From contig JAFVDZ010000064.1 in assembly GCA_017478205.1 (NCBI GenBank), positions 1 through 57,576 of the forward strand: a stretch of DNA of 57,576 bases. The letters run 5' to 3'. The notes beneath the pieces are model-generated. The model did not search any database and was not told where the DNA came from. It worked only from the letters and a program-made list of their open reading frames with translations. Position 1 is the stretch's first letter. Each line of letters opens with the position of its first letter. Source of the stretch: Spirochaetales bacterium. Its GTDB lineage: Bacteria > Spirochaetota > Spirochaetia > Sphaerochaetales > Sphaerochaetaceae. Shown here piece after piece: positions 1 to 57,576 of this stretch. The position numbers were made by a program, and so were the translations under genes.

Positions 1-302
1 GTAGTCAAGATCATGAGGTGGCAATCCTCATTTGGGTTCTTTATATACTGTGCAAGGACCTTGTAGACAGGACTTGTCTTCTTGGCTTCCTCGAAATGTC
101 TTAGCATGACAAGTTTGTGGGATGAAAAGAGGGATGCACCTCCAAGTGCTTCCGATAGGTCTCCTCCATCACTTTCAAAGGCAAATATAGGGATGATTTC
201 AAGATCGGGATAGGCTTTGAGAAGCTCCTGCCTCTCTCTATCTATCCACTCCTGCTTCAGTCCTTCTTCGCTTCCCATCAAAAGTGCAATATTACCTACC
301 AT
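1..302 (-). CDS. holA: DNA polymerase III delta subunit (N-terminal part, runs off the window)
   Basis: The delta subunit is the wrench of the clamp loader that opens the beta clamp. Only about 100 N-terminal residues are present. Translation from the ATG at 302 gives a start resembling MVGNIALLMGSEEGLKQEW, then a segment IIPIFAFESDGGDLSEALGG, SLFSSHKLVMLRHFE and a region ending HLMILT. This is the usual HolA N-domain order: a G-x-E-x-x-L nucleotide-fold start, a switch helix, then a hydrophobic strand before the small lid. The start codon overlaps the end of the upstream LexA-like gene by 11 nt and has a weak TGAGGT ribosome site, so the two are co-transcribed. The identification rests on layout similarity and is good but incomplete, because the C-terminal two thirds lie outside the window. 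Confidence 0.8.
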   Translation of the reverse strand, partial: MVGNIALLMGSEEGLKQEWIDRERQELLKAYPDLEIIPIFAFESDGGDLSEALGGASLFSSHKLVMLRHFEEAKKTSPVYKVLAQYIKNPNEDCHLMILT

Positions 303-912
303 ATGACCTCACTACCAATGAAAGGATACCATATACGATGACTCTCTGACAGTTGGTTGCTCCTATGCTATCACATTCGGGAATGAGCGTCCAATTGAGA
401 CCATTCTTCTCAAGCCTTCTGACCATGATCTGGTCCTCATCTGAGCCAGTATCTGGACGGGCAATTACTATTGAGGAGGAAATCAAACTGTTAGTTTTCT
501 CGAATATCAGTAGGTCTCCCTCTGCAATATTTATATTCTTCATGTCAGGTCCCATCATCTTCAGAGCAAAGAACTCTTTGTCTTCACTGAGCAATGTAGA
601 TGGGAACTTCATCACATCTGGAGAGTTGTCACTCTTTTGTGAAAGATCTTCAAGCTTGTAGATTGGTATGAGTTTAGAGAGTGTTTCTGGTTTGAACTCC
701 TCTTTTATTATCCTTATGCCTCTTGCCTGGCTTTTCTCTATCGTGATGCATTTTTTCTTCTCAAGCGCTTTCAAGTGGTCCCATACTCCAGATGGGGAGA
801 TGCCAAAGGCTTCTGCTATCTCCCTGACTGTTGGGCTCGTGGAGTTTGTTGTGATATAGGTACTTATATAGGAGAGGATGTTTTTCTGTGCTTTTGTGAT
901 TTCCTTTGCCAT
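292..912 (-). CDS. LexA-family repressor lacking the self-cleavage dyad
   Basis: This 206-residue protein has a LexA-type winged helix (residues 5-70, with TVREIAEAFGISPSGVWDHL matching the LexA recognition region) and a C-terminal S24-like fold (residues 80-206). In LexA the catalytic serine sits in G-x-S-M and the lysine in T-V-K-R. Here the corresponding segments read GPDM (Asp123) and MVRR (Arg165). No Ala-Gly cleavage pair is visible in the hinge around residues 82-110. I therefore infer a DNA-binding regulator that cannot undergo RecA-stimulated autocleavage. The ATG at 912 is preferred over a GTG at 915 because AAGGAGG lies at a workable distance only from the ATG. It heads an operon with holA. 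A promoter and a perfect palindrome lie upstream at 1035-1063. It may be a paralogue, with true LexA elsewhere in the genome. Confidence 0.85.
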   Translation of the reverse strand: MAKEITKAQKNILSYISTYITTNSTSPTVREIAEAFGISPSGVWDHLKALEKKKCITIEKSQARGIRIIKEEFKPETLSKLIPIYKLEDLSQKSDNSPDVMKFPSTLLSEDKEFFALKMMGPDMKNINIAEGDLLIFEKTNSLISSSIVIARPDTGSDEDQIMVRRLEKNGLNWTLIPECDSIGATNCQRVIVYGILSLVVRSYGR

Positions 913-1226
913 CACTCCTCCTTAAAGCACTATAGAGTGTGGTAGGTTGTTTCGATCTACTACGAATCTGAGTTTCAGATTGTTTATCTCCTGTAGAACC
1001 AGAACTATTATTCTTCTCATGCTGTGATTCTACCATTATGAAAATTACTTAACAAGTGTTAAGAGTTTAGGTTCATAAAGGTTGACTATTCTTCTTTTAT
1101 GGGAGGATGTGATATGAAAGGATAGTGGGATTTCTTCCTCATGAGAATGTAATTATATCCAACAACATGCCTTGTTATTTCTAATACTGTAATGTTTTAC
1201 ATCATAGAAAACAAAAAAATTGGAGA
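913..1226. other. Divergent intergenic region between the LexA-like gene and trkA
   Basis: This 314-nt gap carries the promoter and palindrome of the LexA-like gene at its centre (see 1035-1063). On the plus strand I found no convincing -10/-35 pair for trkA. TTGTTA at 1172-1177 has no good partner. The 91-codon open frame antisense to part of it has no family resemblance. Confidence 0.5.
1035..1063 (-). promoter_or_regulatory. Promoter with overlapping 16-bp palindrome, upstream of the LexA-like gene
   Basis: Read on the minus strand, TTAACA (1062-1057) and CATAAT (1040-1035) are separated by 16 bp, each one base from consensus. A perfect dyad CTTAACAAGTGTTAAG occupies 1048-1063 and covers the -35 element and part of the spacer. 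Position and symmetry suggest an operator, most simply for autoregulation by the LexA-like protein. Binding is inferred, not shown. Confidence 0.55.
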
Positions 1227-2630
1227 ATGGAATTCAAAAGAAAAGGTTGTAATGCTATACTTTTTCTCGTGAACGTATTGATTATAGGTGCAGGAAGACG
1301 CGGTCAGCGTCTTGCAAGACACCTTATTGAAGAAAACAAATCGGTTACCTTTCTTGATAGGGACCAGAGTAAATGTACAGCAACGGAAGCTAAGCTGGAC
1401 TGTCTTGCAGTCTGTGGTATGGCAACCGATATTGAAGCACTGGAAATGGCCGGTGTGAAAAGTGCTGATGCTGTAATTTCACTTACTGATTCAGATGAGA
1501 TCAACCTCGTCTCTTGTGGTATCGTCAAATCGAATTTCCCGAATGTCAAAACAACCATTGCAGCTACAAGATCCATCAGCTACATAAGCGATGAAGAGGG
1601 CTCTGCCAATCCTATTTTGGGAATTTCGCATATCGTAAACCCAGACTTCGAAGCCTCTGAGCGAATTGTTGATATCGTTGAGTCTGGCCTTTACAACGAT
1701 ACTATCACATTCCCAGATACATCCTTCCTGCTCTTTACAATGCAGGTTGCTGCTTCAAGTCCTTTCATGGGAAAGACCTTGATCGAATGTAGAAAGAGCA
1801 TCCCAGGAAACTATGTGATCACAGGTATCCTGCGTAATGGGGAAGCCCTGATTCCTTCAGGTAGGACCATAATCAAGAAGAACGATACATTGGCCATAAT
1901 CATCGATAATGATGACACCCTTTCTCTGCTTAACAAGGTTGGAGATACATTCAAGCCAAAGAAACCAAAGAAGATGATATTGGTTGGAGCAACTGGTATC
2001 ACTCGCTTCCTTTTGAAGAAACTTTCACCTGATATCAGAAAGGGCATCATCCTCACCGAGATAGACAAAGAGGTCTGCGAGGACTTTTCTCGTCAATTTC
2101 CAGATATCACTGTTCTCAATGTCAGCATCACAGATGAGACGATCTGGGAGGATGAGGACTTTGCCAAGGCCGATGTTCTTGTCAGCCTGACTGATAATGA
2201 TGAACTCAATATCATCAGCGCAAGTTATGCAAAGAGGATTGGTGTTTCAAGAACAATCTCTCTGATTAAGACAAGCACAAACTATATGCAGTTTGCACGT
2301 CACCTCGATATCGATGCTCCAATCTCTACAACAGTTACAGTCGTAGACTCCATAGTAAAGCAGCTGAGAGGAAAGCAGGTTTCGACCATGCACACTCTCT
2401 TCGATGGTGATCTTGAGGTATATGAATATGTCATTCCTAAAGACTTCAAGTACATTGGAAAGGCCCTCAAGGATGTAGATATGAAGGGTAGGATGCTGAT
2501 TGCAGGTGTAAAGAGAAAAAACGGTAGCTCTTTCATCCCAGGTGGTAGCTATGAGTTCCAGTCTGGTGATTCTCTCCTGTTCGTTACAAGTCATTCAAGC
2601 GGACACTTCTTTGAAGGATTAATAAAGTGA
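1227..2630 (+). CDS. trkA: Trk potassium uptake, NAD-binding peripheral subunit TrkA
   Basis: TrkA is the cytoplasmic gating ring of the Trk K+ channel. The protein is up to 467 residues and has the full-length double arrangement: RCK_N with NVLIIGAGRRG at residues 16-26, RCK_C around 160-235, a second RCK_N from about 245 and a final RCK_C to the end. The second nucleotide-binding motif is degenerate (ILVGATGIT instead of GxGxxG), so only the first Rossmann site looks fully competent. The start is uncertain. The ATG at 1227 has GGAG only one base upstream, while a GTG at 1269 begins right at VNVLIIGAG, where family members normally begin, but has no clear ribosome site. The gene overlaps trkH by 4 nt, making a two-gene unit. 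Confidence 0.92.
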   Translation: MEFKRKGCNAILFLVNVLIIGAGRRGQRLARHLIEENKSVTFLDRDQSKCTATEAKLDCLAVCGMATDIEALEMAGVKSADAVISLTDSDEINLVSCGIVKSNFPNVKTTIAATRSISYISDEEGSANPILGISHIVNPDFEASERIVDIVESGLYNDTITFPDTSFLLFTMQVAASSPFMGKTLIECRKSIPGNYVITGILRNGEALIPSGRTIIKKNDTLAIIIDNDDTLSLLNKVGDTFKPKKPKKMILVGATGITRFLLKKLSPDIRKGIILTEIDKEVCEDFSRQFPDITVLNVSITDETIWEDEDFAKADVLVSLTDNDELNIISASYAKRIGVSRTISLIKTSTNYMQFARHLDIDAPISTTVTVVDSIVKQLRGKQVSTMHTLFDGDLEVYEYVIPKDFKYIGKALKDVDMKGRMLIAGVKRKNGSSFIPGGSYEFQSGDSLLFVTSHSSGHFFEGLIK

Positions 2631-4081
2631 ACTGGAAATCGGTAATAAAGCTACTTGCATACATCATGCTCTTCATTGGGCTTTTGATGCTGATCCCAAC
2701 CTCAATAGCCTATTACATGGAAGAAAAAGAGGCGCTCACAGGCTTCATCATCGCTGAATGCATGATACTTCTCTGTTCAGTTCCTGCAATCATGATGATA
2801 GGAAACAAGGAAGAGTTGGTCATCAAGGCGCGAGACTCATATCTGTTTGTAACTCTGACCTGGATTCTGGCTACATTCTTTGGTTCGATTCCTCTCTTAT
2901 ATACAAAGAGCTGTCCAACATTTTCGCAGTGCTACTTCGAGATAATGTCTGGCTTTACTACAACAGGAGCAACAACTTTTACTGTTATCGAAGACAAGGC
3001 CAAGTCCATTCTCTTCTGGCGAAGTATGACCAACTGGCTCGGTGGCATGGGTATCGTCGTTCTTTTCGTTGCTGTCCTTCCACTACTTGGTGTAAAGGGT
3101 ACTGGATTGGTAGGTGCTGAATCTGTAGGACCTACAAAGGACAAGCTGACACCTAAGATCAGGTATACAGCAATCGCTCTCTGGTCCATCTACCTTGCGA
3201 TAAGCTTCATGGAGGTAGTCCTTCTTGCTCTCGGTGGCCTTGACCTTTACGAAGCAACAACTGTGACCTTCGCTACAATGGGTGCTGCCGGTTTCTGTAT
3301 CAAGAATAGCAGTATAGGAGGTTTCGAAAGCCTCTATGTTGATATAATCGTCACCATTTTCATGTTCCTTGCGGGCATGAACTTCGCACTCTTTTTCAAG
3401 ATCTTACAGAGGAAGATAAATAAGGTAATCAGGGATGGTGAATTCAGAATGTACTATATTGTTGTTCTGCTATTCACACTTCTTTGTGCAATTAACCTCA
3501 CTGTTTCAGGTGTCTATACCAACTTCTTCACAAGTATCCGATATGCGGTATTCCAGGTAGTTTCTGTTGTCACGACAACAGGTTTTGCAACTCAGGACTA
3601 CTGCCTTTGGCCAACTTTCTCGAAGATGCTGCTCTTGGTTCTTTTCTTTATCGGTGGCTGTGCCGGTTCTGCAGGCGGTGGTATCAAGGTGATCAGAATA
3701 AGAACTCTTTTCACTCTTGGAAAGAATACTCTCATCAGGAGACTTCACCCAAGAGCTGTAGTTCCTGCAAGAATTGGTGATGATTTCATCGCTCAGGAAA
3801 CAATTCTTGGTATAGCTGGCTTTGTCGGGTTGTATATCGCAACTGGCCTTGTTGGAGCTGTTTTCTTTGCTCTCTCTGGCATGGATATGATTACCTGCTT
3901 CTCTGCATCCTTCCTTTGTCTTGGCAATGTTGGAATTGGATTTGGATCAGTTGGCCCAACTGGTAACTTCTCGATCTTTTCAGATTTTATCCTGAACGTA
4001 GGATCCTTTTTGATGCTTGTTGGAAGGCTCGAACTTTTTACAGTCTATGCTCTCTTTACAAGACACTTCTGGAGAGGTTGA
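2627..4081 (+). CDS. trkH: Trk potassium uptake membrane subunit TrkH
   Basis: TrkH is the K+-conducting membrane subunit partnered by TrkA. The 484 residues show the four pseudo-repeats of the family. The pore loops are recognisable as GFTTTGATTF, ATMGAAGF, SVVTTTGFAT and CLGNVGIGFG, and the hallmark WLGGMGIVVLFVAVLPLLG lies after the first loop. Translation starts at a GTG inside the trkA stop region (GTGA overlap), which indicates translational coupling. An AEC-family carrier follows after 6 nt. Length and all four filters are intact, so the channel should be functional. Confidence 0.95.
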   Translation: MNWKSVIKLLAYIMLFIGLLMLIPTSIAYYMEEKEALTGFIIAECMILLCSVPAIMMIGNKEELVIKARDSYLFVTLTWILATFFGSIPLLYTKSCPTFSQCYFEIMSGFTTTGATTFTVIEDKAKSILFWRSMTNWLGGMGIVVLFVAVLPLLGVKGTGLVGAESVGPTKDKLTPKIRYTAIALWSIYLAISFMEVVLLALGGLDLYEATTVTFATMGAAGFCIKNSSIGGFESLYVDIIVTIFMFLAGMNFALFFKILQRKINKVIRDGEFRMYYIVVLLFTLLCAINLTVSGVYTNFFTSIRYAVFQVVSVVTTTGFATQDYCLWPTFSKMLLLVLFFIGGCAGSAGGGIKVIRIRTLFTLGKNTLIRRLHPRAVVPARIGDDFIAQETILGIAGFVGLYIATGLVGAVFFALSGMDMITCFSASFLCLGNVGIGFGSVGPTGNFSIFSDFILNVGSFLMLVGRLELFTVYALFTRHFWRG

Positions 4082-4087
4082 TCAGAT

Positions 4088-5011
4088 ATGTACACATCGC
4101 TAATGAATCTGATGGGAATGATGTTCCTCACAATCTTGGCAGGTGCTCTATTAAGAAGAAAAGGGATAATTACTGATGAAGGGAAGAAGGTCCTTACCGA
4201 CCTTATCCTCTTATTCATTCTGCCTTGCAATATCATTAAGTCCTATATGATGAGTATAGAGAATGGATTCTGGACCACCTTCTTTATCATACTTGCTGTC
4301 GCATCTGGTGTTCAGGCTCTCTCCTTGATACTTGCCCACTTGCTCTATAGAGGTATGAACGAGTCTGAAAAGCAGGTATACCAGTATGGTACAGTCTGCT
4401 CTAATGCAGGCTTTCTAGGGCTTCCTGTTACTGATGGTGTCTTTGGAACAACAGGTTTGCTCTATGCAACAGTTTTTCTGGTTCCACAGAGAATTGTCAT
4501 GTGGACTGCTGGAGCTGCATTCTTTCAGAAGGGTGGCTCGAACTGGCAGTCGTATAAGAAGATATTGACGAATGTGTGCATGATTGCAACCTATATTGGC
4601 ATTGTTGTCATGCTATTTCAGATCAAGTTCCCTCCTGTGATCGAGAACACGATTACAAAGGTTTCAAATGCAAATACAGCTCTTACTATGATCTACATCG
4701 GTTCTGTAGTAGGGGATGTTGATTTCCATGGTCTGATTACAAAGAATCAGATCTATTTTGCTTTGATTCGATTGTTCCTCATCCCTATGATGGTCTATTT
4801 TATCTCTTCCTCCATTGGCCTAAAGCCTCTGGTAGTTGGCATCGCAACTCTTCTTTCTGCAATGCCTTGTGGAAGCACAACTCCATTACTTGCCCAGAAG
4901 TATGGCGCTGATGTAATTGCAGGTGCTAAGGCTGTAATCTTCACAACAGTGCTTTCTCTTATCACACTGCCTCTTTGGAGTATGTTCCTTCTTTCCAGAT
5001 TGCAGGGGTAA
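4088..5011 (+). CDS. AEC (auxin efflux carrier) family transporter
   Basis: This 307-residue integral membrane protein has about ten predicted helices and the AEC-type N-terminus (Gly-rich first helix, then LRRKGIITDEGKKVLTDLIL and a helix with a PCNI break). The family moves organic acids or other anions, and the substrate cannot be read from sequence. It lies 6 nt after trkH and is probably co-transcribed with the Trk genes, although no functional link is obvious. A second, distinct AEC carrier is encoded at 12614-13627. The gene ends next to a hairpin that mainly serves the convergent hpf gene. Confidence 0.85.
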   Translation: MYTSLMNLMGMMFLTILAGALLRRKGIITDEGKKVLTDLILLFILPCNIIKSYMMSIENGFWTTFFIILAVASGVQALSLILAHLLYRGMNESEKQVYQYGTVCSNAGFLGLPVTDGVFGTTGLLYATVFLVPQRIVMWTAGAAFFQKGGSNWQSYKKILTNVCMIATYIGIVVMLFQIKFPPVIENTITKVSNANTALTMIYIGSVVGDVDFHGLITKNQIYFALIRLFLIPMMVYFISSSIGLKPLVVGIATLLSAMPCGSTTPLLAQKYGADVIAGAKAVIFTTVLSLITLPLWSMFLLSRLQG

Positions 5012-5037
5012 AAAAAATTGGAGGCCGTAGCCTCCAA
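5011..5037 (-). terminator. Intrinsic terminator of hpf
   Basis: A perfect 8-bp stem TTGGAGGC/GCCTCCAA with a 4-nt loop is followed on the minus strand by seven Ts (A7 at 5011-5017 on the plus strand). It lies 16 nt beyond the hpf stop codon. On the plus strand the T-run is poor, so any effect on the upstream carrier gene should be weak. Confidence 0.85.
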
Positions 5038-5052
5038 CTATATTTCAGGAAC

Positions 5053-5346
5053 TTAACCCTTAACTTTCTCTTTCTCTTTCTTTGCTACAGACTGTATCTT
5101 GTCTGCAATGAGCTCGATACCTTCGTAGAGTTCTATGCATTCTTGGGTGACAACCTTTTCTGATTTCCATCTGAAATGGAGGGCTGCGTTGATCGAGTAG
5201 CCGATGTGCTTGGTCTCCCTTGTGATCGCAATGTCAAGATCCTGAAGATATTCATCTGCGAATGCAAGCTTCTTGAGCTTCTTGTCGATGAAGTCCAGAG
5301 TCTCCTGGCTTGGTGTGTAGTTGATGCCTCTAACCTTGAGTTCCAT
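5053..5346 (-). CDS. hpf: Short-form ribosome hibernation promoting factor
   Basis: This 97-residue protein of the HPF/RaiA (YfiA) family binds the 30S decoding region and inactivates ribosomes in stationary phase. The start MELKVRGINYTPSQETLDFI and the later KLAFADEYLQDLDIAI follow the beta-alpha-beta-beta-beta-alpha fold of the family. There is no long C-terminal dimerisation domain, so this is the short form. AAGGAGG precedes the ATG. A good -10 (TATAAT) lies upstream and a strong terminator follows, so the gene is monocistronic. Confidence 0.9.
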   Translation of the reverse strand: MELKVRGINYTPSQETLDFIDKKLKKLAFADEYLQDLDIAITRETKHIGYSINAALHFRWKSEKVVTQECIELYEGIELIADKIQSVAKKEKEKVKG

Positions 5347-5381
5347 AGATTTCCTCCTTAGTCATTGGTCTTGTTAACTAA

Positions 5382-5409
5382 ATTATACAGCCAAAGGGTG
5401 CAAAAACAA
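5382..5409 (-). promoter_or_regulatory. Predicted sigma-70-type promoter of hpf
   Basis: On the minus strand TTGTTT (5409-5404) and a perfect TATAAT preceded by TG (5387-5382) are 16 bp apart. The transcript would start about 30 nt upstream of the hpf ATG. Confidence 0.55.
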
Positions 5410-5415
5410 GGAAAA

Positions 5416-6339
5416 TTAAGTCTCTAGGTACTTCCTTACCGATTCGATGTACTCCTTTCCTTCCGCATAGCCTTCAAAGTAGAGGTTGCCAAGTTTCTCG
5501 ACATCAGATTCCACTCTGCCAATAGTGACTGGTTTCTTGGGTGCAACGATAAAGAGTCTTCCTTCCTTTTCAAGTCTATCAAGTTCATCTATCTGGGCGT
5601 TATATGTTTCATTCATCTTCAAAAGGGACTCTTCGAACTCAGGGTAGTGGCGGTAGATTCCTATATTTCGTTTCTTTTCCAAAATAGGCTTTCTGAAGCT
5701 TCTATCCCTTGTCCTTATCACTACTATCTTCTCATACCCTTGCTCTATGGCCCACTCAAAAGGGACAGGATCTGAAACACCTCCATCTAGATGAGGTGTT
5801 CCATCAATATCGACCATTGGGGTTACATATGGCATCGAAGCAGAGGCCTTCATTGCATCGAGAAGTGAAAGGCAATTGTTCCTTTCAAGAAAGGATGGCT
5901 TTCCTGTGAGGCAATTTGTTGCAACAGCTACATAGCGACGAGAGGGTGAAAGGAAGCGTATGTGGTCAAGCTTCTCGATTGCATTGTAGTCCTTGAGGAG
6001 GAAATCGAGTCTTATGAGACTGAGACTCTTCACTACAGCACCAGCTCCGATGTAATCGCTATTGTGCCTTGAAGATAGATTTGCTCTTGCAGATCTCCCG
6101 ATCTGACCTGAAAGATAATTCAGTCCTGCAAGTGCACCAGCGCTCACTCCGATCGTGCATTGGAAGTTGAGTCCTTCCTCCATCCAGGCATCGAGAACTC
6201 CTTGGGTGTAGAGTCCTCTGAAGGCGCCACCTTCCAGAACTAGACAGCCAGGAGTAATAGTATCGGGAGCTACTCCTCTTGGGATTTCATCAAGGCGAGA
6301 ATACTGCTTGCGTTGTGAGAGTGGTTTCTTCTTTGTCAT
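5416..6339 (-). CDS. Patatin-like phospholipase
   Basis: This 307-residue serine lipid acyl hydrolase belongs to the bacterial patatin group (YjjU/RssA-like). The oxyanion loop GGAFRGLYTQG comes first, then the nucleophile elbow GVSAG (Gly-x-Ser-x-Gly), and later the catalytic aspartate in HLDGGVSDPVP. The Ser-Asp dyad is therefore complete. There is no signal peptide, so it is cytoplasmic or peripheral to the inner membrane. No Shine-Dalgarno sequence precedes the ATG. A TATACT at 6351-6346 sits 6-11 nt upstream, which would put the transcript start at or next to the ATG. It is divergent from the phosphatase gene across only 48 bp. Confidence 0.88.
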   Translation of the reverse strand: MTKKKPLSQRKQYSRLDEIPRGVAPDTITPGCLVLEGGAFRGLYTQGVLDAWMEEGLNFQCTIGVSAGALAGLNYLSGQIGRSARANLSSRHNSDYIGAGAVVKSLSLIRLDFLLKDYNAIEKLDHIRFLSPSRRYVAVATNCLTGKPSFLERNNCLSLLDAMKASASMPYVTPMVDIDGTPHLDGGVSDPVPFEWAIEQGYEKIVVIRTRDRSFRKPILEKKRNIGIYRHYPEFEESLLKMNETYNAQIDELDRLEKEGRLFIVAPKKPVTIGRVESDVEKLGNLYFEGYAEGKEYIESVRKYLET

Positions 6340-6387
6340 ACAAAAAGTATAGGAATTTAGAGAAAATAATGGAATAATCCTAACGTT
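6340..6387. promoter_or_regulatory. 48-bp divergent promoter region, possibly giving leaderless mRNAs
   Basis: The gap between the two divergent ATGs (6339 minus, 6388 plus) has no recognisable ribosome binding site for either gene. For the minus gene a -10-like TATACT (6351-6346) ends six bases before the start codon. AATAAT-like sequences lie shortly before the plus-strand start. Confidence 0.35.
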
Positions 6388-6930
6388 ATGGGAAAATTAT
6401 ATTTTGTTAGACATGGGGAAAGTGAGTGGAATGTCCTAGATAAAATCTGTGGTGCAACAGATATCCCACTTACATCAAAGGGGCACGAACAGGCTATAGA
6501 GACAGGTAAGAAGATCGTTGAGCTTGGCTTGACTGCTGACTATATTCTCTCATCTCCGCTTTTACGAGCAAGAGAGACAGCTGAACATATTTCTACCATG
6601 ACAGGTATACCTGTGAGAGTGGATGAGCGACTTAAGGAACAGAATTTTGGTAAGTGGGAAGGGACAAGTCCGAGAAAGAATCCTCTCTTTTTGAAGGATA
6701 AGATGAACTTTATCTCATCCTATGGCTCTGGAGAGAGCATGCTTCGCCTTGCTCAGAGGATATACAATCTTCTAGATGAGTGCAGAAGTGATAGCGAGCA
6801 CACATATATGCTTGTTGCACATAATGGAATTGCGAGATTCATAAAGTCATACTTTTGTGATATGAGCAACGAGGAATTTGCTGCCTTTGCTGTTCCAAAT
6901 TGTTCAGTCCTGACTTTTGAATTTAAGTAA
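6388..6930 (+). CDS. Histidine phosphatase family protein (phosphoglycerate-mutase fold)
   Basis: This 180-residue protein opens with YFVRHGESEWN, the phosphohistidine motif of the branch-1 histidine phosphatases. The partner motifs follow: SSPLLRARETAE, an acidic FGKWEG and the second histidine in LVAHNGIARF. All core residues (Arg-His, Arg, Glu, His) are present. Members include cobalamin-pathway and sugar-phosphate phosphatases and broad-specificity enzymes, so the substrate is unknown. The gene stands alone and is convergent with rpoN, with 20 nt between the stops. Confidence 0.88.
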   Translation: MGKLYFVRHGESEWNVLDKICGATDIPLTSKGHEQAIETGKKIVELGLTADYILSSPLLRARETAEHISTMTGIPVRVDERLKEQNFGKWEGTSPRKNPLFLKDKMNFISSYGSGESMLRLAQRIYNLLDECRSDSEHTYMLVAHNGIARFIKSYFCDMSNEEFAAFAVPNCSVLTFEFK

Positions 6931-6950
6931 AAGAAGATAGCTCTTGTTTC

Positions 6951-8330
6951 CTAACGTTCGAATGAGGAGTCGAGCCCTAGCTCGGCTCTATATTTACTTA
7001 CTGTTCGTCTTGCACAGGAAATACCCTTATCTTTCAGCATGTCGCTTATCTTCTGGTCTGATAATTTCTTTCCTGTAGTGTTTTCCTCTATGATTTTCCT
7101 GACTAGTTCCTTGACAGCTGTCTTTGAATAATCTTCACCGATAGAGTTGTCTACAGCAGATGAGAATAGGGATTTCAGAGCAAAGATTCCGAAATCTGTA
7201 TCAATGTACTTTGATGTTGTTATTCTGCTTACTGTGGTTGCATGGACACCAATTTCAGTTGCAACATCCTGAAGTGTCAAAGGTTTGAGAGAGCCTTTTC
7301 CGAAAAGGAAGAAACCCTTTTGGCGGTGTATCAGGACAGTGCCAACCTTCTCAAGTGTGCTTCTTCTCATCTCAAGTTGGTTGATAAGGTTTTCGCCACT
7401 TGAAATCTGTGCCTTGAGATAGCTCGATGCTTCCTTTTCACTCTTTTCCTTGCTCTTTGTATACTCTTCTGCCATCTTCCTGTATTCAGTGTCGATAGAA
7501 AGTGAGGGGAGAGTGGAATCATTCATCCTGAGAACAAGTCTTCCATCCTCCTGCTTGATGCTGAGGTCAGGGATGATGACCTTCTCTAGCTCTGATGTGA
7601 AGCGGGATCCGGGGTATGGAGTTAGAGTCTTCAGGAAGGAAAAGAGGCACTTTGTCTCTTCTTCATTTGTTCCCATCAACTTTCCAGCTTCCTTCATCTT
7701 GTCCTGCTTCAGTAGTGGAAGTGCTTCGTATACCATGATCTTGAAGGCTTTTAGTGTTTCTTCATCTAGTCCTCTATCAATTGCTTGGAGATAGAGGGAT
7801 TCTCTGTAATCGACAGCTGCAATTCCTGCGGGGTCTAGAGAGTGGAGAGCCTTCAAGGCCTCCTCTTTATGAGCCTTCAGATCCTTTGTGAGTATTTCAT
7901 CGATTGGATGAGAAAAGAAACCGGAGTCATCTAGGTCTGATATTATAGTCTCTGCGGCTTTTCGAGTCCCCTCATCGAGGACAAGACAGCCAAGCTGGAG
8001 CATCAGATGTTCCTGCAGTGTCTCTTGATTTGCTACAGCTCCTTCAAGCCAGGCCTGATGGCTATCTGAAAGATCGGAGCCATAGGCAGATGAATCTGAA
8101 AATGAGAGTTCATGCGCCTCGTTCTTTAATTGCCTTGAGACATATTCTTCATAGCTATCTTCATATTCAGGACCGTTGTCGACACTCAGTGTTGGGTTTT
8201 CCTCAAGCTCTTTTTTTATTTTCTCCAATAGTTCTGGAAGTGGTAGTGTCATCATTTCCAGAGACTGGAACATGTTGGCATTGAGTTTGAGTAGTTGTCT
8301 CTGACTGGTTTCTAATCCTATTGGACTCAT
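6951..8330 (-). CDS. rpoN: RNA polymerase sigma-54 factor
   Basis: This 459-residue protein is of the usual sigma-54 length. Region I at the start has the Gln/Leu-rich ETSQRQLLKLNANMFQSLEM. The core-binding domain follows from about residue 110. A helix-turn-helix lies near 340-380 (LQDVATEIGVHATTVSRIT), and the C-terminal RpoN box reads ARRTVSKYRAELGL. Sigma-54 recognises -24/-12 promoters and needs AAA+ activators, none of which are encoded here. The start ATG shares one base with the lptB stop (TGATG), continuing the lptC-lptA-lptB-rpoN arrangement common in Gram-negative genomes. I saw no convincing -24/-12 site within the window. Confidence 0.97.
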   Translation of the reverse strand: MSPIGLETSQRQLLKLNANMFQSLEMMTLPLPELLEKIKKELEENPTLSVDNGPEYEDSYEEYVSRQLKNEAHELSFSDSSAYGSDLSDSHQAWLEGAVANQETLQEHLMLQLGCLVLDEGTRKAAETIISDLDDSGFFSHPIDEILTKDLKAHKEEALKALHSLDPAGIAAVDYRESLYLQAIDRGLDEETLKAFKIMVYEALPLLKQDKMKEAGKLMGTNEEETKCLFSFLKTLTPYPGSRFTSELEKVIIPDLSIKQEDGRLVLRMNDSTLPSLSIDTEYRKMAEEYTKSKEKSEKEASSYLKAQISSGENLINQLEMRRSTLEKVGTVLIHRQKGFFLFGKGSLKPLTLQDVATEIGVHATTVSRITTSKYIDTDFGIFALKSLFSSAVDNSIGEDYSKTAVKELVRKIIEENTTGKKLSDQKISDMLKDKGISCARRTVSKYRAELGLDSSFER

Positions 8331-9067
8331 CAGATACCCTCATTGAGAAAGTCATCACCGAAGTATATCCTTCTTGCTTCCTCGTTCTTTATGAGTTCGT
8401 CTCGGGAGCCAGATGCGAGGATTGTGCCGTTATTCATGATGTAGGAGCAGTTCGTTATTGCCAGTGTATCTCTGACATTGTGGTCTGTGATGAGGATACC
8501 GATTCCATTGTCAGCAAGCTGTCTTACTATCTGCTTGATTTCATATACAGCCTTTGGATCGATGCCTGCAAATGGCTCATCGAGCAGAAGGAAGTGTGGG
8601 TTAGTTACAAGTGAGCGGGCAATTTCAGTTCTTCTTCTTTCTCCACCTGAAAGTGTATAGCCATATTGGTTTCTGACCTTTGTGATGCCAAACTCAACCA
8701 TAAGTTTCTCGACAAGGTCCTTCTTTTCTCCTCTGGAAAGATCTCTTCTTGTCTCTGCAATCATTTTCAGGTTCTGAACGACTGTGAGTTTTCTGAAGAT
8801 TGATGATTCCTGTGGAAGATATCCCAGGCCAAGACGGCTTCTCTTGTACATTGGCATATTTGTTATATTCTTTCCATTGAGGATTATCTTTCCTCCATTT
8901 GCCTTTATGAAGCCGACTATCATATAGAAGGTTGTTGTCTTGCCAGCACCATTTGGTCCCAAGAGTCCTGTTATGGTGCCACTTTCCATTGAAAAGGAGA
9001 TTCCTTTTACAACCTGGCGCTTTCCATAGAAGCGTGAGAGATTTTCAATCTGGAGTATATCAGCCAT
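8330..9067 (-). CDS. lptB: LPS export ABC transporter ATP-binding protein LptB
   Basis: LptB energises extraction of lipopolysaccharide from the inner membrane with LptFG. The 245 residues show Walker A GPNGAGKTT, the Q-loop YLPQESSIFRKLTV typical of LptB (SIFRKLTV), the signature LSGGERRRTEIAR, Walker B FLLLDEPFAGIDP and the switch histidine in ILITDHNVRDTL. It overlaps lptA by 8 nt. LptF and LptG are not in the window. Presence of the Lpt genes supports an outer membrane carrying LPS or a related glycolipid. Confidence 0.96.
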   Translation of the reverse strand: MADILQIENLSRFYGKRQVVKGISFSMESGTITGLLGPNGAGKTTTFYMIVGFIKANGGKIILNGKNITNMPMYKRSRLGLGYLPQESSIFRKLTVVQNLKMIAETRRDLSRGEKKDLVEKLMVEFGITKVRNQYGYTLSGGERRRTEIARSLVTNPHFLLLDEPFAGIDPKAVYEIKQIVRQLADNGIGILITDHNVRDTLAITNCSYIMNNGTILASGSRDELIKNEEARRIYFGDDFLNEGI

Positions 9068-9680
9068 GGACAGTGCCCTCTATTCTTCCATCGAGTTTGA
9101 TTTCACTCTTGTCTATGTCGACTGTGATAAGCTGTGCCTTGTAGACATCTCCCTTCCAGGAGACATTTGCTCCACCAGCCAATGTCAGTCTATTGGTATC
9201 TCTATTAAAGGTGACGCTTTCAGCTTCACCTGTCAGGATTCCATCATCTGTGTTGGAAACGAGACGAACCCTCATCTCCATGACAAGTTCTTTCTTGTCA
9301 AGGTCGTAGGCAAGAGATGCTGTGCTTGCTTCAAGCTCATTCTTTCTGTCACTTATCTCGCACCATGATGTTATTATCAGCCTCTCTTCCTTTCTGTCGT
9401 AGAAGAGCTTATCTGTTCTCATCAGAAATCCTTCTTCTGGGTCCTCGATGCTAATATTTCCACTACAGAGAACGTTTTCATAATTTTCCCCAGAGAGTGT
9501 GATGGAATCAGCACGGATTGTTATCGAACCAACGCTGACGATAGCTTTCTGTGAAAGTTGAAGCTCCCTCTTTCCTGAGTTCATTACAGCTTTCGAGTAT
9601 CCACCTGAGAAGGTTATATCGTCTGCAAAGAGCGAAAGGGAGATGAATAGCATGAGAAGAATCAATAGTTTATTTTTCAT
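9060..9680 (-). CDS. lptA: LptA/OstA-like periplasmic LPS transport protein
   Basis: This 206-residue protein has an N-terminal signal peptide (MKNKLLILLMLFISLSLFA, cleavage after LFA) and an OstA-type beta-jellyroll. The repeated strands show the pattern of alternating short hydrophobic segments, for example SITIRADSITLSGENYENVL, SNTDDGILTGEAESVTFN and YKAQLITVDIDKSEIKLDG. LptA forms the periplasmic bridge for LPS between LptC and LptD. The sequence is divergent, and the assignment leans on fold pattern and the lptC-lptA-lptB order. It overlaps lptC by 11 nt and lptB by 8 nt. Confidence 0.85.
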   Translation of the reverse strand: MKNKLLILLMLFISLSLFADDITFSGGYSKAVMNSGKRELQLSQKAIVSVGSITIRADSITLSGENYENVLCSGNISIEDPEEGFLMRTDKLFYDRKEERLIITSWCEISDRKNELEASTASLAYDLDKKELVMEMRVRLVSNTDDGILTGEAESVTFNRDTNRLTLAGGANVSWKGDVYKAQLITVDIDKSEIKLDGRIEGTVHG

Positions 9681-10203
9681 ACATCGCTCCCTTTATGATA
9701 CTTTGCATCTCAAGTGTCATCGAATTGAGATTGGCTTCAAGTCCTATCCCCTCGAAGTATCCATCTTCGAGGTGGATCACAACACTTCCTTCGGCCTTTA
9801 TTGTGCTGTTGTCTGTGTCGAGCAGGATGCTTTCTGCCTCGATTTCCATTTTATCATCTTCCTTTATCAGATGAACACCATCCATGAGGTTGCAGATCAT
9901 GTTTTTTGTGTCAATTTCTCCGCTTCCTGCTCGACCTGTTATTATTACATTCCCATCGCTATCACTCTGTGTAAGCTCAAGGTCTTTAACAATGACTCGG
10001 TTATCACTATCGAACCATTTGATGTTGCCAGCTGAGATCTTTATAGGATCTTTTCCTTCTCTTCCTAGTGTGAGCACAGCTCTATTGAAGTCGACATCTG
10101 CAAGTGCAAGGTCGTCGACATGGAGAGACGGTGCGTTATCATCTAGCTTGAAGCAGGATGTGAACAGAAGTGTTATGATCAACAAAGGGAGCAGTAGTTT
10201 CAC
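9670..10203 (-). CDS. lptC: LptC-like LPS export protein, predicted lipoprotein
   Basis: This 177-residue protein starts with a short hydrophobic segment ending in LLFTSC, a lipobox. It would therefore be lipid-anchored rather than held by the transmembrane helix usual for enterobacterial LptC. The rest shows an OstA/LptC-type strand series (NRVIVKDLELTQSDSDGNVI, MEIEAESILLDTDNSTIKAE). Family similarity is weak, but the position directly before lptA and lptB, with overlapping coding regions, supports the call. The start follows the RseC-like gene with no gap. Confidence 0.75.
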   Translation of the reverse strand: MKLLLPLLIITLLFTSCFKLDDNAPSLHVDDLALADVDFNRAVLTLGREGKDPIKISAGNIKWFDSDNRVIVKDLELTQSDSDGNVIITGRAGSGEIDTKNMICNLMDGVHLIKEDDKMEIEAESILLDTDNSTIKAEGSVVIHLEDGYFEGIGLEANLNSMTLEMQSIIKGAMYEK

Positions 10204-10599
10204 CTAGAGTTTTTCCTCAACCTCTGGAAGATAGGATTTCTTGGTATATCTGAAGTAAAGATAACCAAAAAGAAAACCGATAAAGAGACCTACAGCGCCA
10301 AAAAGGAACTGCATCGGCTCTGAAAGCTTCAAATAGTAGCCTGTGATCATGCCGATTATCAGAAGAGATAGTGGTAGAGCGAGGCTTATCAAGGTTGCTA
10401 TGACAGTTTTCTTACTGTCCATATCGACTCTTACCTTGTCTCCAACCTGCAGCTCTTCCTCTGTTTTATTTAGGATTTCGAAGATGCTGTCAGTGCTTCT
10501 ACAAAAGAAGGAGCCCTTACAACCTTCACAGGCTCTCTTGTCGCAACCTGCTGTGATCTTCCCATCCTCTATATTTCTTATCGTTACTTCTTGCTTCAT
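10204..10599 (-). CDS. RseC/MucC-family membrane protein
   Basis: This 131-residue protein has the RseC layout: an N-terminal beta domain with a cysteine cluster (GCDKRACEGCKGSFFC, residues about 18-33), a segment VGDKVRVDM, then two transmembrane helices around residues 65-112. Family members sit in sigma-E regulation and in Rsx/SoxR-reducing systems, and the cysteines may hold a metal or redox centre. No rsx or rpoE gene is nearby, so the role is open. It overlaps the YmdB-like gene by 4 nt and abuts lptC. Confidence 0.8.
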   Translation of the reverse strand: MKQEVTIRNIEDGKITAGCDKRACEGCKGSFFCRSTDSIFEILNKTEEELQVGDKVRVDMDSKKTVIATLISLALPLSLLIIGMITGYYLKLSEPMQFLFGAVGLFIGFLFGYLYFRYTKKSYLPEVEEKL

Positions 10600-11411
10600 C
10601 TCACATCTCCCTCCGGCTTCTTTACATCCACACTCTCTCTGAATGCTTCGATAGAAAGTGCCTTTCCTGTTTCTTCATCAACAGTTACTGCAGCACCTTG
10701 AAGCTCGCACATCTCCCAAGCTTCATGGCTCCTTTCAGGTAGTGCAGTCATAAGCTTCTTGATCTCGAACTCCGGGTTGAAGCCTCCTGCACTCATTATA
10801 GAGCCACAGCGTCCAACATCACTCATGAAGGCAGTTCCCTTTGCCATTACATGAGCATCAGCTGTGATGGCCTTTGTATGGGTCCCTATCAAAGCTGAAA
10901 TCCTGCCATCTAGATAGTGGGCAAGCGTTGCACTCTCTGCTGTAGTTCCTGAATGGAACTGCACTAAGATGACATCTGAATCCTTCTTGAGTATATCTGT
11001 CAGGTAATCCATGAATGTAAGGGGATTCTGCATGCTGAATCTGAAACCTGATGAGGAGATCAGATTGACAACAGCAACTTTCTTATCCTTTATTGTGAGT
11101 ATCCTATATCCCTTTCCTGGACTTGTTGGTGGAAGGTTAGCAGGCCTCAAGATGTTTCCATTCTTTGGCAGTACTTCTACGAGATCTGCCTTGAAGAAAA
11201 GTTTCTCTCCGCCAGTCAATATATCAATTCCCATCTTGAAAAGCTGCACAGAGTGCTGACGGCCAAGGCCAAAGCCATTGGTTGTTCCTTCTGCGTTTGC
11301 TATGACGAGGTCGGCACTGTAGCGCTCCTTGAGACTCTTGAGTCCCAACTTGATGCTCTGAATTCCAGCCCTTCCTACAATTTCTCCAAGGAAAAGAATC
11401 TTAATGCTCAT
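10596..11411 (-). CDS. YmdB-like metallophosphoesterase with a degenerate metal site
   Basis: The YmdB family are 2',3'-cyclic nucleotide phosphodiesterases with two metals. This 271-residue protein aligns along its length (LFLGEIVGRAG, ILRPANLPPTSPGKGYRIL, GTHTKAITAD), but many ligands differ. The first Asp is Glu10, the Asn after Glu41 is Gly42, the Asn-His pair is Gly68-Glu69, and the last His is Lys180. Glu41, His153 and His178 remain. Catalysis as in Bacillus YmdB looks unlikely, and a regulatory or altered-metal role is possible. I start at ATG 11411, because the longer reading from a TTG at 11441 adds residues not found in the family. No clear ribosome site is visible for either. Confidence 0.8.
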   Translation of the reverse strand: MSIKILFLGEIVGRAGIQSIKLGLKSLKERYSADLVIANAEGTTNGFGLGRQHSVQLFKMGIDILTGGEKLFFKADLVEVLPKNGNILRPANLPPTSPGKGYRILTIKDKKVAVVNLISSSGFRFSMQNPLTFMDYLTDILKKDSDVILVQFHSGTTAESATLAHYLDGRISALIGTHTKAITADAHVMAKGTAFMSDVGRCGSIMSAGGFNPEFEIKKLMTALPERSHEAWEMCELQGAAVTVDEETGKALSIEAFRESVDVKKPEGDVR

Positions 11412-11459
11412 ACATGCTAAGAATAATTGCATTTTGGGCAAAGGGCAATTGGATTGCCT

Positions 11460-12617
11460 TTATTTCTTTACGTACCTGATAGCAAGAACATATGAAAGTA
11501 GGGCCGAGAGGAGAGAGATGAGGGAAACTGTGAGGTATGCTGTTTTGAAACCACTTTGCTGGACGATGGAGCCAACCATAACAGGGCCCGATGCCATTCC
11601 AAGTCCGTAGATTGCCTGATAGAAACCCATCGCTGTCGACTGCTTTTCCTGTGGCGTGTGGCTAACTATGATCGCCATGAGCATAGAGACAAGGATAAGG
11701 TTTCCAATGCCTGCTAAGAGTTCTGAAATATAGATAGTCTTAACATCTATGGAGATTGCTACAATGAGTGCGCTTAGTGAGAGGAGGGCAAAGCCAAGAA
11801 ACAGTGAAAGAGCTGTTGAGATGCGGTTTAGGATTCTCTTTGCAAGGTATGGGGCACTTATTACCTGAATCGATGTATAGAGCAGCGTTGTTATTCCTAT
11901 TTCCAATGCACTTGCACCAAGATTCTTGGCCACAGCGCTTGTAAATGAAAAGACTGTTGCCTGTGTGTACCCCTGCAAGATGATTCCGAATAGTGATGCA
12001 ACTATTATAGCGGGGTTTGTGATTACAGAAGTGATGTGCTCTATCTTGAAACTCTCTCTCTTCAACTGTATTGGCTTTAAATTCAAGGCAAGGATAAGGG
12101 CAATGAGACCCGTGATGAAGGAACACACTAAAGGCATTCTGTAGCCATACAGCTTTGCGGTTATGAGTCCAAGGAAGAAAGCTAAGAGCTTACCTGCATT
12201 ATTGAATGCATTTACATTCGTCATAGCAGTCACAGCTTCACTTTCCTTGTAGTAGGCATTGTAGAGGACTGAGAATGCAAGCCAAGTTGAGGCTGCGATG
12301 CCTGCAAGCATCCTGAAAAACAGGATTGATGGAACACTTTTAGCAAAGATCAGGCCAAAGGAAGAAAGTGTTGTGAAACCTGTTCCTATCAAGATTGTGG
12401 CCTTGTAGGAGCTTTTCATATCTGTAATTATCCCCATCGGGATTCTCACAATAAGTTGTGTAAAGCCATAGATTCCTGTAACTATACCAATCATTGTGGC
12501 TGTAAAACCAAGTGTGGAAAGGTATGGAGCATAATAGGGCACGTGAGCATATTCACTTGCCCAGAAGAAGATTATCGTGAGGCTCAATATCTTAAGAGAA
12601 CGTTCTGTCTTGTTCAT
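11460..12617 (-). CDS. Major facilitator superfamily transporter
   Basis: This 385-residue protein has twelve predicted helices. The MFS A-motif between helices 2 and 3 is present in relaxed form as RIPMGIITDMKSSYK, and the N- and C-halves are of equal length. Loop features such as GFYQAIYGLGMASGPVMVG resemble drug/solute exporters of the YfcJ/SetA type. The substrate cannot be predicted. It overlaps the upstream AEC carrier by 4 nt and is followed after 48 nt by the YmdB-like gene, so it belongs to the long minus-strand operon. Confidence 0.88.
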   Translation of the reverse strand: MNKTERSLKILSLTIIFFWASEYAHVPYYAPYLSTLGFTATMIGIVTGIYGFTQLIVRIPMGIITDMKSSYKATILIGTGFTTLSSFGLIFAKSVPSILFFRMLAGIAASTWLAFSVLYNAYYKESEAVTAMTNVNAFNNAGKLLAFFLGLITAKLYGYRMPLVCSFITGLIALILALNLKPIQLKRESFKIEHITSVITNPAIIVASLFGIILQGYTQATVFSFTSAVAKNLGASALEIGITTLLYTSIQVISAPYLAKRILNRISTALSLFLGFALLSLSALIVAISIDVKTIYISELLAGIGNLILVSMLMAIIVSHTPQEKQSTAMGFYQAIYGLGMASGPVMVGSIVQQSGFKTAYLTVSLISLLSALLSYVLAIRYVKK

Positions 12618-13627
12618 ATCATTCCAAGGGCTCTGAAGACCACTGCCATAGTAAATACTGTGAACATACTGAAGATGCAGGTCCAGACAACAATCTGTCC
12701 TGCGAGAGTTTCATCTGCATCCATTTCAGAGGCCATTGCGGCACTTGAGACCGCAATTGGAGCTCCAAAGGCTGCGATGAAGACTCCCATGTAGGTTGCA
12801 TTGAGTTCAAGGTAGCCATAGTGATGTGCAATAAAGACAACACTAAAGCCGATTGCCGGGGCCATGATAAGGCGCATGATAGTGCCTGCAATGAGTTCCT
12901 TCTTGAAGGCTGGGACATCTGAAATCTCAAACTGACCACCAAGTGCGATAAGGCAGAGCGGGGTTCCTATTCTGCTTAGGTAGTTAAGTGAAGTGTAGAT
13001 CCACTTGAGATTGTGTCTGATCGTAAAGATTGGCATTCCACTGTTATCAGTAGGAATAAGACTCCTAATAAAGAGACAGAGAAGACCTGCAACGATACCC
13101 TGTATCAATGGATTTCTTACGATGCTCATCATTATGCTCTTTAGATCGAAGTGCGGTTTCTTTGAGTAGATAGCGAGAAACAGCACAGAGACAATGTTGA
13201 AGTAGAAGATGGTTGGTGCCTGTGCTGCTGCAGCAACAGAAAGTGCTTCTACTCCTACTAGGCCTTCGACTAGAGGTAATCCAATGATTGCAAAGTTCGA
13301 TCTGAAACCTGCCTGGATAAGGACACCTTTTCTTTCTTTTCTATCTGTGAAGATGTTGGATAATACAAACGATACTGCTGTGATTATCAATATCGCACCC
13401 ATCAAGACGATATAGAAGTTCAAGCCGATGTCGCTAAGGCTATCGAGTGAATAGATATTCAGGAAGGCCATTGGCGCAAAGCAATAATTGAAAGCAAAAC
13501 GGTTCGTCTGTTTGAAGAAGGTTTCTGGAAAGACCTTCTTGACCTTTAGCATGTAACCAATGAGAACAAGAATCAGGATTGGTGCTACTGCGTTGAATGC
13601 GTATGAAAAGATTCCATACCAGTTCAT
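12614..13627 (-). CDS. AEC family transporter (second copy)
   Basis: This 337-residue membrane carrier of the AEC family opens with a helix containing APILILVLIGYMLK and then KQTNRFAFNYCFAPMAFLNI, which is the conserved N-terminal break. A Gly-rich helix pair (GFRSNFAIIGLPLVEGLVG) in the first half and FIAAFGAPIAVSSAAMASEM in the second are typical. It differs clearly from the carrier at 4088-5011, so this is not a recent duplication. It overlaps both neighbours by 4 nt, indicating translational coupling with the flavin-binding protein and the MFS carrier. Confidence 0.87.
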   Translation of the reverse strand: MNWYGIFSYAFNAVAPILILVLIGYMLKVKKVFPETFFKQTNRFAFNYCFAPMAFLNIYSLDSLSDIGLNFYIVLMGAILIITAVSFVLSNIFTDRKERKGVLIQAGFRSNFAIIGLPLVEGLVGVEALSVAAAAQAPTIFYFNIVSVLFLAIYSKKPHFDLKSIMMSIVRNPLIQGIVAGLLCLFIRSLIPTDNSGMPIFTIRHNLKWIYTSLNYLSRIGTPLCLIALGGQFEISDVPAFKKELIAGTIMRLIMAPAIGFSVVFIAHHYGYLELNATYMGVFIAAFGAPIAVSSAAMASEMDADETLAGQIVVWTCIFSMFTVFTMAVVFRALGMI

Positions 13628-14121
13628 ACGTCTGGGCCACCGTTGAGTGGATTTGCTTTTCCTGTCATTGAGATTACATCAAGGCGGAAGATTGCAGTTC
13701 TTTCAACCATAGCTTTATTGTAGTCAAAACCTTTTGTCTCCTTGTAGCGACCAAGGATTATGTCTTCGATTACTCTGACCTTTTCCTCTCCTTCGATCGC
13801 TGTGACTGTAGCTTCTCCCATTACACTTTTATATCGTGTTGTAATATCGTGGTGCTCAGGAAGTATATCCATCTTGATGTTAACATCCATCTCGAATGAG
13901 CAATATGGGTTAGCTGTCAGAAGCTCATACTTCCTTCCAGCCATGGCTCCATGGATATAGAAAGAAACTTTCTTGTTTTCTCTATCAACAGTATAGGAAA
14001 AATTCAATGGAACGATGTATGGAAAGTTTCCTGCAGCCATTCCGATTCTGATAATTGGACACTCATCTATGATTTCGATAATCTTGTCAAAATCTGTAAC
14101 TTCTCTATCTTTTCTTCTCAT
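13624..14121 (-). CDS. Pyridoxamine 5'-phosphate oxidase-fold flavin-binding protein (NimA-like)
   Basis: This 165-residue split-barrel protein has the N-terminal RRKDREVTDFDKIIEIIDEC and IRIGMAAGNFPYIVPLNFSY typical of the NimA/5-nitroimidazole-reductase-like branch. It also has FYIHGAMAGRKYELL and a central CSFEM strand. Members bind FMN or heme, and most have no proven activity. A drug-resistance role should not be assumed. It starts at an ATG behind AGGTGA and is the first gene of the tight run leading down to rpoN. Confidence 0.82.
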   Translation of the reverse strand: MRRKDREVTDFDKIIEIIDECPIIRIGMAAGNFPYIVPLNFSYTVDRENKKVSFYIHGAMAGRKYELLTANPYCSFEMDVNIKMDILPEHHDITTRYKSVMGEATVTAIEGEEKVRVIEDIILGRYKETKGFDYNKAMVERTAIFRLDVISMTGKANPLNGGPDV

Positions 14122-14255
14122 ATTAGGTCACCTATGAGATATAGATTATCAGAAAAGTATTCACATAAAAACAAATGAATTATCTTAATTTGTTGTTTTA
14201 GGTTATTGGCTACTTACAAAGTGAACATAAATTAACTATGACAGCATAATAAATG

Positions 14256-14290
14256 AAATACCTCTCCTTTGACTATGAAGAGAGGTATTT
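14256..14290 (-). terminator. Intrinsic terminator after ridA
   Basis: A perfect 11-bp inverted repeat AAATACCTCTC/GAGAGGTATTT encloses a 13-nt loop. It starts 16 nt past the ridA stop on the minus strand and is followed by a T-rich TTTCATTTATTA. It separates ridA from the next operon. Confidence 0.7.
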
Positions 14291-14305
14291 GCAGATGATG
14301 TAAGA

Positions 14306-14674
14306 TTAGACTTCTGCGATAGCCTCGATCTCACACAAAGCACCCTTTGGGAGATCTTTGACTGCAAAGCAGCTTCTTGCTGGCTTTGATACAAAATACT
14401 TTGCATAGACAGCGTTGAAGGCTGCGAAGTCGCTGATATTTGCAAGGTAGCAGGTGGTCTTTACAACCTTATCAGCTCCGCTTCCTGCAGCTTCGAGGAT
14501 TGCAATAACATTCTTGCAGCTCTGCTCTGCCTGAGCATCAATTGAAGTTGGCATGCTGCCATCTGATGGATTTACGGGAAGCTGCCCTGATGTGAATACA
14601 AGGCCATTTGTCTCATAAGCCTGTGAGTATGGGCCTATTGCTCCTGGAGCCTTCTCTGTGTTGATGACTTTCAT
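14306..14674 (-). CDS. ridA: Enamine/imine deaminase RidA
   Basis: RidA hydrolyses reactive 2-aminoacrylate and related imines released by PLP enzymes. The 122-residue protein starts MKVINTEKAPGAIGPYSQAY and has GLVFTSGQLPVNP, a C-terminal ARSCFAVKDLPKGALCEIEA with the carboxylate-binding Arg, and the terminal Glu of the active site. Length matches the trimeric family. It has its own terminator and appears monocistronic, with a ribosome site AGGAAAGGA upstream of the ATG. Confidence 0.95.
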   Translation of the reverse strand: MKVINTEKAPGAIGPYSQAYETNGLVFTSGQLPVNPSDGSMPTSIDAQAEQSCKNVIAILEAAGSGADKVVKTTCYLANISDFAAFNAVYAKYFVSKPARSCFAVKDLPKGALCEIEAIAEV

Positions 14675-16146
14675 TCTTTGTCCATTCCTTTCCTAAATTA
14701 AGGTAGTCAATTGCGAACTGTGCAAGAAGAACAATTATCCTTCATGGCACACATTTTTATCCATCGTGGATTTAGGTTAATGAAGATGATAGACCAAAAT
14801 TATAGTCCTACAAGCTTTCATCTGCCTTTAGAAACCCAAGTACCTCTTAAGATAACATAAACATCATCTCCTGTCATCGTAGGTATTTGCATCAATTAAG
14901 GTCCTCATAAAGATGATGAAGTTGGTGAGAGATCTGATATGACACACAGGATAAGAAATTGATAAAGTGCCTAAATCTAATATGTGAATACAATTCCAAA
15001 AACGGAATTAAATAATTTAGTTATAATATTTACAACAAGCCTAGGATGCAGTAAGTATCTTTAATGCAGTTGCAAGTTGGTTTGTTTTCCTAGTTGTACA
15101 TATGCGTGATTCAATTAAGACAAGAGAGAAGGCCCCTATAATATATAGAAGAAGGCTTAATGCTTGGTGCGACATTTGGTGATATTGGTGGCTCGATGAT
15201 TTTGTGCTTATCAATATTGGGAAGATTGTTAGATGGTCGCTATCAAATGAAGAGAAGTAGTCATGCAATACTTTATGAAATGGAATATCTATGCTGTTGG
15301 GTAGCAACATGAACTTAAGATGAGTGCAAGGTGCAGAAGGAAACAGTAGTGTAGATCGTCATGTCAGAAAATGTTGGTCTCGTGAAGAGGCAAAACAAAT
15401 TAGAGAAAGGATGGTATTATCCAGTAGATGACAAACTTGAAGAACATAGAAAACGATATAGGTGGAAGTATCTGTGACGGGGCATCTCAGATGTCATACA
15501 TTTCTTATGGTGATAGCATGTGTCAGTGGCGGAGGTGCGGAGGTTGTCGTTTGCATACCTTATAATAAAGACTAGAGGTACTCCGTTATCTTGATGATTA
15601 TCTACTGTCTATCTATGACGCATTGTCTGAATGGTCTATCAAATAAGCTCATCAGAAACAGCCTACTATACCAGACAAGGAGAGTGAAAAGATGGCAACT
15701 TTTCAGAAGTACTTTCTTTTCACGAGTTTTATTCAACTTCGATAAATAGACAACATGGTGAAGTATAAATGAAAATTTGATATTTAAATGTTCAGTTCTC
15801 TGAGAAATTAATGCAAAAAAAAGTTTGGTGAAAAGTTCGAAAGTGACATATCTAGAAGATGAAACTAGTTTCATAAAACAGGGGATTTTTAGATATGGAA
15901 CGATGTTTCATTTTTCAAAATTATTTGTTATTACGTAAGAAACTAAGTGCAAAAAACCCGCAAAATAAACTGAAAAATGAGGATTTCCCCAAAAAATAGC
16001 GTTTTGTAGATTTTTGAAAATAGTTTCTTAAACTTAGGTCAAAAGTGATGATTTTGGCACATTAAAATATAAAAAAAACTTGTGATATCAATTTTTCGGT
16101 TATATCATGTATTAGTGAGTGTTCTCTATGAGCACTTTAGGGTGGT
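14675..16146. other. 1.47-kb region without an intact gene
   Basis: This is the longest non-coding stretch of the window. Open frames are short and broken on both strands, and none matches a family I recognise. A plus-strand fragment near 14786-14850 reads MIDQNYSPTSFHLPLETQVP before a stop. Another near 15364-15477 reads about 38 codons beginning MSENVGLVKRQNKLEKG. These look like decayed gene pieces, possibly from a transposase, but the evidence is thin. The last 250 nt are very AT-rich and contain an inverted repeat AAGAAACTA/TAGTTTCTT (about 15938 and 16022). They also hold the promoter of the following operon. Confidence 0.5.
16080..16108 (+). promoter_or_regulatory. Predicted promoter of the ABC carbohydrate operon
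   Basis: TTGTGA (16080-16085) and TATCAT (16103-16108, five of six consensus bases) are 17 bp apart. The predicted transcript start is about 30 nt upstream of the first ATG at 16147. The surrounding DNA is very AT-rich. Confidence 0.6.
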
Positions 16147-16716
16147 ATGGCTAGACAGATAAGTTTTAATCAATATAGGACGGTAGACTTACTTTTCTTC
16201 TCTTTGATTATGACTGTCTGCGAAGCTGGGGTAGTGAAAGCTGCAACTGCATTTCCCTACCAGCCATATGTTCTGTCAGTAGTGCCTGCAGTCGTATGTA
16301 TCATGTATATGCGCTGGGGAGTGTGGGGAATCTTCCATGCCTTTCTAGGTGGAATAGTCGCATGCTACATTTCAAATGGTAATGCTGCTCAATATATGAT
16401 CTACTGCCTGGGAAACGTTTTCTCTGCAGTTTCACTTTTCTTGCTTATGAAGCTAGGAAAGGAAGATGTTAGAGAAAGTGTTGTTTGGAGCTTGTTGTAT
16501 GCCGCTCTCGTAGCGTTGCTGATGCAAGTTGGTCGAGGAATCGTATCAATGCTGCTTGGTAACTCATTTGAAGTGGCTCTGAGGTTCATCCTGACAGATA
16601 TTCTGTCTGGAGTATTCTCAGTCGTTGTTGTCTGGATTTGCAGACGTCTTGATGGGGTCTTTGAAGACCAAAAGACGTATCTGCTTAGAATAAATAGGGA
16701 AGAGGGAGGATCTTAA
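16147..16716 (+). CDS. Integral membrane protein, ECF S-component-like
   Basis: This 189-residue protein has about six predicted helices (roughly 14-36, 40-58, 60-78, 82-101, 112-136, 142-166) and a charged C-terminal tail. Size, helix number and the Ala/Gly-rich first helices recall the substrate-binding S components of ECF transporters, but I cannot assign a ligand. Its stop overlaps the start of the LplB-type permease, so it is the first gene of the ABC operon. A function as an accessory or alternative substrate-binding membrane subunit is inference. AGGG lies a few bases upstream of the ATG. Confidence 0.6.
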   Translation: MARQISFNQYRTVDLLFFSLIMTVCEAGVVKAATAFPYQPYVLSVVPAVVCIMYMRWGVWGIFHAFLGGIVACYISNGNAAQYMIYCLGNVFSAVSLFLLMKLGKEDVRESVVWSLLYAALVALLMQVGRGIVSMLLGNSFEVALRFILTDILSGVFSVVVVWICRRLDGVFEDQKTYLLRINREEGGS

Positions 16717-17768
16717 TGAAGGTTACTGCATCTGATTACCTTATCTATGACGAAGGGACGAAATCGTATAAGGAGAGTCCCGAGCAGCGAGTAAGAGATG
16801 ATGTTGAAAAACATTACTGGCTGCATGTAGGACTTACGATCGTGAAGGACTGGAGGCTTTATTTGATGCTGCTTCCAATGCTGCTCGTATTCTTGTTCTG
16901 GCGATATTTCCCAATGTACGAGTTGCTCGGATGTTTCAAAGTGTCCGATGAAGTTTTGCCGGTATCACAGCAGCTGTTTTCCGGTTTTTCCTACTTTAAG
17001 CGTTTGTTGCTTGCTGGTGATGCGTTGTCTGCAGAGTTCTGGAGAGCTCTACGTAACACATTCCTGTTGAGCTTCTACGGCTTGTGTTTTGGCTTCCCAG
17101 TGCCAATTATTCTCGCACTGTTTTTCAATGAAGTCAGATCCAATATTGCAAGAAGTATCTTCCAGGTTCTCACCTATCTGCCTAAGTTCATGTCTACCGT
17201 TGTTATGACATCCTTGATCACCATGCTTGTTAAGCAGGGATCAATCACAACCAGCTATGGTGTTCTTTCAAGATTCCTTGAGAGCATTCACCTTATCTCT
17301 CACGATCTGGCTGTTTCTGGTATTCTTAACAATCCAGCATACTTCAGAGCAACATATGAGCTCAGTGGTATTTGGGAAACTGCAGGTTATGGTAGTATCG
17401 TATACTTCGCTGCTATTATCGCTATTTCTCCAACCAGCTATGAGGCTGCTCAGATGGACGGAGCTGGCAAGATGGCACAGATGCGCTACGTAGTACTTCC
17501 ATCAATTCTTTCAACAATCGTTATCATGTTGATCACCAGAATTGGTTCATTGCTCAGTATCGGATACGAGAAAGTCTTGCTGTTGTACAATGCAAATACA
17601 TATGTAACTGCAGATGTTGTATCAACATTCGCACAGCGCTATGGTCTTCAGGGAGCTTCAAAGGGTATCGCTTCTGCAGCCGAGATGATGAACAACGTTA
17701 TTGGTATGTTGCTCGTTATCGGATCTAACACGATTGCCAGAAAGGCATCTAACGTTTCACTTTACTAA
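16716..17768 (+). CDS. ABC carbohydrate permease, LplB type
   Basis: This 350-residue inner-membrane permease belongs to the LplB family (COG4209-like), which imports oligosaccharides. A cytoplasmic N-terminal extension of about 45 residues precedes helix 1 (LYLMLLPMLLVFLFWRYFP). The coupling EAA loop is intact as SYEAAQMDGAGKMAQMRYVV followed by LP. It should pair with the YtcP-type permease 11 nt downstream and deliver substrate captured by the large lipoprotein. LplB/YtcP systems often lack a linked ATPase and borrow a shared one, but here two ATPases are encoded in the same operon. Confidence 0.92.
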   Translation: MKVTASDYLIYDEGTKSYKESPEQRVRDDVEKHYWLHVGLTIVKDWRLYLMLLPMLLVFLFWRYFPMYELLGCFKVSDEVLPVSQQLFSGFSYFKRLLLAGDALSAEFWRALRNTFLLSFYGLCFGFPVPIILALFFNEVRSNIARSIFQVLTYLPKFMSTVVMTSLITMLVKQGSITTSYGVLSRFLESIHLISHDLAVSGILNNPAYFRATYELSGIWETAGYGSIVYFAAIIAISPTSYEAAQMDGAGKMAQMRYVVLPSILSTIVIMLITRIGSLLSIGYEKVLLLYNANTYVTADVVSTFAQRYGLQGASKGIASAAEMMNNVIGMLLVIGSNTIARKASNVSLY

Positions 17769-17779
17769 GGGGCCAGCAG

Positions 17780-18670
17780 ATGAAAAGAAAACTTGAAATC
17801 TCAGAACTGATCTTTAAGGTTATCAGTTATTTGTTCTTGACCATGTTCTCTATCATGTGTCTGTATCCATTTGTATATGCTATTTCTGCTGCTATCAGTG
17901 GAAGATCTGCTGTTGAATATTCACAGGTCATTCTCTTCCCTAAGCAGATTCAGTTTGCAGCATTCAAGAGGATGTTCAGCAACAACATGTTCTGGAACTC
18001 CTATTCCAATACATTGTTTATCACCCTGTATGGTACTATCTTTGCACTTGTATACTCCATCCTCGGTGCATATGCACTTTCAAAGAAGAGACTTCTTTTT
18101 AGAAAGTTCTTTAACTTCTTCCTGGTATTCACAATGTGGTTCAGCGCAGGTATCGTACCTCAGTATTTGAACTACTTGAGCACCAAGACAGTTTTCAATG
18201 GAATTGGTATTACAGACGATAAGTGGCTCGTTGTTATCGCCATGGGTATGGCTGCAATGAACGTCATTCTTCTCAGAAATGCTTTTGAGAACGTACCTTC
18301 TGAAATCGAAGAAGCAGCTATCGTCGATGGCGCTACTGAATTCCAGGTACTCTCTCAGGTATATATCCCAATGAGTAAGTCAACGATTGCAACAGTTGCA
18401 CTCTTCTTCGGAATCTCCCGTTGGAATGGTTACTTCTGGGCTCGCCAGATGATCAGTAACTCCAACGAGCATCCTTTGATGGTATTCATCAGACTCTTGC
18501 TTGAAGAGTACACCGACGCTGAGGCTATGGCTGGTTGGAATGAAATCTATGCTTCTGACTCTGTCATCTACGCTCTCATCGTATGTTCAATCGTACCTAT
18601 TCTTATCATCTATCCATTCATCCAGAAGTACTTCGCTAAGGGTGTTAACATGGGTGGTGTAAAGGAATAA
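17780..18670 (+). CDS. ABC carbohydrate permease, YtcP type
   Basis: This 296-residue second permease, of the YtcP branch (COG0395-like), has six helices. It has the family start LISELIFKVISYLFLTMF-like pattern and the EAA loop EIEEAAIVDGATEFQVLSQV then IP. A C-terminal FAKGVNMGGVKE is characteristic of YtcP-type subunits. AAGGGG precedes the ATG. It forms the heterodimeric membrane channel with the LplB-type protein. The 94 nt between it and the binding-protein gene hold a strong ribosome site but no clear terminator. Confidence 0.92.
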   Translation: MKRKLEISELIFKVISYLFLTMFSIMCLYPFVYAISAAISGRSAVEYSQVILFPKQIQFAAFKRMFSNNMFWNSYSNTLFITLYGTIFALVYSILGAYALSKKRLLFRKFFNFFLVFTMWFSAGIVPQYLNYLSTKTVFNGIGITDDKWLVVIAMGMAAMNVILLRNAFENVPSEIEEAAIVDGATEFQVLSQVYIPMSKSTIATVALFFGISRWNGYFWARQMISNSNEHPLMVFIRLLLEEYTDAEAMAGWNEIYASDSVIYALIVCSIVPILIIYPFIQKYFAKGVNMGGVKE

Positions 18671-18764
18671 TCGCCTTTAATTTAAGTTGTATGTATATAC
18701 GACTATCAAACAATAAATTTCTTGTGAATCTAATTTGGATTTGAGGAATAAACGGAGGAAAAAA

Positions 18765-20939
18765 ATGAAGAAAACAATCGTTTTGGCTTTGATTGTAGCT
18801 TTTACACTCATCGCATTTGTCGGTTGTGGCAAGCCAGCTGCCAAGATAGCTGTTGCAGAAACTCCAGCTGCAACTACAGCTCCTGCTAAGACTGCTGCAG
18901 CTCCTGCTGCTGAAGTTAAGAAGGTAGAAGAGCTGAAGTATGCTGATGGCACTGTTCTTAGAATGGCTACTGGTTACAACAGCAAGAAGACCGGTATCGC
19001 ATTTGATGCTGACGTTGCTGGTAAGGGCATCGAGCTTGGTGGTGTTATTTATCATGCAGGCGACCTCAAGCCAACTTGGGTCGAAGCAGAAAAGAGACTT
19101 AATATCAAGTTCGAAGATAAGTACCAGGGCAACAGTGCTACAAACGAGCTTAAGTATTGGGCAGAGAGACTCGGAGACGTTGATATGGTTTCCGGTAACG
19201 CTACTGCACTCAATGAGTATGGTGAAGCTGGTAGCTTCGTCAACATTGCAGAGCACCTTGATAAGATGCCTAACTTCAAGGCATACCTCGAGGCTAACCC
19301 AATCGTAAGACTTTCTATTACTGGTAACACAAATACTGGTGCTATCTACTTCTCACCTTACTTTGACGGTGTAAACGATATCGAAAGAATGCCACTCATT
19401 AGAGCTGACTTTGTTACAAAGCTCCTCGATGGTGAAGGTCCTTTCAAGGCTGATAAGAGCAAGAATCTTCTTCCTGCATCTTACGAACCATATATGCCAA
19501 CAAGTGGTAAGGTTACTATCGATACAGTTAAGGCTGACGGATCTGGTGTCTTCCAGCTCACAAAGGACTACGATAAGGCTGGCAACATTGTTGCTAACAT
19601 GAACGCAGCTCTTGCTAAGGGCAACCTCGATGGTGTTACAGCTGTCAACATGTTCAGAGAATACATTGATAAGGCTTACAATGGTTACTATGGTACAAAG
19701 AGATCCAACCTCTTCATCGGTCAGGATGCAGCATGGGATGCTGATGAACTCGTAGCTTTCCTCAGATGTGCTGTTGCTAACTCTTACACACTCAATGGAA
19801 CCGATACAATCATGGGTTACTTCTCAAGAGAAGATTCCAACCTCCAGAGACAGGTTGACCTTACTAGATTCATCGGTACCCTCTTCGGTATCCGTGGTAT
19901 GGAATCCAGACAGGAGTGGTTGTACTTCGATTATGATGGTAAGCTCAAGGATGCTCGCCAGGAAGTTGCAACATATAAGACACTCGAAAGAGTTGTTGCT
20001 ATGGCAGAAGAAGGTCTTATCTCTAGATCCTTCCTTGAAAACTCCAACGAGAACTCTGGCACAATGCTTGAGAATGACCTTGGTGTAATGAGCTATGACT
20101 ATAACCAGACACAGACCATCCTCAATGTCACAAAGCTTAACATTGACGCAGGCGAAAAGTACATGGCATTCATGGTTCCTGTAGCTCGCTGGTATGATGG
20201 TACTGATCCAAACGGTGTCTACATGAGATTTACAGAATCCTGGAGATCTGTAAAGACTGATGCATGGGCAATCACAGTTGCTGGTGCAGGTAAGGATCCT
20301 AACAAGCTCAATGCAGCTCTCAAGCTCATCGACTATGCTTACAGCCCAGAAGGTATGATCCTCATGAGCTATGGTCCAGATGTATTCATCAAGACTAAGG
20401 CTGATGGTTCCTACGAGACATTCTTGTTCAATGGTCAGGAAATGCCAGTTGTTGCTGATGTAACAAAGGACCTCATGTGGAAGCTTACAAGTGGTAACTA
20501 TACCAACTTCGCTCGCCAGTATCTCGGTTCTACTCTTTCATTCGCAAAGAGCCAGGCATTCGAGTTCCAGAATACTCACGAGATTGGTAAGGAAGGTGCT
20601 GGTTATATCTCTACCGCTATCGGTCTTGGTGTTATCAAGCATCCTGAATTGGCAGTCGAAAAGAACATGTGGTATACATCTGTTCCTACAACATTGCCAA
20701 CAACAACAGTTGAAACAAAGGCTATCAACGACTATACAGAACTTATTTCTCAGTTCGGTACAGCTAGTAAGAAGTTCAACATTATGGTTGACCAGATCCA
20801 GAAGGGCTATGCTCTCGATGGCGTAGGTTCCGCAGAGGAAATGGCTACTAAAGTTAATAAGGAATGGGGCGGTGCTCAGTATCTGTTGCTCAAGCAGGGT
20901 CAGTGGAACCGTGTCTTGAAGTTCTTTAACTCTCTTTGA
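18765..20939 (+). CDS. Large extracellular solute-binding lipoprotein (LipO/LplA type)
   Basis: This 724-residue binding protein is much longer than the 420-550 residues usual for the family. The signal segment ends in IAFVGC, so Cys is lipidated. A low-complexity Ala/Thr/Pro tether (residues about 20-55) follows, then the periplasmic domain. Segments such as WVEAEKRLNIKFEDKYQG and ELKYWAERLGDVDMVSGNA fit the family-1 binding-protein start, and the C-terminal third has DAWAITVAGAGKDPNKLNAA. The ATG at 18765 sits 7 nt behind GGAGG, and an in-frame start 30 nt earlier has no such site. Codon use is strongly biased (GGT, AAC, AAG, CTC), suggesting very high expression. The extra length may mean a large oligosaccharide ligand. 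Confidence 0.87.
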   Translation: MKKTIVLALIVAFTLIAFVGCGKPAAKIAVAETPAATTAPAKTAAAPAAEVKKVEELKYADGTVLRMATGYNSKKTGIAFDADVAGKGIELGGVIYHAGDLKPTWVEAEKRLNIKFEDKYQGNSATNELKYWAERLGDVDMVSGNATALNEYGEAGSFVNIAEHLDKMPNFKAYLEANPIVRLSITGNTNTGAIYFSPYFDGVNDIERMPLIRADFVTKLLDGEGPFKADKSKNLLPASYEPYMPTSGKVTIDTVKADGSGVFQLTKDYDKAGNIVANMNAALAKGNLDGVTAVNMFREYIDKAYNGYYGTKRSNLFIGQDAAWDADELVAFLRCAVANSYTLNGTDTIMGYFSREDSNLQRQVDLTRFIGTLFGIRGMESRQEWLYFDYDGKLKDARQEVATYKTLERVVAMAEEGLISRSFLENSNENSGTMLENDLGVMSYDYNQTQTILNVTKLNIDAGEKYMAFMVPVARWYDGTDPNGVYMRFTESWRSVKTDAWAITVAGAGKDPNKLNAALKLIDYAYSPEGMILMSYGPDVFIKTKADGSYETFLFNGQEMPVVADVTKDLMWKLTSGNYTNFARQYLGSTLSFAKSQAFEFQNTHEIGKEGAGYISTAIGLGVIKHPELAVEKNMWYTSVPTTLPTTTVETKAINDYTELISQFGTASKKFNIMVDQIQKGYALDGVGSAEEMATKVNKEWGGAQYLLLKQGQWNRVLKFFNSL

Positions 20940-20951
20940 GTTTAAATGCTG

Positions 20952-20973
20952 TGCAGGGGTATGATCCCCTGCA
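20952..20973 (+). terminator. Intergenic stem-loop after the binding-protein gene
   Basis: A perfect 8-bp stem TGCAGGGG/CCCCTGCA with a 6-nt loop lies 12 nt past the stop codon. There is no T-run after it. It is more likely an mRNA 3'-end stabiliser or partial attenuator that raises binding-protein yield over the distal genes than a full terminator. Confidence 0.6.
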
Positions 20974-21003
20974 TGGCTACCTTGGTATTGTTTAGGAGGA
21001 GTT

Positions 21004-21591
21004 ATGTACAGAAAACAGATGAAGCTTCAGAAGATTTTCTGTCTTATCGCATTAGCTGCCAGTGTTGTGGTCTTTATATATTCTCTTGGAATAATGACAG
21101 ATCTTTATGATTGTCTATTCATTACTATATTTGATCCAACTGATCTCAGTAGCACTATGGTTGAAGGGTCGCAGGTGTATTACTATATGCAGGATTTCAA
21201 TAAAGCTTTCCTGTCTAGATCAATTATAATGATTATACTTGCATGTCTCCTCTTCATTTTGAATACTGACAAGCGCAGAAGATATTATATCGCTAACTAT
21301 ATTTCTGTAGGTTTGTTCGCTGCTTTTACTCTCTTTTTGAGTATTTGGGCTCACTTCCAGATCGAAGCTTATAAGGCTCTTTGGCTCCAGGTCGACTTTG
21401 CAGCACTTAAGGAGTTCGCTGAAATGTTCAAGTCTACCTACACAGAGTCAACCTTCTGGTTTGATATCCATTACTGCGTCTTTGGTTTCGCTATCATCGC
21501 TGTTGGTCTTCTGGTTTTCAATGTATATTGGAAGATTTGCCTCATGAAGGAAGAGCAGAGACTTATTAAGGAAGGTAAGGAGGTCGCATGA
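21004..21591 (+). CDS. Uncharacterised four-helix membrane protein (module 1, first)
   Basis: This 195-residue protein belongs to no family I recognise. Four predicted helices lie around residues 12-30, 71-88, 97-118 and 155-178, with a Lys/Glu-rich cytoplasmic tail. A loop of about 35 residues between helices 1 and 2 begins TIFDPTDLSS. The protein at 23173 carries the similar AVFDPVNPIE, also after a helix and before the next. GGAGGAG precedes the ATG. The gene overlaps the next membrane-protein gene by 4 nt, which itself abuts ATPase 1. I infer an accessory membrane subunit of the ABC system. Confidence 0.7.
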   Translation: MYRKQMKLQKIFCLIALAASVVVFIYSLGIMTDLYDCLFITIFDPTDLSSTMVEGSQVYYYMQDFNKAFLSRSIIMIILACLLFILNTDKRRRYYIANYISVGLFAAFTLFLSIWAHFQIEAYKALWLQVDFAALKEFAEMFKSTYTESTFWFDIHYCVFGFAIIAVGLLVFNVYWKICLMKEEQRLIKEGKEVA

Positions 21592-22088
21592 AAAAGGAAA
21601 CTGATCCAAAGACTGCTGTTGACCGAATGAGATATACTAAGAACAAGTTCTCTTCCAATATGGCTATCTTGGCAATATTGTTCAACGTGTTCTATTTTGT
21701 AAATATCTACAGATCCGACGTCAGTAACTACTATTACAACATCCTTATTGGAGGATCTATCGTATTCAACCTTTTGTACTTGCTTGCTGCATTCCTCTGT
21801 TCTGAAGAAGTTAAGCAGTACAACGAGAGATATTGTTGGGTCCTTCTTGTTTTGGGCATAATTCAGTTCATCAGAATCTTTATTATTCCAGCTAGAGCAC
21901 ACAGTGCTTACGTTGTAATTGCTAATGTCGAACGCCAGGTAATGTATGACAAACAGTTTTTCACATGCATATTCTATTTGGTAGTTTCAGGTGTATGTGC
22001 TGTTCTTGGTGCACTCAAGGGTATCAAGCTTAGCCGTACACTCAAGGCATATGAAGCAACACTTGGTGAAGAAAAGAGGAGAGACTGA
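21588..22088 (+). CDS. Uncharacterised four-helix membrane protein (module 1, second)
   Basis: This 166-residue protein has four predicted helices (about 25-45, 50-70, 82-102, 123-145) after a positively charged N-terminus and before a charged cytoplasmic tail. The family is unknown. The loop between helices 3 and 4 is about 20 residues and contains HSAYVVIANVERQ. The stop codon shares its last base with the ATG of ATPase 1 (TGATG), so translation is coupled to the ATPase. It shows no EAA-type coupling loop, so it is not a standard ABC permease. Confidence 0.7.
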   Translation: MKKETDPKTAVDRMRYTKNKFSSNMAILAILFNVFYFVNIYRSDVSNYYYNILIGGSIVFNLLYLLAAFLCSEEVKQYNERYCWVLLVLGIIQFIRIFIIPARAHSAYVVIANVERQVMYDKQFFTCIFYLVVSGVCAVLGALKGIKLSRTLKAYEATLGEEKRRD

Positions 22089-23173
22089 TGGCTAATCTGG
22101 TATTACAACATATCGAAAAAATTTATGACGGTAATGTCAAAGCAGTCCACGACTTTAATCTGGATGTAAAGGACGGCGAGCTTATCGTACTCGTTGGACC
22201 TTCTGGATGTGGAAAATCAACTACTCTTAGAATGGTTGCTGGTCTTGAGGATATTTCCGCTGGACATCTCATTCTTGATGGTAGAGACATTACACAGACT
22301 CCAGCTAAGGACAGAGATATGGCAATGGTTTTCCAGAACTATGCTCTGTACGGCCACATGACCATCTATGAAAACATGGCTTTCTCCCTCACTCTCAGAG
22401 GTGAAGATCCAAATGTTATTCACAAGAAGGTATTGGCTGCAGCTGATATCCTTAACTTGACAACTCAGCTCAACAAGAAGCCTAACCAGCTTTCTGGTGG
22501 TCAGAGACAGCGTGTAGCAATGGGAAGAACCATCGTAAGAACACCTAAGGTATTCCTTTTCGATGAGCCACTTTCTAACCTGGACGCTAAGCTCAGAGGT
22601 TCAACAAGACGTGAGATTCTTCTTCTCCACAAGAGATTGAATGCAACCATGCTCTATGTAACACACGACCAGACTGAGGCTTTGACACTCGCAGACAGAA
22701 TCGTATGTATGTCTATGGGTCATGTCCAGCAGGTTGGTACTCCACTTGAGCTTTATGATCACCCAGCTAACGTTTTCGTTGCTTCCTTCATCGGACTTCC
22801 TCCAATGAACCTCTTCGATGTAACCGTAAAGGGCGATCATCTCGAAGGTAAGGGATTCAAGGTTCCTCTTGATGAAAAGCAGCAGAAGACTCTCAAATCT
22901 TACGTAAACAAGGAGATCATCCTTGGTGTAAGACCTGAGAACCTTGTTGAAGGAACTGATATTCCTGTAAAGGTAACAAGCAATGAGAACCTTGGTATGA
23001 ACACTCTCGTTCATGGTCATATCTCTGATGGAAATAAGACCTTTGATAGAATCACATGTAAGCTCCGTGGCTGGTGTAACTACAAGCCAGGTGATATTGC
23101 TAAGGTTTCTATCAACCGCATGCATTTCTTTGATAAGGAGACTACAAACTCCATTTTTGGGGAGGATAAGTAA
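22088..23173 (+). CDS. ABC sugar-importer ATPase 1 (MalK/MsmX/UgpC type)
   Basis: This 361-residue ATPase has Walker A GPSGCGKST, Q-loop MVFQNYALYGHMTIYENM, signature LSGGQRQRVAMGR, Walker B VFLFDEPLSNLDAK, an H-loop YVTHDQTEAL and a C-terminal TOBE/OB region from about residue 240. All catalytic residues are intact. It would power the LplB/YtcP channel. It is one of two such ATPases in the operon. The two are clearly homologous but far from identical, so either a heterodimer or two separate engines is possible. The start is coupled to the previous gene. Confidence 0.94.
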   Translation: MANLVLQHIEKIYDGNVKAVHDFNLDVKDGELIVLVGPSGCGKSTTLRMVAGLEDISAGHLILDGRDITQTPAKDRDMAMVFQNYALYGHMTIYENMAFSLTLRGEDPNVIHKKVLAAADILNLTTQLNKKPNQLSGGQRQRVAMGRTIVRTPKVFLFDEPLSNLDAKLRGSTRREILLLHKRLNATMLYVTHDQTEALTLADRIVCMSMGHVQQVGTPLELYDHPANVFVASFIGLPPMNLFDVTVKGDHLEGKGFKVPLDEKQQKTLKSYVNKEIILGVRPENLVEGTDIPVKVTSNENLGMNTLVHGHISDGNKTFDRITCKLRGWCNYKPGDIAKVSINRMHFFDKETTNSIFGEDK

Positions 23174-23724
23174 TGGCTAAGGTTAACATCAAAGAAGGTT
23201 TCAGAAAGTTTATTGTTTCCGTCAAGAGAAATACTCCACGAATTCCATTGTGTGCATTTCTGGTGAGCTTTATCTATTATAGTTTCAACCTGAGCTACAT
23301 TTCGAACACAACGGCTAAGATTCAGGGTTCAGGAATGGGTCTCTATGGATTTATTACCATGCTGTTCTCTATGCTTGCTCTCGTTGCATTCATAAATGCT
23401 TTCCCACACAGAAAGAAAGTCAACAAGCCAATGTTGATTCTCATGATTGTCTTGGTTGCATTAGTAATCTTTGCTGATGTGCAGTATCGAAACCTGATCT
23501 ATGCAGCAGTATTCGATCCTGTAAACCCAATCGAGGTAACTGCAAATACTGCTTACATTGCAGTAGCAGATCATATTCTTTCTATTCACGTTGTTCTTCT
23601 AGTCATATCACTGGTATTGACTGCTCTTCTGCCTGTGTATAGCAAGCTCTTGAAGAAGATCAATACTAACATTGATGTCGACGGCTACGGCAAGATGGAA
23701 GCAATCGAGATTGAGCGTGACTAA
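23173..23724 (+). CDS. Uncharacterised four-helix membrane protein (module 2, first)
   Basis: This 183-residue protein has four predicted helices (about 24-44, 52-75, 84-102, 135-158) and a basic N-terminus. The loop between helices 3 and 4 starts AAVFDPVNPIE and includes ANTAYIAVADHI, reminiscent of the FDP-containing loop in the 21004 product. The family is unknown. Its ATG shares a base with the ATPase 1 stop (TAATG). It occupies the same place before ATPase 2 that the 21004 product occupies before ATPase 1. Confidence 0.7.
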   Translation: MAKVNIKEGFRKFIVSVKRNTPRIPLCAFLVSFIYYSFNLSYISNTTAKIQGSGMGLYGFITMLFSMLALVAFINAFPHRKKVNKPMLILMIVLVALVIFADVQYRNLIYAAVFDPVNPIEVTANTAYIAVADHILSIHVVLLVISLVLTALLPVYSKLLKKINTNIDVDGYGKMEAIEIERD

Positions 23725-24358
23725 GAATAAGAAGAAGGAGCTTAGGCAGAAGGAGAAGGAAATCGGAGATCACTACAAACTTAATACTAAGGCTGTAGAT
23801 GACCTGATTTCCGCCTCTAAGGGGAACGCTGAGCCAGTTACTGAAGCTGAGCTCAGGAAGTACACAAGTGGAAATAGATTCTACATCCCAACGATGTCGA
23901 AGGTCATTTTCACCAAGTTCTGGTTCGCTGGAGCCTGCTGCTACTTCTTCGTGTGGGGTTTGGGATTATACATCCCAACGGTATTGGATCTGGTGTTCAT
24001 AACAGCCGTCGCTATGGGGTTTGTTACGGACATGCTGACGAACAACGTACTGCGTTATATCGAGGTAGTTTCTACCGAGAATAATAAGTGGATGATGGTA
24101 AAAAGCAAGGGCATGCTAGGCCTTTTCCTGAACATCATCTACTCCATCGTTCTGATGGCGTGTGTATGGTTGACATATAATGGAATAAACACAGCAATCA
24201 ACAGTATCCTGGGTCAGACCGATCAGGTCCCACTCGGGGTCGAACCAGTTTTCTTTGGTCTTTTCTATATGGGCTACGACATGCTCTTCATAGGACTCAA
24301 GAGAGTACTGGCAAGAATACTGGATGATGCGAAGATGAAAGTGCAAGGAGAGGTTTGA
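23717..24358 (+). CDS. Uncharacterised membrane protein (module 2, second)
   Basis: This 213-residue protein has a highly charged N-terminal 60 residues (start TKNKKKELRQKEKEIGDHY), probably cytoplasmic, and then four predicted helices (about 73-96, 98-115, 135-155, 178-200). I choose the GTG at 23717, which overlaps the previous stop by 8 nt. Reading further upstream to 23672 only adds residues that overlap the previous gene. The family is unknown. ATPase 2 starts 1 nt after its stop. Base composition is slightly richer in GC and less codon-biased than the neighbouring genes. Confidence 0.68.
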   Translation: MTKNKKKELRQKEKEIGDHYKLNTKAVDDLISASKGNAEPVTEAELRKYTSGNRFYIPTMSKVIFTKFWFAGACCYFFVWGLGLYIPTVLDLVFITAVAMGFVTDMLTNNVLRYIEVVSTENNKWMMVKSKGMLGLFLNIIYSIVLMACVWLTYNGINTAINSILGQTDQVPLGVEPVFFGLFYMGYDMLFIGLKRVLARILDDAKMKVQGEV

Positions 24359-24359
24359 A

Positions 24360-25442
24360 ATGGCATATCTGACATTGAAAGACATAAACAAGATCTATCC
24401 TAATGGATTCCATGCAGTGCATAATTTCAATCTGGAGATCGAGAAGGGTGAATTCATTGTATTCGTAGGCCCATCTGGTTGTGGTAAATCTACAACTCTG
24501 CGTATGATTGCTGGCCTCGAAGACATCAGTAATGGCGACTTTTTGATCGACGGTGTGCGCGTAAATGAGAAGGGACCTCGTGAGAGAGGAATAGCAATGG
24601 TCTTCCAGAGCTATGCCTTGTATCCGCAGATGACGGTATACGACAACCTCGCTTTTGGTCTCACTCTGCAGGGAGTCGATGAAGAGGTCATCGAACAGAA
24701 AGTTAAAGATGTTGCTAAGATTCTTGGTCTTACCGAATATCTAGAGAGACTCCCAAGAGCTCTTTCCGGTGGACAGAGACAGCGTGTTGCAGTAGGACGT
24801 GCACTCATTCGTAAGGTAGGTATCTTCCTTATGGACGAGCCACTTTCCAACCTTGATGCTAAGCAGCGTGTAACAATGCGTTCCGAGATTACTCAGATCC
24901 ACCAGAGAACTGGTGCTTCTACAATCTACGTAACACATGACCAGACCGAAGCTATGACTATGGCTGACAGAATCGTCGTTATGAAGGAAGGCTACATCCA
25001 GCAGGTAGGTTCCCCATACGAACTTTACTTCAACCCAATCAACGTCTTCGTCGCAGGCTTTATCGGTGAGCCACCAATGAACTTCAGCAGAGGAGTTGTA
25101 AAGAGTGGTAAGCTCGCAATTGGTAAGAATGCAGTTGATCTTTCTGTTAAGCTTGATGAGAAGCAGCTTAAGGCTTATGAGGGCAAGGAAATTGTCTTCG
25201 GTTACAGACCTGAAGCAATCGTTCTCGGTGATGTAGCCGGTGCTCAGAAGATTACCGCTACAGTTGAGCTTACAGAGCTTCTTGGTGATAACACCAATGT
25301 ATATGTGGACATCCAGGGTGTAAAGAGTATCCTTAAGATCGATCCACATGATACTCCAAAGATGGATACCGAAATCGTATTCTCCATCCCAACAGAGAGC
25401 ATTTATCTCTTCGATGGCGAAACAGAGAAGGTAATCAAGTAA
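24360..25442 (+). CDS. ABC sugar-importer ATPase 2 (MalK/MsmX/UgpC type)
   Basis: This 360-residue ATPase has Walker A GPSGCGKST, Q-loop MVFQSYALYPQMTVYDNL, signature LSGGQRQRVAVGR, Walker B IFLMDEPLSNLDAK and H-loop YVTHDQTEAMT, then a TOBE region. The C-terminal part contains the ELLGDN turn typical of MsmX/UgpC. It is fully active-looking and diverged from ATPase 1, mainly in the C-terminal regulatory domain. It is the last gene of the operon, and a hairpin terminator begins 24 nt after the stop. Confidence 0.94.
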   Translation: MAYLTLKDINKIYPNGFHAVHNFNLEIEKGEFIVFVGPSGCGKSTTLRMIAGLEDISNGDFLIDGVRVNEKGPRERGIAMVFQSYALYPQMTVYDNLAFGLTLQGVDEEVIEQKVKDVAKILGLTEYLERLPRALSGGQRQRVAVGRALIRKVGIFLMDEPLSNLDAKQRVTMRSEITQIHQRTGASTIYVTHDQTEAMTMADRIVVMKEGYIQQVGSPYELYFNPINVFVAGFIGEPPMNFSRGVVKSGKLAIGKNAVDLSVKLDEKQLKAYEGKEIVFGYRPEAIVLGDVAGAQKITATVELTELLGDNTNVYVDIQGVKSILKIDPHDTPKMDTEIVFSIPTESIYLFDGETEKVIK

Positions 25443-25465
25443 CACATAATTAAACAATACCAAGT

Positions 25466-25492
25466 AACACCCTGCCAATTCGGTGGGGTGTT
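25466..25492 (+). terminator. Probable terminator of the ABC operon
   Basis: AACACCC pairs perfectly with GGGTGTT, and four further pairs (two G-U) extend the stem around a short AATTC loop. The following sequence GCTATTTG is only moderately T-rich, so termination may be partial. Confidence 0.6.
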
Positions 25493-25569
25493 GCTATTTG
25501 TATGCATCACTCTTTATTTATTTGCTGAGTAATTCTAGACGAAAATGTTATTTGAGATATCAGAAAGAT

Positions 25570-25598
25570 AAAAAAGGAGAAGCTTTGAAAACTTCTCC
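25570..25598 (-). terminator. Intrinsic terminator of pncA
   Basis: On the minus strand a 7-bp stem GGAGAAG/CTTCTCC is followed by six Ts. It starts 28 nt after the pncA stop codon. Confidence 0.75.
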
Positions 25599-25626
25599 CT
25601 CACATCCTTATTAATATATATATGTA

Positions 25627-26139
25627 TTAGATTACCTTGATTTGGCAAAGCTTCATTGCTTCAAGGGCTGTCTTATGGCTCTCTGGTGTTACACAGGCGC
25701 AGCAAGATGAATCGACAACTACTGGAACTTCTGGAAGCTTTGCTTTCAATATGATTGCATTGCTAATTACACAGATACCTGTACAAAGGCCAACAAGGAC
25801 AATTTCTTCAAGATCTTTGAGAGTTGCTACATATTCAGCAAGCTCAATTGAACCAAATGCAGGTTTATCAAAAATAAGTGAATCTCCAACAGAGAGAAGG
25901 GAAGATATCTGCCAACCTTTTTCACCTTTGATGCAGTGCTCTACTGGAAGATTCTTGCCTTCCTGAGAGGAAAGGTAGTTTTCATTGTGAGTGTCGCGAG
26001 TGAAGATTACAGCATCTCCATTTTTTCGGAACTCTTCTATTTTCTTTTCAACGTTTGATACGATTTCAACTGCTTCCTTGGTGCCAAGAGAGCCATCGAT
26101 GAAATCGTTTTGCATATCAACAACAACTAATAATTTCAC
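25627..26139 (-). CDS. pncA: Nicotinamidase-related cysteine hydrolase
   Basis: This 170-residue isochorismatase-fold enzyme probably converts nicotinamide to nicotinate for NAD salvage. It has the Asp in VVDMQNDF (residue 8), the metal site DTH plus EHC, the Lys in FDKPAF, and the nucleophilic Cys in GLCTGICVISNA. PncA normally has D-I-C in that last motif. The Gly here is a small departure, so a related amidase remains possible. It starts at a GTG with AGGAG seven bases upstream. It is a single gene with its own terminator. Confidence 0.82.
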   Translation of the reverse strand: MKLLVVVDMQNDFIDGSLGTKEAVEIVSNVEKKIEEFRKNGDAVIFTRDTHNENYLSSQEGKNLPVEHCIKGEKGWQISSLLSVGDSLIFDKPAFGSIELAEYVATLKDLEEIVLVGLCTGICVISNAIILKAKLPEVPVVVDSSCCACVTPESHKTALEAMKLCQIKVI

Positions 26140-26595
26140 GAAACAATCTCCTGAGGATTAGTATATCATCTTTTGCTTTTCTGTTAAGCACACTGCTTGT
26201 CCAAGGTGTTGGGAAAATGGGATTAAATTTGTCTGTTTTTTAATTTCTGTAAACTTGTACATGATTATGAATGTGAAACTTATGACTCAATTATATTGAA
26301 TTTGTAAAATTGTACACATTTAATAATTTATAGGTGAAAGAAAACGGGTTGAATGGGAAGAATCAATAATTATATGAATATATTCTTAATTTTTATATCT
26401 TTTTAAAATATAAAAAATTATAGATATTCTGAAGTGAAAAAATGTAATGATGCATTTGATTGTATAACTTATGTACACAAGTTGTGTATAAAGGGTCAAA
26501 ATAAAAGAATTACAATTTAGTGTTGCCATTCTTTAACTTTATTGTATACAATTATCCTTAGCTACATTGATAAAAGACAGAGGGGAGGCTGCATC
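26140..26595. promoter_or_regulatory. AT-rich regulatory region between pncA and the catabolic operon
   Basis: This 456-nt non-coding gap is about three quarters A+T. It contains several TTGTACA-like motifs (near 26250 and 26305), an imperfect 18-bp palindrome AACTTATGTACACAAGTT at 26466-26483 with one mismatched pair, and the ATTGTATACAAT operator at 26541-26552. The palindromes point to two regulators acting here, one probably the GntR protein encoded at 33412. Confidence 0.5.
26523..26552 (+). promoter_or_regulatory. Promoter with overlapping GTATAC operator
   Basis: TTGCCA (26523-26528) and TACAAT (26547-26552) are 18 bp apart. The -10 lies inside the perfect 12-bp palindrome ATTGTATACAAT (26541-26552). 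The same palindrome recurs at 34315-34326 in the same position relative to a -10. This geometry fits repression by a FadR-subfamily GntR protein, whose sites commonly have a GT...AC core. Confidence 0.65.
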
Positions 26596-27492
26596 ATGAA
26601 GGAATCGATTCACAAATATTTCCAGATTGGAACGATTGCTTGGATGAGCTATCCAAATAGAGATATTCTCGACGCTGTCAAAACCATTGCAAGTGATGAT
26701 TTCTTCGATGCGATCGAAATAACACACAATAGTGATGTTGAGTCGAGAGCAAAAGAGAAGAAGCTCCTTGAGCAGTCACATCTCAAGGTCTGTTATGGTG
26801 CACAACCTAATCTTCTTGGCCCTAAGCTCAATGCGAATGCACTCGATGAAGAAGAGCGCATGAAGGCTGAGGATGCTTTGATTGCTGCGATCGATGAAGC
26901 TGAATATTTCGGTTCTAATAGTATTGCCTTTCTAGCTGGCAAGTGGGAACCGGAAACTCATGAAGAGGCGTATAGACAGTTATTGAAGACAACTAACAAT
27001 ATCTGTGCATATGCAGAAAAGAAGAACATGAATGTCGAGCTTGAAGTCTTTGACTACAACGTCGATAAGGCTGCTCTGATAGGTCCTGCTCCCTTAGCTG
27101 CAAAGTTTGCCTCAGATGTGAGAATGAATCATAGTAATTTTGGTCTTTTGGTTGATCTTTCCCATTTCCCTATCACTTTCGAAAATAGCCATCAAGTAGT
27201 TTCAACGTGCCGTCCATATATTACACATTTCCACATCGGAAATGCGGTATCAGTAGAAGGTAGAGAGGGTTATGGGGATTATCACCAAAGGTTTGGCTTC
27301 CCTGGAGGAGCAAACGATACTTCTCAGCTCGTCGACTTCTTCAGGGAGGTCAGAGCCAATGGCTTTTTTGATAGTAACAGACCATATGTACTTTCTTTCG
27401 AGGTGAAACCTTGGAAGGATGAGGATGAGGATATCATTGTCGCTAACACAAAGCGAGTGATCAACAGGGCTTGGGCACTACTTGAGGATTAA
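26596..27492 (+). CDS. Xylose isomerase-like TIM-barrel protein
   Basis: This 298-residue protein of the AP-endonuclease-2/sugar isomerase superfamily has the usual Glu-Asp-His-Glu metal ligands: LEVFDYN, LLVDLSHFP, THFHIGN and LSFEVKP. The family interconverts sugars, keto-sugars or hydroxy acids by metal-assisted proton or hydride shifts, and this subgroup's substrate is unknown. The ATG at 26596 follows AGGGGAGG. An in-frame TTG at 26542 would read through the operator and is rejected. It is the first gene of the operon, and the dehydrogenase begins 5 nt downstream. Confidence 0.8.
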   Translation: MKESIHKYFQIGTIAWMSYPNRDILDAVKTIASDDFFDAIEITHNSDVESRAKEKKLLEQSHLKVCYGAQPNLLGPKLNANALDEEERMKAEDALIAAIDEAEYFGSNSIAFLAGKWEPETHEEAYRQLLKTTNNICAYAEKKNMNVELEVFDYNVDKAALIGPAPLAAKFASDVRMNHSNFGLLVDLSHFPITFENSHQVVSTCRPYITHFHIGNAVSVEGREGYGDYHQRFGFPGGANDTSQLVDFFREVRANGFFDSNRPYVLSFEVKPWKDEDEDIIVANTKRVINRAWALLED

Positions 27493-27497
27493 CAAAG

Positions 27498-28466
27498 ATG
27501 AAGATGGTAGTACTTGATGGATATACTGAGAACCCTGGAGATATTTCTTGGAAGAGTCTCAGGGCGCTTGGAAGCCTTAAGGTTTATGATAGGACCTCTC
27601 TTACAGATCCAAGAGAGGCGATTGACAGGATTGGAGATGCTGAAATCGTAATCACGAACAAAACTCCAATTAACAGCGAAATCATCGATGCCTGTCCTAG
27701 GATCAAATTCATTGCGGTCCTTGCCACAGGATACAACGTAGTCGATATCGATTACGCGAAAAAGAAGAAGATACCAGTTTCCAATGTTCCAACTTATGGA
27801 ACTGATTCTGTAAGCCAATTTGCTATCGCACTGCTCTTGGAGCTTTGCCATCGCATTGGCTATCACAGCCGGACTGTCTTTGATGGCAAATGGCAAAATA
27901 GCATAGATTGGTGCTATTGGGATTACCCACTTGTCGAGCTTGCTCATAAGACAATGGGAATCATCGGGTTTGGACGAATTGGTCACCGAACAGGCCAGAT
28001 TGCAGCAGCCCTTAATATGAAGGTCATAGTCAATGATGTCTTCATCAATCCTGACTATAAGGCTGAGGGCTTTGAGTATGTTGATAGAGCGACGCTCTTC
28101 AGGGAAAGTGATGTAATCGTTCTCCATTGCCCACTATTTGAGGGCACTGTGGGAATTATCAACAAGCATTCGATCAGACTCATGAAGGAAGGTGTCATGA
28201 TCGTAAATAACAGCAGAGGTCAACTGATAGTAGAAGAGGACCTTGCTGAAGCACTTGAAAGTGGTAAGGTTGCCGGGGCTGCTGTAGATGTTGTCTCAAC
28301 AGAGCCTATAAAGGAAGACAATCCTCTTTTGAAGGCAAAGAACTGCATAATCACACCTCATATGAGCTGGGGCTCAAAAGAGGCGCGTGAAAGGATTATG
28401 GAGATGACAGCTGCCAACATTCAGGCTTTTATTTCAGGTAAGCCAATGAATGTTGTCAACAGATAG
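27498..28466 (+). CDS. D-2-hydroxyacid dehydrogenase
   Basis: This 322-residue NAD(P)-dependent enzyme of the glycerate/hydroxypyruvate-type family has the Rossmann motif GIIGFGRIGHRTG. The catalytic triad is intact: Arg in NNSRGQL, Glu in STEPIKED and His in ITPHMSWG. VATGYNVVDIDYAK and the GTDSVSQFAIALLLEL stretch match the glycerate dehydrogenase branch. It could reduce or oxidise a 2-oxo/2-hydroxy acid produced in this pathway. A weak terminator and a long structured gap separate it from pdxA2. Confidence 0.9.
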   Translation: MKMVVLDGYTENPGDISWKSLRALGSLKVYDRTSLTDPREAIDRIGDAEIVITNKTPINSEIIDACPRIKFIAVLATGYNVVDIDYAKKKKIPVSNVPTYGTDSVSQFAIALLLELCHRIGYHSRTVFDGKWQNSIDWCYWDYPLVELAHKTMGIIGFGRIGHRTGQIAAALNMKVIVNDVFINPDYKAEGFEYVDRATLFRESDVIVLHCPLFEGTVGIINKHSIRLMKEGVMIVNNSRGQLIVEEDLAEALESGKVAGAAVDVVSTEPIKEDNPLLKAKNCIITPHMSWGSKEARERIMEMTAANIQAFISGKPMNVVNR

Positions 28467-28473
28467 TAGATTT

Positions 28474-28493
28474 AAAGACAACGTGTCTTTTTT
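28474..28493 (+). terminator. Weak intrinsic terminator within the operon
   Basis: AAAGACA pairs with TGTCTTT over a 3-nt loop, and the T-run totals six. The stem is AT-rich, so read-through to pdxA2 is likely. Confidence 0.5.
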
Positions 28494-28565
28494 AGTCAGA
28501 TAAATGCCTAGAAAGTGTATAGGCGAAGCGTGATTTTTTCCAGTAATGGGGGCGGGTAGGGATAG

Positions 28566-28622
28566 GAGCTTGGAGTTTTATTGAATAGCACAGGGGACAA
28601 ATTCTGATAAAACTTCAAGCTC
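28566..28622 (+). repeat. 16-bp inverted repeat (long hairpin) upstream of pdxA2
   Basis: The arms 28566-28581 (GAGCTTGGAGTTTTAT) and 28607-28622 pair throughout, with one G-U. The loop 28582-28606 is 25 nt. The 3' arm ends 43 nt before the pdxA2 ATG, and no T-run follows, so it is not a terminator. Confidence 0.75.
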
Positions 28623-28664
28623 TTGGGTACATTTTATCTTGATTTGGGAATCGGGGGAAGGCGA

Positions 28665-29672
28665 ATGGATAAACCTATTCTTGGAATGCTCTTGGGTGAC
28701 CCCGCAGGGGTTGGGCCCGAGATAGTTGCAAAACTGATAGTGAATGGGTTCATAAGTGAACTTTGTCATCCTGTATATATCGGAGACAGAAGAGTTCTAG
28801 AACGTGCCTTCAGGATCATCAACGAAAAACACCCGATAAGAACGATCAACGATGTTTCAAGAGCTGATTTCAATTCTAAATCAGCTCATCTTATCGACCT
28901 TAAAGATGTGAACCTTGATCTTTGTCCAATTGGAAAGGTTTCAGATGAGGGTGGATATGCTTGCCTAGATCAATTGTCTTTAGCTAGTGAACTTTGTCTT
29001 GATAAGGAGATCGAGGGATTCTGCTTTGCTCCACTAAACAAGGCAGGGATGAAGAATGCAGGCCTTAATGAAGAGAGTGAACACCACTATCTTGCAAAAG
29101 CCTTTGGAGTGGATGGTCCATTTGGTGAAATAAATGTAGTTGGGAGCGTCTGGACTACACGCACAACAAGCCACATCCCGATCAAGGATGTATCCAAGAA
29201 CCTCACAGTAGAGAGAATCCTGAGTGCAATTACTCTTTGTGATTCTGCACTTAAAAGTAGTGGCATATCCAAGCCAAGAATTGCAGTTGCTGCCTTGAAT
29301 CCTCATTGTGGAGAAAACGGGCTGTGTGGAAGAGAAGAGATAGATGTGATCACTCCTGCAATAGAAAAGGCAAATGAGATGCATTGCAATGTCTTTGGCC
29401 CATATTCAAGTGATGTGCTGTTCATCAAGGCTTTCGATGGAGAGTTTGATGGAGTTGTGACTATGTACCATGACCAGGGGCAGATAGCACTGAAGCTCAA
29501 AGGCTTTGAGAAGGGAATTACGATTGCAGGCGGTCTTCCGTATCCTATCGTTACCTGTTCCCATGGCACTGCATATGATATTGCGGGAAAGAATCTGGTA
29601 AGCACTAAGGCGTTCGAAAATGCAATAAGGATGGCATCGAGGATAGCAAATCATATTGCAGGGAGAATATAG
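28665..29672 (+). CDS. pdxA2: PdxA2-type 4-phosphohydroxy-acid dehydrogenase
   Basis: This 335-residue NAD-dependent enzyme is of the PdxA family. The start PILGMLLGDPAGVGPEI, the metal/phosphate site SEHHYLAKAFG and the late MYHDQGQIALKLKGFEKG and SHGTAYDIAGKN are diagnostic. The context (hydroxyacid dehydrogenase, TctBAC, transketolase, no pyridoxine genes) favours the PdxA2 branch. That branch oxidises and decarboxylates 4-phospho-D-threonate or 4-phospho-D-erythronate to dihydroxyacetone phosphate. The DUF1537 kinase that normally makes its substrate is not in the window. GGGGAAGG precedes the chosen ATG. An earlier in-frame start at 28623 has no ribosome site. Confidence 0.82.
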   Translation: MDKPILGMLLGDPAGVGPEIVAKLIVNGFISELCHPVYIGDRRVLERAFRIINEKHPIRTINDVSRADFNSKSAHLIDLKDVNLDLCPIGKVSDEGGYACLDQLSLASELCLDKEIEGFCFAPLNKAGMKNAGLNEESEHHYLAKAFGVDGPFGEINVVGSVWTTRTTSHIPIKDVSKNLTVERILSAITLCDSALKSSGISKPRIAVAALNPHCGENGLCGREEIDVITPAIEKANEMHCNVFGPYSSDVLFIKAFDGEFDGVVTMYHDQGQIALKLKGFEKGITIAGGLPYPIVTCSHGTAYDIAGKNLVSTKAFENAIRMASRIANHIAGRI

Positions 29673-29693
29673 GATATGGAAAAGGAGGAAAGA

Positions 29694-30167
29694 ATGAAGG
29701 GTAGAATGTTCATGGGTTCTATTGCTGACAACATGCCTAGGATAATCCCTGTTTCTACCTCGATATTGGCACTCATCTGGATATTCCTTGGTATCAAGAG
29801 CTATGGAGTATGGGATGAGTATAAAGGCCCAAAATCGGGCTTCTTTCCTACGATCATTGCATTTGTCCTCCTCATTGTTAGCGTCATTGCCATCTTCACT
29901 TCAAAAAATAAGGCAAAGCCATTTTTTGAAAGTGGCAATTGGCTAATTGCGATTGCTCTCATGAAGATGGTTCTTATGAGCTATATATTCGGCCTTGAGC
30001 TATCTGTAGTTGCTTTCATGCTCCTTTGGCTGAGAGTGAAAGAGAAATACTCTTGGAAGATAACATTGATAACAACAATCAGCGTCATGCTGATAGTTGT
30101 CGGTGTGTTCAGAATGTGGCTAAAGATCCAATTTCCGTTAGGGCTGATTGGGTATTTTATAACTTGA
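29694..30167 (+). CDS. tctB: Tripartite tricarboxylate transporter, small membrane subunit TctB
   Basis: This 157-residue protein has four predicted helices and the TctB pattern: first helix, then KSGFFPTIIAFVLLIVSVIA and a C-terminal helix with FRMWLKIQFPLG. It is the small membrane component that works with TctA and the binding protein TctC in secondary uptake of organic acids. I choose the ATG at 29694, five bases behind AAAGGAGG. An in-frame ATG at 29676 lacks a ribosome site. It follows pdxA2 after 21 nt. Confidence 0.85.
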   Translation: MKGRMFMGSIADNMPRIIPVSTSILALIWIFLGIKSYGVWDEYKGPKSGFFPTIIAFVLLIVSVIAIFTSKNKAKPFFESGNWLIAIALMKMVLMSYIFGLELSVVAFMLLWLRVKEKYSWKITLITTISVMLIVVGVFRMWLKIQFPLGLIGYFIT

Positions 30168-30180
30168 GGGGATATTCGGC

Positions 30181-31698
30181 ATGTCAAATATTTCGATGCT
30201 TTTGAATGGATTTTCAGTAGTATTGACATTTCAGAATGTCTCCATCTGCCTGCTTGGAGCAATTCTTGGACTGATTGTTGGTGCGATGCCTGGAATTGGC
30301 TCCCTTGCAGGTGTTGCATTGTTGCTTCCTCTCACATACAAGTTCAATCCGACAAGCGCAATCATTCTTCTTGGGTCTCTATATTACTCGAATATGTTTG
30401 GAGGCTCATTTAGCGCAATTCTTCTGAATATTCCTGGAGATAGCCCAGCTGTGATGACAATGCTAGATGGCTATCCTATGGCAAAGAAGGGAAGACCTGG
30501 TCAGGCTCTCTTCTGTGCAAATATTTCCTCTTTTATCGGCGGTGCAATTGGCTTGCTGATACTCACATTCCTTGGCCCAGGAATGGCTAGTTTTGGCCTG
30601 CATTTCGGACCTCAGGACATGACAGCGCTACTTTTAGTTGCTATGACGAGTATCGGCTATCTTGTTGGGAAGAACCCAATTGAAGGCATTATCATGACTC
30701 TTGTTGGAATCTTAATATCTTCAATTGGAATGGATCCTCAATCTGGGGCTCCTCGATATAACTTCAATAACATGTATCTAATGGGTGGTATCCCATTTGT
30801 TCCATTTGTAATCGGAACTGTTGGGTTTTCACAGGTTTTACGGCTAATGTCTGAAAGAAATGACAGAGTTGACGATGAGATATTGAAGCAGAGGCTTACT
30901 ATCAAGGGATCGTTGCTTACACGTCATGATTTCAGGAGAATGCTTCCTTTTGCAGTTAGATCTGGTGTACTTGGAACATTTGTTGGGGTTCTGCCTGGAG
31001 CAGGGGCCACCACTGGAGCTTTCCTCGGCTATGCTATTAACAGAGCATTTAAGAGCGAAGAATCTTTCGGTAGTGGAGCCATAGAAGGAATTGCATCCTG
31101 CGAAGCTGCAAACAATGCAGCTGCCGCTGGGGCCTTTGCTCCTCTTCTTGCCTTAGGAATCCCGGGCTCTGGAACTGGAGCTGTACTGCTTGGTGGCCTT
31201 ATGATGTGGGGCCTTAGCCCAGGTCCTCTTCTCTTTAGGAACAATCCTGAATTTGCCTGGGGTCTCATTGCATCACTCTTTTTTGCAAACTTGATCGCTT
31301 TGGTTATCGCAATTGGCCTGATTCCTTTTTTGATAAAGATACTTACAGTTCCTGTGAAGATAATTATCCCAGTTGTGACTGTGATCTGCTTCGTTGGTTC
31401 TTATGCAAATACATATTCAATGTATGGTGTTGTAGTAATGTTCATATCGGGAATCGTTTCCTACATATGTGAAAAGAGTGGATACAGTACAGCACCAATG
31501 ATTCTTTCATTCGTGCTTGCACCACTCTTGGAAAGCAATATGCGAAAGGCTCTCATAACAAGCCAGGGTTCTTTGAGGATATTCTTTACAAGTCCGATTG
31601 CATGCACATTCATCATTATTCTGTTCATTATCATCTCATTTATGATAATTCGCTATTTTTCTAGAAGCTCGAAAACAACAATGGAAGGAGGAAAATAG
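30181..31698 (+). CDS. tctA: Tripartite tricarboxylate transporter, large membrane subunit TctA
   Basis: This 505-residue protein has about twelve helices. Family hallmarks are present: the N-terminal GAMPGIGSLAGVALLLPLTY, SFSAILLNIPGDSPAVMTML and later LPGAGATTGAFLGYAINRAF with ALGIPGSGTGAVLLGGLMMW. TctA is the proton- or sodium-coupled translocation subunit for citrate, tartrate and other carboxylates. The order B-A-C here differs from the classic C-B-A of Salmonella. It is separated by 13 nt from tctB and 1 nt from tctC. Confidence 0.95.
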   Translation: MSNISMLLNGFSVVLTFQNVSICLLGAILGLIVGAMPGIGSLAGVALLLPLTYKFNPTSAIILLGSLYYSNMFGGSFSAILLNIPGDSPAVMTMLDGYPMAKKGRPGQALFCANISSFIGGAIGLLILTFLGPGMASFGLHFGPQDMTALLLVAMTSIGYLVGKNPIEGIIMTLVGILISSIGMDPQSGAPRYNFNNMYLMGGIPFVPFVIGTVGFSQVLRLMSERNDRVDDEILKQRLTIKGSLLTRHDFRRMLPFAVRSGVLGTFVGVLPGAGATTGAFLGYAINRAFKSEESFGSGAIEGIASCEAANNAAAAGAFAPLLALGIPGSGTGAVLLGGLMMWGLSPGPLLFRNNPEFAWGLIASLFFANLIALVIAIGLIPFLIKILTVPVKIIIPVVTVICFVGSYANTYSMYGVVVMFISGIVSYICEKSGYSTAPMILSFVLAPLLESNMRKALITSQGSLRIFFTSPIACTFIIILFIIISFMIIRYFSRSSKTTMEGGK

Positions 31699-31699
31699 G

Positions 31700-32680
31700 A
31701 TGGATAAGTTATTGATAATTGCACTTACACTTTCCCTGATTCTGCCTTTGCATTCTAAAGGCTCACAGGAGGTGGCACAAACAGATTTCAAGCCAACTAA
31801 GGAGATTACCTGGTATTGCACATCTAAGCCAGGTGGTGGCTCAGATATCTATACCAGAGCAATTTGTGAAATAGCTGTGCAGAATGGGCTCTTAGATAAG
31901 GCCCCGATAATAAACTACAAAACAGATGGATCTGGTGAGGTTGGAAGGAATGAGGTTGCAAATATAGGCCAGAATGCAGATTATACACTGCTCACATTCA
32001 ATAGTGGGGATCTCATGCCAATGGTTGCAAATACTCATAACAGGCTTTCCAATTTCACACCAATTGCGATCATGGCAACTGATAAGCAGCTTCTCTTTGT
32101 GAACCCCAATAAGGGGAAATATAGCACATTCGAGGAGGCAATTAGAGCAGCCAAGGGCGGAGTCCAGATCGTCATTGCAGGATCTAAGGGCGATGACCTT
32201 GAGCTATATGGAATGTTAATAAAAGAGCTTGGGCTGAGAGAAAACCAGATGGCCTACATAACCAACGACTCTACTGCCGATGCCATTACAAGTGGTCTTG
32301 GTGGTCATGTGGATTTTGTGATGTCCAAGCCAGCAGCAGCAAGTGAATATGTGAAGGCAGGAATGCTTGTTCCTGTTCTTGCCCTTTCTTCTTCCCGCTT
32401 TGCAGGTGCCCTAAATAGTGCTCCTACGCTTAACGAAGTCAACTCCATGTACAACAATGTAGAACTCCCAGTATGGAGGGGAGTCGTTGGCCCTGCAAAT
32501 ATGAGTAAGGAGGCAGCAAAGTTCTACTCGGACATGCTTTTTGAGGTTTCCTGTTCAATTGCTTGGAAAGAGGGATACCTAGCGACCTACTCTCTTGAAA
32601 GTTCCTTCCTGGATATGGAAGCAGCGAAGGCATATATGGAAGAGTATCAAACTGCTTATCTGAAGAAGATAGGCAAGTAA
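31700..32680 (+). CDS. tctC: Tripartite tricarboxylate transporter, periplasmic binding protein TctC
   Basis: This 326-residue binding protein of the Bug/TctC family has an N-terminal signal peptide of about 20 residues, without a lipobox cysteine. The first beta strand and the carboxylate-binding loop read ITWYCTSKPGGGSDIYTRA, matching the GGG-D pattern of the family. A later VQIVIAGSKGDDLELYGMLI and GLGGHVDFVMSKPAA fit the second domain. It delivers a carboxylated substrate to TctAB, and the neighbours suggest an acid sugar or hydroxy acid. A strong hairpin follows 18 nt after the stop. Confidence 0.92.
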   Translation: MDKLLIIALTLSLILPLHSKGSQEVAQTDFKPTKEITWYCTSKPGGGSDIYTRAICEIAVQNGLLDKAPIINYKTDGSGEVGRNEVANIGQNADYTLLTFNSGDLMPMVANTHNRLSNFTPIAIMATDKQLLFVNPNKGKYSTFEEAIRAAKGGVQIVIAGSKGDDLELYGMLIKELGLRENQMAYITNDSTADAITSGLGGHVDFVMSKPAAASEYVKAGMLVPVLALSSSRFAGALNSAPTLNEVNSMYNNVELPVWRGVVGPANMSKEAAKFYSDMLFEVSCSIAWKEGYLATYSLESSFLDMEAAKAYMEEYQTAYLKKIGK

Positions 32681-32698
32681 TATTCCTTATTGTTGCTT

Positions 32699-32735
32699 GG
32701 GACTGCCGAAAGTTGTTTTTGGCAGTCCCTTTTCT
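32699..32735 (+). terminator. Intrinsic terminator/attenuator after tctC
   Basis: A perfect 9-bp stem GGGACTGCC/GGCAGTCCC with a 13-nt loop is followed by TTTTCT. It probably ends most transcripts after tctC and lowers expression of the racemase-fold gene that begins 15 nt later. Confidence 0.8.
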
Positions 32736-32749
32736 AAAAGGATTCTGAT

Positions 32750-33415
32750 ATGAAAAAGTTGATGCTTCTGCACACTGTAAAATCTGTCTGTGATTCATTT
32801 GAGAATGCACTCTCCCAAGAGCTTGGGAGCGATGTGATAATCGACAGCATGCTCGACACATTTCTTGCAAATGAACTCAAGAGAAATAATGGTGAATTTA
32901 CAGAGACGAACAGACTACGCTTTGTTTATGACCTTGAGAGCTTGGAGCTATCTAGGCCAGACATGATCGTAGTAACTTGCTCTAGCCTGTCAGTCTTGAT
33001 CCCAACCCTGAGACCATTTTTCAGAACACCGATAATTGCAATCGATGATGAGATGTGCAAAAAAGCTTTGGAAATGGGAGATAAGATTGCAATATTGGCA
33101 ACAAGCCAAGGTGCGAGCAACTCACTTGAATGGAAACTTGATAATCTTTCAAAGGAAAGTGGCCGTGATGTCTATCTTGAGTCTTTCTGCTGTATTGCGG
33201 CAATGGATGCATTGCAAAGAAAAGATAGGGATGAACATGACAAACTTGTGCTTGATATGGCAAGAAAGGTTTCCCGACCCTTTGATGTTATCGTGCTAGC
33301 TCAAGCATCCATGGCCCATACAAGAATGGCCATAGAAAGGGAATGTAGAATCTGTACTCTAGATTCTCCATCTCTTTGCATAGAGCAAGTGAAGAAATTG
33401 CTGTCAAAACTCTAG
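32750..33415 (+). CDS. Asp/Glu racemase-superfamily protein with one catalytic Cys
   Basis: This 221-residue protein has the tandem Rossmann-like fold of aspartate/glutamate/hydantoin racemases and maleate isomerases. The first catalytic cysteine is present in IVVTCSSLSVL (Cys77). The second half, where the partner Cys normally sits in a G-C-T/E motif, reads DVIVLAQASMAHT with no Cys. Single-Cys relatives include decarboxylases that protonate one face, so a racemase reaction is doubtful. It overlaps the convergent gntR by 4 nt. The substrate is probably an intermediate of the adjacent acid pathway, by context only. Confidence 0.7.
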   Translation: MKKLMLLHTVKSVCDSFENALSQELGSDVIIDSMLDTFLANELKRNNGEFTETNRLRFVYDLESLELSRPDMIVVTCSSLSVLIPTLRPFFRTPIIAIDDEMCKKALEMGDKIAILATSQGASNSLEWKLDNLSKESGRDVYLESFCCIAAMDALQRKDRDEHDKLVLDMARKVSRPFDVIVLAQASMAHTRMAIERECRICTLDSPSLCIEQVKKLLSKL

Positions 33416-34053
33416 AGCTTCAAATCCTCAGGGCAAGTTTCGTGAATGATGTGCTCATACATCAAATTCTTGCACTCTTGCTTCTTGCCTTCTTTCAAAA
33501 GGCTCATGATCGTACCATGTTGCTTGATGTAATCTTTCAATTCAGGAGAGTAGAGGTTCTGGTTGACTCTTAGCTGCTGGATCTTGATTTCAAGTCTTTC
33601 ATATACGTTGTACAGTGTAATGTTGTCAGAAGCCTTTACGAGTGAAAGGTGGAAAAGTGAGTCCTGAATGAAGATTCCAGCTCTGTCATCTATGTCTGCA
33701 GCATATTGGCACTCAGCTGCATGCCTTGCAAGGTCCTTCAGGTTTGCCTCAAGATTTTTGGGAGTGATCAAATCAATGGCAAGGCACTCAAGGTCTATTC
33801 TGACTCTTGCAATGTCAGCAGCTTCCTTTTCAGAAATGGAGGAAACGACAGCATAGCAGCGTGGCTTGATATCGACAAGGCCGTACTCGCCAAGACGTCT
33901 GACAGCTTCCCTTATCGGAGTTCTCGAAACACCAAATTCCTTAGCAAGATGCTCCTCTGGAATCTTCTCTCCGCCTTTGTACTCTCCACGTAGAATCTTG
34001 CTCTTTAGAAGAGTGTAGATTTCATCTGAAAGATTCTGACCATGTGGATGCAT
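33412..34053 (-). CDS. GntR-family repressor, FadR/FCD subgroup
   Basis: This 213-residue regulator has an N-terminal winged helix (residues 10-75: LKSKILRGEYKGGEKIPEEH, EFGVSRTPIREAVRRLGEYG). Its helical FCD ligand domain carries the metal-binding Asp/His pattern (RIDLECLAIDLI, then FHLSLVKASDN and YIKQHGTIMSLL). FCD domains usually bind a carboxylic acid on a metal. It lies between the two catabolic operons and is divergent from the transketolase genes. The palindrome ATTGTATACAAT occurs at both operon promoters, so it is the obvious candidate repressor for both and for itself. GGAGGGAG precedes the ATG. Confidence 0.92.
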   Translation of the reverse strand: MHPHGQNLSDEIYTLLKSKILRGEYKGGEKIPEEHLAKEFGVSRTPIREAVRRLGEYGLVDIKPRCYAVVSSISEKEAADIARVRIDLECLAIDLITPKNLEANLKDLARHAAECQYAADIDDRAGIFIQDSLFHLSLVKASDNITLYNVYERLEIKIQQLRVNQNLYSPELKDYIKQHGTIMSLLKEGKKQECKNLMYEHIIHETCPEDLKL

Positions 34054-34351
34054 ATGACTCCCTCCAAATCCAATTTTCTATTTTATATCACGAAATGGGA
34101 GAGAACGCGAATGATTTTGTATACTATTTTGCATAATTAATGGTTTTAGATGGGCTATTTTTGGGAAAACTGAAAAATCGTATATCTAATGTATACAATT
34201 ATCTCAACTTTCGCTTAAAAAAAGGTAGAAAAGCCGACTTAAGACCGATGTATACCATTTATATTGTGTTAAATATAAAAGATTTGACACTAATTTTTGA
34301 TTGTGTTATTCCTTATTGTATACAATAATAAAAGAACAGGGGAAATTTGCT
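34054..34351. promoter_or_regulatory. gntR/transketolase intergenic region with four GTATAC-cored sites
   Basis: Four GTATAC cores occur in 205 bp, at 34119, 34191, 34250 and 34318 (first base). The flanks grade from perfect ATTGTATACAAT (34315-34326) and 11/12 AATGTATACAAT (34188-34199) to weaker TTTGTATACTAT (34116-34127) and GATGTATACCAT (34247-34258). A consensus TTGACA lies at 34284-34289. The -10-like TACAAT at 34321-34326 is inside the strongest site, with TTGATT 18 bp upstream. Confidence 0.7.
34315..34326. promoter_or_regulatory. Perfect GntR operator candidate
   Basis: This 12-bp palindrome ATTGTATACAAT covers the -10 of the transketolase promoter. It is identical to the site at 26541-26552. 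Confidence 0.65.
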
Positions 34352-35236
34352 ATGACTGCAGAGGATTTATTCAAGAATCCGAATCAAAAATTACGAGCAA
34401 GAGAACTTTCGTATCTAGCAGCATTTTTCCGTGTTGAAGCTTGGAATATTCTTTATGAGAGAGGTACTGGTCATTGGGGAGGCGCTGCAAGCGCCATGGA
34501 ACTGACCACAAGTCTCTATTTCAACCGAATGAATATAAGGTCTGAAGACCCCTCTTGGGAAGATAGAGACCGCTTCATCCTCTCTAAAGGGCATGCCTCG
34601 ATTAACCTATATACAGTACTCGCATATAGAGGCTTCTTCTCTCCTGAAATCCTTCCATCTTTCAGAACTCTTGGGGCTACGCTTCAGGGTCACCCTTCGA
34701 TGATTACTACTCCTGGTGTAGATCTTTCTACTGGAGCTCTGGGCCATGGGCTTTCGGTTGGCCTTGGTATGGCACTAGCTGCAAGACACTTGAAAAAGAG
34801 TTACTGGACTTATGTGCTCACTGGAGAAGGATGCCTCAATGAGGGTTCGAGTTGGGAAGCCTTGATGTGTGCTGCAAAATATCGCCCAGAACGCTTTGTC
34901 CTCCTCATCGACTATAACAAGGTACAGCTTGATGGGTATGAAGAGGATATCATGCCACTTGAGCCACTCAGAGATAAACTTGTTTCATTTGGCTGGAATG
35001 TGCCAGAGCAGAGTTTTGATGGGAACAATACTGGAGACATCCTCAAGTCCTTTGTATGGCTAGATAACGAAGATAAATGGCCAAAGGCGATAATATACAA
35101 GACTACAAAGGGTATGGGTGTTTCGTTTACTGAAAACGACAACCATTGGCACGGAGCGAAAATCGACGACGAGAGCTTCAAGAAAGGTTTGCTAGAGCTT
35201 GGCTCAGACCTTTCAAGGAGGGAAATCTGGTTATGA
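34352..35236 (+). CDS. Transketolase, N-terminal (thiamine diphosphate) subunit
   Basis: This 294-residue subunit of a split transketolase has SKGHASINLYTVLAYRGFF, GALGHGLSVGLGMAL and the diphosphate motif TGEGCLNEGSSWEAL ... LIDYNKVQLDG. Canonical enzymes have GDG at the metal-binding turn, and here it is GEG, a conservative change. Such split enzymes transfer C2 units, and several have specialised roles in unusual sugar catabolism. The ATG at 34352 follows AGGGGAA. The longer frame from 34301 would run through the operator and is rejected. It overlaps the C-terminal subunit by 4 nt (ATGA). Confidence 0.92.
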   Translation: MTAEDLFKNPNQKLRARELSYLAAFFRVEAWNILYERGTGHWGGAASAMELTTSLYFNRMNIRSEDPSWEDRDRFILSKGHASINLYTVLAYRGFFSPEILPSFRTLGATLQGHPSMITTPGVDLSTGALGHGLSVGLGMALAARHLKKSYWTYVLTGEGCLNEGSSWEALMCAAKYRPERFVLLIDYNKVQLDGYEEDIMPLEPLRDKLVSFGWNVPEQSFDGNNTGDILKSFVWLDNEDKWPKAIIYKTTKGMGVSFTENDNHWHGAKIDDESFKKGLLELGSDLSRREIWL

Positions 35237-36168
35237 GTATCGCAATGAGAGACGCATATGGAAAGCATCTTGCCAAGCTAGGAGGAGAGTATCCTGAATT
35301 GGTTGTTCTCGATGCAGATGTATCCTCTTCAACAAGAAGCAACATCTTTGGAAAGGAATTCCCAGATAGGTTTTACAATGTAGGCGTTGCCGAAGCAAAC
35401 CTTGTTGACATTGCAAATGGTCTTGCGATCTGTGGTCTTAAACCTGTTGTGAATACATTTGCAATCTTTCTAGTTCTCAAGGCTGCAGACCAGATAAGGA
35501 ATGTCAGCGCATATAATAGTCTTCCTGTCGTATTTGTTGGCTCTTACGGTGGTCTTTCAGACTCATATGATGGAGCAAGCCATCAGGCAATAGAAGACAT
35601 TGCCATCATGAGAAGCATTTCCAGGATGCAGGTCATCGTTCCTTCCGATGCAAGACAGGCAGAGCTTGCACTCGATTATGCACTTAAGCAGGATGGTCCT
35701 GTCTATATCAGGATATGCAGGAATGAGGTTGCTGAGCTTCCAGAGCCAGAAAGTTTTGATGGAAATGCAATCCAGGTGAGGGAAGGCAATGATATAACAA
35801 TTGCTGCAAATGGTATCACTGTAGGCTTCGCTCTTGAAGCTGCAAGTGAGCTGAAAAAGGAAGGAATTGAAGCTGAAGTCTTCTCTGTTCCTTTTGTGAA
35901 ACCGATGAAGTTTGATGTGCTTGAAAAAAGCATAAGAAAGACAAAGAGATTGTTGACTGTTGAGGAACATGTCCTCGACGGTGGCTTTGCAAGCGCTATA
36001 TGTGAAAAGTTGATGTTGAGTGGCCTCATGCCAGACTTTGACTCAATCCATCTTACCGATTTTGCAGAGAGTGGACCATATGATGAACTTCTGAAGAAGT
36101 ATGGGATAAGTGCTGAAAATATTGCATCAAGAGCAAGAGCTCTTTTCATGAAAGGAGCTCATCGATGA
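35233..36168 (+). CDS. Transketolase, C-terminal (pyrimidine) subunit
   Basis: This 311-residue partner subunit has the catalytic Glu in NVGVAEANLVDIANGLAICG, which activates the cofactor aminopyrimidine. It also has a phosphate/substrate region VVFVGSYGGLSDSYDGASHQ and the C-terminal domain with RLLTVEEHVLDGGFASAICE. With the preceding gene it makes a complete heterotetramer. The ATG at 35233 overlaps the previous stop and has AAGGAGG upstream. A reading from 35146 merely repeats the other frame of the upstream gene. It overlaps the next gene by 4 nt. Confidence 0.93.
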   Translation: MSIAMRDAYGKHLAKLGGEYPELVVLDADVSSSTRSNIFGKEFPDRFYNVGVAEANLVDIANGLAICGLKPVVNTFAIFLVLKAADQIRNVSAYNSLPVVFVGSYGGLSDSYDGASHQAIEDIAIMRSISRMQVIVPSDARQAELALDYALKQDGPVYIRICRNEVAELPEPESFDGNAIQVREGNDITIAANGITVGFALEAASELKKEGIEAEVFSVPFVKPMKFDVLEKSIRKTKRLLTVEEHVLDGGFASAICEKLMLSGLMPDFDSIHLTDFAESGPYDELLKKYGISAENIASRARALFMKGAHR

Positions 36169-36983
36169 AGCTTGGTGTTTCAATTGCAAGTCACAATGCT
36201 CTTCCTGATGCCTTTGTTGTTTTTCGTGGGATAGATGAAGCTATAAGAAAGGCAGCAAGGCTTGGTTATGATGGTGTGGAGCTTGCTCTTGTGCGCCCTG
36301 ATGAGATAGATAGAGCACACCTTAAAGCACTCTTGAAAGAAACAGGTATGGAAGTTTCTGCAATTTCAAGTGGTCAAGTGTTCTCGCAAAGGAACCTATG
36401 CTTTACAGATGACGATAAGGAGAAGCGAGAAGAGCTCAAAAGGACCTTCTGTGGCTTTATAGACCTTGCATCTGATTTTGGACAGCTAGTCAACATAGGA
36501 AGAGTCAGAGGGAGCAAGGGTAAAAAGGATCCAAAGCTATGTGAAGAGCTGTTTGTGGATATGGCGAGATATCTTTCAGATTATGCAGAGAAGAAAGGTG
36601 TTTCGCTGATTCTTGAACCAGTCAATCGCTATGAGATTGATTTTGTGAACAATCTAGATGAAGGAAAGCAATTGATTCATCTTGTCGACAGAAAGAACTT
36701 TCTTATGATGGCCGATGTTTTTCATATGAATATCGAAGATGACCTCATTGGGCCAGCCATCAAACGCAACAAGGAGTATGTGAAGTACATACACCTTGCT
36801 GATTCAAATAGGCATGCACCTGGAAAGGGGCACATGCCTTGGGATGAGATTTTCTCAGCCCTTTCTGATATAGGCTTCTGCGGTTGGACTACTATCGAAA
36901 TCCTTCCTTTTCCTGATCCGGATACTGCTGCGGGAAATGGTATAGGATTCATTAAAGGAAGGTACGGTAAGTATTACAACTGA
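36165..36983 (+). CDS. Sugar (phosphate) isomerase/epimerase, TIM barrel
   Basis: This 272-residue protein of the D-tagatose 3-epimerase/hydroxypyruvate isomerase superfamily has the metal ligands Glu (LILEPVNRYE), Asp (MMADVFHMN), His (KYIHLADSNRHAPGKGHMPW) and Glu (TTIEILPFPDP). The HxADSNRxxPGxGH signature occurs in ketose 3-epimerases. It is translationally coupled to the transketolase subunits. It may supply the ketose substrate that the transketolase cleaves. The exact substrate is unknown. Confidence 0.82.
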   Translation: MKLGVSIASHNALPDAFVVFRGIDEAIRKAARLGYDGVELALVRPDEIDRAHLKALLKETGMEVSAISSGQVFSQRNLCFTDDDKEKREELKRTFCGFIDLASDFGQLVNIGRVRGSKGKKDPKLCEELFVDMARYLSDYAEKKGVSLILEPVNRYEIDFVNNLDEGKQLIHLVDRKNFLMMADVFHMNIEDDLIGPAIKRNKEYVKYIHLADSNRHAPGKGHMPWDEIFSALSDIGFCGWTTIEILPFPDPDTAAGNGIGFIKGRYGKYYN

Positions 36984-37004
36984 TAAGCAATTTCCTCCCA
37001 TTTC

Positions 37005-37050
37005 GTTGACCTCGGTTCTCTCATATCTTTGCCGGGGTCAACATTTTTTA
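37005..37050 (+). terminator. Intrinsic terminator of the transketolase operon
   Basis: An 11-bp stem GTTGACCTCGG/CCGGGGTCAAC (one G-U) with a 16-nt loop is followed by ATTTTTTAT. It begins 22 nt after the last stop. Confidence 0.85.
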
Positions 37051-37058
37051 TCTCTCAG

Positions 37059-38777
37059 TCATTCTACATCCTGCAAAGCGTCATAGCCTTCTTCTCCAGT
37101 TCTGACCTTGACTACATTCTCACAGTCATAGACAAAGATCTTTCCATCTCCGATATGGCCTGTGTAGAGAACCCTCTTTGCAGTCTCAATTACCGATCTG
37201 ACTGGAATTGCAGAAACTACGATATCGACCTGCACCTTTGGCCTCAGATCTGTCTCGACCTGGACACCTCTGTATATCTCGACATGGCCATTCTGCATGC
37301 CATAGCCCATGACATGGGAAACTGTCATGCCGGTAATACCGAGTTTTGCCATTGCTTCCTTAAGTTCATATAGCCTCTCTTCCTTGAAGATGATCTCAAT
37401 CTTTGTGAACTTGTGTCTTCCTGTTTCAAAGGAGTGCTCTCTCTTGACTGGTATAGCTTCTGCAACAGGAATATCGCCAGGAACTATCACAGCATCTTTT
37501 TCTATCATTCCAAACTTGCTAACTGCAGGCATGAAATCTGCATAGGCACTAGGTAGGCCGTGTTCACTCTTATCAAGACCTGATAGTTCATCCTGGATAT
37601 CTGCTCTGAGAAAGTTCAGCTTCTTCAAAAGAGAGAAGAATAGAAACATCGTAACAGTAGCCCAGGAGCCAACTGCAAGAAAGCCTACCAGCTGGATATA
37701 TATCTGATAGAAATCACCTGTGTAGAGGAGACCTTTAAGGTGTGCAGGAGCATCAGGATTTGATAGTAGCCCAACTGCAATTGTTCCCCATATGCCATTT
37801 GCACAGTGGACACCTACAGCACCAACTGGGTCATCGATATGCAGTTTCAGATCTAGCATCTCAACGACACCTACTACAAGAAGACCTGAGACTGCACCTA
37901 CAATGAGAGCACCAACTGCATCGTATGCATCACAGCCAGCTGTAACAGCGACAAGACCTGCAAGAGATGCATTGAGACACATGGAGACATCAGGTTTCTT
38001 GTTCTTGATCCATGTGTAGATCATAGCAACACAGGTTGCCACTGCAGGAGCAATGGTTGTTGTAAGGAAGATGGAGGATAGCTCTGATGGAGTTGTTGCG
38101 GCAGCTCCATTGAAGCCATACCAGCCAAACCAGAGAATGAATACGCCCAGTGCACCAAGTGGAATGGAATGACCTGGGATCGCATTTACTTTCACGATCT
38201 TACCATCTCTATCTTTCACATACTTACCTGTTCTCGGCCCAAGTATTGCAGCTCCGATTAAAGCTGCGATACCACCGACCATGTGTATTGCACACGATCC
38301 TGCATAGTCGTGAAAGCCGAGTGATGAGAGAAAGCCACCTCCCCAGATCCAATGTGCCTCGATAGGGTAGATTATCATGCTGATGAACCCTGAATAGACA
38401 CAGTAGGCTGAGAACTTCGTCCTTTCTGCCATCGCTCCCGAAACGATAGTAGCTGTTGTTGCACAGAAGACAAGGTTGAATACAAAGGTGCTTGCATCTG
38501 TGAAGCCAGCTTCCTTGGCCTGGATGAATTTGCCAAAATCAACAAAGAGATCAAAGTTTGGCTTTCCAATAAGGCCAAAGAAGGAATCTTCACCCATCAT
38601 CAAAGTATAGCCAAGGAACATGAAGACTACGGTTCCGATACAGAAGTCCATCAGATTCTTCATGATGATGTTTCCTGCATTCTTTGCTCTGGTAAAGCCT
38701 GTTTCGACCATTGCAAAGCCTGCCTGCATCCAAAATACAAGTGCTGCTCCGATCAGGAACCAGAATTCTACACTCAT
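37059..38777 (-). CDS. amt: Ammonium transporter fused to a PII (GlnB/GlnK) domain
   Basis: This 572-residue fusion has an Amt channel in residues 1-410, with eleven helices, ALVFWMQAGFAMVETGFTRA at the start, AHWIWGGGFL and the C-tail LSGLDKSEHGLPSAY. After a 45-residue linker comes a complete PII domain (about 455-572). Its T-loop reads GYGMQNGHVEIYRGV, keeping the Tyr that is modified in other PII proteins, and ends with TGHIGDGKIFVYDCENVVKV. PII proteins normally plug Amt as separate trimers, and here the plug is covalently attached to the gate. It is co-transcribed with glnN, which lies 12 nt upstream. Confidence 0.95.
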   Translation of the reverse strand: MSVEFWFLIGAALVFWMQAGFAMVETGFTRAKNAGNIIMKNLMDFCIGTVVFMFLGYTLMMGEDSFFGLIGKPNFDLFVDFGKFIQAKEAGFTDASTFVFNLVFCATTATIVSGAMAERTKFSAYCVYSGFISMIIYPIEAHWIWGGGFLSSLGFHDYAGSCAIHMVGGIAALIGAAILGPRTGKYVKDRDGKIVKVNAIPGHSIPLGALGVFILWFGWYGFNGAAATTPSELSSIFLTTTIAPAVATCVAMIYTWIKNKKPDVSMCLNASLAGLVAVTAGCDAYDAVGALIVGAVSGLLVVGVVEMLDLKLHIDDPVGAVGVHCANGIWGTIAVGLLSNPDAPAHLKGLLYTGDFYQIYIQLVGFLAVGSWATVTMFLFFSLLKKLNFLRADIQDELSGLDKSEHGLPSAYADFMPAVSKFGMIEKDAVIVPGDIPVAEAIPVKREHSFETGRHKFTKIEIIFKEERLYELKEAMAKLGITGMTVSHVMGYGMQNGHVEIYRGVQVETDLRPKVQVDIVVSAIPVRSVIETAKRVLYTGHIGDGKIFVYDCENVVKVRTGEEGYDALQDVE

Positions 38778-38789
38778 TCTATTACCCTC

Positions 38790-40886
38790 TTACTTTACTC
38801 CAAAAAGGAGGTCTGAATAGACAGGGAATGGCCAGTAGCTTCTCTCTGTCATCATTTCTGCCTTGTCGCATGGCATCCTTAGTTCGCTCATTAAAGGAAT
38901 CAGGGTGTCCCTTACCATCTTCGACTGCTCTATGATGTCCTCTACACCTTTTACCTTGCAAATTGCATTCTCGAGCCTCTCAAGGTTTGCTGTAATTTCA
39001 TCGATGAGATAAGAAAGCTCTTCGATGAGTTTTGTCTCATATGAACACTTTAGTGTTGGTACGATAGCCTTCTTGTTCATTGCAGCTTTTGCAACATCAG
39101 ATAGATAGTTCTCGATCGCTGGAGCAATCTGGGTCCTTGCCATATCGACCATAGTGTTTGCCTCTATGATGATGGTCTTTGTGTAGTTCTCGAGGTTGAT
39201 ATCTCTTCTGGACTTTAGCTCGTCCAAAGTGTAGACCTTCATTCTTGAGAGCATCTTGACGTTCTTCTCATCCATGAGATGTGGAATGCAGTCAGCAGTT
39301 GTCCTGTAGTTCAGAAGTCCTCGCTTCTTTGTAGCTTCCTGTATCCAGGCATCATCGTAGCCGTTGCCATTGAAGATTATTCTCTTGTGCTCCTTGATCG
39401 TCTTGACAATCAACTGGTGGAGAGAAACTTCAAAGTCATCAGCCTTCTCAAGAGTGTCTGCAAAGATTCTCAAAGTATCTGCAACAGCACTGTTGAGCAT
39501 TATGTTTGCACATGCAATGCTATCAGAAGAGCCGACCATTCTGAATTCGAACTTGTTGCCAGTGAATGCAAATGGAGAGGTTCTGTTTCTATCTGTTGTA
39601 TCTCTGTTGAAGAATGGAAGCACATCTACACCGAGCTGCATTACAGTCTTCTTTGTTCCAGGATATTCTCTATCCTCTTCTAGAGCTTCGAGAATTGCAC
39701 TGAGTTCATCTCCGAGGAAGATCGAGATCACAGCTGGTGGTGCTTCATTTGCACCCAGACGGTGGTCGTTTCCTGCTGTTGCAACAGAGATTCTGAGAAG
39801 GTCCTGATAGTCATCTACTGCCTTGATAACGGCACAGAGGAAGAGCAAAAACTGTGCATTTTCGTATGGTGTCTCGCCAGGGGATAGAAGGTTCTGTCCA
39901 TCATCTGTGCTGATTGACCAGTTGTTGTGCTTTCCCGATCCGTTCACACCAGCAAATGGCTTTTCGTGGAGAAGACAGACAAGACCATGTCTCGATGCAA
40001 CGCTCTTCATGATATCCATAGTGAGCTGGTTGTGGTCTGTTGCAATGTTCGTAGTCGTATAGATTGGAGCAAGCTCGTGCTGAGCTGGAGCAACTTCGTT
40101 ATGCTCAGTCTTTGCAAGTATGCCAACTTTCCAAAGTTCCTTGTTCAGATCTTCCATGAATGCTGCAACAGTCGGCTTGATCGCACCGAAGTAGTGGTCA
40201 TCAAGCTCCTGTCCCTTTGGAGGTCTTGCACCGAAAAGGGTTCTGCCTGTAAAGCGAAGATCTGGTCTCTTTTCATACATTTCACGTGTTATGAGGAAGT
40301 ATTCCTGCTCTGGTCCAACTGAGGAGACGACGCGATTTGCTGATGTGTTGCCAAACAGATGGAGGATTCTCACAGCTTCATGGCTGAGAGCTTCCATACT
40401 TCTAAGAAGGGGTGTCTTCTTGTCGAGAACCTGACCGCCATAAGAGCAGAAAGCAGTTGGGATATAAAGTGTTTTTCCCTTGATGAACGCATAGCTAGTT
40501 GGATCCCAGGCAGTATAGCCCCTTGCTTCGAATGTGGCTCTGAGCCCACCGGATGGGAAAGAAGAGGCATCTGGCTCACCTTTTATTAGCTCCTTGCCTG
40601 AAAATTCCATGATTACAGAGCCATCTGGAGACTTGGTGATGAACGAGTCATGCTTTTCTGCTGTTATGCCTGTAAGTGGTTGAAACCAATGAGTAAAGTG
40701 AGTTGCACCGTTCTCGACAGCCCAGTCCTTCATAGCTTCTGCAACTGCGTTGGCAACTCCGATGTCGAGTGTGGTGCCTCTGCTTATCGTCTTGCTAAGT
40801 GATTCGTAGACTTTGCCAGAAAGACGTGCTCTCATGACTCGGTCATCGAAAACCATACATCCAAAGTAATCAGAAACCTTTTGCAT
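38790..40886 (-). CDS. glnN: Glutamine synthetase type III
   Basis: This 698-residue GSIII makes glutamine from glutamate, ammonium and ATP. Large size and motifs such as [48 protein letters not shown]-like [44 protein letters not shown] and [11 protein letters not shown] mark the type III family. AAGGAG lies eight bases before the ATG. Its leader holds two large hairpins, one terminator-like. Together with amt-PII it forms an ammonium-scavenging operon, divergent from the glutamate synthase operon. Confidence 0.97.
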
Positions 40887-40908
40887 ATGTAACTCCTTGT
40901 AAACTGAA

Positions 40909-40960
40909 GAAGGGCAAAGGATATTCGTGTGTTTTTACACGAAAGACGCCTTTGCCCTTC
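40909..40960 (-). other. Leader hairpin B of the glnN-amt transcript
   Basis: In the minus-strand RNA a perfect 12-bp stem (GAAGGGCAAAGG/CCTTTGCCCTTC) carries an inner 7-bp stem TTCGTGT/ACACGAA with the six-base loop AAAAAC. It ends 10 nt before the glnN ribosome site. Its 5' arm repeats GGCAAAGGCGTCTT of hairpin A, so it can instead pair with the 3' arm of A (nine bases). Confidence 0.7.
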
Positions 40961-40986
40961 ACCATGTTTCTTGATAGATAAATAGA

Positions 40987-41024
40987 AAAGGCGTCCTCGA
41001 GCTGATTAACTCGAAGACGCCTTT
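40987..41024 (-). terminator. Leader hairpin A of glnN-amt, terminator-like
   Basis: In the minus-strand RNA the arms AAAGGCGTCTTCGAG and CTCGAGGACGCCTTT pair over 15 bp with one G-U, around an 8-nt loop. TTCTATTT follows, giving a T-rich tail. On the plus strand the same position would be a C-A mismatch, which favours function in the glnN direction. It sits close to the predicted transcript start, as expected of an attenuator. Confidence 0.7.
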
Positions 41025-41040
41025 GCCTTCATGTCAGTCA

Positions 41041-41069
41041 CGCTACTACCAAACAAATTTTTCTGTCAA
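41041..41069 (-). promoter_or_regulatory. Predicted promoter of glnN-amt
   Basis: On the minus strand a consensus TTGACA (41069-41064) is present. The -10 region 17 bp further (GTAGCG) is poor, so the promoter may need activation. The transcript would begin just ahead of hairpin A. Confidence 0.4.
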
Positions 41070-41115
41070 TAGCTTTGAGGAAATTTTTTATAGTTCAATT
41101 TTTTTCTTCCCCTTC

Positions 41116-41145
41116 TTGACATGGAGAAGTAAGAAGAACTAAAAA
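41116..41145 (+). promoter_or_regulatory. Predicted promoter of the glutamate synthase operon
   Basis: Consensus TTGACA (41116-41121) is followed after 18 bp by TAAAAA (41140-41145, four of six). The transcript would start around 41151, a few bases before hairpin C. Confidence 0.5.
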
Positions 41146-41159
41146 GACAAGAAATGAGC

Positions 41160-41208
41160 AAAGGCGTTCATTACCGCATGGGAAAACTATGCGATAATGG
41201 ACGCCTTT
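41160..41208 (+). terminator. Leader hairpin C of the glutamate synthase operon, terminator-like
   Basis: Two 20-nt arms, 41160-41179 and 41189-41208, pair with only one G-U and one C-A mismatch around a 9-nt loop. TTGTTTT follows the 3' arm, which itself ends in TTT. The base of the stem, AAAGGCGT...ACGCCTTT, is the same sequence used in hairpin A of the divergent glnN leader. It lies between the promoter and the first gene, so it should act as an attenuator. Confidence 0.8.
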
Positions 41209-41231
41209 TTGTTTTCATGAAGGATGCACTT

Positions 41232-42326
41232 ATGAAAAGAGAAGGTGAAGTTCGTATTCCATCAGGCTGTGCAATTGCAGCTGTGATCTCAAGGAAAAAG
41301 GAAAATATCCCAGGCTCTCTCATCATAAAAGCGATGGGGCCGATGCACGATAGAAGCAATGGTCTGGGTGGTGGTTTTGCAGGATATGGAATCTATCCAG
41401 AGTATAAGGACTTCTATGCAATGCACCTGTTTTTTGATAACAGGGACTCAAGGAAGGCCTGCGAAGTGTTCATCAAGGAGTATTTCGAGATTGTCAAATC
41501 TGAAGTGATTCCAACACGGAAAATACCATCGATCACCGATGAGCCTATCATCTGGAGATATTTTCTCCATCCTCTGATGTCCATGATGCTATCTTTGCAG
41601 CTTGATGAGAAATCTTTTGTGGCGAGAGCTGTCATGAAGATAAACACTGAACTTGATGGAGCCTATGTCTTTTCAAGTGGAAAGAATATGGGAACCTTCA
41701 AGGCAGTCGGATACCCAGAAGATGTAGGACTCTTCTATCGTCTTGAAGAGTATGAGGGCTACTCCTGGACTGCACATGGAAGATATCCAACGAACACACC
41801 AGGATGGTGGGGTGGTGCCCATCCATTCTCTCTTCTCGATTATTCCGTTGTCCACAATGGAGAAATCTCATCATACGATGCAAATCGTCGCTTTATCGAA
41901 ATGTATGGCTATAAGTGCAATCTCCAGACTGATACGGAAGTTATTACATACATACTGGATTACCTTATCAGAGTGAAGGGCCTCACATTGAATGAGGCAG
42001 CAAATGTGATCGCAGCACCCTTCTGGAGCACGATAAATGGCGAAAAGGACAGAAGGGAAAGTGAGATACACGCATATCTGAGAAAGACTTTTCCAAGTCT
42101 TCTTATCACAGGACCATTTTCAATTGTCCTTGGTTTTGAGGGTGGCATCATGGCCCTCAATGATCGCTTGAAACTCAGGTCCATGGTAGTTGGAGAGATG
42201 CGTGATAGGGTCTATATCGCAAGTGAAGAAGCTTCTATCAGGGCAATGGATGATTCAGCCAAAGAGATCTGGGCACCAGCTGGAGGCCAGCCTGTGATCG
42301 TAAGAGTAGAGGATGAGAGAGCATGA
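41232..42326 (+). CDS. Glutamate synthase, class II glutamine amidotransferase subunit
   Basis: This 364-residue protein corresponds to domain 1 of GltB. It would release ammonia from glutamine using an N-terminal-type Cys in RIPSGCAIAAVI (residue 12 from my start). It has SNGLGGGFAGYGIYP, SAHGRYPTNTPGWWGGAHPF-like AHGRYPTNTPGWWGGAHPFS and VHNGEISSYDANRRF. The open frame extends upstream to 41154, but that part is leader hairpin C. AAGGA lies seven bases before the ATG at 41232, so I start there. An ATG at 41217 has no ribosome site. It overlaps the FMN subunit by 4 nt. Confidence 0.9.
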   Translation: MKREGEVRIPSGCAIAAVISRKKENIPGSLIIKAMGPMHDRSNGLGGGFAGYGIYPEYKDFYAMHLFFDNRDSRKACEVFIKEYFEIVKSEVIPTRKIPSITDEPIIWRYFLHPLMSMMLSLQLDEKSFVARAVMKINTELDGAYVFSSGKNMGTFKAVGYPEDVGLFYRLEEYEGYSWTAHGRYPTNTPGWWGGAHPFSLLDYSVVHNGEISSYDANRRFIEMYGYKCNLQTDTEVITYILDYLIRVKGLTLNEAANVIAAPFWSTINGEKDRRESEIHAYLRKTFPSLLITGPFSIVLGFEGGIMALNDRLKLRSMVVGEMRDRVYIASEEASIRAMDDSAKEIWAPAGGQPVIVRVEDERA

Positions 42327-43828
42327 GTATCGATTTTATATCTCCTGAATTTGATGTAAGCAGAAACGAAAGTCGCTGTATAAAGTGCAGAATCTGTGTA
42401 AGGGAATGTGCTAATGGAGTCCATATCTTTGATGAGAAGAGGGGTATCCTGATAAGCGACGAGACTAAGTGTGTTAACTGCCAACGCTGTGTTTCCTTCT
42501 GTCCAACGAGAGCTCTGAAGATCATCAAGAACCCCAATGGGTTGAAGAGCAATGCTAACTGGTGTAGTGATTCAGTAAACGAAATCTTCAAGCAATCTTC
42601 AAGTGGAGGCGTACTTCTTTCTTCGATGGGAAACCCAAAGAAATATCCTGTCTACTTTGACAGAATATTGATCAACGCATCGCAAGTGACAAACCCTCCT
42701 ATCGACCCTCTCAGAGAGCCAATGGAGACAAAAGTCTTCCTTGGAAAGAAGTCTGATGTGATAGAGCGCGATAGCGATGGGAAGATCAAATGCTCTACAG
42801 AGCCACAGATAGAACTCTCTATGCCCATAATGTTTTCAGCAATGAGCTATGGCTCCATAAGCTACAATGCACATGCTGCACTAGCGCGTGCAGCAACTGA
42901 ACTTGGCATTCTCTACAACACTGGGGAAGGAGGTCTGCATGAGGATTTCTATGTCTATGGAAAGAACACGATAGTGCAGGTTGCAAGCGGCCGTTTCGGT
43001 GTCCATGAGGATTACCTGGAAGCAGGATGTGCGATAGAGATCAAGATGGGACAGGGCGCAAAGCCTGGTATTGGTGGTCACTTACCTGGAGCGAAAATTG
43101 TTGGTGACGTTGCAAAGACTCGTATGATTGCTGAAGGTTCTGATGCAATCTCGCCAGCTCCTCACCACGATATCTACTCTATAGAGGATCTTCGTCAGTT
43201 AGTGTTCTCATTGAAGGAAGCAACTAACTATAAGAAACCAGTTATTGTCAAGGTTGCTGCTGTGCATAATATTGCTGCAATCGCAAGTGGGATTGCGAGA
43301 AGTGGTGCCGATATCATTGCAATCGATGGCTTTAGAGGAGGCACTGGAGCAGCTCCTACTCGCATTCGTGACAATGTGGGAATCCCAATTGAACTTGCAA
43401 TTGCCTCTGTTGATCAACACTTAAGAAATGAGGGGATAAGAAACAATATTTCCCTTGTCGCAGGCGGTTCTATAAGGAGTTCTGCTGATGTAGTAAAGGC
43501 AATTGCTCTTGGTGCCGATGCTGTCTATGTTGCCTCGGCTGCACTGATAGCAATGGGTTGTCATCTTTGCAGGAACTGTCAGAGTGGCAAATGTAACTGG
43601 GGAATTGCAACTCAGCGCGCTGAGCTTGTCAGTAGGCTAGATGTCGAAGTTGCCAAGACAAGACTTGTAAACCTGATGACTGCCTGGAGGCATGAAATAA
43701 TGGAGATGATGGGCGGAATGGGAATCAACTCGATTGAGGCACTCAAGGGAAATCGTCTCATGCTGAGAGGAATTGGCATGACTGAAAAAGAGCTTGAAAT
43801 ACTTGGTATTTCTCATGCGGGTGAATGA
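42323..43828 (+). CDS. Glutamate synthase, FMN/ferredoxin-domain subunit
   Basis: This 501-residue archaeal-type GltS core has an N-terminal 2x[4Fe-4S] ferredoxin segment (CIKCRICVRECANG and CVNCQRCVSFCP, residues about 13-60). The FMN TIM barrel that makes glutamate from 2-oxoglutarate follows, with MSYGSISYNAHAALARAATE, GQGAKPGIGGHLPG, IDGFRGGTGAAPTRIRDNVG and a C-rich MGCHLCRNCQSGKCNWGIAT holding the 3Fe-4S-type cluster. No NADPH-binding GltD gene is adjacent, so ferredoxin may be the direct electron donor. It is translationally coupled to the amidotransferase. Confidence 0.94.
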   Translation: MSIDFISPEFDVSRNESRCIKCRICVRECANGVHIFDEKRGILISDETKCVNCQRCVSFCPTRALKIIKNPNGLKSNANWCSDSVNEIFKQSSSGGVLLSSMGNPKKYPVYFDRILINASQVTNPPIDPLREPMETKVFLGKKSDVIERDSDGKIKCSTEPQIELSMPIMFSAMSYGSISYNAHAALARAATELGILYNTGEGGLHEDFYVYGKNTIVQVASGRFGVHEDYLEAGCAIEIKMGQGAKPGIGGHLPGAKIVGDVAKTRMIAEGSDAISPAPHHDIYSIEDLRQLVFSLKEATNYKKPVIVKVAAVHNIAAIASGIARSGADIIAIDGFRGGTGAAPTRIRDNVGIPIELAIASVDQHLRNEGIRNNISLVAGGSIRSSADVVKAIALGADAVYVASAALIAMGCHLCRNCQSGKCNWGIATQRAELVSRLDVEVAKTRLVNLMTAWRHEIMEMMGGMGINSIEALKGNRLMLRGIGMTEKELEILGISHAGE

Positions 43829-43838
43829 GGGGGATGAA

Positions 43839-44558
43839 ATGACTATAGATGCAGCAGATCTAGATTACAGATGTATCAACGAAGAAATTAGAAAAGTAGA
43901 TGGAAAATGCATTATTACATCCTGTTTGGGGCAGCGCTTCATCGCATCTGGCATGTCGAACATAGATATAGAAATTGAAGGAATTCCTGGTAATGCTCTA
44001 GGCTCATACCTCAATGGTGGCACTATCACAGTGCATGGAAATGCTCAGGATGCTGTAGGCGACACTATGAACGATGGCAAGATTGTTGTTCACGGTAATA
44101 TTGGAGATGCAGCAGGCTATGCTATGCGAGGTGGCAGAATCTACATCAAGGGTGATGCAGGTTATAGAGCAGGTATCCATATGAAAGAATACCAGGAGAA
44201 GGTTCCTTTGATGATAATAGGTGGGAGTGCTGGAAGCTTCTTGGGTGAGTATCAGTCTGGCGGGGTGATAATCGTGCTGAATCTGAATAGTAGAAGGCAA
44301 AAGAGCGTTGGTTTTTTCCCTTGTACTGGAATGCACGGAGGTAAAGTATTCCTCCGCTCAAGGTGTGAGGATGTAGTGTTTCCACCTCAAGTGATCAGAA
44401 GAAGTGCAACAGATGAGGATAGAAATGAATTAAGAAGCTATCTAGAGGAGTACTGTGACCTCTTTTCTCTTGACCTTGAGGAAATTCTTTTTTCAGAATT
44501 CACTGTGGTTACTCCAGATAGTAAGAATCCATACAGACGGATGTATGTTGCCAATTGA
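43839..44558 (+). CDS. Glutamate synthase, GXGXG (domain 3) subunit
   Basis: This 239-residue right-handed beta-helix protein corresponds to the C-terminal GltB domain, which links the two active sites structurally. The repeat is clear: GNALGSYLNGGTITVHGNAQ, GDTMNDGKIVVHGNIGDAAG and YAMRGGRIYIKGDAGYRAG, followed by IIGGSAGSFLGEYQSGGVII. The ATG at 43839 is preceded by GAGGGGG. A reading from 43794 has no ribosome site and overlaps the previous gene. With the two upstream genes it makes a complete but three-piece synthase. Confidence 0.9.
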   Translation: MTIDAADLDYRCINEEIRKVDGKCIITSCLGQRFIASGMSNIDIEIEGIPGNALGSYLNGGTITVHGNAQDAVGDTMNDGKIVVHGNIGDAAGYAMRGGRIYIKGDAGYRAGIHMKEYQEKVPLMIIGGSAGSFLGEYQSGGVIIVLNLNSRRQKSVGFFPCTGMHGGKVFLRSRCEDVVFPPQVIRRSATDEDRNELRSYLEEYCDLFSLDLEEILFSEFTVVTPDSKNPYRRMYVAN

Positions 44559-44577
44559 TAAAGGGAGGAGAGATTAG

Positions 44578-45789
44578 ATGAGGTATTCGAAGGAAGAAGT
44601 GATCCAGTATGTTCGTGAGGAGGATGTAAAATTCATCCGCCTTGCTTTCTGTGATGTGTTTGGAAGACAGAAAAACATTTCGATAATGCCAGATGAACTT
44701 GAGAGAGCCTTTGAATATGGCATCTCTTTCGATGCTTCTGCAGTTCAGGGCTTTGGCGACGAAGCTCACTCAGACCTGATGCTCTTTCCTGATGCCGATA
44801 CTCTTGTTCCTCTCCCATGGAGACCAGAAAGAGGGCGTGTTGTCCAGATGTTCTCATCAATCCGTCGCCCTGATGGACAAGAGTTCTATGGGGATACTCG
44901 AGCACTTTTGAAGAAGGCAGTAGAAGACGCAAAAGATAAGGGGCTCGAGTTTACATTCGGTTCTGAAGAAGAGTTCTATCTCTTCAAGCTCGATGAGTTT
45001 GGTTTTCCTACAAAGGTTCCATCTGATAGAGCTGGCTATATGGACATAGCTCCAGATGATAGGGGTGAGAACGTAAGAAGAGAGATCTGCCTCATACTAG
45101 AGCAAATGGGTATCCACCCAGAAAGCTCACACCATGAAATGGGGCCGGGCCAGAATGAAATAGATTTCCGCTATGCATCTGCAATCGAGGCAGCTGACAG
45201 TGCCATGATCTTCCAGCGAGTTGTCCGAACGGTTGCTTTCAACAACGGACTCTTTGCTGATTTCTCTCCTCGTCCACTTCCTGATTCCCCCGGTAACGGT
45301 TTTCATATCAACATGTCAATTTTGCCACTGGATGATGAGAAACTCTTTGAGTATATGATTGCAGGTATCCTTAAGCATGTTAAAGAGATGACAGCATTCC
45401 TGAATCCTGTAGAAGACTCATACAGAAGACTTGGTGCTTTCAAGGCTCCACTCTATGTCTCATGGTCAAGGGAAAACAGATCTCCACTTGTGAGAATTCC
45501 TGCTGCAAATGGTCCATATAGAAGGGCAGAACTCCGAAGTCCTGATCCGACAGCAAATCCATATCTTTCATTTGCCTTGATGATATGGGCATCCCTTGAA
45601 GGAATTGAAGGTAAGTTGCCACTTTCCAAGTCAGCTGACATCAATCTGTTCACAGCTGAAAAAGATGTCCTTTCACAGTATGAGAGACTTCCTGAAAGCT
45701 ATGAAGAGGCCTGTAGAATTGCATCCTCTAGCAGCTTCATAAAGAAGCATATCCCTCAGGAAATCCTATCCATTTACTGTAACAATTGA
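44578..45789 (+). CDS. glnA: Glutamine synthetase type I, short form
   Basis: This 403-residue GSI has FGSEEEFYLF, HHEMGPGQNEIDFRYA, GNGFHINMSI, SWSRENRSPLVRIP and the C-terminal AELRSPDPTANPYLSFALMI. These cover the Mg, ammonium and ATP sites. Most GSI enzymes are 440-470 residues. This one lacks the adenylylation-type C-terminal loop and a few surface segments. It coexists with GSIII in the neighbouring operon. GGGAGG precedes the ATG. The ANTAR regulator follows after 10 nt, so its level may depend on the same attenuated transcript. Confidence 0.93.
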   Translation: MRYSKEEVIQYVREEDVKFIRLAFCDVFGRQKNISIMPDELERAFEYGISFDASAVQGFGDEAHSDLMLFPDADTLVPLPWRPERGRVVQMFSSIRRPDGQEFYGDTRALLKKAVEDAKDKGLEFTFGSEEEFYLFKLDEFGFPTKVPSDRAGYMDIAPDDRGENVRREICLILEQMGIHPESSHHEMGPGQNEIDFRYASAIEAADSAMIFQRVVRTVAFNNGLFADFSPRPLPDSPGNGFHINMSILPLDDEKLFEYMIAGILKHVKEMTAFLNPVEDSYRRLGAFKAPLYVSWSRENRSPLVRIPAANGPYRRAELRSPDPTANPYLSFALMIWASLEGIEGKLPLSKSADINLFTAEKDVLSQYERLPESYEEACRIASSSSFIKKHIPQEILSIYCNN

Positions 45790-45799
45790 GAGGCTGATT

Positions 45800-46390
45800 G
45801 TGTTGACGAACCTTGAAGAGAGAGTCTATAGCGTGCTTGTTGTGTCTGCAGGAGAAAATCTCAATACCGCTCTCTCTACTATCATGTCCAAAAGCCATTA
45901 TAGTCCTCTGAAGTTTGTTTCTAACATAGCTGAAGCGAAGCGTCAGTGGTGTGAGCGTGACTATGACTTCCTGATCATAAACTCGCCACTTCCTGATGAT
46001 ACTGGTGTCAGATTTGCGATCGATACAGTTGCATCAAGTAGTGCAATTGTTCTCTTCCTTGTACGCTCTGAATTGTCAGAAAGCATGAAAGATAAACTGT
46101 TTGGCACAGGAGTCCTCACTCTTGCAAAGCCACTGAATAGAATCTCTGTGATACAAGCACTCGAATGGATGGCAAGTTTCAGGGAGAGACTCAAGAAGAT
46201 TGAAGTAAAGACACTGTCAATCGAAGACAAGATGAAGGAAATACGTGTCGTGAATAAGGCAAAGTGGCTACTTATTTCTGTGTTGAAGATGGATGAACCG
46301 CAGGCTCATCGCTACATAGAAAAACAGGCTATGGATGCTTGTATTTCAAAGAAGGAAGTAGCCGATAGGATAATCAAGACATACTCTTAG
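45800..46390 (+). CDS. ANTAR-domain RNA-binding antiterminator with pseudo-receiver
   Basis: This 196-residue protein has a receiver-like N-domain (1-125) and a C-terminal three-helix ANTAR domain (about 138-193: IRVVNKAKWLLISVLKMDEP, AHRYIEKQAMDACISKKEVA). ANTAR proteins bind nascent RNA hairpins and block terminators. The acidic pair is missing (VLVVSAGE), and the phosphoacceptor position is Asn61 (LIINSPLPD), while the Lys in LAKPLN is kept. Activation is therefore probably not by phosphorylation. It starts at a GTG behind GAGAGG. Its position at the end of the glutamate synthase/glnA operon makes the leader hairpins at 40909-41208 the natural targets. Confidence 0.88.
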   Translation: MLTNLEERVYSVLVVSAGENLNTALSTIMSKSHYSPLKFVSNIAEAKRQWCERDYDFLIINSPLPDDTGVRFAIDTVASSSAIVLFLVRSELSESMKDKLFGTGVLTLAKPLNRISVIQALEWMASFRERLKKIEVKTLSIEDKMKEIRVVNKAKWLLISVLKMDEPQAHRYIEKQAMDACISKKEVADRIIKTYS

Positions 46391-46404
46391 AGAGGATTAT
46401 CTAA

Positions 46405-47526
46405 TCACTTCTGTTCCTTGGGTTTGTGCAATGATGAGAGGATACTGCCTCCTGAAACCTTTACAAGTTCGGTAAGGTAAAGCTGGACCATCTTTCTCTT
46501 TTCTGTCTCCATCTGAGACATTTCCTTTATCATTCTGCCTATCTTTGTAAAGCTGTCGTTAGTCAAGTCAGTGAAGTATTCAATACCTGCCTTCTCAAGT
46601 ACATTGAAGACGGCATCGACAAACTCTTTTCTCTCTTCAAAGGAGATGTTGTTAAGCCAAGTCGAGAATATTGTATCTATCATCTCACTTGATTTTGTCT
46701 GTTTTTCCATTGTGACAAGGTTCTTGCCCAACACATTCCAGTAGATAGGTAGGTGCTGCAATATTCCATAGCTTGAACTCTTGACGACGTTGTAATCTTC
46801 AACGTGTTCAAGAAGCATGCCTACAATAGATTCTTGAGGAAGGAAGCTGTTTACTTTTTTATATAGTGCGTCATAGTTAGGTGTCTTTTTGATGTCAAAG
46901 CAGAATCCAGGGCCATCGAAATTGTAGATTGCTTCAATTTTTTCCTTGCCATCCCTATCTCCCTTCATAGCTGCATAGATAGATAGGTTTCCTCCCTTTG
47001 AGTGGCCTACAACATAGATTCTCTCTGCTTTGCTATATCTTGCATTCAAAAATTCAAGAGCAAGCTCCTGAGCTGGGAGAGCTTCGTTGAAACTTAATTT
47101 GCAGTCTTCTTTCCAGCCTGCGACTGAAGTATCTGTGCCTCTGAATGCAACGACCTCTACAGATTTAAGAATCTGAAAGGAGACAGCTGCAAACTGGATG
47201 CTTTCTTTTGTGTCATATAGTGATTTGAAGGAAGTGACCTTGACATCTTTAAAGCGGGGTGTTTCGATAAGGAATGCTAGCAGACTCTTGGCTGCAGAAC
47301 TTGCGATGACACCTTTTGTCTTATCATTCTTCTCAAGCTTTTCAAACACACTTTCGTGAAGCTTTGCAATAGATGAAAGTTCCTTACCTTCGATAGCGGA
47401 GTAATCGAGTTTTTCAAATTCATAGTATGAAAGCCAGGAAAAGATGAGAGCGTCGACCTCATTGAATGAGTCCTGCTTGAAGGAAAGGTCTCCTCTCCAC
47501 TTAAGATAGTCATATATATTGTTCAT
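46405..47526 (-). CDS. DUF2974/Mbeg1-like alpha/beta-hydrolase
   Basis: This 373-residue predicted lipase-like protein opens with NNIYDYLKWRGDLSFKQDSF, the family N-terminus. The nucleophile elbow GHSKGGNLSIYAAM (Ser) and VVAFRGTDTSVAGWKED lie upstream of it. A downstream FDGPGFCF follows, where the acid residue is expected. There is no signal peptide, so it is cytoplasmic. The function in bacteria is not established. It is convergent with the ANTAR gene (14 nt between stops) and divergent from the phosphohexomutase. Confidence 0.85.
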   Translation of the reverse strand: MNNIYDYLKWRGDLSFKQDSFNEVDALIFSWLSYYEFEKLDYSAIEGKELSSIAKLHESVFEKLEKNDKTKGVIASSAAKSLLAFLIETPRFKDVKVTSFKSLYDTKESIQFAAVSFQILKSVEVVAFRGTDTSVAGWKEDCKLSFNEALPAQELALEFLNARYSKAERIYVVGHSKGGNLSIYAAMKGDRDGKEKIEAIYNFDGPGFCFDIKKTPNYDALYKKVNSFLPQESIVGMLLEHVEDYNVVKSSSYGILQHLPIYWNVLGKNLVTMEKQTKSSEMIDTIFSTWLNNISFEERKEFVDAVFNVLEKAGIEYFTDLTNDSFTKIGRMIKEMSQMETEKRKMVQLYLTELVKVSGGSILSSLHKPKEQK

Positions 47527-47733
47527 TATTTCTCTCCTTAGTCTGTATGCGAGAAAGATAATATAAAATGAAAACAGTTACAAACATGCAAGTTTTCTCG
47601 TGTCTCTAGATGTGGAAAATATTTCAAGTTATCTCTTTCCTGAATCTTTCGCTATTTATCAAACTTCTTTCGATTTCGAAAGACAAGTGCCTTTCTATGT
47701 GATATCATTAAAGCACGATAAAGGGGTTTGACT
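47527..47733. promoter_or_regulatory. Divergent promoter region with DeoR-type palindrome
   Basis: A perfect 16-bp dyad CTTTCGATTTCGAAAG lies at 47667-47682, with a further CTTTCG half-site near 47646. A plausible promoter for the plus-strand operon, AAGACA (47680-47685) and TATCAT (47703-47708) with 17-bp spacing, overlaps the right end of the dyad. TTTCG repeats are typical of DeoR-family operators. Confidence 0.65.
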
Positions 47734-49281
47734 ATGGATAATCTGAATCTCGGAATGTTTAAATCGTATGATATTAGAACTAAGAACAACAAGCTTTCAG
47801 ACGAACTCAGACTAAGGCTCTGCAATGCAGTTGCACTGTACTACAGAGATTGTTTGAATGTAGATTCTGTAGTCATCTGCCGTGATGCCAGACTATATGT
47901 CCCCCAGCTGGCAGAGGATATGACTGCCATAATGAGAAAGGCCGGTCTTGATGTCTATCTCAATCCACTTCCTATTTCAACCTGCCAGTTCTATTTCACA
48001 TGCATGAAATATAAGGATAGCGCAGGGTTGATGCTCACAGCTTCTCATAATCCTGGTGAATATGTGGGAATCAAGTTTGTCTCGAAGCGTCTTTTCCCTC
48101 TAGCTATGGATTACGGTCCTGAAGGCGGGATCAGGAAGATAATGCAATACTACATTGAAGATTGCAAAGTGGAGCCATCAAGCAAGAAGGGTAAATGTAT
48201 AATAATCAACGAGCTACAGAATTATATAGATTATTCGATGCGTCTTGCAGGAGTTCGTGAAGGCTCATTGAAGGGTCTTAAGGTGATGCTTGAATTCCTG
48301 AGTGGCTCTGCTGGAGTTGAGGAAGCACTTGCATTTCACAAGGCAGGAGCTGAGATTGAAGTCAGAAATGTAGTGCCAGATGGATTTTTCAGGTCCGGAG
48401 ACCCAAATCCGATCATCGAAAGCTCTGTAGCTCCAGCAAGGGAAGCTATGAGAAATGGTAATTTCGACATTGGCTTCTGCTTCGATGGTGATGGAGACAG
48501 GATGGATTTGATGGATGGTGATGGTATCCAGATCGTCCCAGGTCTCAATATGAGCATAATTATCGACAATATAATGAGTATATATGGTGGAGAAAAGAGA
48601 GATTTCTATGCTGATGTAAAGGCAATCCCTATCTCACTTTGTGAAATCGCTCGCCATAATGTGAATGTGCATATCATCCGAAACGGACACTCTTTCATCA
48701 AGGCAAAGCTCAGGGAGAACTGTGATAATGGATATTTTGCATCAGAAGAAGAGAGTGCACACTACTATGTAAACCTTCCTTATGATGAAAACCATCCAGA
48801 AAATGGTTATGTAGCAGTTGAATCAACACTTTTCTTTGCACTGCTTACTGCACGTAGCTATGTTGAGAATCCAGAAGCATATAAGAGAGCGAGGATGCTT
48901 CAGGAATCGATATATAGAGTGCGTGAATGGCCTATTTTGTGTGAAAATGCTCCAGAAAAGATGCCTGAAATCCTCAAAGAGGTTGAAAAACGAATGAGTG
49001 AGCTTGGTGCCATTGTCATAGATAGGATGGAGGATGGTTCTGATCTAGATGCAACACTCATGAGGTTCAATCTACCTGAAAAGTTCACACCAGAGACATC
49101 ACTTGAAGGTAAGACATGGGCTCAGGTTGCCCAGAGAATATCCCGTAGCGAAGATGCAATGGCTCGCTGGGAAGTAGTATCAAATAGCAAGGAGGAATGT
49201 GAGCGTCTTAACAATGAAGTTATAAAGATTGTTTCCAGATACGTCGAAGCAGGTTATGCTGTATTTGGAAATGAAGGTTAA
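47734..49281 (+). CDS. Phosphohexomutase (phosphomannomutase/phosphoglucomutase family)
   Basis: This 515-residue alpha-D-phosphohexomutase has the phosphoserine motif TASHNPGEYVGIKF, the metal loop CFDGDGDRMDLMDGDG, the sugar loop FASEEESAHYY and a C-terminal phosphate-binding domain. It moves phosphate between C1 and C6 of glucose, mannose or glucosamine. Location next to DeoR, nagB and nagA suggests amino-sugar or mannose phosphates, but specificity cannot be read directly. The ATG at 47734 follows AAAGGGG. A TTG two codons earlier is less likely. The DeoR gene starts 6 nt after it. Confidence 0.9.
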   Translation: MDNLNLGMFKSYDIRTKNNKLSDELRLRLCNAVALYYRDCLNVDSVVICRDARLYVPQLAEDMTAIMRKAGLDVYLNPLPISTCQFYFTCMKYKDSAGLMLTASHNPGEYVGIKFVSKRLFPLAMDYGPEGGIRKIMQYYIEDCKVEPSSKKGKCIIINELQNYIDYSMRLAGVREGSLKGLKVMLEFLSGSAGVEEALAFHKAGAEIEVRNVVPDGFFRSGDPNPIIESSVAPAREAMRNGNFDIGFCFDGDGDRMDLMDGDGIQIVPGLNMSIIIDNIMSIYGGEKRDFYADVKAIPISLCEIARHNVNVHIIRNGHSFIKAKLRENCDNGYFASEEESAHYYVNLPYDENHPENGYVAVESTLFFALLTARSYVENPEAYKRARMLQESIYRVREWPILCENAPEKMPEILKEVEKRMSELGAIVIDRMEDGSDLDATLMRFNLPEKFTPETSLEGKTWAQVAQRISRSEDAMARWEVVSNSKEECERLNNEVIKIVSRYVEAGYAVFGNEG

Positions 49282-49287
49282 AACAGT

Positions 49288-50046
49288 ATGAAAATCAATG
49301 AAAGACGCGAAGAGATCATCAGAATCCTTTCCAGTGCAGACTACATAACAGTAGATGAGTTTTCTCGCCAGCTTGGTGTGTCCAAGGTAACAATTCGCTC
49401 AGATCTTACGGTCATGGAGCAGAAGGGACTTCTTTTCAGGACACATGGCGGTGCTATGATTCCTGAGCATGGGAATGTCAGAAAGATCTCGAACACAATA
49501 AAGGAGTTTGCTGCAGAAAAGGCCCGTATTGCGAAAAAGGCAGCCTCCTTGATCGAAGATGATATGACTGTTCTCGTTGACAGCGGTTCTACCGCAGTCA
49601 ATATAGTTAAATACTTGTCTGGCAGGAATATAACTATGATCACAAACTCTATTCTTGCCCTAGATCAATCGAGAGATGATCCAAGTATAGAGGTTATCCT
49701 CCTTGGAGGTTCTCTCAGAAGAAACTCTATGGGAGTCATTGGACCTATAAGCAATCTCTCCATTTCTCAGATACATGCAGATATTATGTTCCTTGGCGCA
49801 AGTGGATATACAAATGACCACATCTACTGCACGAACCTGGTAGAAGGGGAAATCAAGAAGGAGATGATGAAGGTTTCTGACAAGGTTGTCTTTGTCGCAG
49901 ACTCGTCAAAATATGGAAAGAAGGCCTTCTCTACGGTCTCTGAATGGGAAGATATCGATGTGTTTGTCACAGAAAGAATAGAGAACTCTCTGCTTGATAG
50001 ATTGACCAACCGCGGTCTTGAGGTGCTTGTTGCGGAGGAAAGCTGA
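49288..50046 (+). CDS. DeoR-family sugar-phosphate-responsive repressor
   Basis: This 252-residue regulator has the DeoR winged helix RREEIIRILSSADYITVDEF and LGVSKVTIRSDLTVMEQKGL, then RTHGGAM. The effector domain has VDSGSTAVNIVKYL and ITNS, which bind a sugar phosphate. It probably controls the flanking genes through the CTTTCG...CGAAA palindromes at 47667 and 50939, with induction by a hexosamine phosphate inferred from nagAB. Its stop shares a base with the next ATG. Confidence 0.92.
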   Translation: MKINERREEIIRILSSADYITVDEFSRQLGVSKVTIRSDLTVMEQKGLLFRTHGGAMIPEHGNVRKISNTIKEFAAEKARIAKKAASLIEDDMTVLVDSGSTAVNIVKYLSGRNITMITNSILALDQSRDDPSIEVILLGGSLRRNSMGVIGPISNLSISQIHADIMFLGASGYTNDHIYCTNLVEGEIKKEMMKVSDKVVFVADSSKYGKKAFSTVSEWEDIDVFVTERIENSLLDRLTNRGLEVLVAEES

Positions 50047-50936
50047 TGAGCGTGGGCCTTTCTCTTGTTGGTGTCAAGACAATTTCTGAGCTAGAGAGTA
50101 TTGCAGACACCTATCCTGAGTGCACGTTCGAGATATCCTACTACAGTACACCAGAGTTTATCGAAAAGGCCCTGCCAATCATCTCAAAGCGAGTCGTTTC
50201 GGTGCATTCTCTTGCGCCAAAGCGCGAATTCTTTCCTAATTTAGGATGCAAAAAGGCTTTAGAGTGGTCTAAAAAGGAAATCTTGATCGATGCTCAATAT
50301 GCAAGTAGCCTTGGCGCTGTGAACATCGTTCTGCATCCTGGATATACAATTGAAGGTCTTGTATATACTGATACTGAAAAGAGAATGCAGCAGGTTGAAA
50401 GCTGTGGTCTTGAAGAGTATGCACTTTCGGGATTTCCCAAATTCTGTAATGCTGATTATCTAGAATGCAAACGTTACAAAGAAAGCTTTGAAACAATGGT
50501 TGAAAGTGCCCTTTCACTTTCAGCCAAATTAAAAAAGATGGGGATAAATCTCTGTCTTGAGAATCTTCCACCACGCCCAGGATATCTATTTTTCATGCCA
50601 TCGGAGATGAAGGCTCTTGCAAGAAAAGGAATCGATATGTGCCTCGATATTGGACACATGCAGGTGTGCTCCGCTATCTTCGATTTTGACCTGACAGAAG
50701 AAATCTGCTCCGTAATTGAGAGTGGTGGAGTCAGGACAATGCATGTGCACTCAAACCCATCACGCAAGGGGCTATATACTGACTCTCATGAAGATCCTGA
50801 TCTTTACAACAAGGACCTTGAAAAGATAGTTAGGTGTGCTGTGAGGCATAATGTGAATCTCATAAGTGAAGTTGGCAAAAGTCCTCTGCACAGTGTAGAT
50901 GTGCTCATGAGCATGTTTTCTCAAACAAAAGGTTGA
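50046..50936 (+). CDS. Sugar phosphate isomerase/epimerase-like TIM barrel
   Basis: This 296-residue protein of the AP-endonuclease-2 superfamily has ligand motifs CLENLPPRPG (Glu), MCLDIGHMQV (Asp/His), MHVHSNPSRKG (His) and LISEVGKS (Glu). The domain is complete, but the subgroup has no assigned reaction that I know. It is translationally coupled to the DeoR gene. In this setting it may isomerise or epimerise the sugar (phosphate) imported by the following ABC system. Confidence 0.75.
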   Translation: MSVGLSLVGVKTISELESIADTYPECTFEISYYSTPEFIEKALPIISKRVVSVHSLAPKREFFPNLGCKKALEWSKKEILIDAQYASSLGAVNIVLHPGYTIEGLVYTDTEKRMQQVESCGLEEYALSGFPKFCNADYLECKRYKESFETMVESALSLSAKLKKMGINLCLENLPPRPGYLFFMPSEMKALARKGIDMCLDIGHMQVCSAIFDFDLTEEICSVIESGGVRTMHVHSNPSRKGLYTDSHEDPDLYNKDLEKIVRCAVRHNVNLISEVGKSPLHSVDVLMSMFSQTKG

Positions 50937-50938
50937 AA

Positions 50939-50954
50939 CTTTCGTTTTCGAAAA
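50939..50954. promoter_or_regulatory. Second DeoR-type operator candidate
   Basis: CTTTCGTTTTCGAAAA matches the perfect dyad at 47667-47682 at 14 of 16 positions. It lies 84 nt before the binding-protein ATG and upstream of weak -35/-10 elements (TTGTAT 50972, TAAAAT 50994). The pair of sites ties the two parts of the region to one regulator. Confidence 0.6.
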
Positions 50955-51037
50955 ATTTTTTAACTTTTATCTTGTATTAGAACAGTGTCATGTTAAAATT
51001 AATTAAAAGGATAAATTCTATAGTAGGAGGATATTTT

Positions 51038-52012
51038 ATGAAAAAGACTTTGTTAGTAGCATTTATTTTGATTCTTGCTATTACAACTGTATTTGCCAGT
51101 GGTAAGAAAGAATCAGAAGAGGCTAAAGAACTGGTTATCTATAATGGAGGTTCTGACTCAGAAGGCCAGAAGATGATAGATGCTTTCCAGGCAAAGTATC
51201 CTAACATCAAGGTAACACAGGTTCAGGATAAATCTACCAACATCACAACTAGAGTTCTTCAGGGTGAAGAGGCAGATGTTGTAACTTTGATCGCAAAAGA
51301 GAACCTCGATGCCATGAAGGGATCTCTTGTTTCATACAAGAGTGCAAACGATGGAAAGTATAGTGCAGATCTTAAAGATGCAGAATACAAATATTATGCA
51401 ACCTCAATGCCTCTCCAGGTCTTCATGTACAACACAGATCTTCTCAAGGGCAATGATATTCCAAAGTCATGGTTCGATCTTGCATTGCCAAAGTACAAGG
51501 GAAAGATCGTTCTTGGTAGCCCATCAACAGGAAGTGGATATGCACAGCTTTACATGATGTACAAGCTCTCTGGTGACAACCTTGATCTCGTAAAGAAAAT
51601 AATTGCAAATTCAACAGTTTATCTTCCAGACTCAACATCAGGTCCTGCAGGAGTTGAAAGAGGTGAATACGCTATCACGATCACAGGTGAGAAGAATGTT
51701 GGACAGGCAATCGCAAAGGGTTCTCCTGTAATGTATCTCTACCCAGATGAAGGTACAGGCCAGAGAATTGAAGGCTGTGCAATTGTAGCAAATGGAAAGA
51801 ATCAGGAAGCTGCAAAGTTGTTCATGGACTTCATCACAAGCAAGGAAGGCGCAGAGGTTATCCTCTCAATGTCCAGAAGATCCACACATCCTGATGTAGG
51901 TGGACCTGCAGGACTTCCAGGACTTACAGATCTCAAGTTCTTCCCATATAACGATGCCGAGGCTTCAAAGATCAAGAAGCAGCTTCAGGCTGAGTTCAAC
52001 GCACTTATGTAA
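51038..52012 (+). CDS. ABC transporter periplasmic binding protein (AfuA/FbpA type)
   Basis: This 324-residue family-1 binding protein has a signal peptide ending VFASGKKES, probably cut after FA, with no lipobox Cys. The order LVIYNGGSDSEGQKMIDAFQ, VVTLIAKENLDAMK, KSWFDLALPKYKGKIVLGSP and GPAGVERGEYAITITGEKN follows the AfuA/FbpA/PhnS group. Iron-binding FbpA members need a Tyr pair near the C-terminus, and I do not see that clearly here. AfuA members bind hexose phosphates, which fits nagA/nagB in the same operon. The ATG at 51038 is behind AGGAGG. An upstream in-frame start at 50990 is rejected. Confidence 0.85.
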   Translation: MKKTLLVAFILILAITTVFASGKKESEEAKELVIYNGGSDSEGQKMIDAFQAKYPNIKVTQVQDKSTNITTRVLQGEEADVVTLIAKENLDAMKGSLVSYKSANDGKYSADLKDAEYKYYATSMPLQVFMYNTDLLKGNDIPKSWFDLALPKYKGKIVLGSPSTGSGYAQLYMMYKLSGDNLDLVKKIIANSTVYLPDSTSGPAGVERGEYAITITGEKNVGQAIAKGSPVMYLYPDEGTGQRIEGCAIVANGKNQEAAKLFMDFITSKEGAEVILSMSRRSTHPDVGGPAGLPGLTDLKFFPYNDAEASKIKKQLQAEFNALM

Positions 52013-52036
52013 TCTATTTGAGTAGATCAAATTATA

Positions 52037-52064
52037 GGGCTGCCGCCTGGCAGCCTGTATTTTT
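52037..52064 (+). terminator. Attenuator-like hairpin after the binding-protein gene
   Basis: A perfect 7-bp stem GGCTGCC/GGCAGCC with a tetraloop and an extra G-U pair is followed by GTATTTTTCT. It should end part of the transcripts and raise binding-protein expression relative to the ATPase and permease. Confidence 0.75.
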
Positions 52065-52099
52065 CTAAACCTTAGGAACAAAAGGAGGTATGGGTTCCC

Positions 52100-53221
52100 A
52101 TGAGTAAGATAGTTAGATATGAGAAGGTAAACAAGATTTATGCCGAAGGTACCAAGAATGCAGTTCATGCGCTTAAGGATGTCTCTTTTTCCATAAATGA
52201 AGGAGAGCTCTTCTGCCTCCTTGGTCCATCTGGTTGTGGAAAGACAACTCTACTAAGATCTACAGCAGGTCTTGAGAATATTTCATCTGGAAAGATGTAT
52301 TATGGAGATGTAGATATTTCTACGATTCCTCCATACAAGAGAAACATTGGAATGGTATTCCAGAGCTTTGCTCTATATCCTCACATGACAATTTTTGAGA
52401 ACGTTGCTTACGGCCTTAGAGTTCGCAAGGTTCCAAATGATGTAGTTACAAAGAAGGTAACTGAGGTAATGGAGCTAGTTGGTCTTCAGGAAGAGCTCAA
52501 GAGAAACCCAAGTCCTACAGCTCTTTCAGGTGGACAGCAGCAGAGAGTTGCGATTGCAAGAGCTCTCGTCTATGACCCAGATGTTCTTTTGCTTGATGAA
52601 CCTCTTGCCAACCTTGATGCTAAGCTAAGACGCTACATGAGAGCTGAAATCAGGAGAATCCAAAAAGCAACCAATATCACAACTATATTCGTAACACATG
52701 ACCAGGAAGAGGCCATGGCTGTAGGTGATAGACTTGCAGTCTTCAGAAAGGGTGTAGTCGAGCAGATCGGAACCTCCGATGAGCTTTACAATCAGCCAGC
52801 CAATGCCTTTGTTGCAAACTTTATCGGCAAGATGAACTTCTTCAATTCTCATGTTGTTTCAACAAGCGCAAAGAGTGTAGAGGTTGAAATCGATACAACT
52901 GGAATCAAGATTGAGATACCAAAGGAACGCACTCACGCTGAAGTAAAGAATGGAGATGAGGTTCTCATCGGCGGCAGACCAGAGCATCTGACTGTCTCAA
53001 AGGAGCAGAGCAAGAACTCCATTCCTGGTAAGGTCAGGATCATTCAGCATCTTGGCTCCTTCATCAGATATGAAGTCGAAGTCAAGGGATCTATTTCTCC
53101 AGTAACATTTGAAATTGATATGAATAGCCTTCAGAAGGATATTCATGAAGGTGATATGGTAAATGTCTCGTTTGATTCAGAAAGGGTAGCAATGTTCTCA
53201 CCCAAGGGGAGAGAGATATGA
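52100..53221 (+). CDS. ABC transporter ATP-binding protein (AfuC/FbpC/PotA type)
   Basis: This 373-residue ATPase has Walker A GPSGCGKTT, Q-loop MVFQSFALYPHMTIFENV, signature LSGGQQQRVAIAR, Walker B VLLLDEPLANLDAK and H-loop FVTHDQEEAMA, with a C-terminal TOBE domain. It partners the double-length permease, with which it overlaps by 4 nt, and the binding protein upstream. All catalytic residues are present. Confidence 0.95.
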   Translation: MSKIVRYEKVNKIYAEGTKNAVHALKDVSFSINEGELFCLLGPSGCGKTTLLRSTAGLENISSGKMYYGDVDISTIPPYKRNIGMVFQSFALYPHMTIFENVAYGLRVRKVPNDVVTKKVTEVMELVGLQEELKRNPSPTALSGGQQQRVAIARALVYDPDVLLLDEPLANLDAKLRRYMRAEIRRIQKATNITTIFVTHDQEEAMAVGDRLAVFRKGVVEQIGTSDELYNQPANAFVANFIGKMNFFNSHVVSTSAKSVEVEIDTTGIKIEIPKERTHAEVKNGDEVLIGGRPEHLTVSKEQSKNSIPGKVRIIQHLGSFIRYEVEVKGSISPVTFEIDMNSLQKDIHEGDMVNVSFDSERVAMFSPKGREI

Positions 53222-54954
53222 GCAGAAAATACTCGATTACTGAAAATGGAGCTGAGAAGAGCAAGCTGAAGAAGTTCTTGCAGAAGGACTTTTCGCAGTT
53301 CATAGTGTTCGCTGTCCCTATGATCTTTCTTGCTATCTTCCTTCTCTATCCTCTAGCTATCACTCTTGTCAGGGCTTTCTGGAGACCAGATAGTTTCAAC
53401 TTCAAGTTTACAGGCTGGTCACTTGAGGGCTTTGAACAATTCTTCACCACTAAACTGTACCTACGAAGCCTTAGAAACTCGATCGTTCTCAGTGTTTCTG
53501 TAACTCTTCTTACTTTGGTCATCGGTGTCCCTATGGGATATTGCGTTGCAAGAGTCAAGATTCCAGGAAAAAAGCTTCTAGTTTCCCTCGGAATATTGCC
53601 TATCATCATGCCATCATTCGTTGGTGCATACACCTGGGTTATCCTACTTGGAAACAAGGGTGTTCTGAGAGCTGCGATAAACTGGTTTATAAGTCCATTC
53701 GGAATTACGATTCCAAGTATATATGGCATGTTCGGAATGATATTGGCAATGACTCTTACCTATTTCCCATTTGTATTCCAGATGAGCTACGGCGCAGTTT
53801 CAAGTGCAAATGCACTCTTGGAAGAGGCTGCTATGCTGATGGGAGCTAAGAGAAGTTACATCATGAGGACCATCACACTGCCACTCATCATTCCATCTTT
53901 GGGTGCTGCAGCACTTTTGGTATTTGTAAGAGCAATAGGTAACTTCGGTATCCCTGCAGTCGTCGGTGGAAACAACTATGTACTTCCTACATTGATATCT
54001 TTTGCATATCAGGGAGATGGAGATATCAACTTTGCATCTACAATCTCACTTATAAATGTCTTGATTACAGGCCTTGTGCTCTATGTTCAGAAGTATGTCG
54101 TTGCAAAGCGTGAGTATGAGACAATTTCAGCAACACATACAGATATCAAGCTACATGAGAGTTTGGGAGCAAGATTGTTTGCTTCTATCTTCTGCCTGAT
54201 TATCTTGATCTTCTCATTGCTTCCACAGGTGACAATCATAGTAATGTCATTCTTCAGGAACTGGACTGGTCTTCTTCCTGTTGGATTTACTTTTGAGAAC
54301 TATTTGTCGATTCCAAAGAACTCGAGCAAGGAGATGTTCAATTCCTTCTTCCTTTCTATTTCTGCAACTGTAATGTGTGCTGTATTCGGTTCGATCCTTG
54401 CGTATATTGCAGAGAGAAAGAAGCCAAAAGGAGCAGCGCTACTCGATATGTCCATAATGGCTCCATTCATCCTTCCTGGAACAGTTGTATCAATTGCACT
54501 TCTATCTGCATTTGGTGCTAACAGTATCTTCAAGATGACTGGAACTTATGCAATTCTCCTTATCTCCTATATGATCAGGAGAACACCTTACGTCTATCGC
54601 TCAGTAAGTGCAAACCTTACACAGCTCAATCCATCGCTAGAAGAGGCAAGTACAATAAGTGGAGCAACCTGGTTCTATACCTTCCGTAGAGTAAGTGTTC
54701 CTTTGATCATGCCTGCAATCATTTCAGGCTCTGTAATGACACTTACAACACTGCTTCAGGAGTTGAGTACAACAATCTTGCTGTATGGCCCAAAGACTCG
54801 TACAGTCCCAATCCAGATCTACAACAAGGTTCTTGAGAACAACCTCGGACAGGCAAGTGCTCTTTCAACTATTCTGTTAATTGTCGTCTTCACGATAATC
54901 TATGGCATGAACAGCCGAAAGGGTAGCGATGTATCTTCAGCATTGAAGATGTGA
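53218..54954 (+). CDS. ABC transporter permease, fused double domain (AfuB/FbpB type)
   Basis: This 578-residue permease has about twelve helices, made of two homologous halves. Each half has a coupling loop: LLEEAAMLMGAKRSYIMRTI then LP in the first, and SLEEASTISGATWFYTFRRV then P in the second. The fused layout is typical of FbpB/AfuB and 2-aminoethylphosphonate permeases. One polypeptide can therefore serve as the whole channel. It overlaps the ATPase gene by 4 nt and leads directly into nagB. Confidence 0.94.
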   Translation: MSRKYSITENGAEKSKLKKFLQKDFSQFIVFAVPMIFLAIFLLYPLAITLVRAFWRPDSFNFKFTGWSLEGFEQFFTTKLYLRSLRNSIVLSVSVTLLTLVIGVPMGYCVARVKIPGKKLLVSLGILPIIMPSFVGAYTWVILLGNKGVLRAAINWFISPFGITIPSIYGMFGMILAMTLTYFPFVFQMSYGAVSSANALLEEAAMLMGAKRSYIMRTITLPLIIPSLGAAALLVFVRAIGNFGIPAVVGGNNYVLPTLISFAYQGDGDINFASTISLINVLITGLVLYVQKYVVAKREYETISATHTDIKLHESLGARLFASIFCLIILIFSLLPQVTIIVMSFFRNWTGLLPVGFTFENYLSIPKNSSKEMFNSFFLSISATVMCAVFGSILAYIAERKKPKGAALLDMSIMAPFILPGTVVSIALLSAFGANSIFKMTGTYAILLISYMIRRTPYVYRSVSANLTQLNPSLEEASTISGATWFYTFRRVSVPLIMPAIISGSVMTLTTLLQELSTTILLYGPKTRTVPIQIYNKVLENNLGQASALSTILLIVVFTIIYGMNSRKGSDVSSALKM

Positions 54955-54965
54955 GGAAGAGAAAG

Positions 54966-55706
54966 ATGTCTATAAATATCAATATTTCAAGAACAAGTAT
55001 TGAAATGGGCTCAAAGGCCGCTTCTTTGATCGCGTCCCTTCTAAGGGATGCTGTCAAGGAAAACGGCTCTGCCCGCATTATCCTTTCAACTGGTCAAAGC
55101 CAGTTTGAAATGTTTGATGCTCTTGTTAAGCAGGATGTTCCCTGGAACAAAGTCGAGATGTTCCATCTAGATGAGTATGTAAATCTTCCAATTAGCCATA
55201 AAGCATCGTTCAGAAAGTATTTAAATGAACGCTTTGTGAGCAAGGTCGATCTGAAAGCTGCATACTTTGTTGATGGGGAAGGGAATGTGGATGAGAATAT
55301 TGCTTTCCTTACCAAGAAACTTGGTGAAAGACCTGTCGATGTGGGTGTTATAGGAATTGGTGAAAATGGGCACATTGCTTTCAATGACCCACCTGCAGAC
55401 TTCGATGCAACTGAAGCCTATAGAGTTGTCAACCTAGATCAGCGATGCAGAATGCAGCAGGTCGGAGAAGGTTGGTTTGAAACTGTTGACGATGTTCCAA
55501 AGCAGGCAATTTCAATGCTTCCAGGTCAGATCATGAAATGTAGAAGTATTGTCTCTGTAGTTCCTCATTCTGTTAAGGCTGAGGCTGTATTCAACACAAT
55601 TACTAAGCCTGTTGATCCTATGGTTCCAGCCACTCTGTTGAAGACTCATTCAAATTGGAATCTCTTCTTGGATGATGCTTCTGCAGCTCTTCTACTTTCA
55701 AGATAG
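54966..55706 (+). CDS. nagB: Glucosamine-6-phosphate deaminase family enzyme
   Basis: This 246-residue protein converts glucosamine 6-phosphate to fructose 6-phosphate and ammonium. It has LSTGQSQFEMFDAL (phosphate loop), VEMFHLDEYVNL, IGIGENGHIAFNDPPADF and a C-terminal VPATLLKTHSNWNLFLDD. The catalytic Asp in HLDEY and the His/Glu in GENGHIAFND are kept. The ATG at 54966 is eight bases behind AGGA. The GTG at 54951 has no site. The context of an ABC importer and nagA supports a role with hexosamine phosphates. Confidence 0.92.
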   Translation: MSININISRTSIEMGSKAASLIASLLRDAVKENGSARIILSTGQSQFEMFDALVKQDVPWNKVEMFHLDEYVNLPISHKASFRKYLNERFVSKVDLKAAYFVDGEGNVDENIAFLTKKLGERPVDVGVIGIGENGHIAFNDPPADFDATEAYRVVNLDQRCRMQQVGEGWFETVDDVPKQAISMLPGQIMKCRSIVSVVPHSVKAEAVFNTITKPVDPMVPATLLKTHSNWNLFLDDASAALLLSR

Positions 55707-55708
55707 TC

Positions 55709-56827
55709 ATGATTACAACAGTTAGAGGCATCGATATTCTAGATGACAAGGCACTTGAGCTTATGCTTGAGGATGGCCTTGTCATCTCTGTCAAGGATAT
55801 TGCCCCTTCAGATGATCTTCCATTTATCTTGCCAGGTGGCTTGATCGACACCCAAGTAAATGGCTTTCTTGGCTTTGATTACTCAGACCCTGATTTGAAA
55901 GAAGAATCTGTTGAGATGATATCTAAATCTCTTTTGAAAGAAGGCATATTTCAACATTTTGCAACTATCGTTACAAGGCCAGAGGAGATAATCCTAAGAA
56001 ACATCGAAAGAATTCTCAATGCTCGTAATCGTTCTGAACTAGTAGAAAGATGCATTACAGGAATCCATATCGAAGGTAACTTCATAAGTTCTATCGATGG
56101 GCCTCGTGGTGCACATGATAGGCGCTTTATCAGAAAAGCAAGTATCGGTGAATTTGATAAATGGTATGAGCACTCAAATGGCCTTCTCAAGTGTATAACA
56201 ATAGGCGCTGAAGTTGAGGGTGTTGTAGAACTCATAAGGTACGCTGTCTCATGTGGCGTTACAGTCGCTTTGGGACACACTGGTGCATGCAAGAAAGATA
56301 TAGAGAGAGCTGTAGAGGCAGGCGCAAGTGTATCAACACACCTTGGAAATGGCATTTGGCAGAGTATAGATCGCTTTGAGAATCCTCTCTGGGCTCAGAT
56401 GAGAAATACAAATCTCACAGCATCTGTCATTGCAGACAAATGCCATGTAACACCAGATCTCCTATGGATAATTTCAAGATGTAAGGAAACTGACAAGACC
56501 ATCCTGGTTTCAGATCTTGCACCTTGCGCAGGTCTTGAAAAAGGTATACACAAATGGGGCAGTTTGGATGTTGAGATTGTAGATGACCTTTCAGTTCGAC
56601 TTGCAGGAACCCCATTTCTTGCAGGAGCTGGATCTTGTCTTTTCAATGATGTTTTCAATTACTCTGAGTGTACAGGAGTATCTCTACAGAAGGCCTTCAA
56701 GATGGCAACGATAAACCCTGCAAGACAATATAAGCTGGATTTATCACGACTAAAGTTCGAAGTAGGAACAAGAGCTGAGTTTGTAGTATTTGATAACAAT
56801 GCACATATCAAGTGTATATATGCATAG
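55709..56827 (+). CDS. nagA: N-acetylglucosamine-6-phosphate deacetylase-like amidohydrolase
   Basis: This 372-residue amidohydrolase has LPGGLIDTQVNGFLGFDYSD, with QVN replacing HxH as in E. coli NagA. It also has GIHIEGNFISSIDGPRGAH (metal Glu), VALGHTGA (His), STHLGNGIWQ (His) and LVSDLAPCAGL (catalytic Asp). The HLGNG and LWAQM region differs from the classic HLFNAM, so it belongs to a side branch whose exact substrate is less certain. It is the last gene of the operon, 2 nt after nagB. Confidence 0.85.
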   Translation: MITTVRGIDILDDKALELMLEDGLVISVKDIAPSDDLPFILPGGLIDTQVNGFLGFDYSDPDLKEESVEMISKSLLKEGIFQHFATIVTRPEEIILRNIERILNARNRSELVERCITGIHIEGNFISSIDGPRGAHDRRFIRKASIGEFDKWYEHSNGLLKCITIGAEVEGVVELIRYAVSCGVTVALGHTGACKKDIERAVEAGASVSTHLGNGIWQSIDRFENPLWAQMRNTNLTASVIADKCHVTPDLLWIISRCKETDKTILVSDLAPCAGLEKGIHKWGSLDVEIVDDLSVRLAGTPFLAGAGSCLFNDVFNYSECTGVSLQKAFKMATINPARQYKLDLSRLKFEVGTRAEFVVFDNNAHIKCIYA

Positions 56828-56848
56828 TGAAAGATTATTTTGAGACAA

Positions 56849-56898
56849 ATAATGGCATGTAATGTAAGAAGTTACATGCCATTATAGTTCTCATTTTT
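56849..56898 (+). terminator. Terminator between nagA and the SPFH gene
   Basis: A perfect 14-bp stem ATAATGGCATGTAA/TTACATGCCATTAT with a 9-nt loop lies 21 nt past the nagA stop. A run of eight Ts follows after a few bases. Located between convergent genes, it could serve both strands. Confidence 0.85.
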
Positions 56899-56904
56899 TT
56901 TGTA

Positions 56905-57576
56905 TTACTTTTTCTCAAGCATCTCTTTGATACTGCCTAAGGAAGATAGTACACCAGTAGCTTCGTAAGGCATGTATATTATCTTGTTATCCTTACCTGT
57001 AACCATCTCTCCAAGAGTTTCTATGTAGCGCATGGTTGCAAGATACTTTGCAGCAGCTTCAGGATCCTTGAATGCATTCTGGACAACTTCGATGGCATGA
57101 GCTTCAGCCTTTGCTCTTTCAATCTTGGCCTGTGCTTCACCCTCTGCTTTGAGAATCTGAGAGGTTTTCTCGCCTTCAGCTCTTTCAATTTCTGCTGTCT
57201 TCCAACCTTCAGCTTCAAGGATACGTGACTGCTTTGAACCCTCTGCAGTGAGAACTGCAGCTCTCTTATCACGCTCTGCTCTCATCTGCTTTTCCATGGT
57301 CTCACGAATCTCTTTAGGTGGGATGATATCCTTGATTTCAACACGATTTACCTTGACGCCCCACTTGTCAGTTGCATCATCAAGCAATCTTGTGAGCTTT
57401 GCGTTAATCTTGTCTCTTGATGAAAGGGATTCATCGAGCTCGAGCTCGCCGATTACGTTTCTGAGTGTAGTCTGAGTAAGTTTTTCTATCGCATTTGGAA
57501 GATCTGCAATTTCATAGACTGCACACCTTGGGTCTGTAATCTGGAAGTAGAGAAGGGCATCGATACCGATGTTGAC
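56905..57576 (-). CDS. SPFH/band-7 membrane protein (stomatin/QmcA-like), 5' end outside the window
   Basis: The 223 C-terminal residues of a band-7 scaffold protein are visible. The frame is open to the window edge. It reads IDALLYFQITDPRCAVYEIA and LTQTTLRNVIGELELDESLS, then WGVKVNRVEIKDIIPPKEI, then a long charged helix with AEG/KAE repeats (AEGWKTAEIERAEGEKTSQI) and a hydrophobic C-terminus. These proteins oligomerise in membranes and often associate with an NfeD partner and FtsH-type proteases. The N-terminal membrane anchor and any nfeD gene lie beyond the edge. Confidence 0.92.
   Translation of the reverse strand, partial: VNIGIDALLYFQITDPRCAVYEIADLPNAIEKLTQTTLRNVIGELELDESLSSRDKINAKLTRLLDDATDKWGVKVNRVEIKDIIPPKEIRETMEKQMRAERDKRAAVLTAEGSKQSRILEAEGWKTAEIERAEGEKTSQILKAEGEAQAKIERAKAEAHAIEVVQNAFKDPEAAAKYLATMRYIETLGEMVTGKDNKIIYMPYEATGVLSSLGSIKEMLEKK

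Follow-up and report, generated by a model that had tools for sequence, protein, structure and literature searches.

The window analysed here, a stretch of 57,576 nucleotides, is one whole contig of a Spirochaetales genome of 1.90 Mb in 98 contigs. It encodes a GntR-family regulator whose gene lies between two groups of genes, referred to below as the transketolase operon (operon A, 34352–36983) and the second operon (operon B, 26596–33415):

26596–27492, plus strand: xylose-isomerase-like TIM-barrel protein, head of the second operon (Pfam, 4.9e-17)
27498–28466, plus strand: D-2-hydroxyacid dehydrogenase (Pfam, 8.3e-55)
28665–29672, plus strand: PdxA-family dehydrogenase (Pfam, 9.1e-89)
29676–32680, plus strand: tripartite tricarboxylate transporter TctB, TctA, TctC (Pfam)
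32750–33415, plus strand: Asp/Glu racemase-family protein (Pfam, 4.9e-16)
33412–34053, minus strand: GntR-family regulator with FCD domain, placed in the VanR group, 213 aa (Pfam GntR 7.5e-18, FCD 4.8e-17)
34352–35236, plus strand: split transketolase, N-terminal half (Pfam Transketolase_N, 2.7e-46)
35233–36168, plus strand: split transketolase, C-terminal half (NCBIfam transketolase model, 5e-74, under its cut-off)
36165–36983, plus strand: IolO-like sugar epimerase (NCBIfam IolO, 7.2e-72, under its cut-off)

The pathway to which these genes belong is spread across the Sphaerochaetaceae, rumen and gut members included, and literature searches on it listed no paper that, judged by title and start of abstract, describes its gene set. 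The single DUF1537-type acid-sugar kinase domain detected in the genome is encoded on another contig (G000 C71:68822–69439, in a 791-aa open frame), and the PdxA-like enzyme is therefore without such a kinase adjoining it. The sulfoquinovose transketolase pathway, which is present in rumen Sphaerochaetaceae according to the available text of PMC13219744, was considered, and the PdxA/TctABC gene content does not point that way. Outside the spirochaetes, PdxA-like, racemase-family, IolO-like and split transketolase genes are clustered in a KSB3 bacterium (L094), which suggests a mobile or ancient pathway. Beyond the transketolase operon, and judged from translations only, the window encodes an ammonium transporter (37059–38777) whose C-terminus resembles a fused PII-type signalling domain, and a nitrogen cluster (38790–46390) with a large glutamine synthetase, split glutamate synthase pieces, a second glutamine synthetase and an ANTAR-like regulator.

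Palindromes in the window and in the genome

The 298-bp gap between gntR and the split transketolase (34054–34351) contains GTATAC cores at 34119, 34191, 34250 and 34318, in core-to-core steps of 72, 59 and 68 bp. Across 5,000 dinucleotide shuffles of this gap the mean number of cores was 0.05 and the maximum 2, which bears out the array of four cores, 59–72 bp apart, described in the initial annotation; over the full window, 15 cores are found against 5.0 expected. Its second claim, that the perfect palindrome recurs at the other operon, also proved correct, as the exact 12-mer ATTGTATACAAT occurs at two places only in the window, 26541–26552 and 34315–34326. The quality of the cores is uneven: the one at 34316–34325 is a perfect TTGTATACAA, two others carry one mismatch, and that at 34250 carries two. 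The predicted operators, none of which is assigned a strand, are as follows:

26541–26552: second-operon operator, perfect ATTGTATACAAT, 49 bp before the start of the TIM-barrel gene
34116–34127: operator 1, gntR-proximal, TTTGTATACTAT, 68 bp from the gntR start, with a gntR-proximal counterpart in 21 of 22 divergons
34188–34199: operator 2, internal, AATGTATACAAT; an internal third site is also present in the relatives L065, L084, L085 and L086
34247–34258: operator 3, weak, GATGTATACCAT, without demonstrated positional conservation
34315–34326: operator 4, perfect ATTGTATACAAT, immediately 3' of the predicted transketolase-operon -10

A scan of the genome for the exact TTGTATACAA 10-mer returned 6 copies against 1.6–5.8 expected, and a genome-wide regulon defined by the exact motif was rejected on this chance-level copy number. 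The four copies outside the window (L001–L004) lie upstream of a translation-GTPase-like gene, a PepSY-like gene and an FCD regulator, with one intergenic; apart from the FCD regulator, these neighbours were named from their translations. Scattering of the motif among unrelated genes, which according to the initial annotation would speak against a local regulon, is thus seen in a weak form, in that four other exact copies exist but their number is that expected by chance and one of them precedes an FCD regulator. The list of places with one mismatch was too noisy to be used (126, versus 77 for a reversed control). It is the local arrangement and its conservation, not genome-wide motif counts, that carry the argument for a regulon.

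Conservation and promoter geometry in relatives

Orthologs of the regulator were sought in 84,980 genomes, and the best 80 of 382 confirmed loci were kept; the 42 of these with at least 35% identity made up the ortholog set, and the remaining 38 served as a distant control. The 350-bp stretches upstream of the 42 orthologs, 14.4 kb in all, hold 64 sites with at most one mismatch (4.4/kb), against 38 in the remaining 540 kb of the same loci (0.070/kb) and a mean of 1.3, at most 6, in 200 rounds of shuffling of the upstream stretches. At least one such site is present within 350 bp upstream in 31 of the 42 loci, and none was found within that distance in the other 11 (L067, L074, L081–L083, L094, L096–L099 and L103). 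In the Sphaerochaetaceae, 21 of 22 gntR/transketolase divergons, the window included, have a TTGTATACAA-like site close to either gene, 45–111 bp (median 66) from gntR and 16–81 bp (median 40) from the transketolase gene. In L082, the one divergon that departs from this pattern, two-mismatch sites form an overlapping double palindrome. Across the sites of the 21 divergons the G and C at key positions are invariant, and TTGTATACAA fits the FadR-subfamily operator criterion of a palindrome with GT and AC about 2–3 nt apart. Pairwise alignment of the gap DNA with that of L065 was too divergent to help. In some loci a fused double palindrome of the type TTGTATACCGTATACAA, with two GTATAC cores 7 bp apart, stands in place of a single operator (L047 at about 6119–6132, L050 at about 7804–7816, and L082 upstream of gntR).

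The site on the transketolase side is held in a nearly fixed relation to a predicted promoter:

34284–34312, plus strand: predicted sigma-70 promoter of the transketolase operon (TTGACA 34284–34289, TGT 34304–34306, TATTCC 34307–34312)

In 21 of 21 divergons TTGACA starts 29–32 bp ahead of this operator, a hexamer that appears in 1.1% of shuffles of the same 40 bp, and in all 21 a spacer of 17 ends in TG-N and is followed by a hexamer starting with TA (TTGACA-N14-TGN-TA). The operator begins directly after the predicted -10 and should therefore cover the transcription start. On the other side, the site of several relatives lies just upstream of a TTGAC motif pointing to gntR, a placement compatible with autoregulation of either sign and not one that dictates repression.

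Two readings other than binding by the neighbouring regulator bear on these data. The palindromes might be AT-rich sequences without function that arose by chance, as the genome count of the exact 10-mer, about that expected, would allow; the way they cluster locally, their near-fixed position relative to the promoter and their conservation tell against this, and as an account of the whole set we regard it as extremely improbable. Conservation argues against chance for the sites on the transketolase and gntR sides, and for the weak core at 34250 chance is possible. Alternatively, the sites could be bound by another FCD paralog. The genome encodes five FCD proteins, one of which, encoded on contig C71, is preceded at about 60 bp by an exact TTGTATACAA, and cross-talk between the paralogs is possible. 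The motif is, moreover, common to distant FCD regulators: a site with at most one mismatch is found upstream of 17 of the 38 in the control set, which are 28–36% identical and mostly from Proteobacteria by record title, versus 0.012/kb elsewhere in their loci. Since many FCD regulators use the motif, position and conservation, and not sequence alone, name the binder. Against a role of another paralog, the sites co-occur with the orthologs of this regulator, in the adjoining gap, across the Sphaerochaetaceae, and we consider such a role improbable.

The regulator and its likely mode of action

Both Pfam models, an N-terminal GntR winged helix and a C-terminal FCD domain, score above cut-off in the regulator. 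An AlphaFold2 model built from a 38-sequence input (mean pLDDT 91) consists of the winged helix and six C-terminal helices, at residues 75–95, 98–120, 124–140, 145–165, 169–187 and 191–203. Six rather than seven effector-domain helices is the count of the VanR group (PMC7797058, cited here and below from its available text), and on this predicted structure the regulator belongs to the VanR group of FCD proteins. The closest PDB entries by sequence, all of GntR/FCD type and compared by fold and sequence only, are Pseudomonas aeruginosa PmiR (7XP0/7XP1, E 1.7e-29), TM0439 (3FMS/3SXY, E 2.7e-26 to 3e-26) and Escherichia coli McbR (4P9F, E 4.6e-25), the top PDB matches being GntR-type; by structure, the closest are 2HS5, AlkR(VanR), 3IHU and McbR. 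Nothing of use came from a literature search on PmiR. In the effector domain, H135 and H179 are invariant and H201 nearly so among 38 regulators, the metal site of metal-binding FCD members consisting of three His and Asp/Asn; D131 is invariant in a smaller set of six regulators (A1) and absent from the list of invariant residues of the larger set.

The closest worked precedent is Atu1419, a VanR-group FCD repressor of Agrobacterium fabrum (PMC7797058, PDB 6Z74/6ZA3). As in the window, a 10-bp GTATAC-cored palindrome is present in several copies in the gap separating the regulator gene from a divergent target, one copy overlaps a -10, the genes concerned serve acid catabolism and the regulator has the FCD fold. 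The Atu1419–DNA complex matches the model of our regulator with a Z score of 14.5 over 198 residues. Its residues E34, R45, T46 and R49, reported to contact DNA, correspond with an offset of +1 in the structurally aligned range to E33, R44, T45 and R48 of the helix-turn-helix, which are invariant among the 38 regulators. The two systems differ in the operator, which is TTGTATACAA here and, bound at -10 boxes by Atu1419, ATGTATACAT there, and the regulators are 22–23% identical; tetramer formation, looping and folate as the proposed effector are features of Atu1419 itself. In a literature search with TTGTATACAA there was, judging by title and start of abstract, no paper on GntR among the matches listed; a CitO paper that combined FCD, GntR and GTATAC was discarded as a precedent, the matching sequence being a primer.

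On these grounds the palindromes are very probably the docking sites of the regulator, because relatives keep them at the same promoters, and we hold with good confidence that they are operators through which the adjacent VanR-group FCD/GntR protein would repress both operons until an effector releases it. The proposal of the initial annotation that the sites tie gntR and the two operons into one local regulon is strongly supported by the same placement in orthologous loci, and the regulator has the fold and the DNA-contact residues of GntR/FCD repressors that bind such a palindrome. In the mechanism that we infer, a regulator dimer on operator 4 would, without effector, cover the start site and shut off the transketolase operon, while the palindrome at 26541, overlapping a probable -10, would shut off the operon for the TIM-barrel protein, 2-hydroxyacid dehydrogenase, PdxA-family enzyme and TctABC; the gntR-proximal site would provide autoregulation. 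The effector is probably a carboxylate, either a substrate of the pathway or one of its intermediates, and its binding in the FCD pocket would release the protein and induce both operons. Binding, the sign of regulation, the effector and autoregulation are all predictions of this kind, and they offer a testable regulon, an operator and an induction assay for an uncharacterised acid-catabolism pathway with TctABC, a PdxA-like enzyme and a split transketolase.

How the several sites of the gap might act together is a separate matter. The initial annotation had suggested that spacing near whole helical turns could allow looping; this did not hold, as the adjacent steps are 6.86, 5.62 and 6.48 turns at 10.5 bp. 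The near-whole-turn pairs are the outer one (199 bp, 18.95 turns) and sites 2–4 (127 bp, 12.1 turns) only. A tetrameric regulator could nonetheless bridge the outer sites, or link the array to the site at 26541, in the manner of Atu1419, a tetramer whose loops, seen by electron microscopy, join sites separated by 190 bp (PMC7797058), and relatives with three sites have outer spacings of 203–206 bp. However, over 21 divergons the outer spacing varies from 87 to 206 bp; its helical phase is not shared (R = 0.17) and it lengthens with the gap (r = 0.79), the behaviour predicted for sites that each act on a promoter of their own; furthermore, the regulator is closer by sequence to PmiR, TM0439 and McbR than to Atu1419, which was termed the first tetramer of the superfamily (PMC7797058). 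Looping is, in our judgement, unlikely.

We favour, as the probable arrangement, independent sites that each serve the nearest promoter, extra copies only raising the local concentration of the protein. The median distances to either gene, with a mutual spacing that follows gap length, agree with one of the two divergon patterns of the FadR subfamily, in which a site lies near each gene and the spacing grows with the gap (Suvorova et al. 2015, PMC4494728, in its available text); the two-nucleotide spacing of GT and AC is known there for several FadR-subfamily groups. Unlike those double-site divergons, some loci here have three to four sites. Four cores in the window and three in some relatives are more than independence needs, and the internal sites are without an obvious promoter of their own. 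In the parts of that paper covered, no spirochaete was seen in the taxon table and this ortholog group is absent from the text.

Promoters of the second operon

At the second operon the initial annotation had placed the palindrome over a -10:

26523–26552, plus strand: candidate second-operon promoter, TTGCCA-18-TACAAT, with the -10 inside the operator (consensus scan only, 10/12)

The placement is plausible from the match of 10 of 12 positions, but shuffles of the region average 3.8 such promoter-like sites. In the nearest relative, L064, TTGTATACAA lies 66 bp upstream of the same TIM-barrel gene, and 9 of the 15 relatives in which the head of the second operon is visible have a site with at most one mismatch within 350 bp (L064, L046, L066, L068, L075, L076, L077, L079 and L093); no such site was found before the operon in the other six (L080, L081, L088, L090, L092 and L131).

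Relatives in which a PdxA-like gene heads the operon have a different kind of promoter. Scored against the sigma-54 pattern TTGGCACGN4TTGCT, for which 500 simple shuffles of one window stretch reached 9 at the 99th percentile and 11 at most, 13 of 14 reach at least 10 of 13.5, L081 scoring 9.0. These sigma-54-type promoters lie 54–85 bp ahead of the PdxA-like gene, in seven loci the FCD operator ends 10–12 bp before the TTGGCA of the -24 box, and in 11 of the 14 a PrpR-type activator gene is found inside the locus. In one subgroup the arrangement suggests that the FCD repressor may gate the sigma-54 promoter or its activator. No sigma-54 promoter was detected before the second operon in the window or L064, where the best score was 7.0 of 13.5. 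Of the family's 139 genomes, 53 encode PrpR_N proteins, and no such protein was found in the window's genome, which is 97.5% complete; G135, G146, G148, G150 and G010 also stand outside the 53, several of them incomplete. The gene for RpoN itself has been retained and lies in the window, at 6954–7424. In the regulator tree the clade of the window, L064, L065 and L067 (support 100/99) is nested among lineages with sigma-54 promoters, the deeper forks having moderate support only.

On balance we lean towards a rewiring of the promoter under a conserved repressor, in which dual control by repressor and sigma-54 activator gave way to sigma-70-like, repressor-only control with repressor and operator unchanged. 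In the window's lineage a different gene heads the operon, neither a sigma-54 promoter nor an activator gene was detected, and the operator overlaps a sigma-70-like -10; on this reading the direction of change would be a loss of both in that lineage. The locus may thus offer a natural case of an operon that apparently moved from sigma-54 and activator to sigma-70 and repressor while retaining one operator sequence. A literature search on GntR with sigma-54 or PrpR in spirochaetes gave, within its scope, only unrelated matches.

Some further occurrences of the motif may be recorded. Just past the matched RpoN stretch of the window there is a GTATAC core at 7459, within TTTGTATACTCT; a further core lies at 7728. 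In Bullifex porci (L048 at 1317, L052 at 1501), the PrpR-type activator gene is preceded at about 55 bp by a TTGTATACTA site, and an exact TTGTATACAA (G006 C1:68562) is found upstream of a gene that its translation marks as glycerate-kinase-like, hinting at a wider regulon in that species.

Follow-up and report, generated by a model that had tools for sequence, protein, structure and literature searches.

Candidate ANTAR-controlled attenuators with a single hexaloop in both leaders of a divergent nitrogen locus of a spirochaete

The window, i.e. the whole stretch of 57,576 nucleotides (57.6 kb) that was analysed, belongs to a Spirochaetales assembly of 1.9 Mb in 98 contigs. An intergenic region (40887-41219) parts the glnN side, on the minus strand, from a glutamate synthase (GOGAT) operon on the plus strand. 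The glnN gene (38790-40886, minus strand; Pfam GSIII_N, E 9.5e-79) encodes a type III glutamine synthetase, and would be controlled from this region; 3' of it resides a gene (37059-38777, minus strand), the product of which joins an ammonium transporter to a P-II domain. The plus-strand operon includes genes for the glutamine amidotransferase-type GOGAT subunit (41220-42326), the glutamate synthase FMN/Fe-S (42323-43828) and GXGXG (43836-44558) subunits, a glnA-like type I glutamine synthetase of 403 aa (44578-45789), which adjoins the ANTAR gene in most relatives, and a NitR-like pseudo-receiver/ANTAR protein (45800-46390), the proposed antiterminator. The start listed for the first GOGAT ORF, 41154, is probably not the genuine one, because it falls within hairpin C (see below). 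The distal gene had been read as an ANTAR gene in the preliminary description, and the C-terminal domain of its product indeed passes the Pfam ANTAR threshold (E 2.4e-14). No other ANTAR gene was found in the whole genome.

The receiver of the same protein falls short of the Pfam threshold. Asn61 aligns with the acceptor Asp65 of Rv1626, no acidic pair follows strand 1, and relatives differ in the residue at the acceptor site (N, D, E, Q, K); the acidic pocket and phospho-acceptor Asp of phosphorylated response regulators were not found. EutV features a phosphorylated receiver and a kinase, whereas the window protein has a degenerate receiver pocket, and no kinase gene lies next to the ANTAR gene at the locus. 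For these two reasons the input of the ANTAR protein is probably a partner protein, as in the AmiR/AmiC and NasT/NasS systems. In AmiR, an ANTAR protein, the receiver undergoes no phosphorylation, and control is exerted by the partner. NasT is controlled through the binding of NasS (PMC3795266). No AmiC or NasS homologue resides at the locus, where the conserved neighbour is the glnA-like glutamine synthetase. This gene is the most constant companion of the ANTAR gene, missing beside it in genome G036, and to view its product as the partner is a guess. A receiver-type N-terminus, a C-terminal ANTAR domain and a location beside glnA and GOGAT genes liken the protein to NitR of Clostridium saccharobutylicum, an ANTAR protein tied to glnA and glutamate synthase genes, and reported, in the passage of PMC6316151 that cites Stutz 2007, to act in antitermination, or induction, of GS/GOGAT under nitrogen limitation. 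Clostridial relatives of the window protein share gene order and leaders with it. Compared with NitR, the present system differs by its spirochaete host, by taking in glnN, and by having defined leaders.

Three hairpins, A, B and C, mark the intergenic region. Stems of the type AAAGGCGT...ACGCCTTT had been proposed for the hairpins on both sides; such a stem is found in C (41160-41208) and B (40987-41024), but not in A, the stem of which is made by GAAGGGCAAAGG/CCTTTGCCCTTC (40949-40960 with 40909-40920), and which carries AAAGGCGT on its 5' side only. The window has five AAAGGCGT sites, against a chance mean of 0.79, and every one of them falls in this region. That AAAGGCGT stems belong to a repeat family spread through the genome was ruled out, as AAAGGCGT...ACGCCTTT palindromes in the 1.9 Mb genome are two, B and C. 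Relative to shuffled sequence, the minus leader folds with a z-score of -8.6 and the plus leader with one of -6.1, and the hairpins are genuine, well past chance. The repeat noticed earlier between A and B is exact, and measures 14 nt. T-rich tails, also part of the early account, are good in C (TTTTTGTTTT) and fair in B; that of A is poor in the window genome.

Six-base loops with A1 and G4, typical of ANTAR targets, had not been found before. This has to be corrected, since a loop AAAGGC, with A in first and G in fourth position and a closing C-G pair, is found on a short stem in each of the three hairpins. Hairpin C can fold as AATGAGC-AAAGGC-GTTCATT (41153-41172, plus strand; hexaloop at 41160-41165), the ANTAR form, or P2, the helix of which covaries, or as a terminator, T (41160-41208, plus strand), followed by TTGTTTTC and backed by covariation and by a covariance model match (E 4.2e-6). 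Hairpin B similarly features a covarying P2, GAAGGC-AAAGGC-GTCTTC (41013-41030, minus strand), and a T form (40987-41024, minus strand; model match E 8.0e-7) with the tail TCTATTTATC. In hairpin A, which follows B in tandem as the second unit before glnN, the ANTAR form is GAAGGGC-AAAGGC-GTCTTTC (40941-40960, minus strand), and the long stem GAAGGGCAAAGG/CCTTTGCCCTTC (40909-40960, minus strand) is the terminator form. The U-tract of the latter is poor here and good in the nearest relative, G004, where an orthologue of A is found (locus L064); tandem units occur also in clostridial glnN leaders. As the AAAGGC loop lies inside the 5' arm of each terminator, the hexaloop hairpin overlaps and excludes the intrinsic terminator, and P2 and T are mutually exclusive. 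T is far more stable than P2 (-31 vs -5 kcal/mol in C, -27 vs -5.5 kcal/mol in B), and the leaders should therefore be off by default. A switch in which B would pair with the 3' arm of A, once suggested, is not needed, because each element has its own P2 as alternative to T, and GOGAT leaders have one unit.

Leaders of relatives with the same gene order were scanned for hairpins with an A..G.. hexaloop overlapping a terminator, a pattern that, when the threshold is loose, occurs by chance about 0.7 times in 57.6 kb of random sequence. The stems are conserved, as the early account required, in that the hexaloop/terminator element occurs in both leaders of every tested relative with this gene order. 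It precedes glnN and/or GOGAT or glnA in all the ANTAR-bearing relatives examined. No element is found before glnN in five genomes without the ANTAR gene, nor before the second copy of glnN in the window genome (G000) and in G004. Covariation, the check recommended at the outset, was assessed on 34 aligned elements from 19 spirochaete genomes, and is positive for both alternative helices. In the T helix 92% of the cells are paired, and double changes occur at 9 of 14 pairs; the P2 helix is paired in 85%, its four inner pairs are intact in 34/34 elements, and three of them show double changes. Shifting the partner by 1-3 columns lowers pairing to 39-64% (T) and 30-50% (P2). A1 and G4 are found in 34/34 spirochaete and 102/102 clostridial elements, but were demanded by the search pattern; the finder accepted elements only if A1, G4 and a minimum of 4 P2 pairs were present, and in the training set these features are not independent evidence. 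The independent evidence is one hexaloop per leader, not A1/G4 invariance. In G004 an extra intergenic insert is found between 4142 and 5362 of locus L064, with both leaders intact; it includes a small antitoxin-like and a GNAT-like ORF, and resembles a toxin-antitoxin pair.

A covariance model built from the terminator fold alone was run on 101 relatives. Matches were found in 30 genomes and the ANTAR gene in 27, both being present in 26; in other words, 26/27 genomes with the ANTAR gene had matches, vs 4/74 of the others, figures for which a p-value overstates independence, because the genomes are related. The four ANTAR-less genomes with matches are one incomplete genome (G010) and three with borderline matches. 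In the window genome the significant matches are B and C alone. Among independent matches, i.e. those outside the training set, a P2 of at least 4 bp accompanies 19/23 in genomes with the ANTAR gene, vs 0/13 in those without (Fisher 1e-6). This P2-blind, T-only test weighs more than the search described above, because the finder demanded at least 4 P2 pairs. Matches in G011, G009 (contig C5) and G012 (contig C18) have no P2; they were rejected as elements and taken as plain terminators.

Genes behind the independent matches, identified by eye from their first residues, encode asparagine synthetase (asnB, four genomes), CTP synthase (pyrG, five genomes), ammonium transporter (amt), GOGAT and GlnA. 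Most targets produce or consume glutamine or ammonium. The pyrG attenuators, found in five spirochaete genomes (L125, L127, L132, L133, L134), mark an unexpected glutamine-using target. P2-bearing elements are also found before a circularly permuted ATP-grasp gene in G003, and before transporter-like genes in G058, one for a BMP-type lipoprotein, one for a permease (L117, L121 and L122 for the G003 and G058 loci).

These data bear on two alternatives. The stems are near-palindromic with T-tails, and intrinsic terminators between operons are common; the hairpins could thus be plain bidirectional terminators, or transcription insulators between the divergent operons, and the ANTAR gene a bystander. 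This is very unlikely, as the 5' arm of P2, which lies outside the terminator, still covaries, the element tracks the ANTAR gene between genomes and is also found, at a constant distance from the promoter, before asnB, pyrG and amt genes that stand alone, and P2 is missing from the terminators that the model matches in genomes without the ANTAR gene. Attenuation may otherwise depend on another ligand or factor, either in a riboswitch-like manner or through a different antiterminator protein. Nitrogen-gene attenuators of other types exist, such as the glnA RNA, known from cyanobacteria. An Rfam search found no family at threshold and chance matches only, the conserved core is the small hexaloop alone, which bears the A1/G4 signature typical of ANTAR targets, and the elements and the ANTAR gene occur together; a different ligand or factor is accordingly extremely improbable. 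Control by the ANTAR protein is proposed because the elements form two structures that exclude each other, show covariation of both, and are associated with the ANTAR gene as well as with genes of glutamine metabolism.

Promoter-like sequences precede the elements. The predicted promoter of the GOGAT operon (TTGACA-18-TAAAAA; 41116-41145, plus strand) is spaced from the hexaloop as in relatives, and in the predicted glnN promoter (41040-41069, minus strand; TTGACA at 41069-41064, -18-, TAGCGT at 41045-41040) the distance of TTGACA is conserved in relatives. By strict consensus the promoters of the window are weak, and that of GOGAT is weak on its own, because its pair is absent from the strict scan; the argument on predicted start sites is drawn from relatives, rather than from the window promoters. 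In 78% of 50 spirochaete leaders, vs 15% of shuffles, the end of the best promoter-like pair lies 11-17 nt ahead of the loop. With the start placed about 7 nt past the -10 box, it precedes the P2 stem by a median of 1 nt in the 50 leaders; predicted starts would fall upstream of the hairpins, and not downstream, the arrangement that the preliminary description held to be fatal to its model. The picture is sharper in gut Clostridia, in which the first elements (82) mostly follow TTGACA-17-TATAAT, with the predicted start at a median of 1 nt from the stem. Second elements of tandem leaders do not feature such promoter, and provide an internal control.

The elements resemble the eut leaders of Enterococcus faecalis, in which the base of the terminator holds, on its 5' side, a second mini-hairpin (P2; PMC3369931), in having a P2 hexaloop with A1 and G4 at this very position. 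The Met that plugs the loop in EutV is likewise shared, being conserved in 26/26 aligned ANTAR proteins (PMC3369931, PMC8934654). EutV requires two hexaloops, separated by a linker of 5-12 nt (PMC3369931; PMC8934654). In contrast to eut leaders, which carry P1 and P2, most leaders described here have one hexaloop, located at the predicted transcript start. Room for a P1 (at least 16 nt) is available in 2/50 spirochaete elements, and absent in 48/50; it is less than 16 nt in 78/82 clostridial first elements. P1-like hairpins precede 5/82 of the latter, vs 8% in shuffles, with no excess. As no second hexaloop hairpin is found 5-12 nt upstream of P2 in most leaders, the elements are classed as a single-hexaloop variant of the ANTAR-controlled attenuator. 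A candidate P1 before B (TAGT-AGCGTG-ACTG) was discarded, as its loop is not kept in G004 and the hairpin overlaps the predicted -10 box.

P1-like hairpins do occur in three spirochaete GOGAT leaders, those of G058 (L067), G047 (L075) and G032 (L072). They are found about 25-40 nt upstream of P2, a distance exceeding the eut linker, and are preceded, by eye, by a promoter-like pair at the same distance. These leaders possibly are intermediate between single and dual arrangements. Because predicted starts land at P2, or at P1 where a P1-like hairpin is present, the first hexaloop seems, as a rule, to be placed at the transcript start. The three leaders also fit ordinary dual-hexaloop control, in which B and A would act as P1 and P2, and a P1 with a distant start or an odd loop would be used elsewhere; the AAAGGC loops of B and A, 71 nt apart, and the mostly tandem clostridial glnN leaders can be read in the same way. 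Yet B carries a terminator of its own, each GOGAT leader has a single element, loop-to-loop distances of 40-70 nt or more surpass the linker of EutV (PMC3369931), P1-like hairpins in Clostridia do not rise above chance, and no space is left for P1 after the predicted starts. Dual-hexaloop control is therefore held to be unlikely.

ANTAR-controlled attenuators in both leaders, switching between P2 and T through the hexaloop, are highly likely to be the best explanation of these sequence data. The coordinated ANTAR antitermination of the two operons put forward earlier is supported by elements in both leaders, by covariation, and by tracking of the ANTAR gene. Each operon would have a sigma-A-type promoter, from which the transcript would start at the foot of P2, with its AAAGGC loop; loop and 3' arm of P2 would double as the 5' arm of T. 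With active ANTAR protein absent, T would form, and transcription would stop. When nitrogen (glutamine) is short, we infer that the ANTAR protein would bind the hexaloop and hold P2, one hexaloop being sufficient, and polymerase would read into GOGAT-glnA-ANTAR and glnN-amt-PII. The glnN leader would work as two tandem units, B and then A, so that two terminators have to be passed; as one of the attenuators precedes the operon with the ANTAR gene, the circuit should amplify itself.

By analogy with EutV, which requires two (PMC3369931; PMC8934654), a lone hexaloop might need another factor. Work on EutV at first defined ANTAR targets as pairs of hexaloops with a fixed, short spacing; one hexaloop then proved to be the unit that EutV binds, and whether sites with one hexaloop act in transcription, and to what extent they are used, has been posed as a question (PMC8934654); the leaders, found in dozens of genomes with near-perfect promoters and the hexaloop at the start, are a natural test of single-hexaloop function. 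The ANTAR regulons of Ramesh et al. 2012 include predicted targets before P-II, amt and glutamate/glutamine synthase genes (PMC3369931). Dual hairpins were required in that study, the main text of which does not name spirochaetes (PMC3369931), and two-hairpin searches would overlook single-hexaloop leaders. The evidence tilts slightly towards a broader reading, by which attenuators with a single 5'-terminal hexaloop and no P1 are widespread in gut Clostridia and spirochaetes, and their pseudo-receiver ANTAR protein senses nitrogen via a partner, plausibly the adjacent glnA-like synthetase, and not by phosphorylation. Single-hexaloop clostridial leaders may already have been described. The elements would define a compact nitrogen/glutamine regulon for common gut bacteria, including glnN, GOGAT, glnA, amt, asnB and pyrG.

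A scan of genome contigs with the ANTAR alignment retrieved mostly gut Clostridia, with 51-64% identity to the window protein; identity to ANTAR proteins of other Sphaerochaetaceae is lower, about 30-39%. The glnN of the window is 84-87% identical to that of several gut Clostridia. Many gut Clostridia, the source of the 102 clostridial elements, share the divergent arrangement of glnN and GOGAT-glnA-ANTAR and carry elements before both operons; tandem units are frequent in their glnN leaders, as in the window. In a maximum likelihood tree the glnN genes of the window and of G004 group with clostridial ones (100/100), apart from the second glnN of the window genome, and this grouping points to horizontal transfer. 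The nitrogen locus (37059-46390) was probably acquired in this way. Transfer from Clostridia is the simplest reading of a tree that is unrooted, from which direction is deduced; the entire switch would thus move between Clostridia and spirochaetes. The second glnN (L065; G000, contig C3, about 3197-5284, minus strand) groups with those of Sphaerochaetaceae, and has no ANTAR element upstream.
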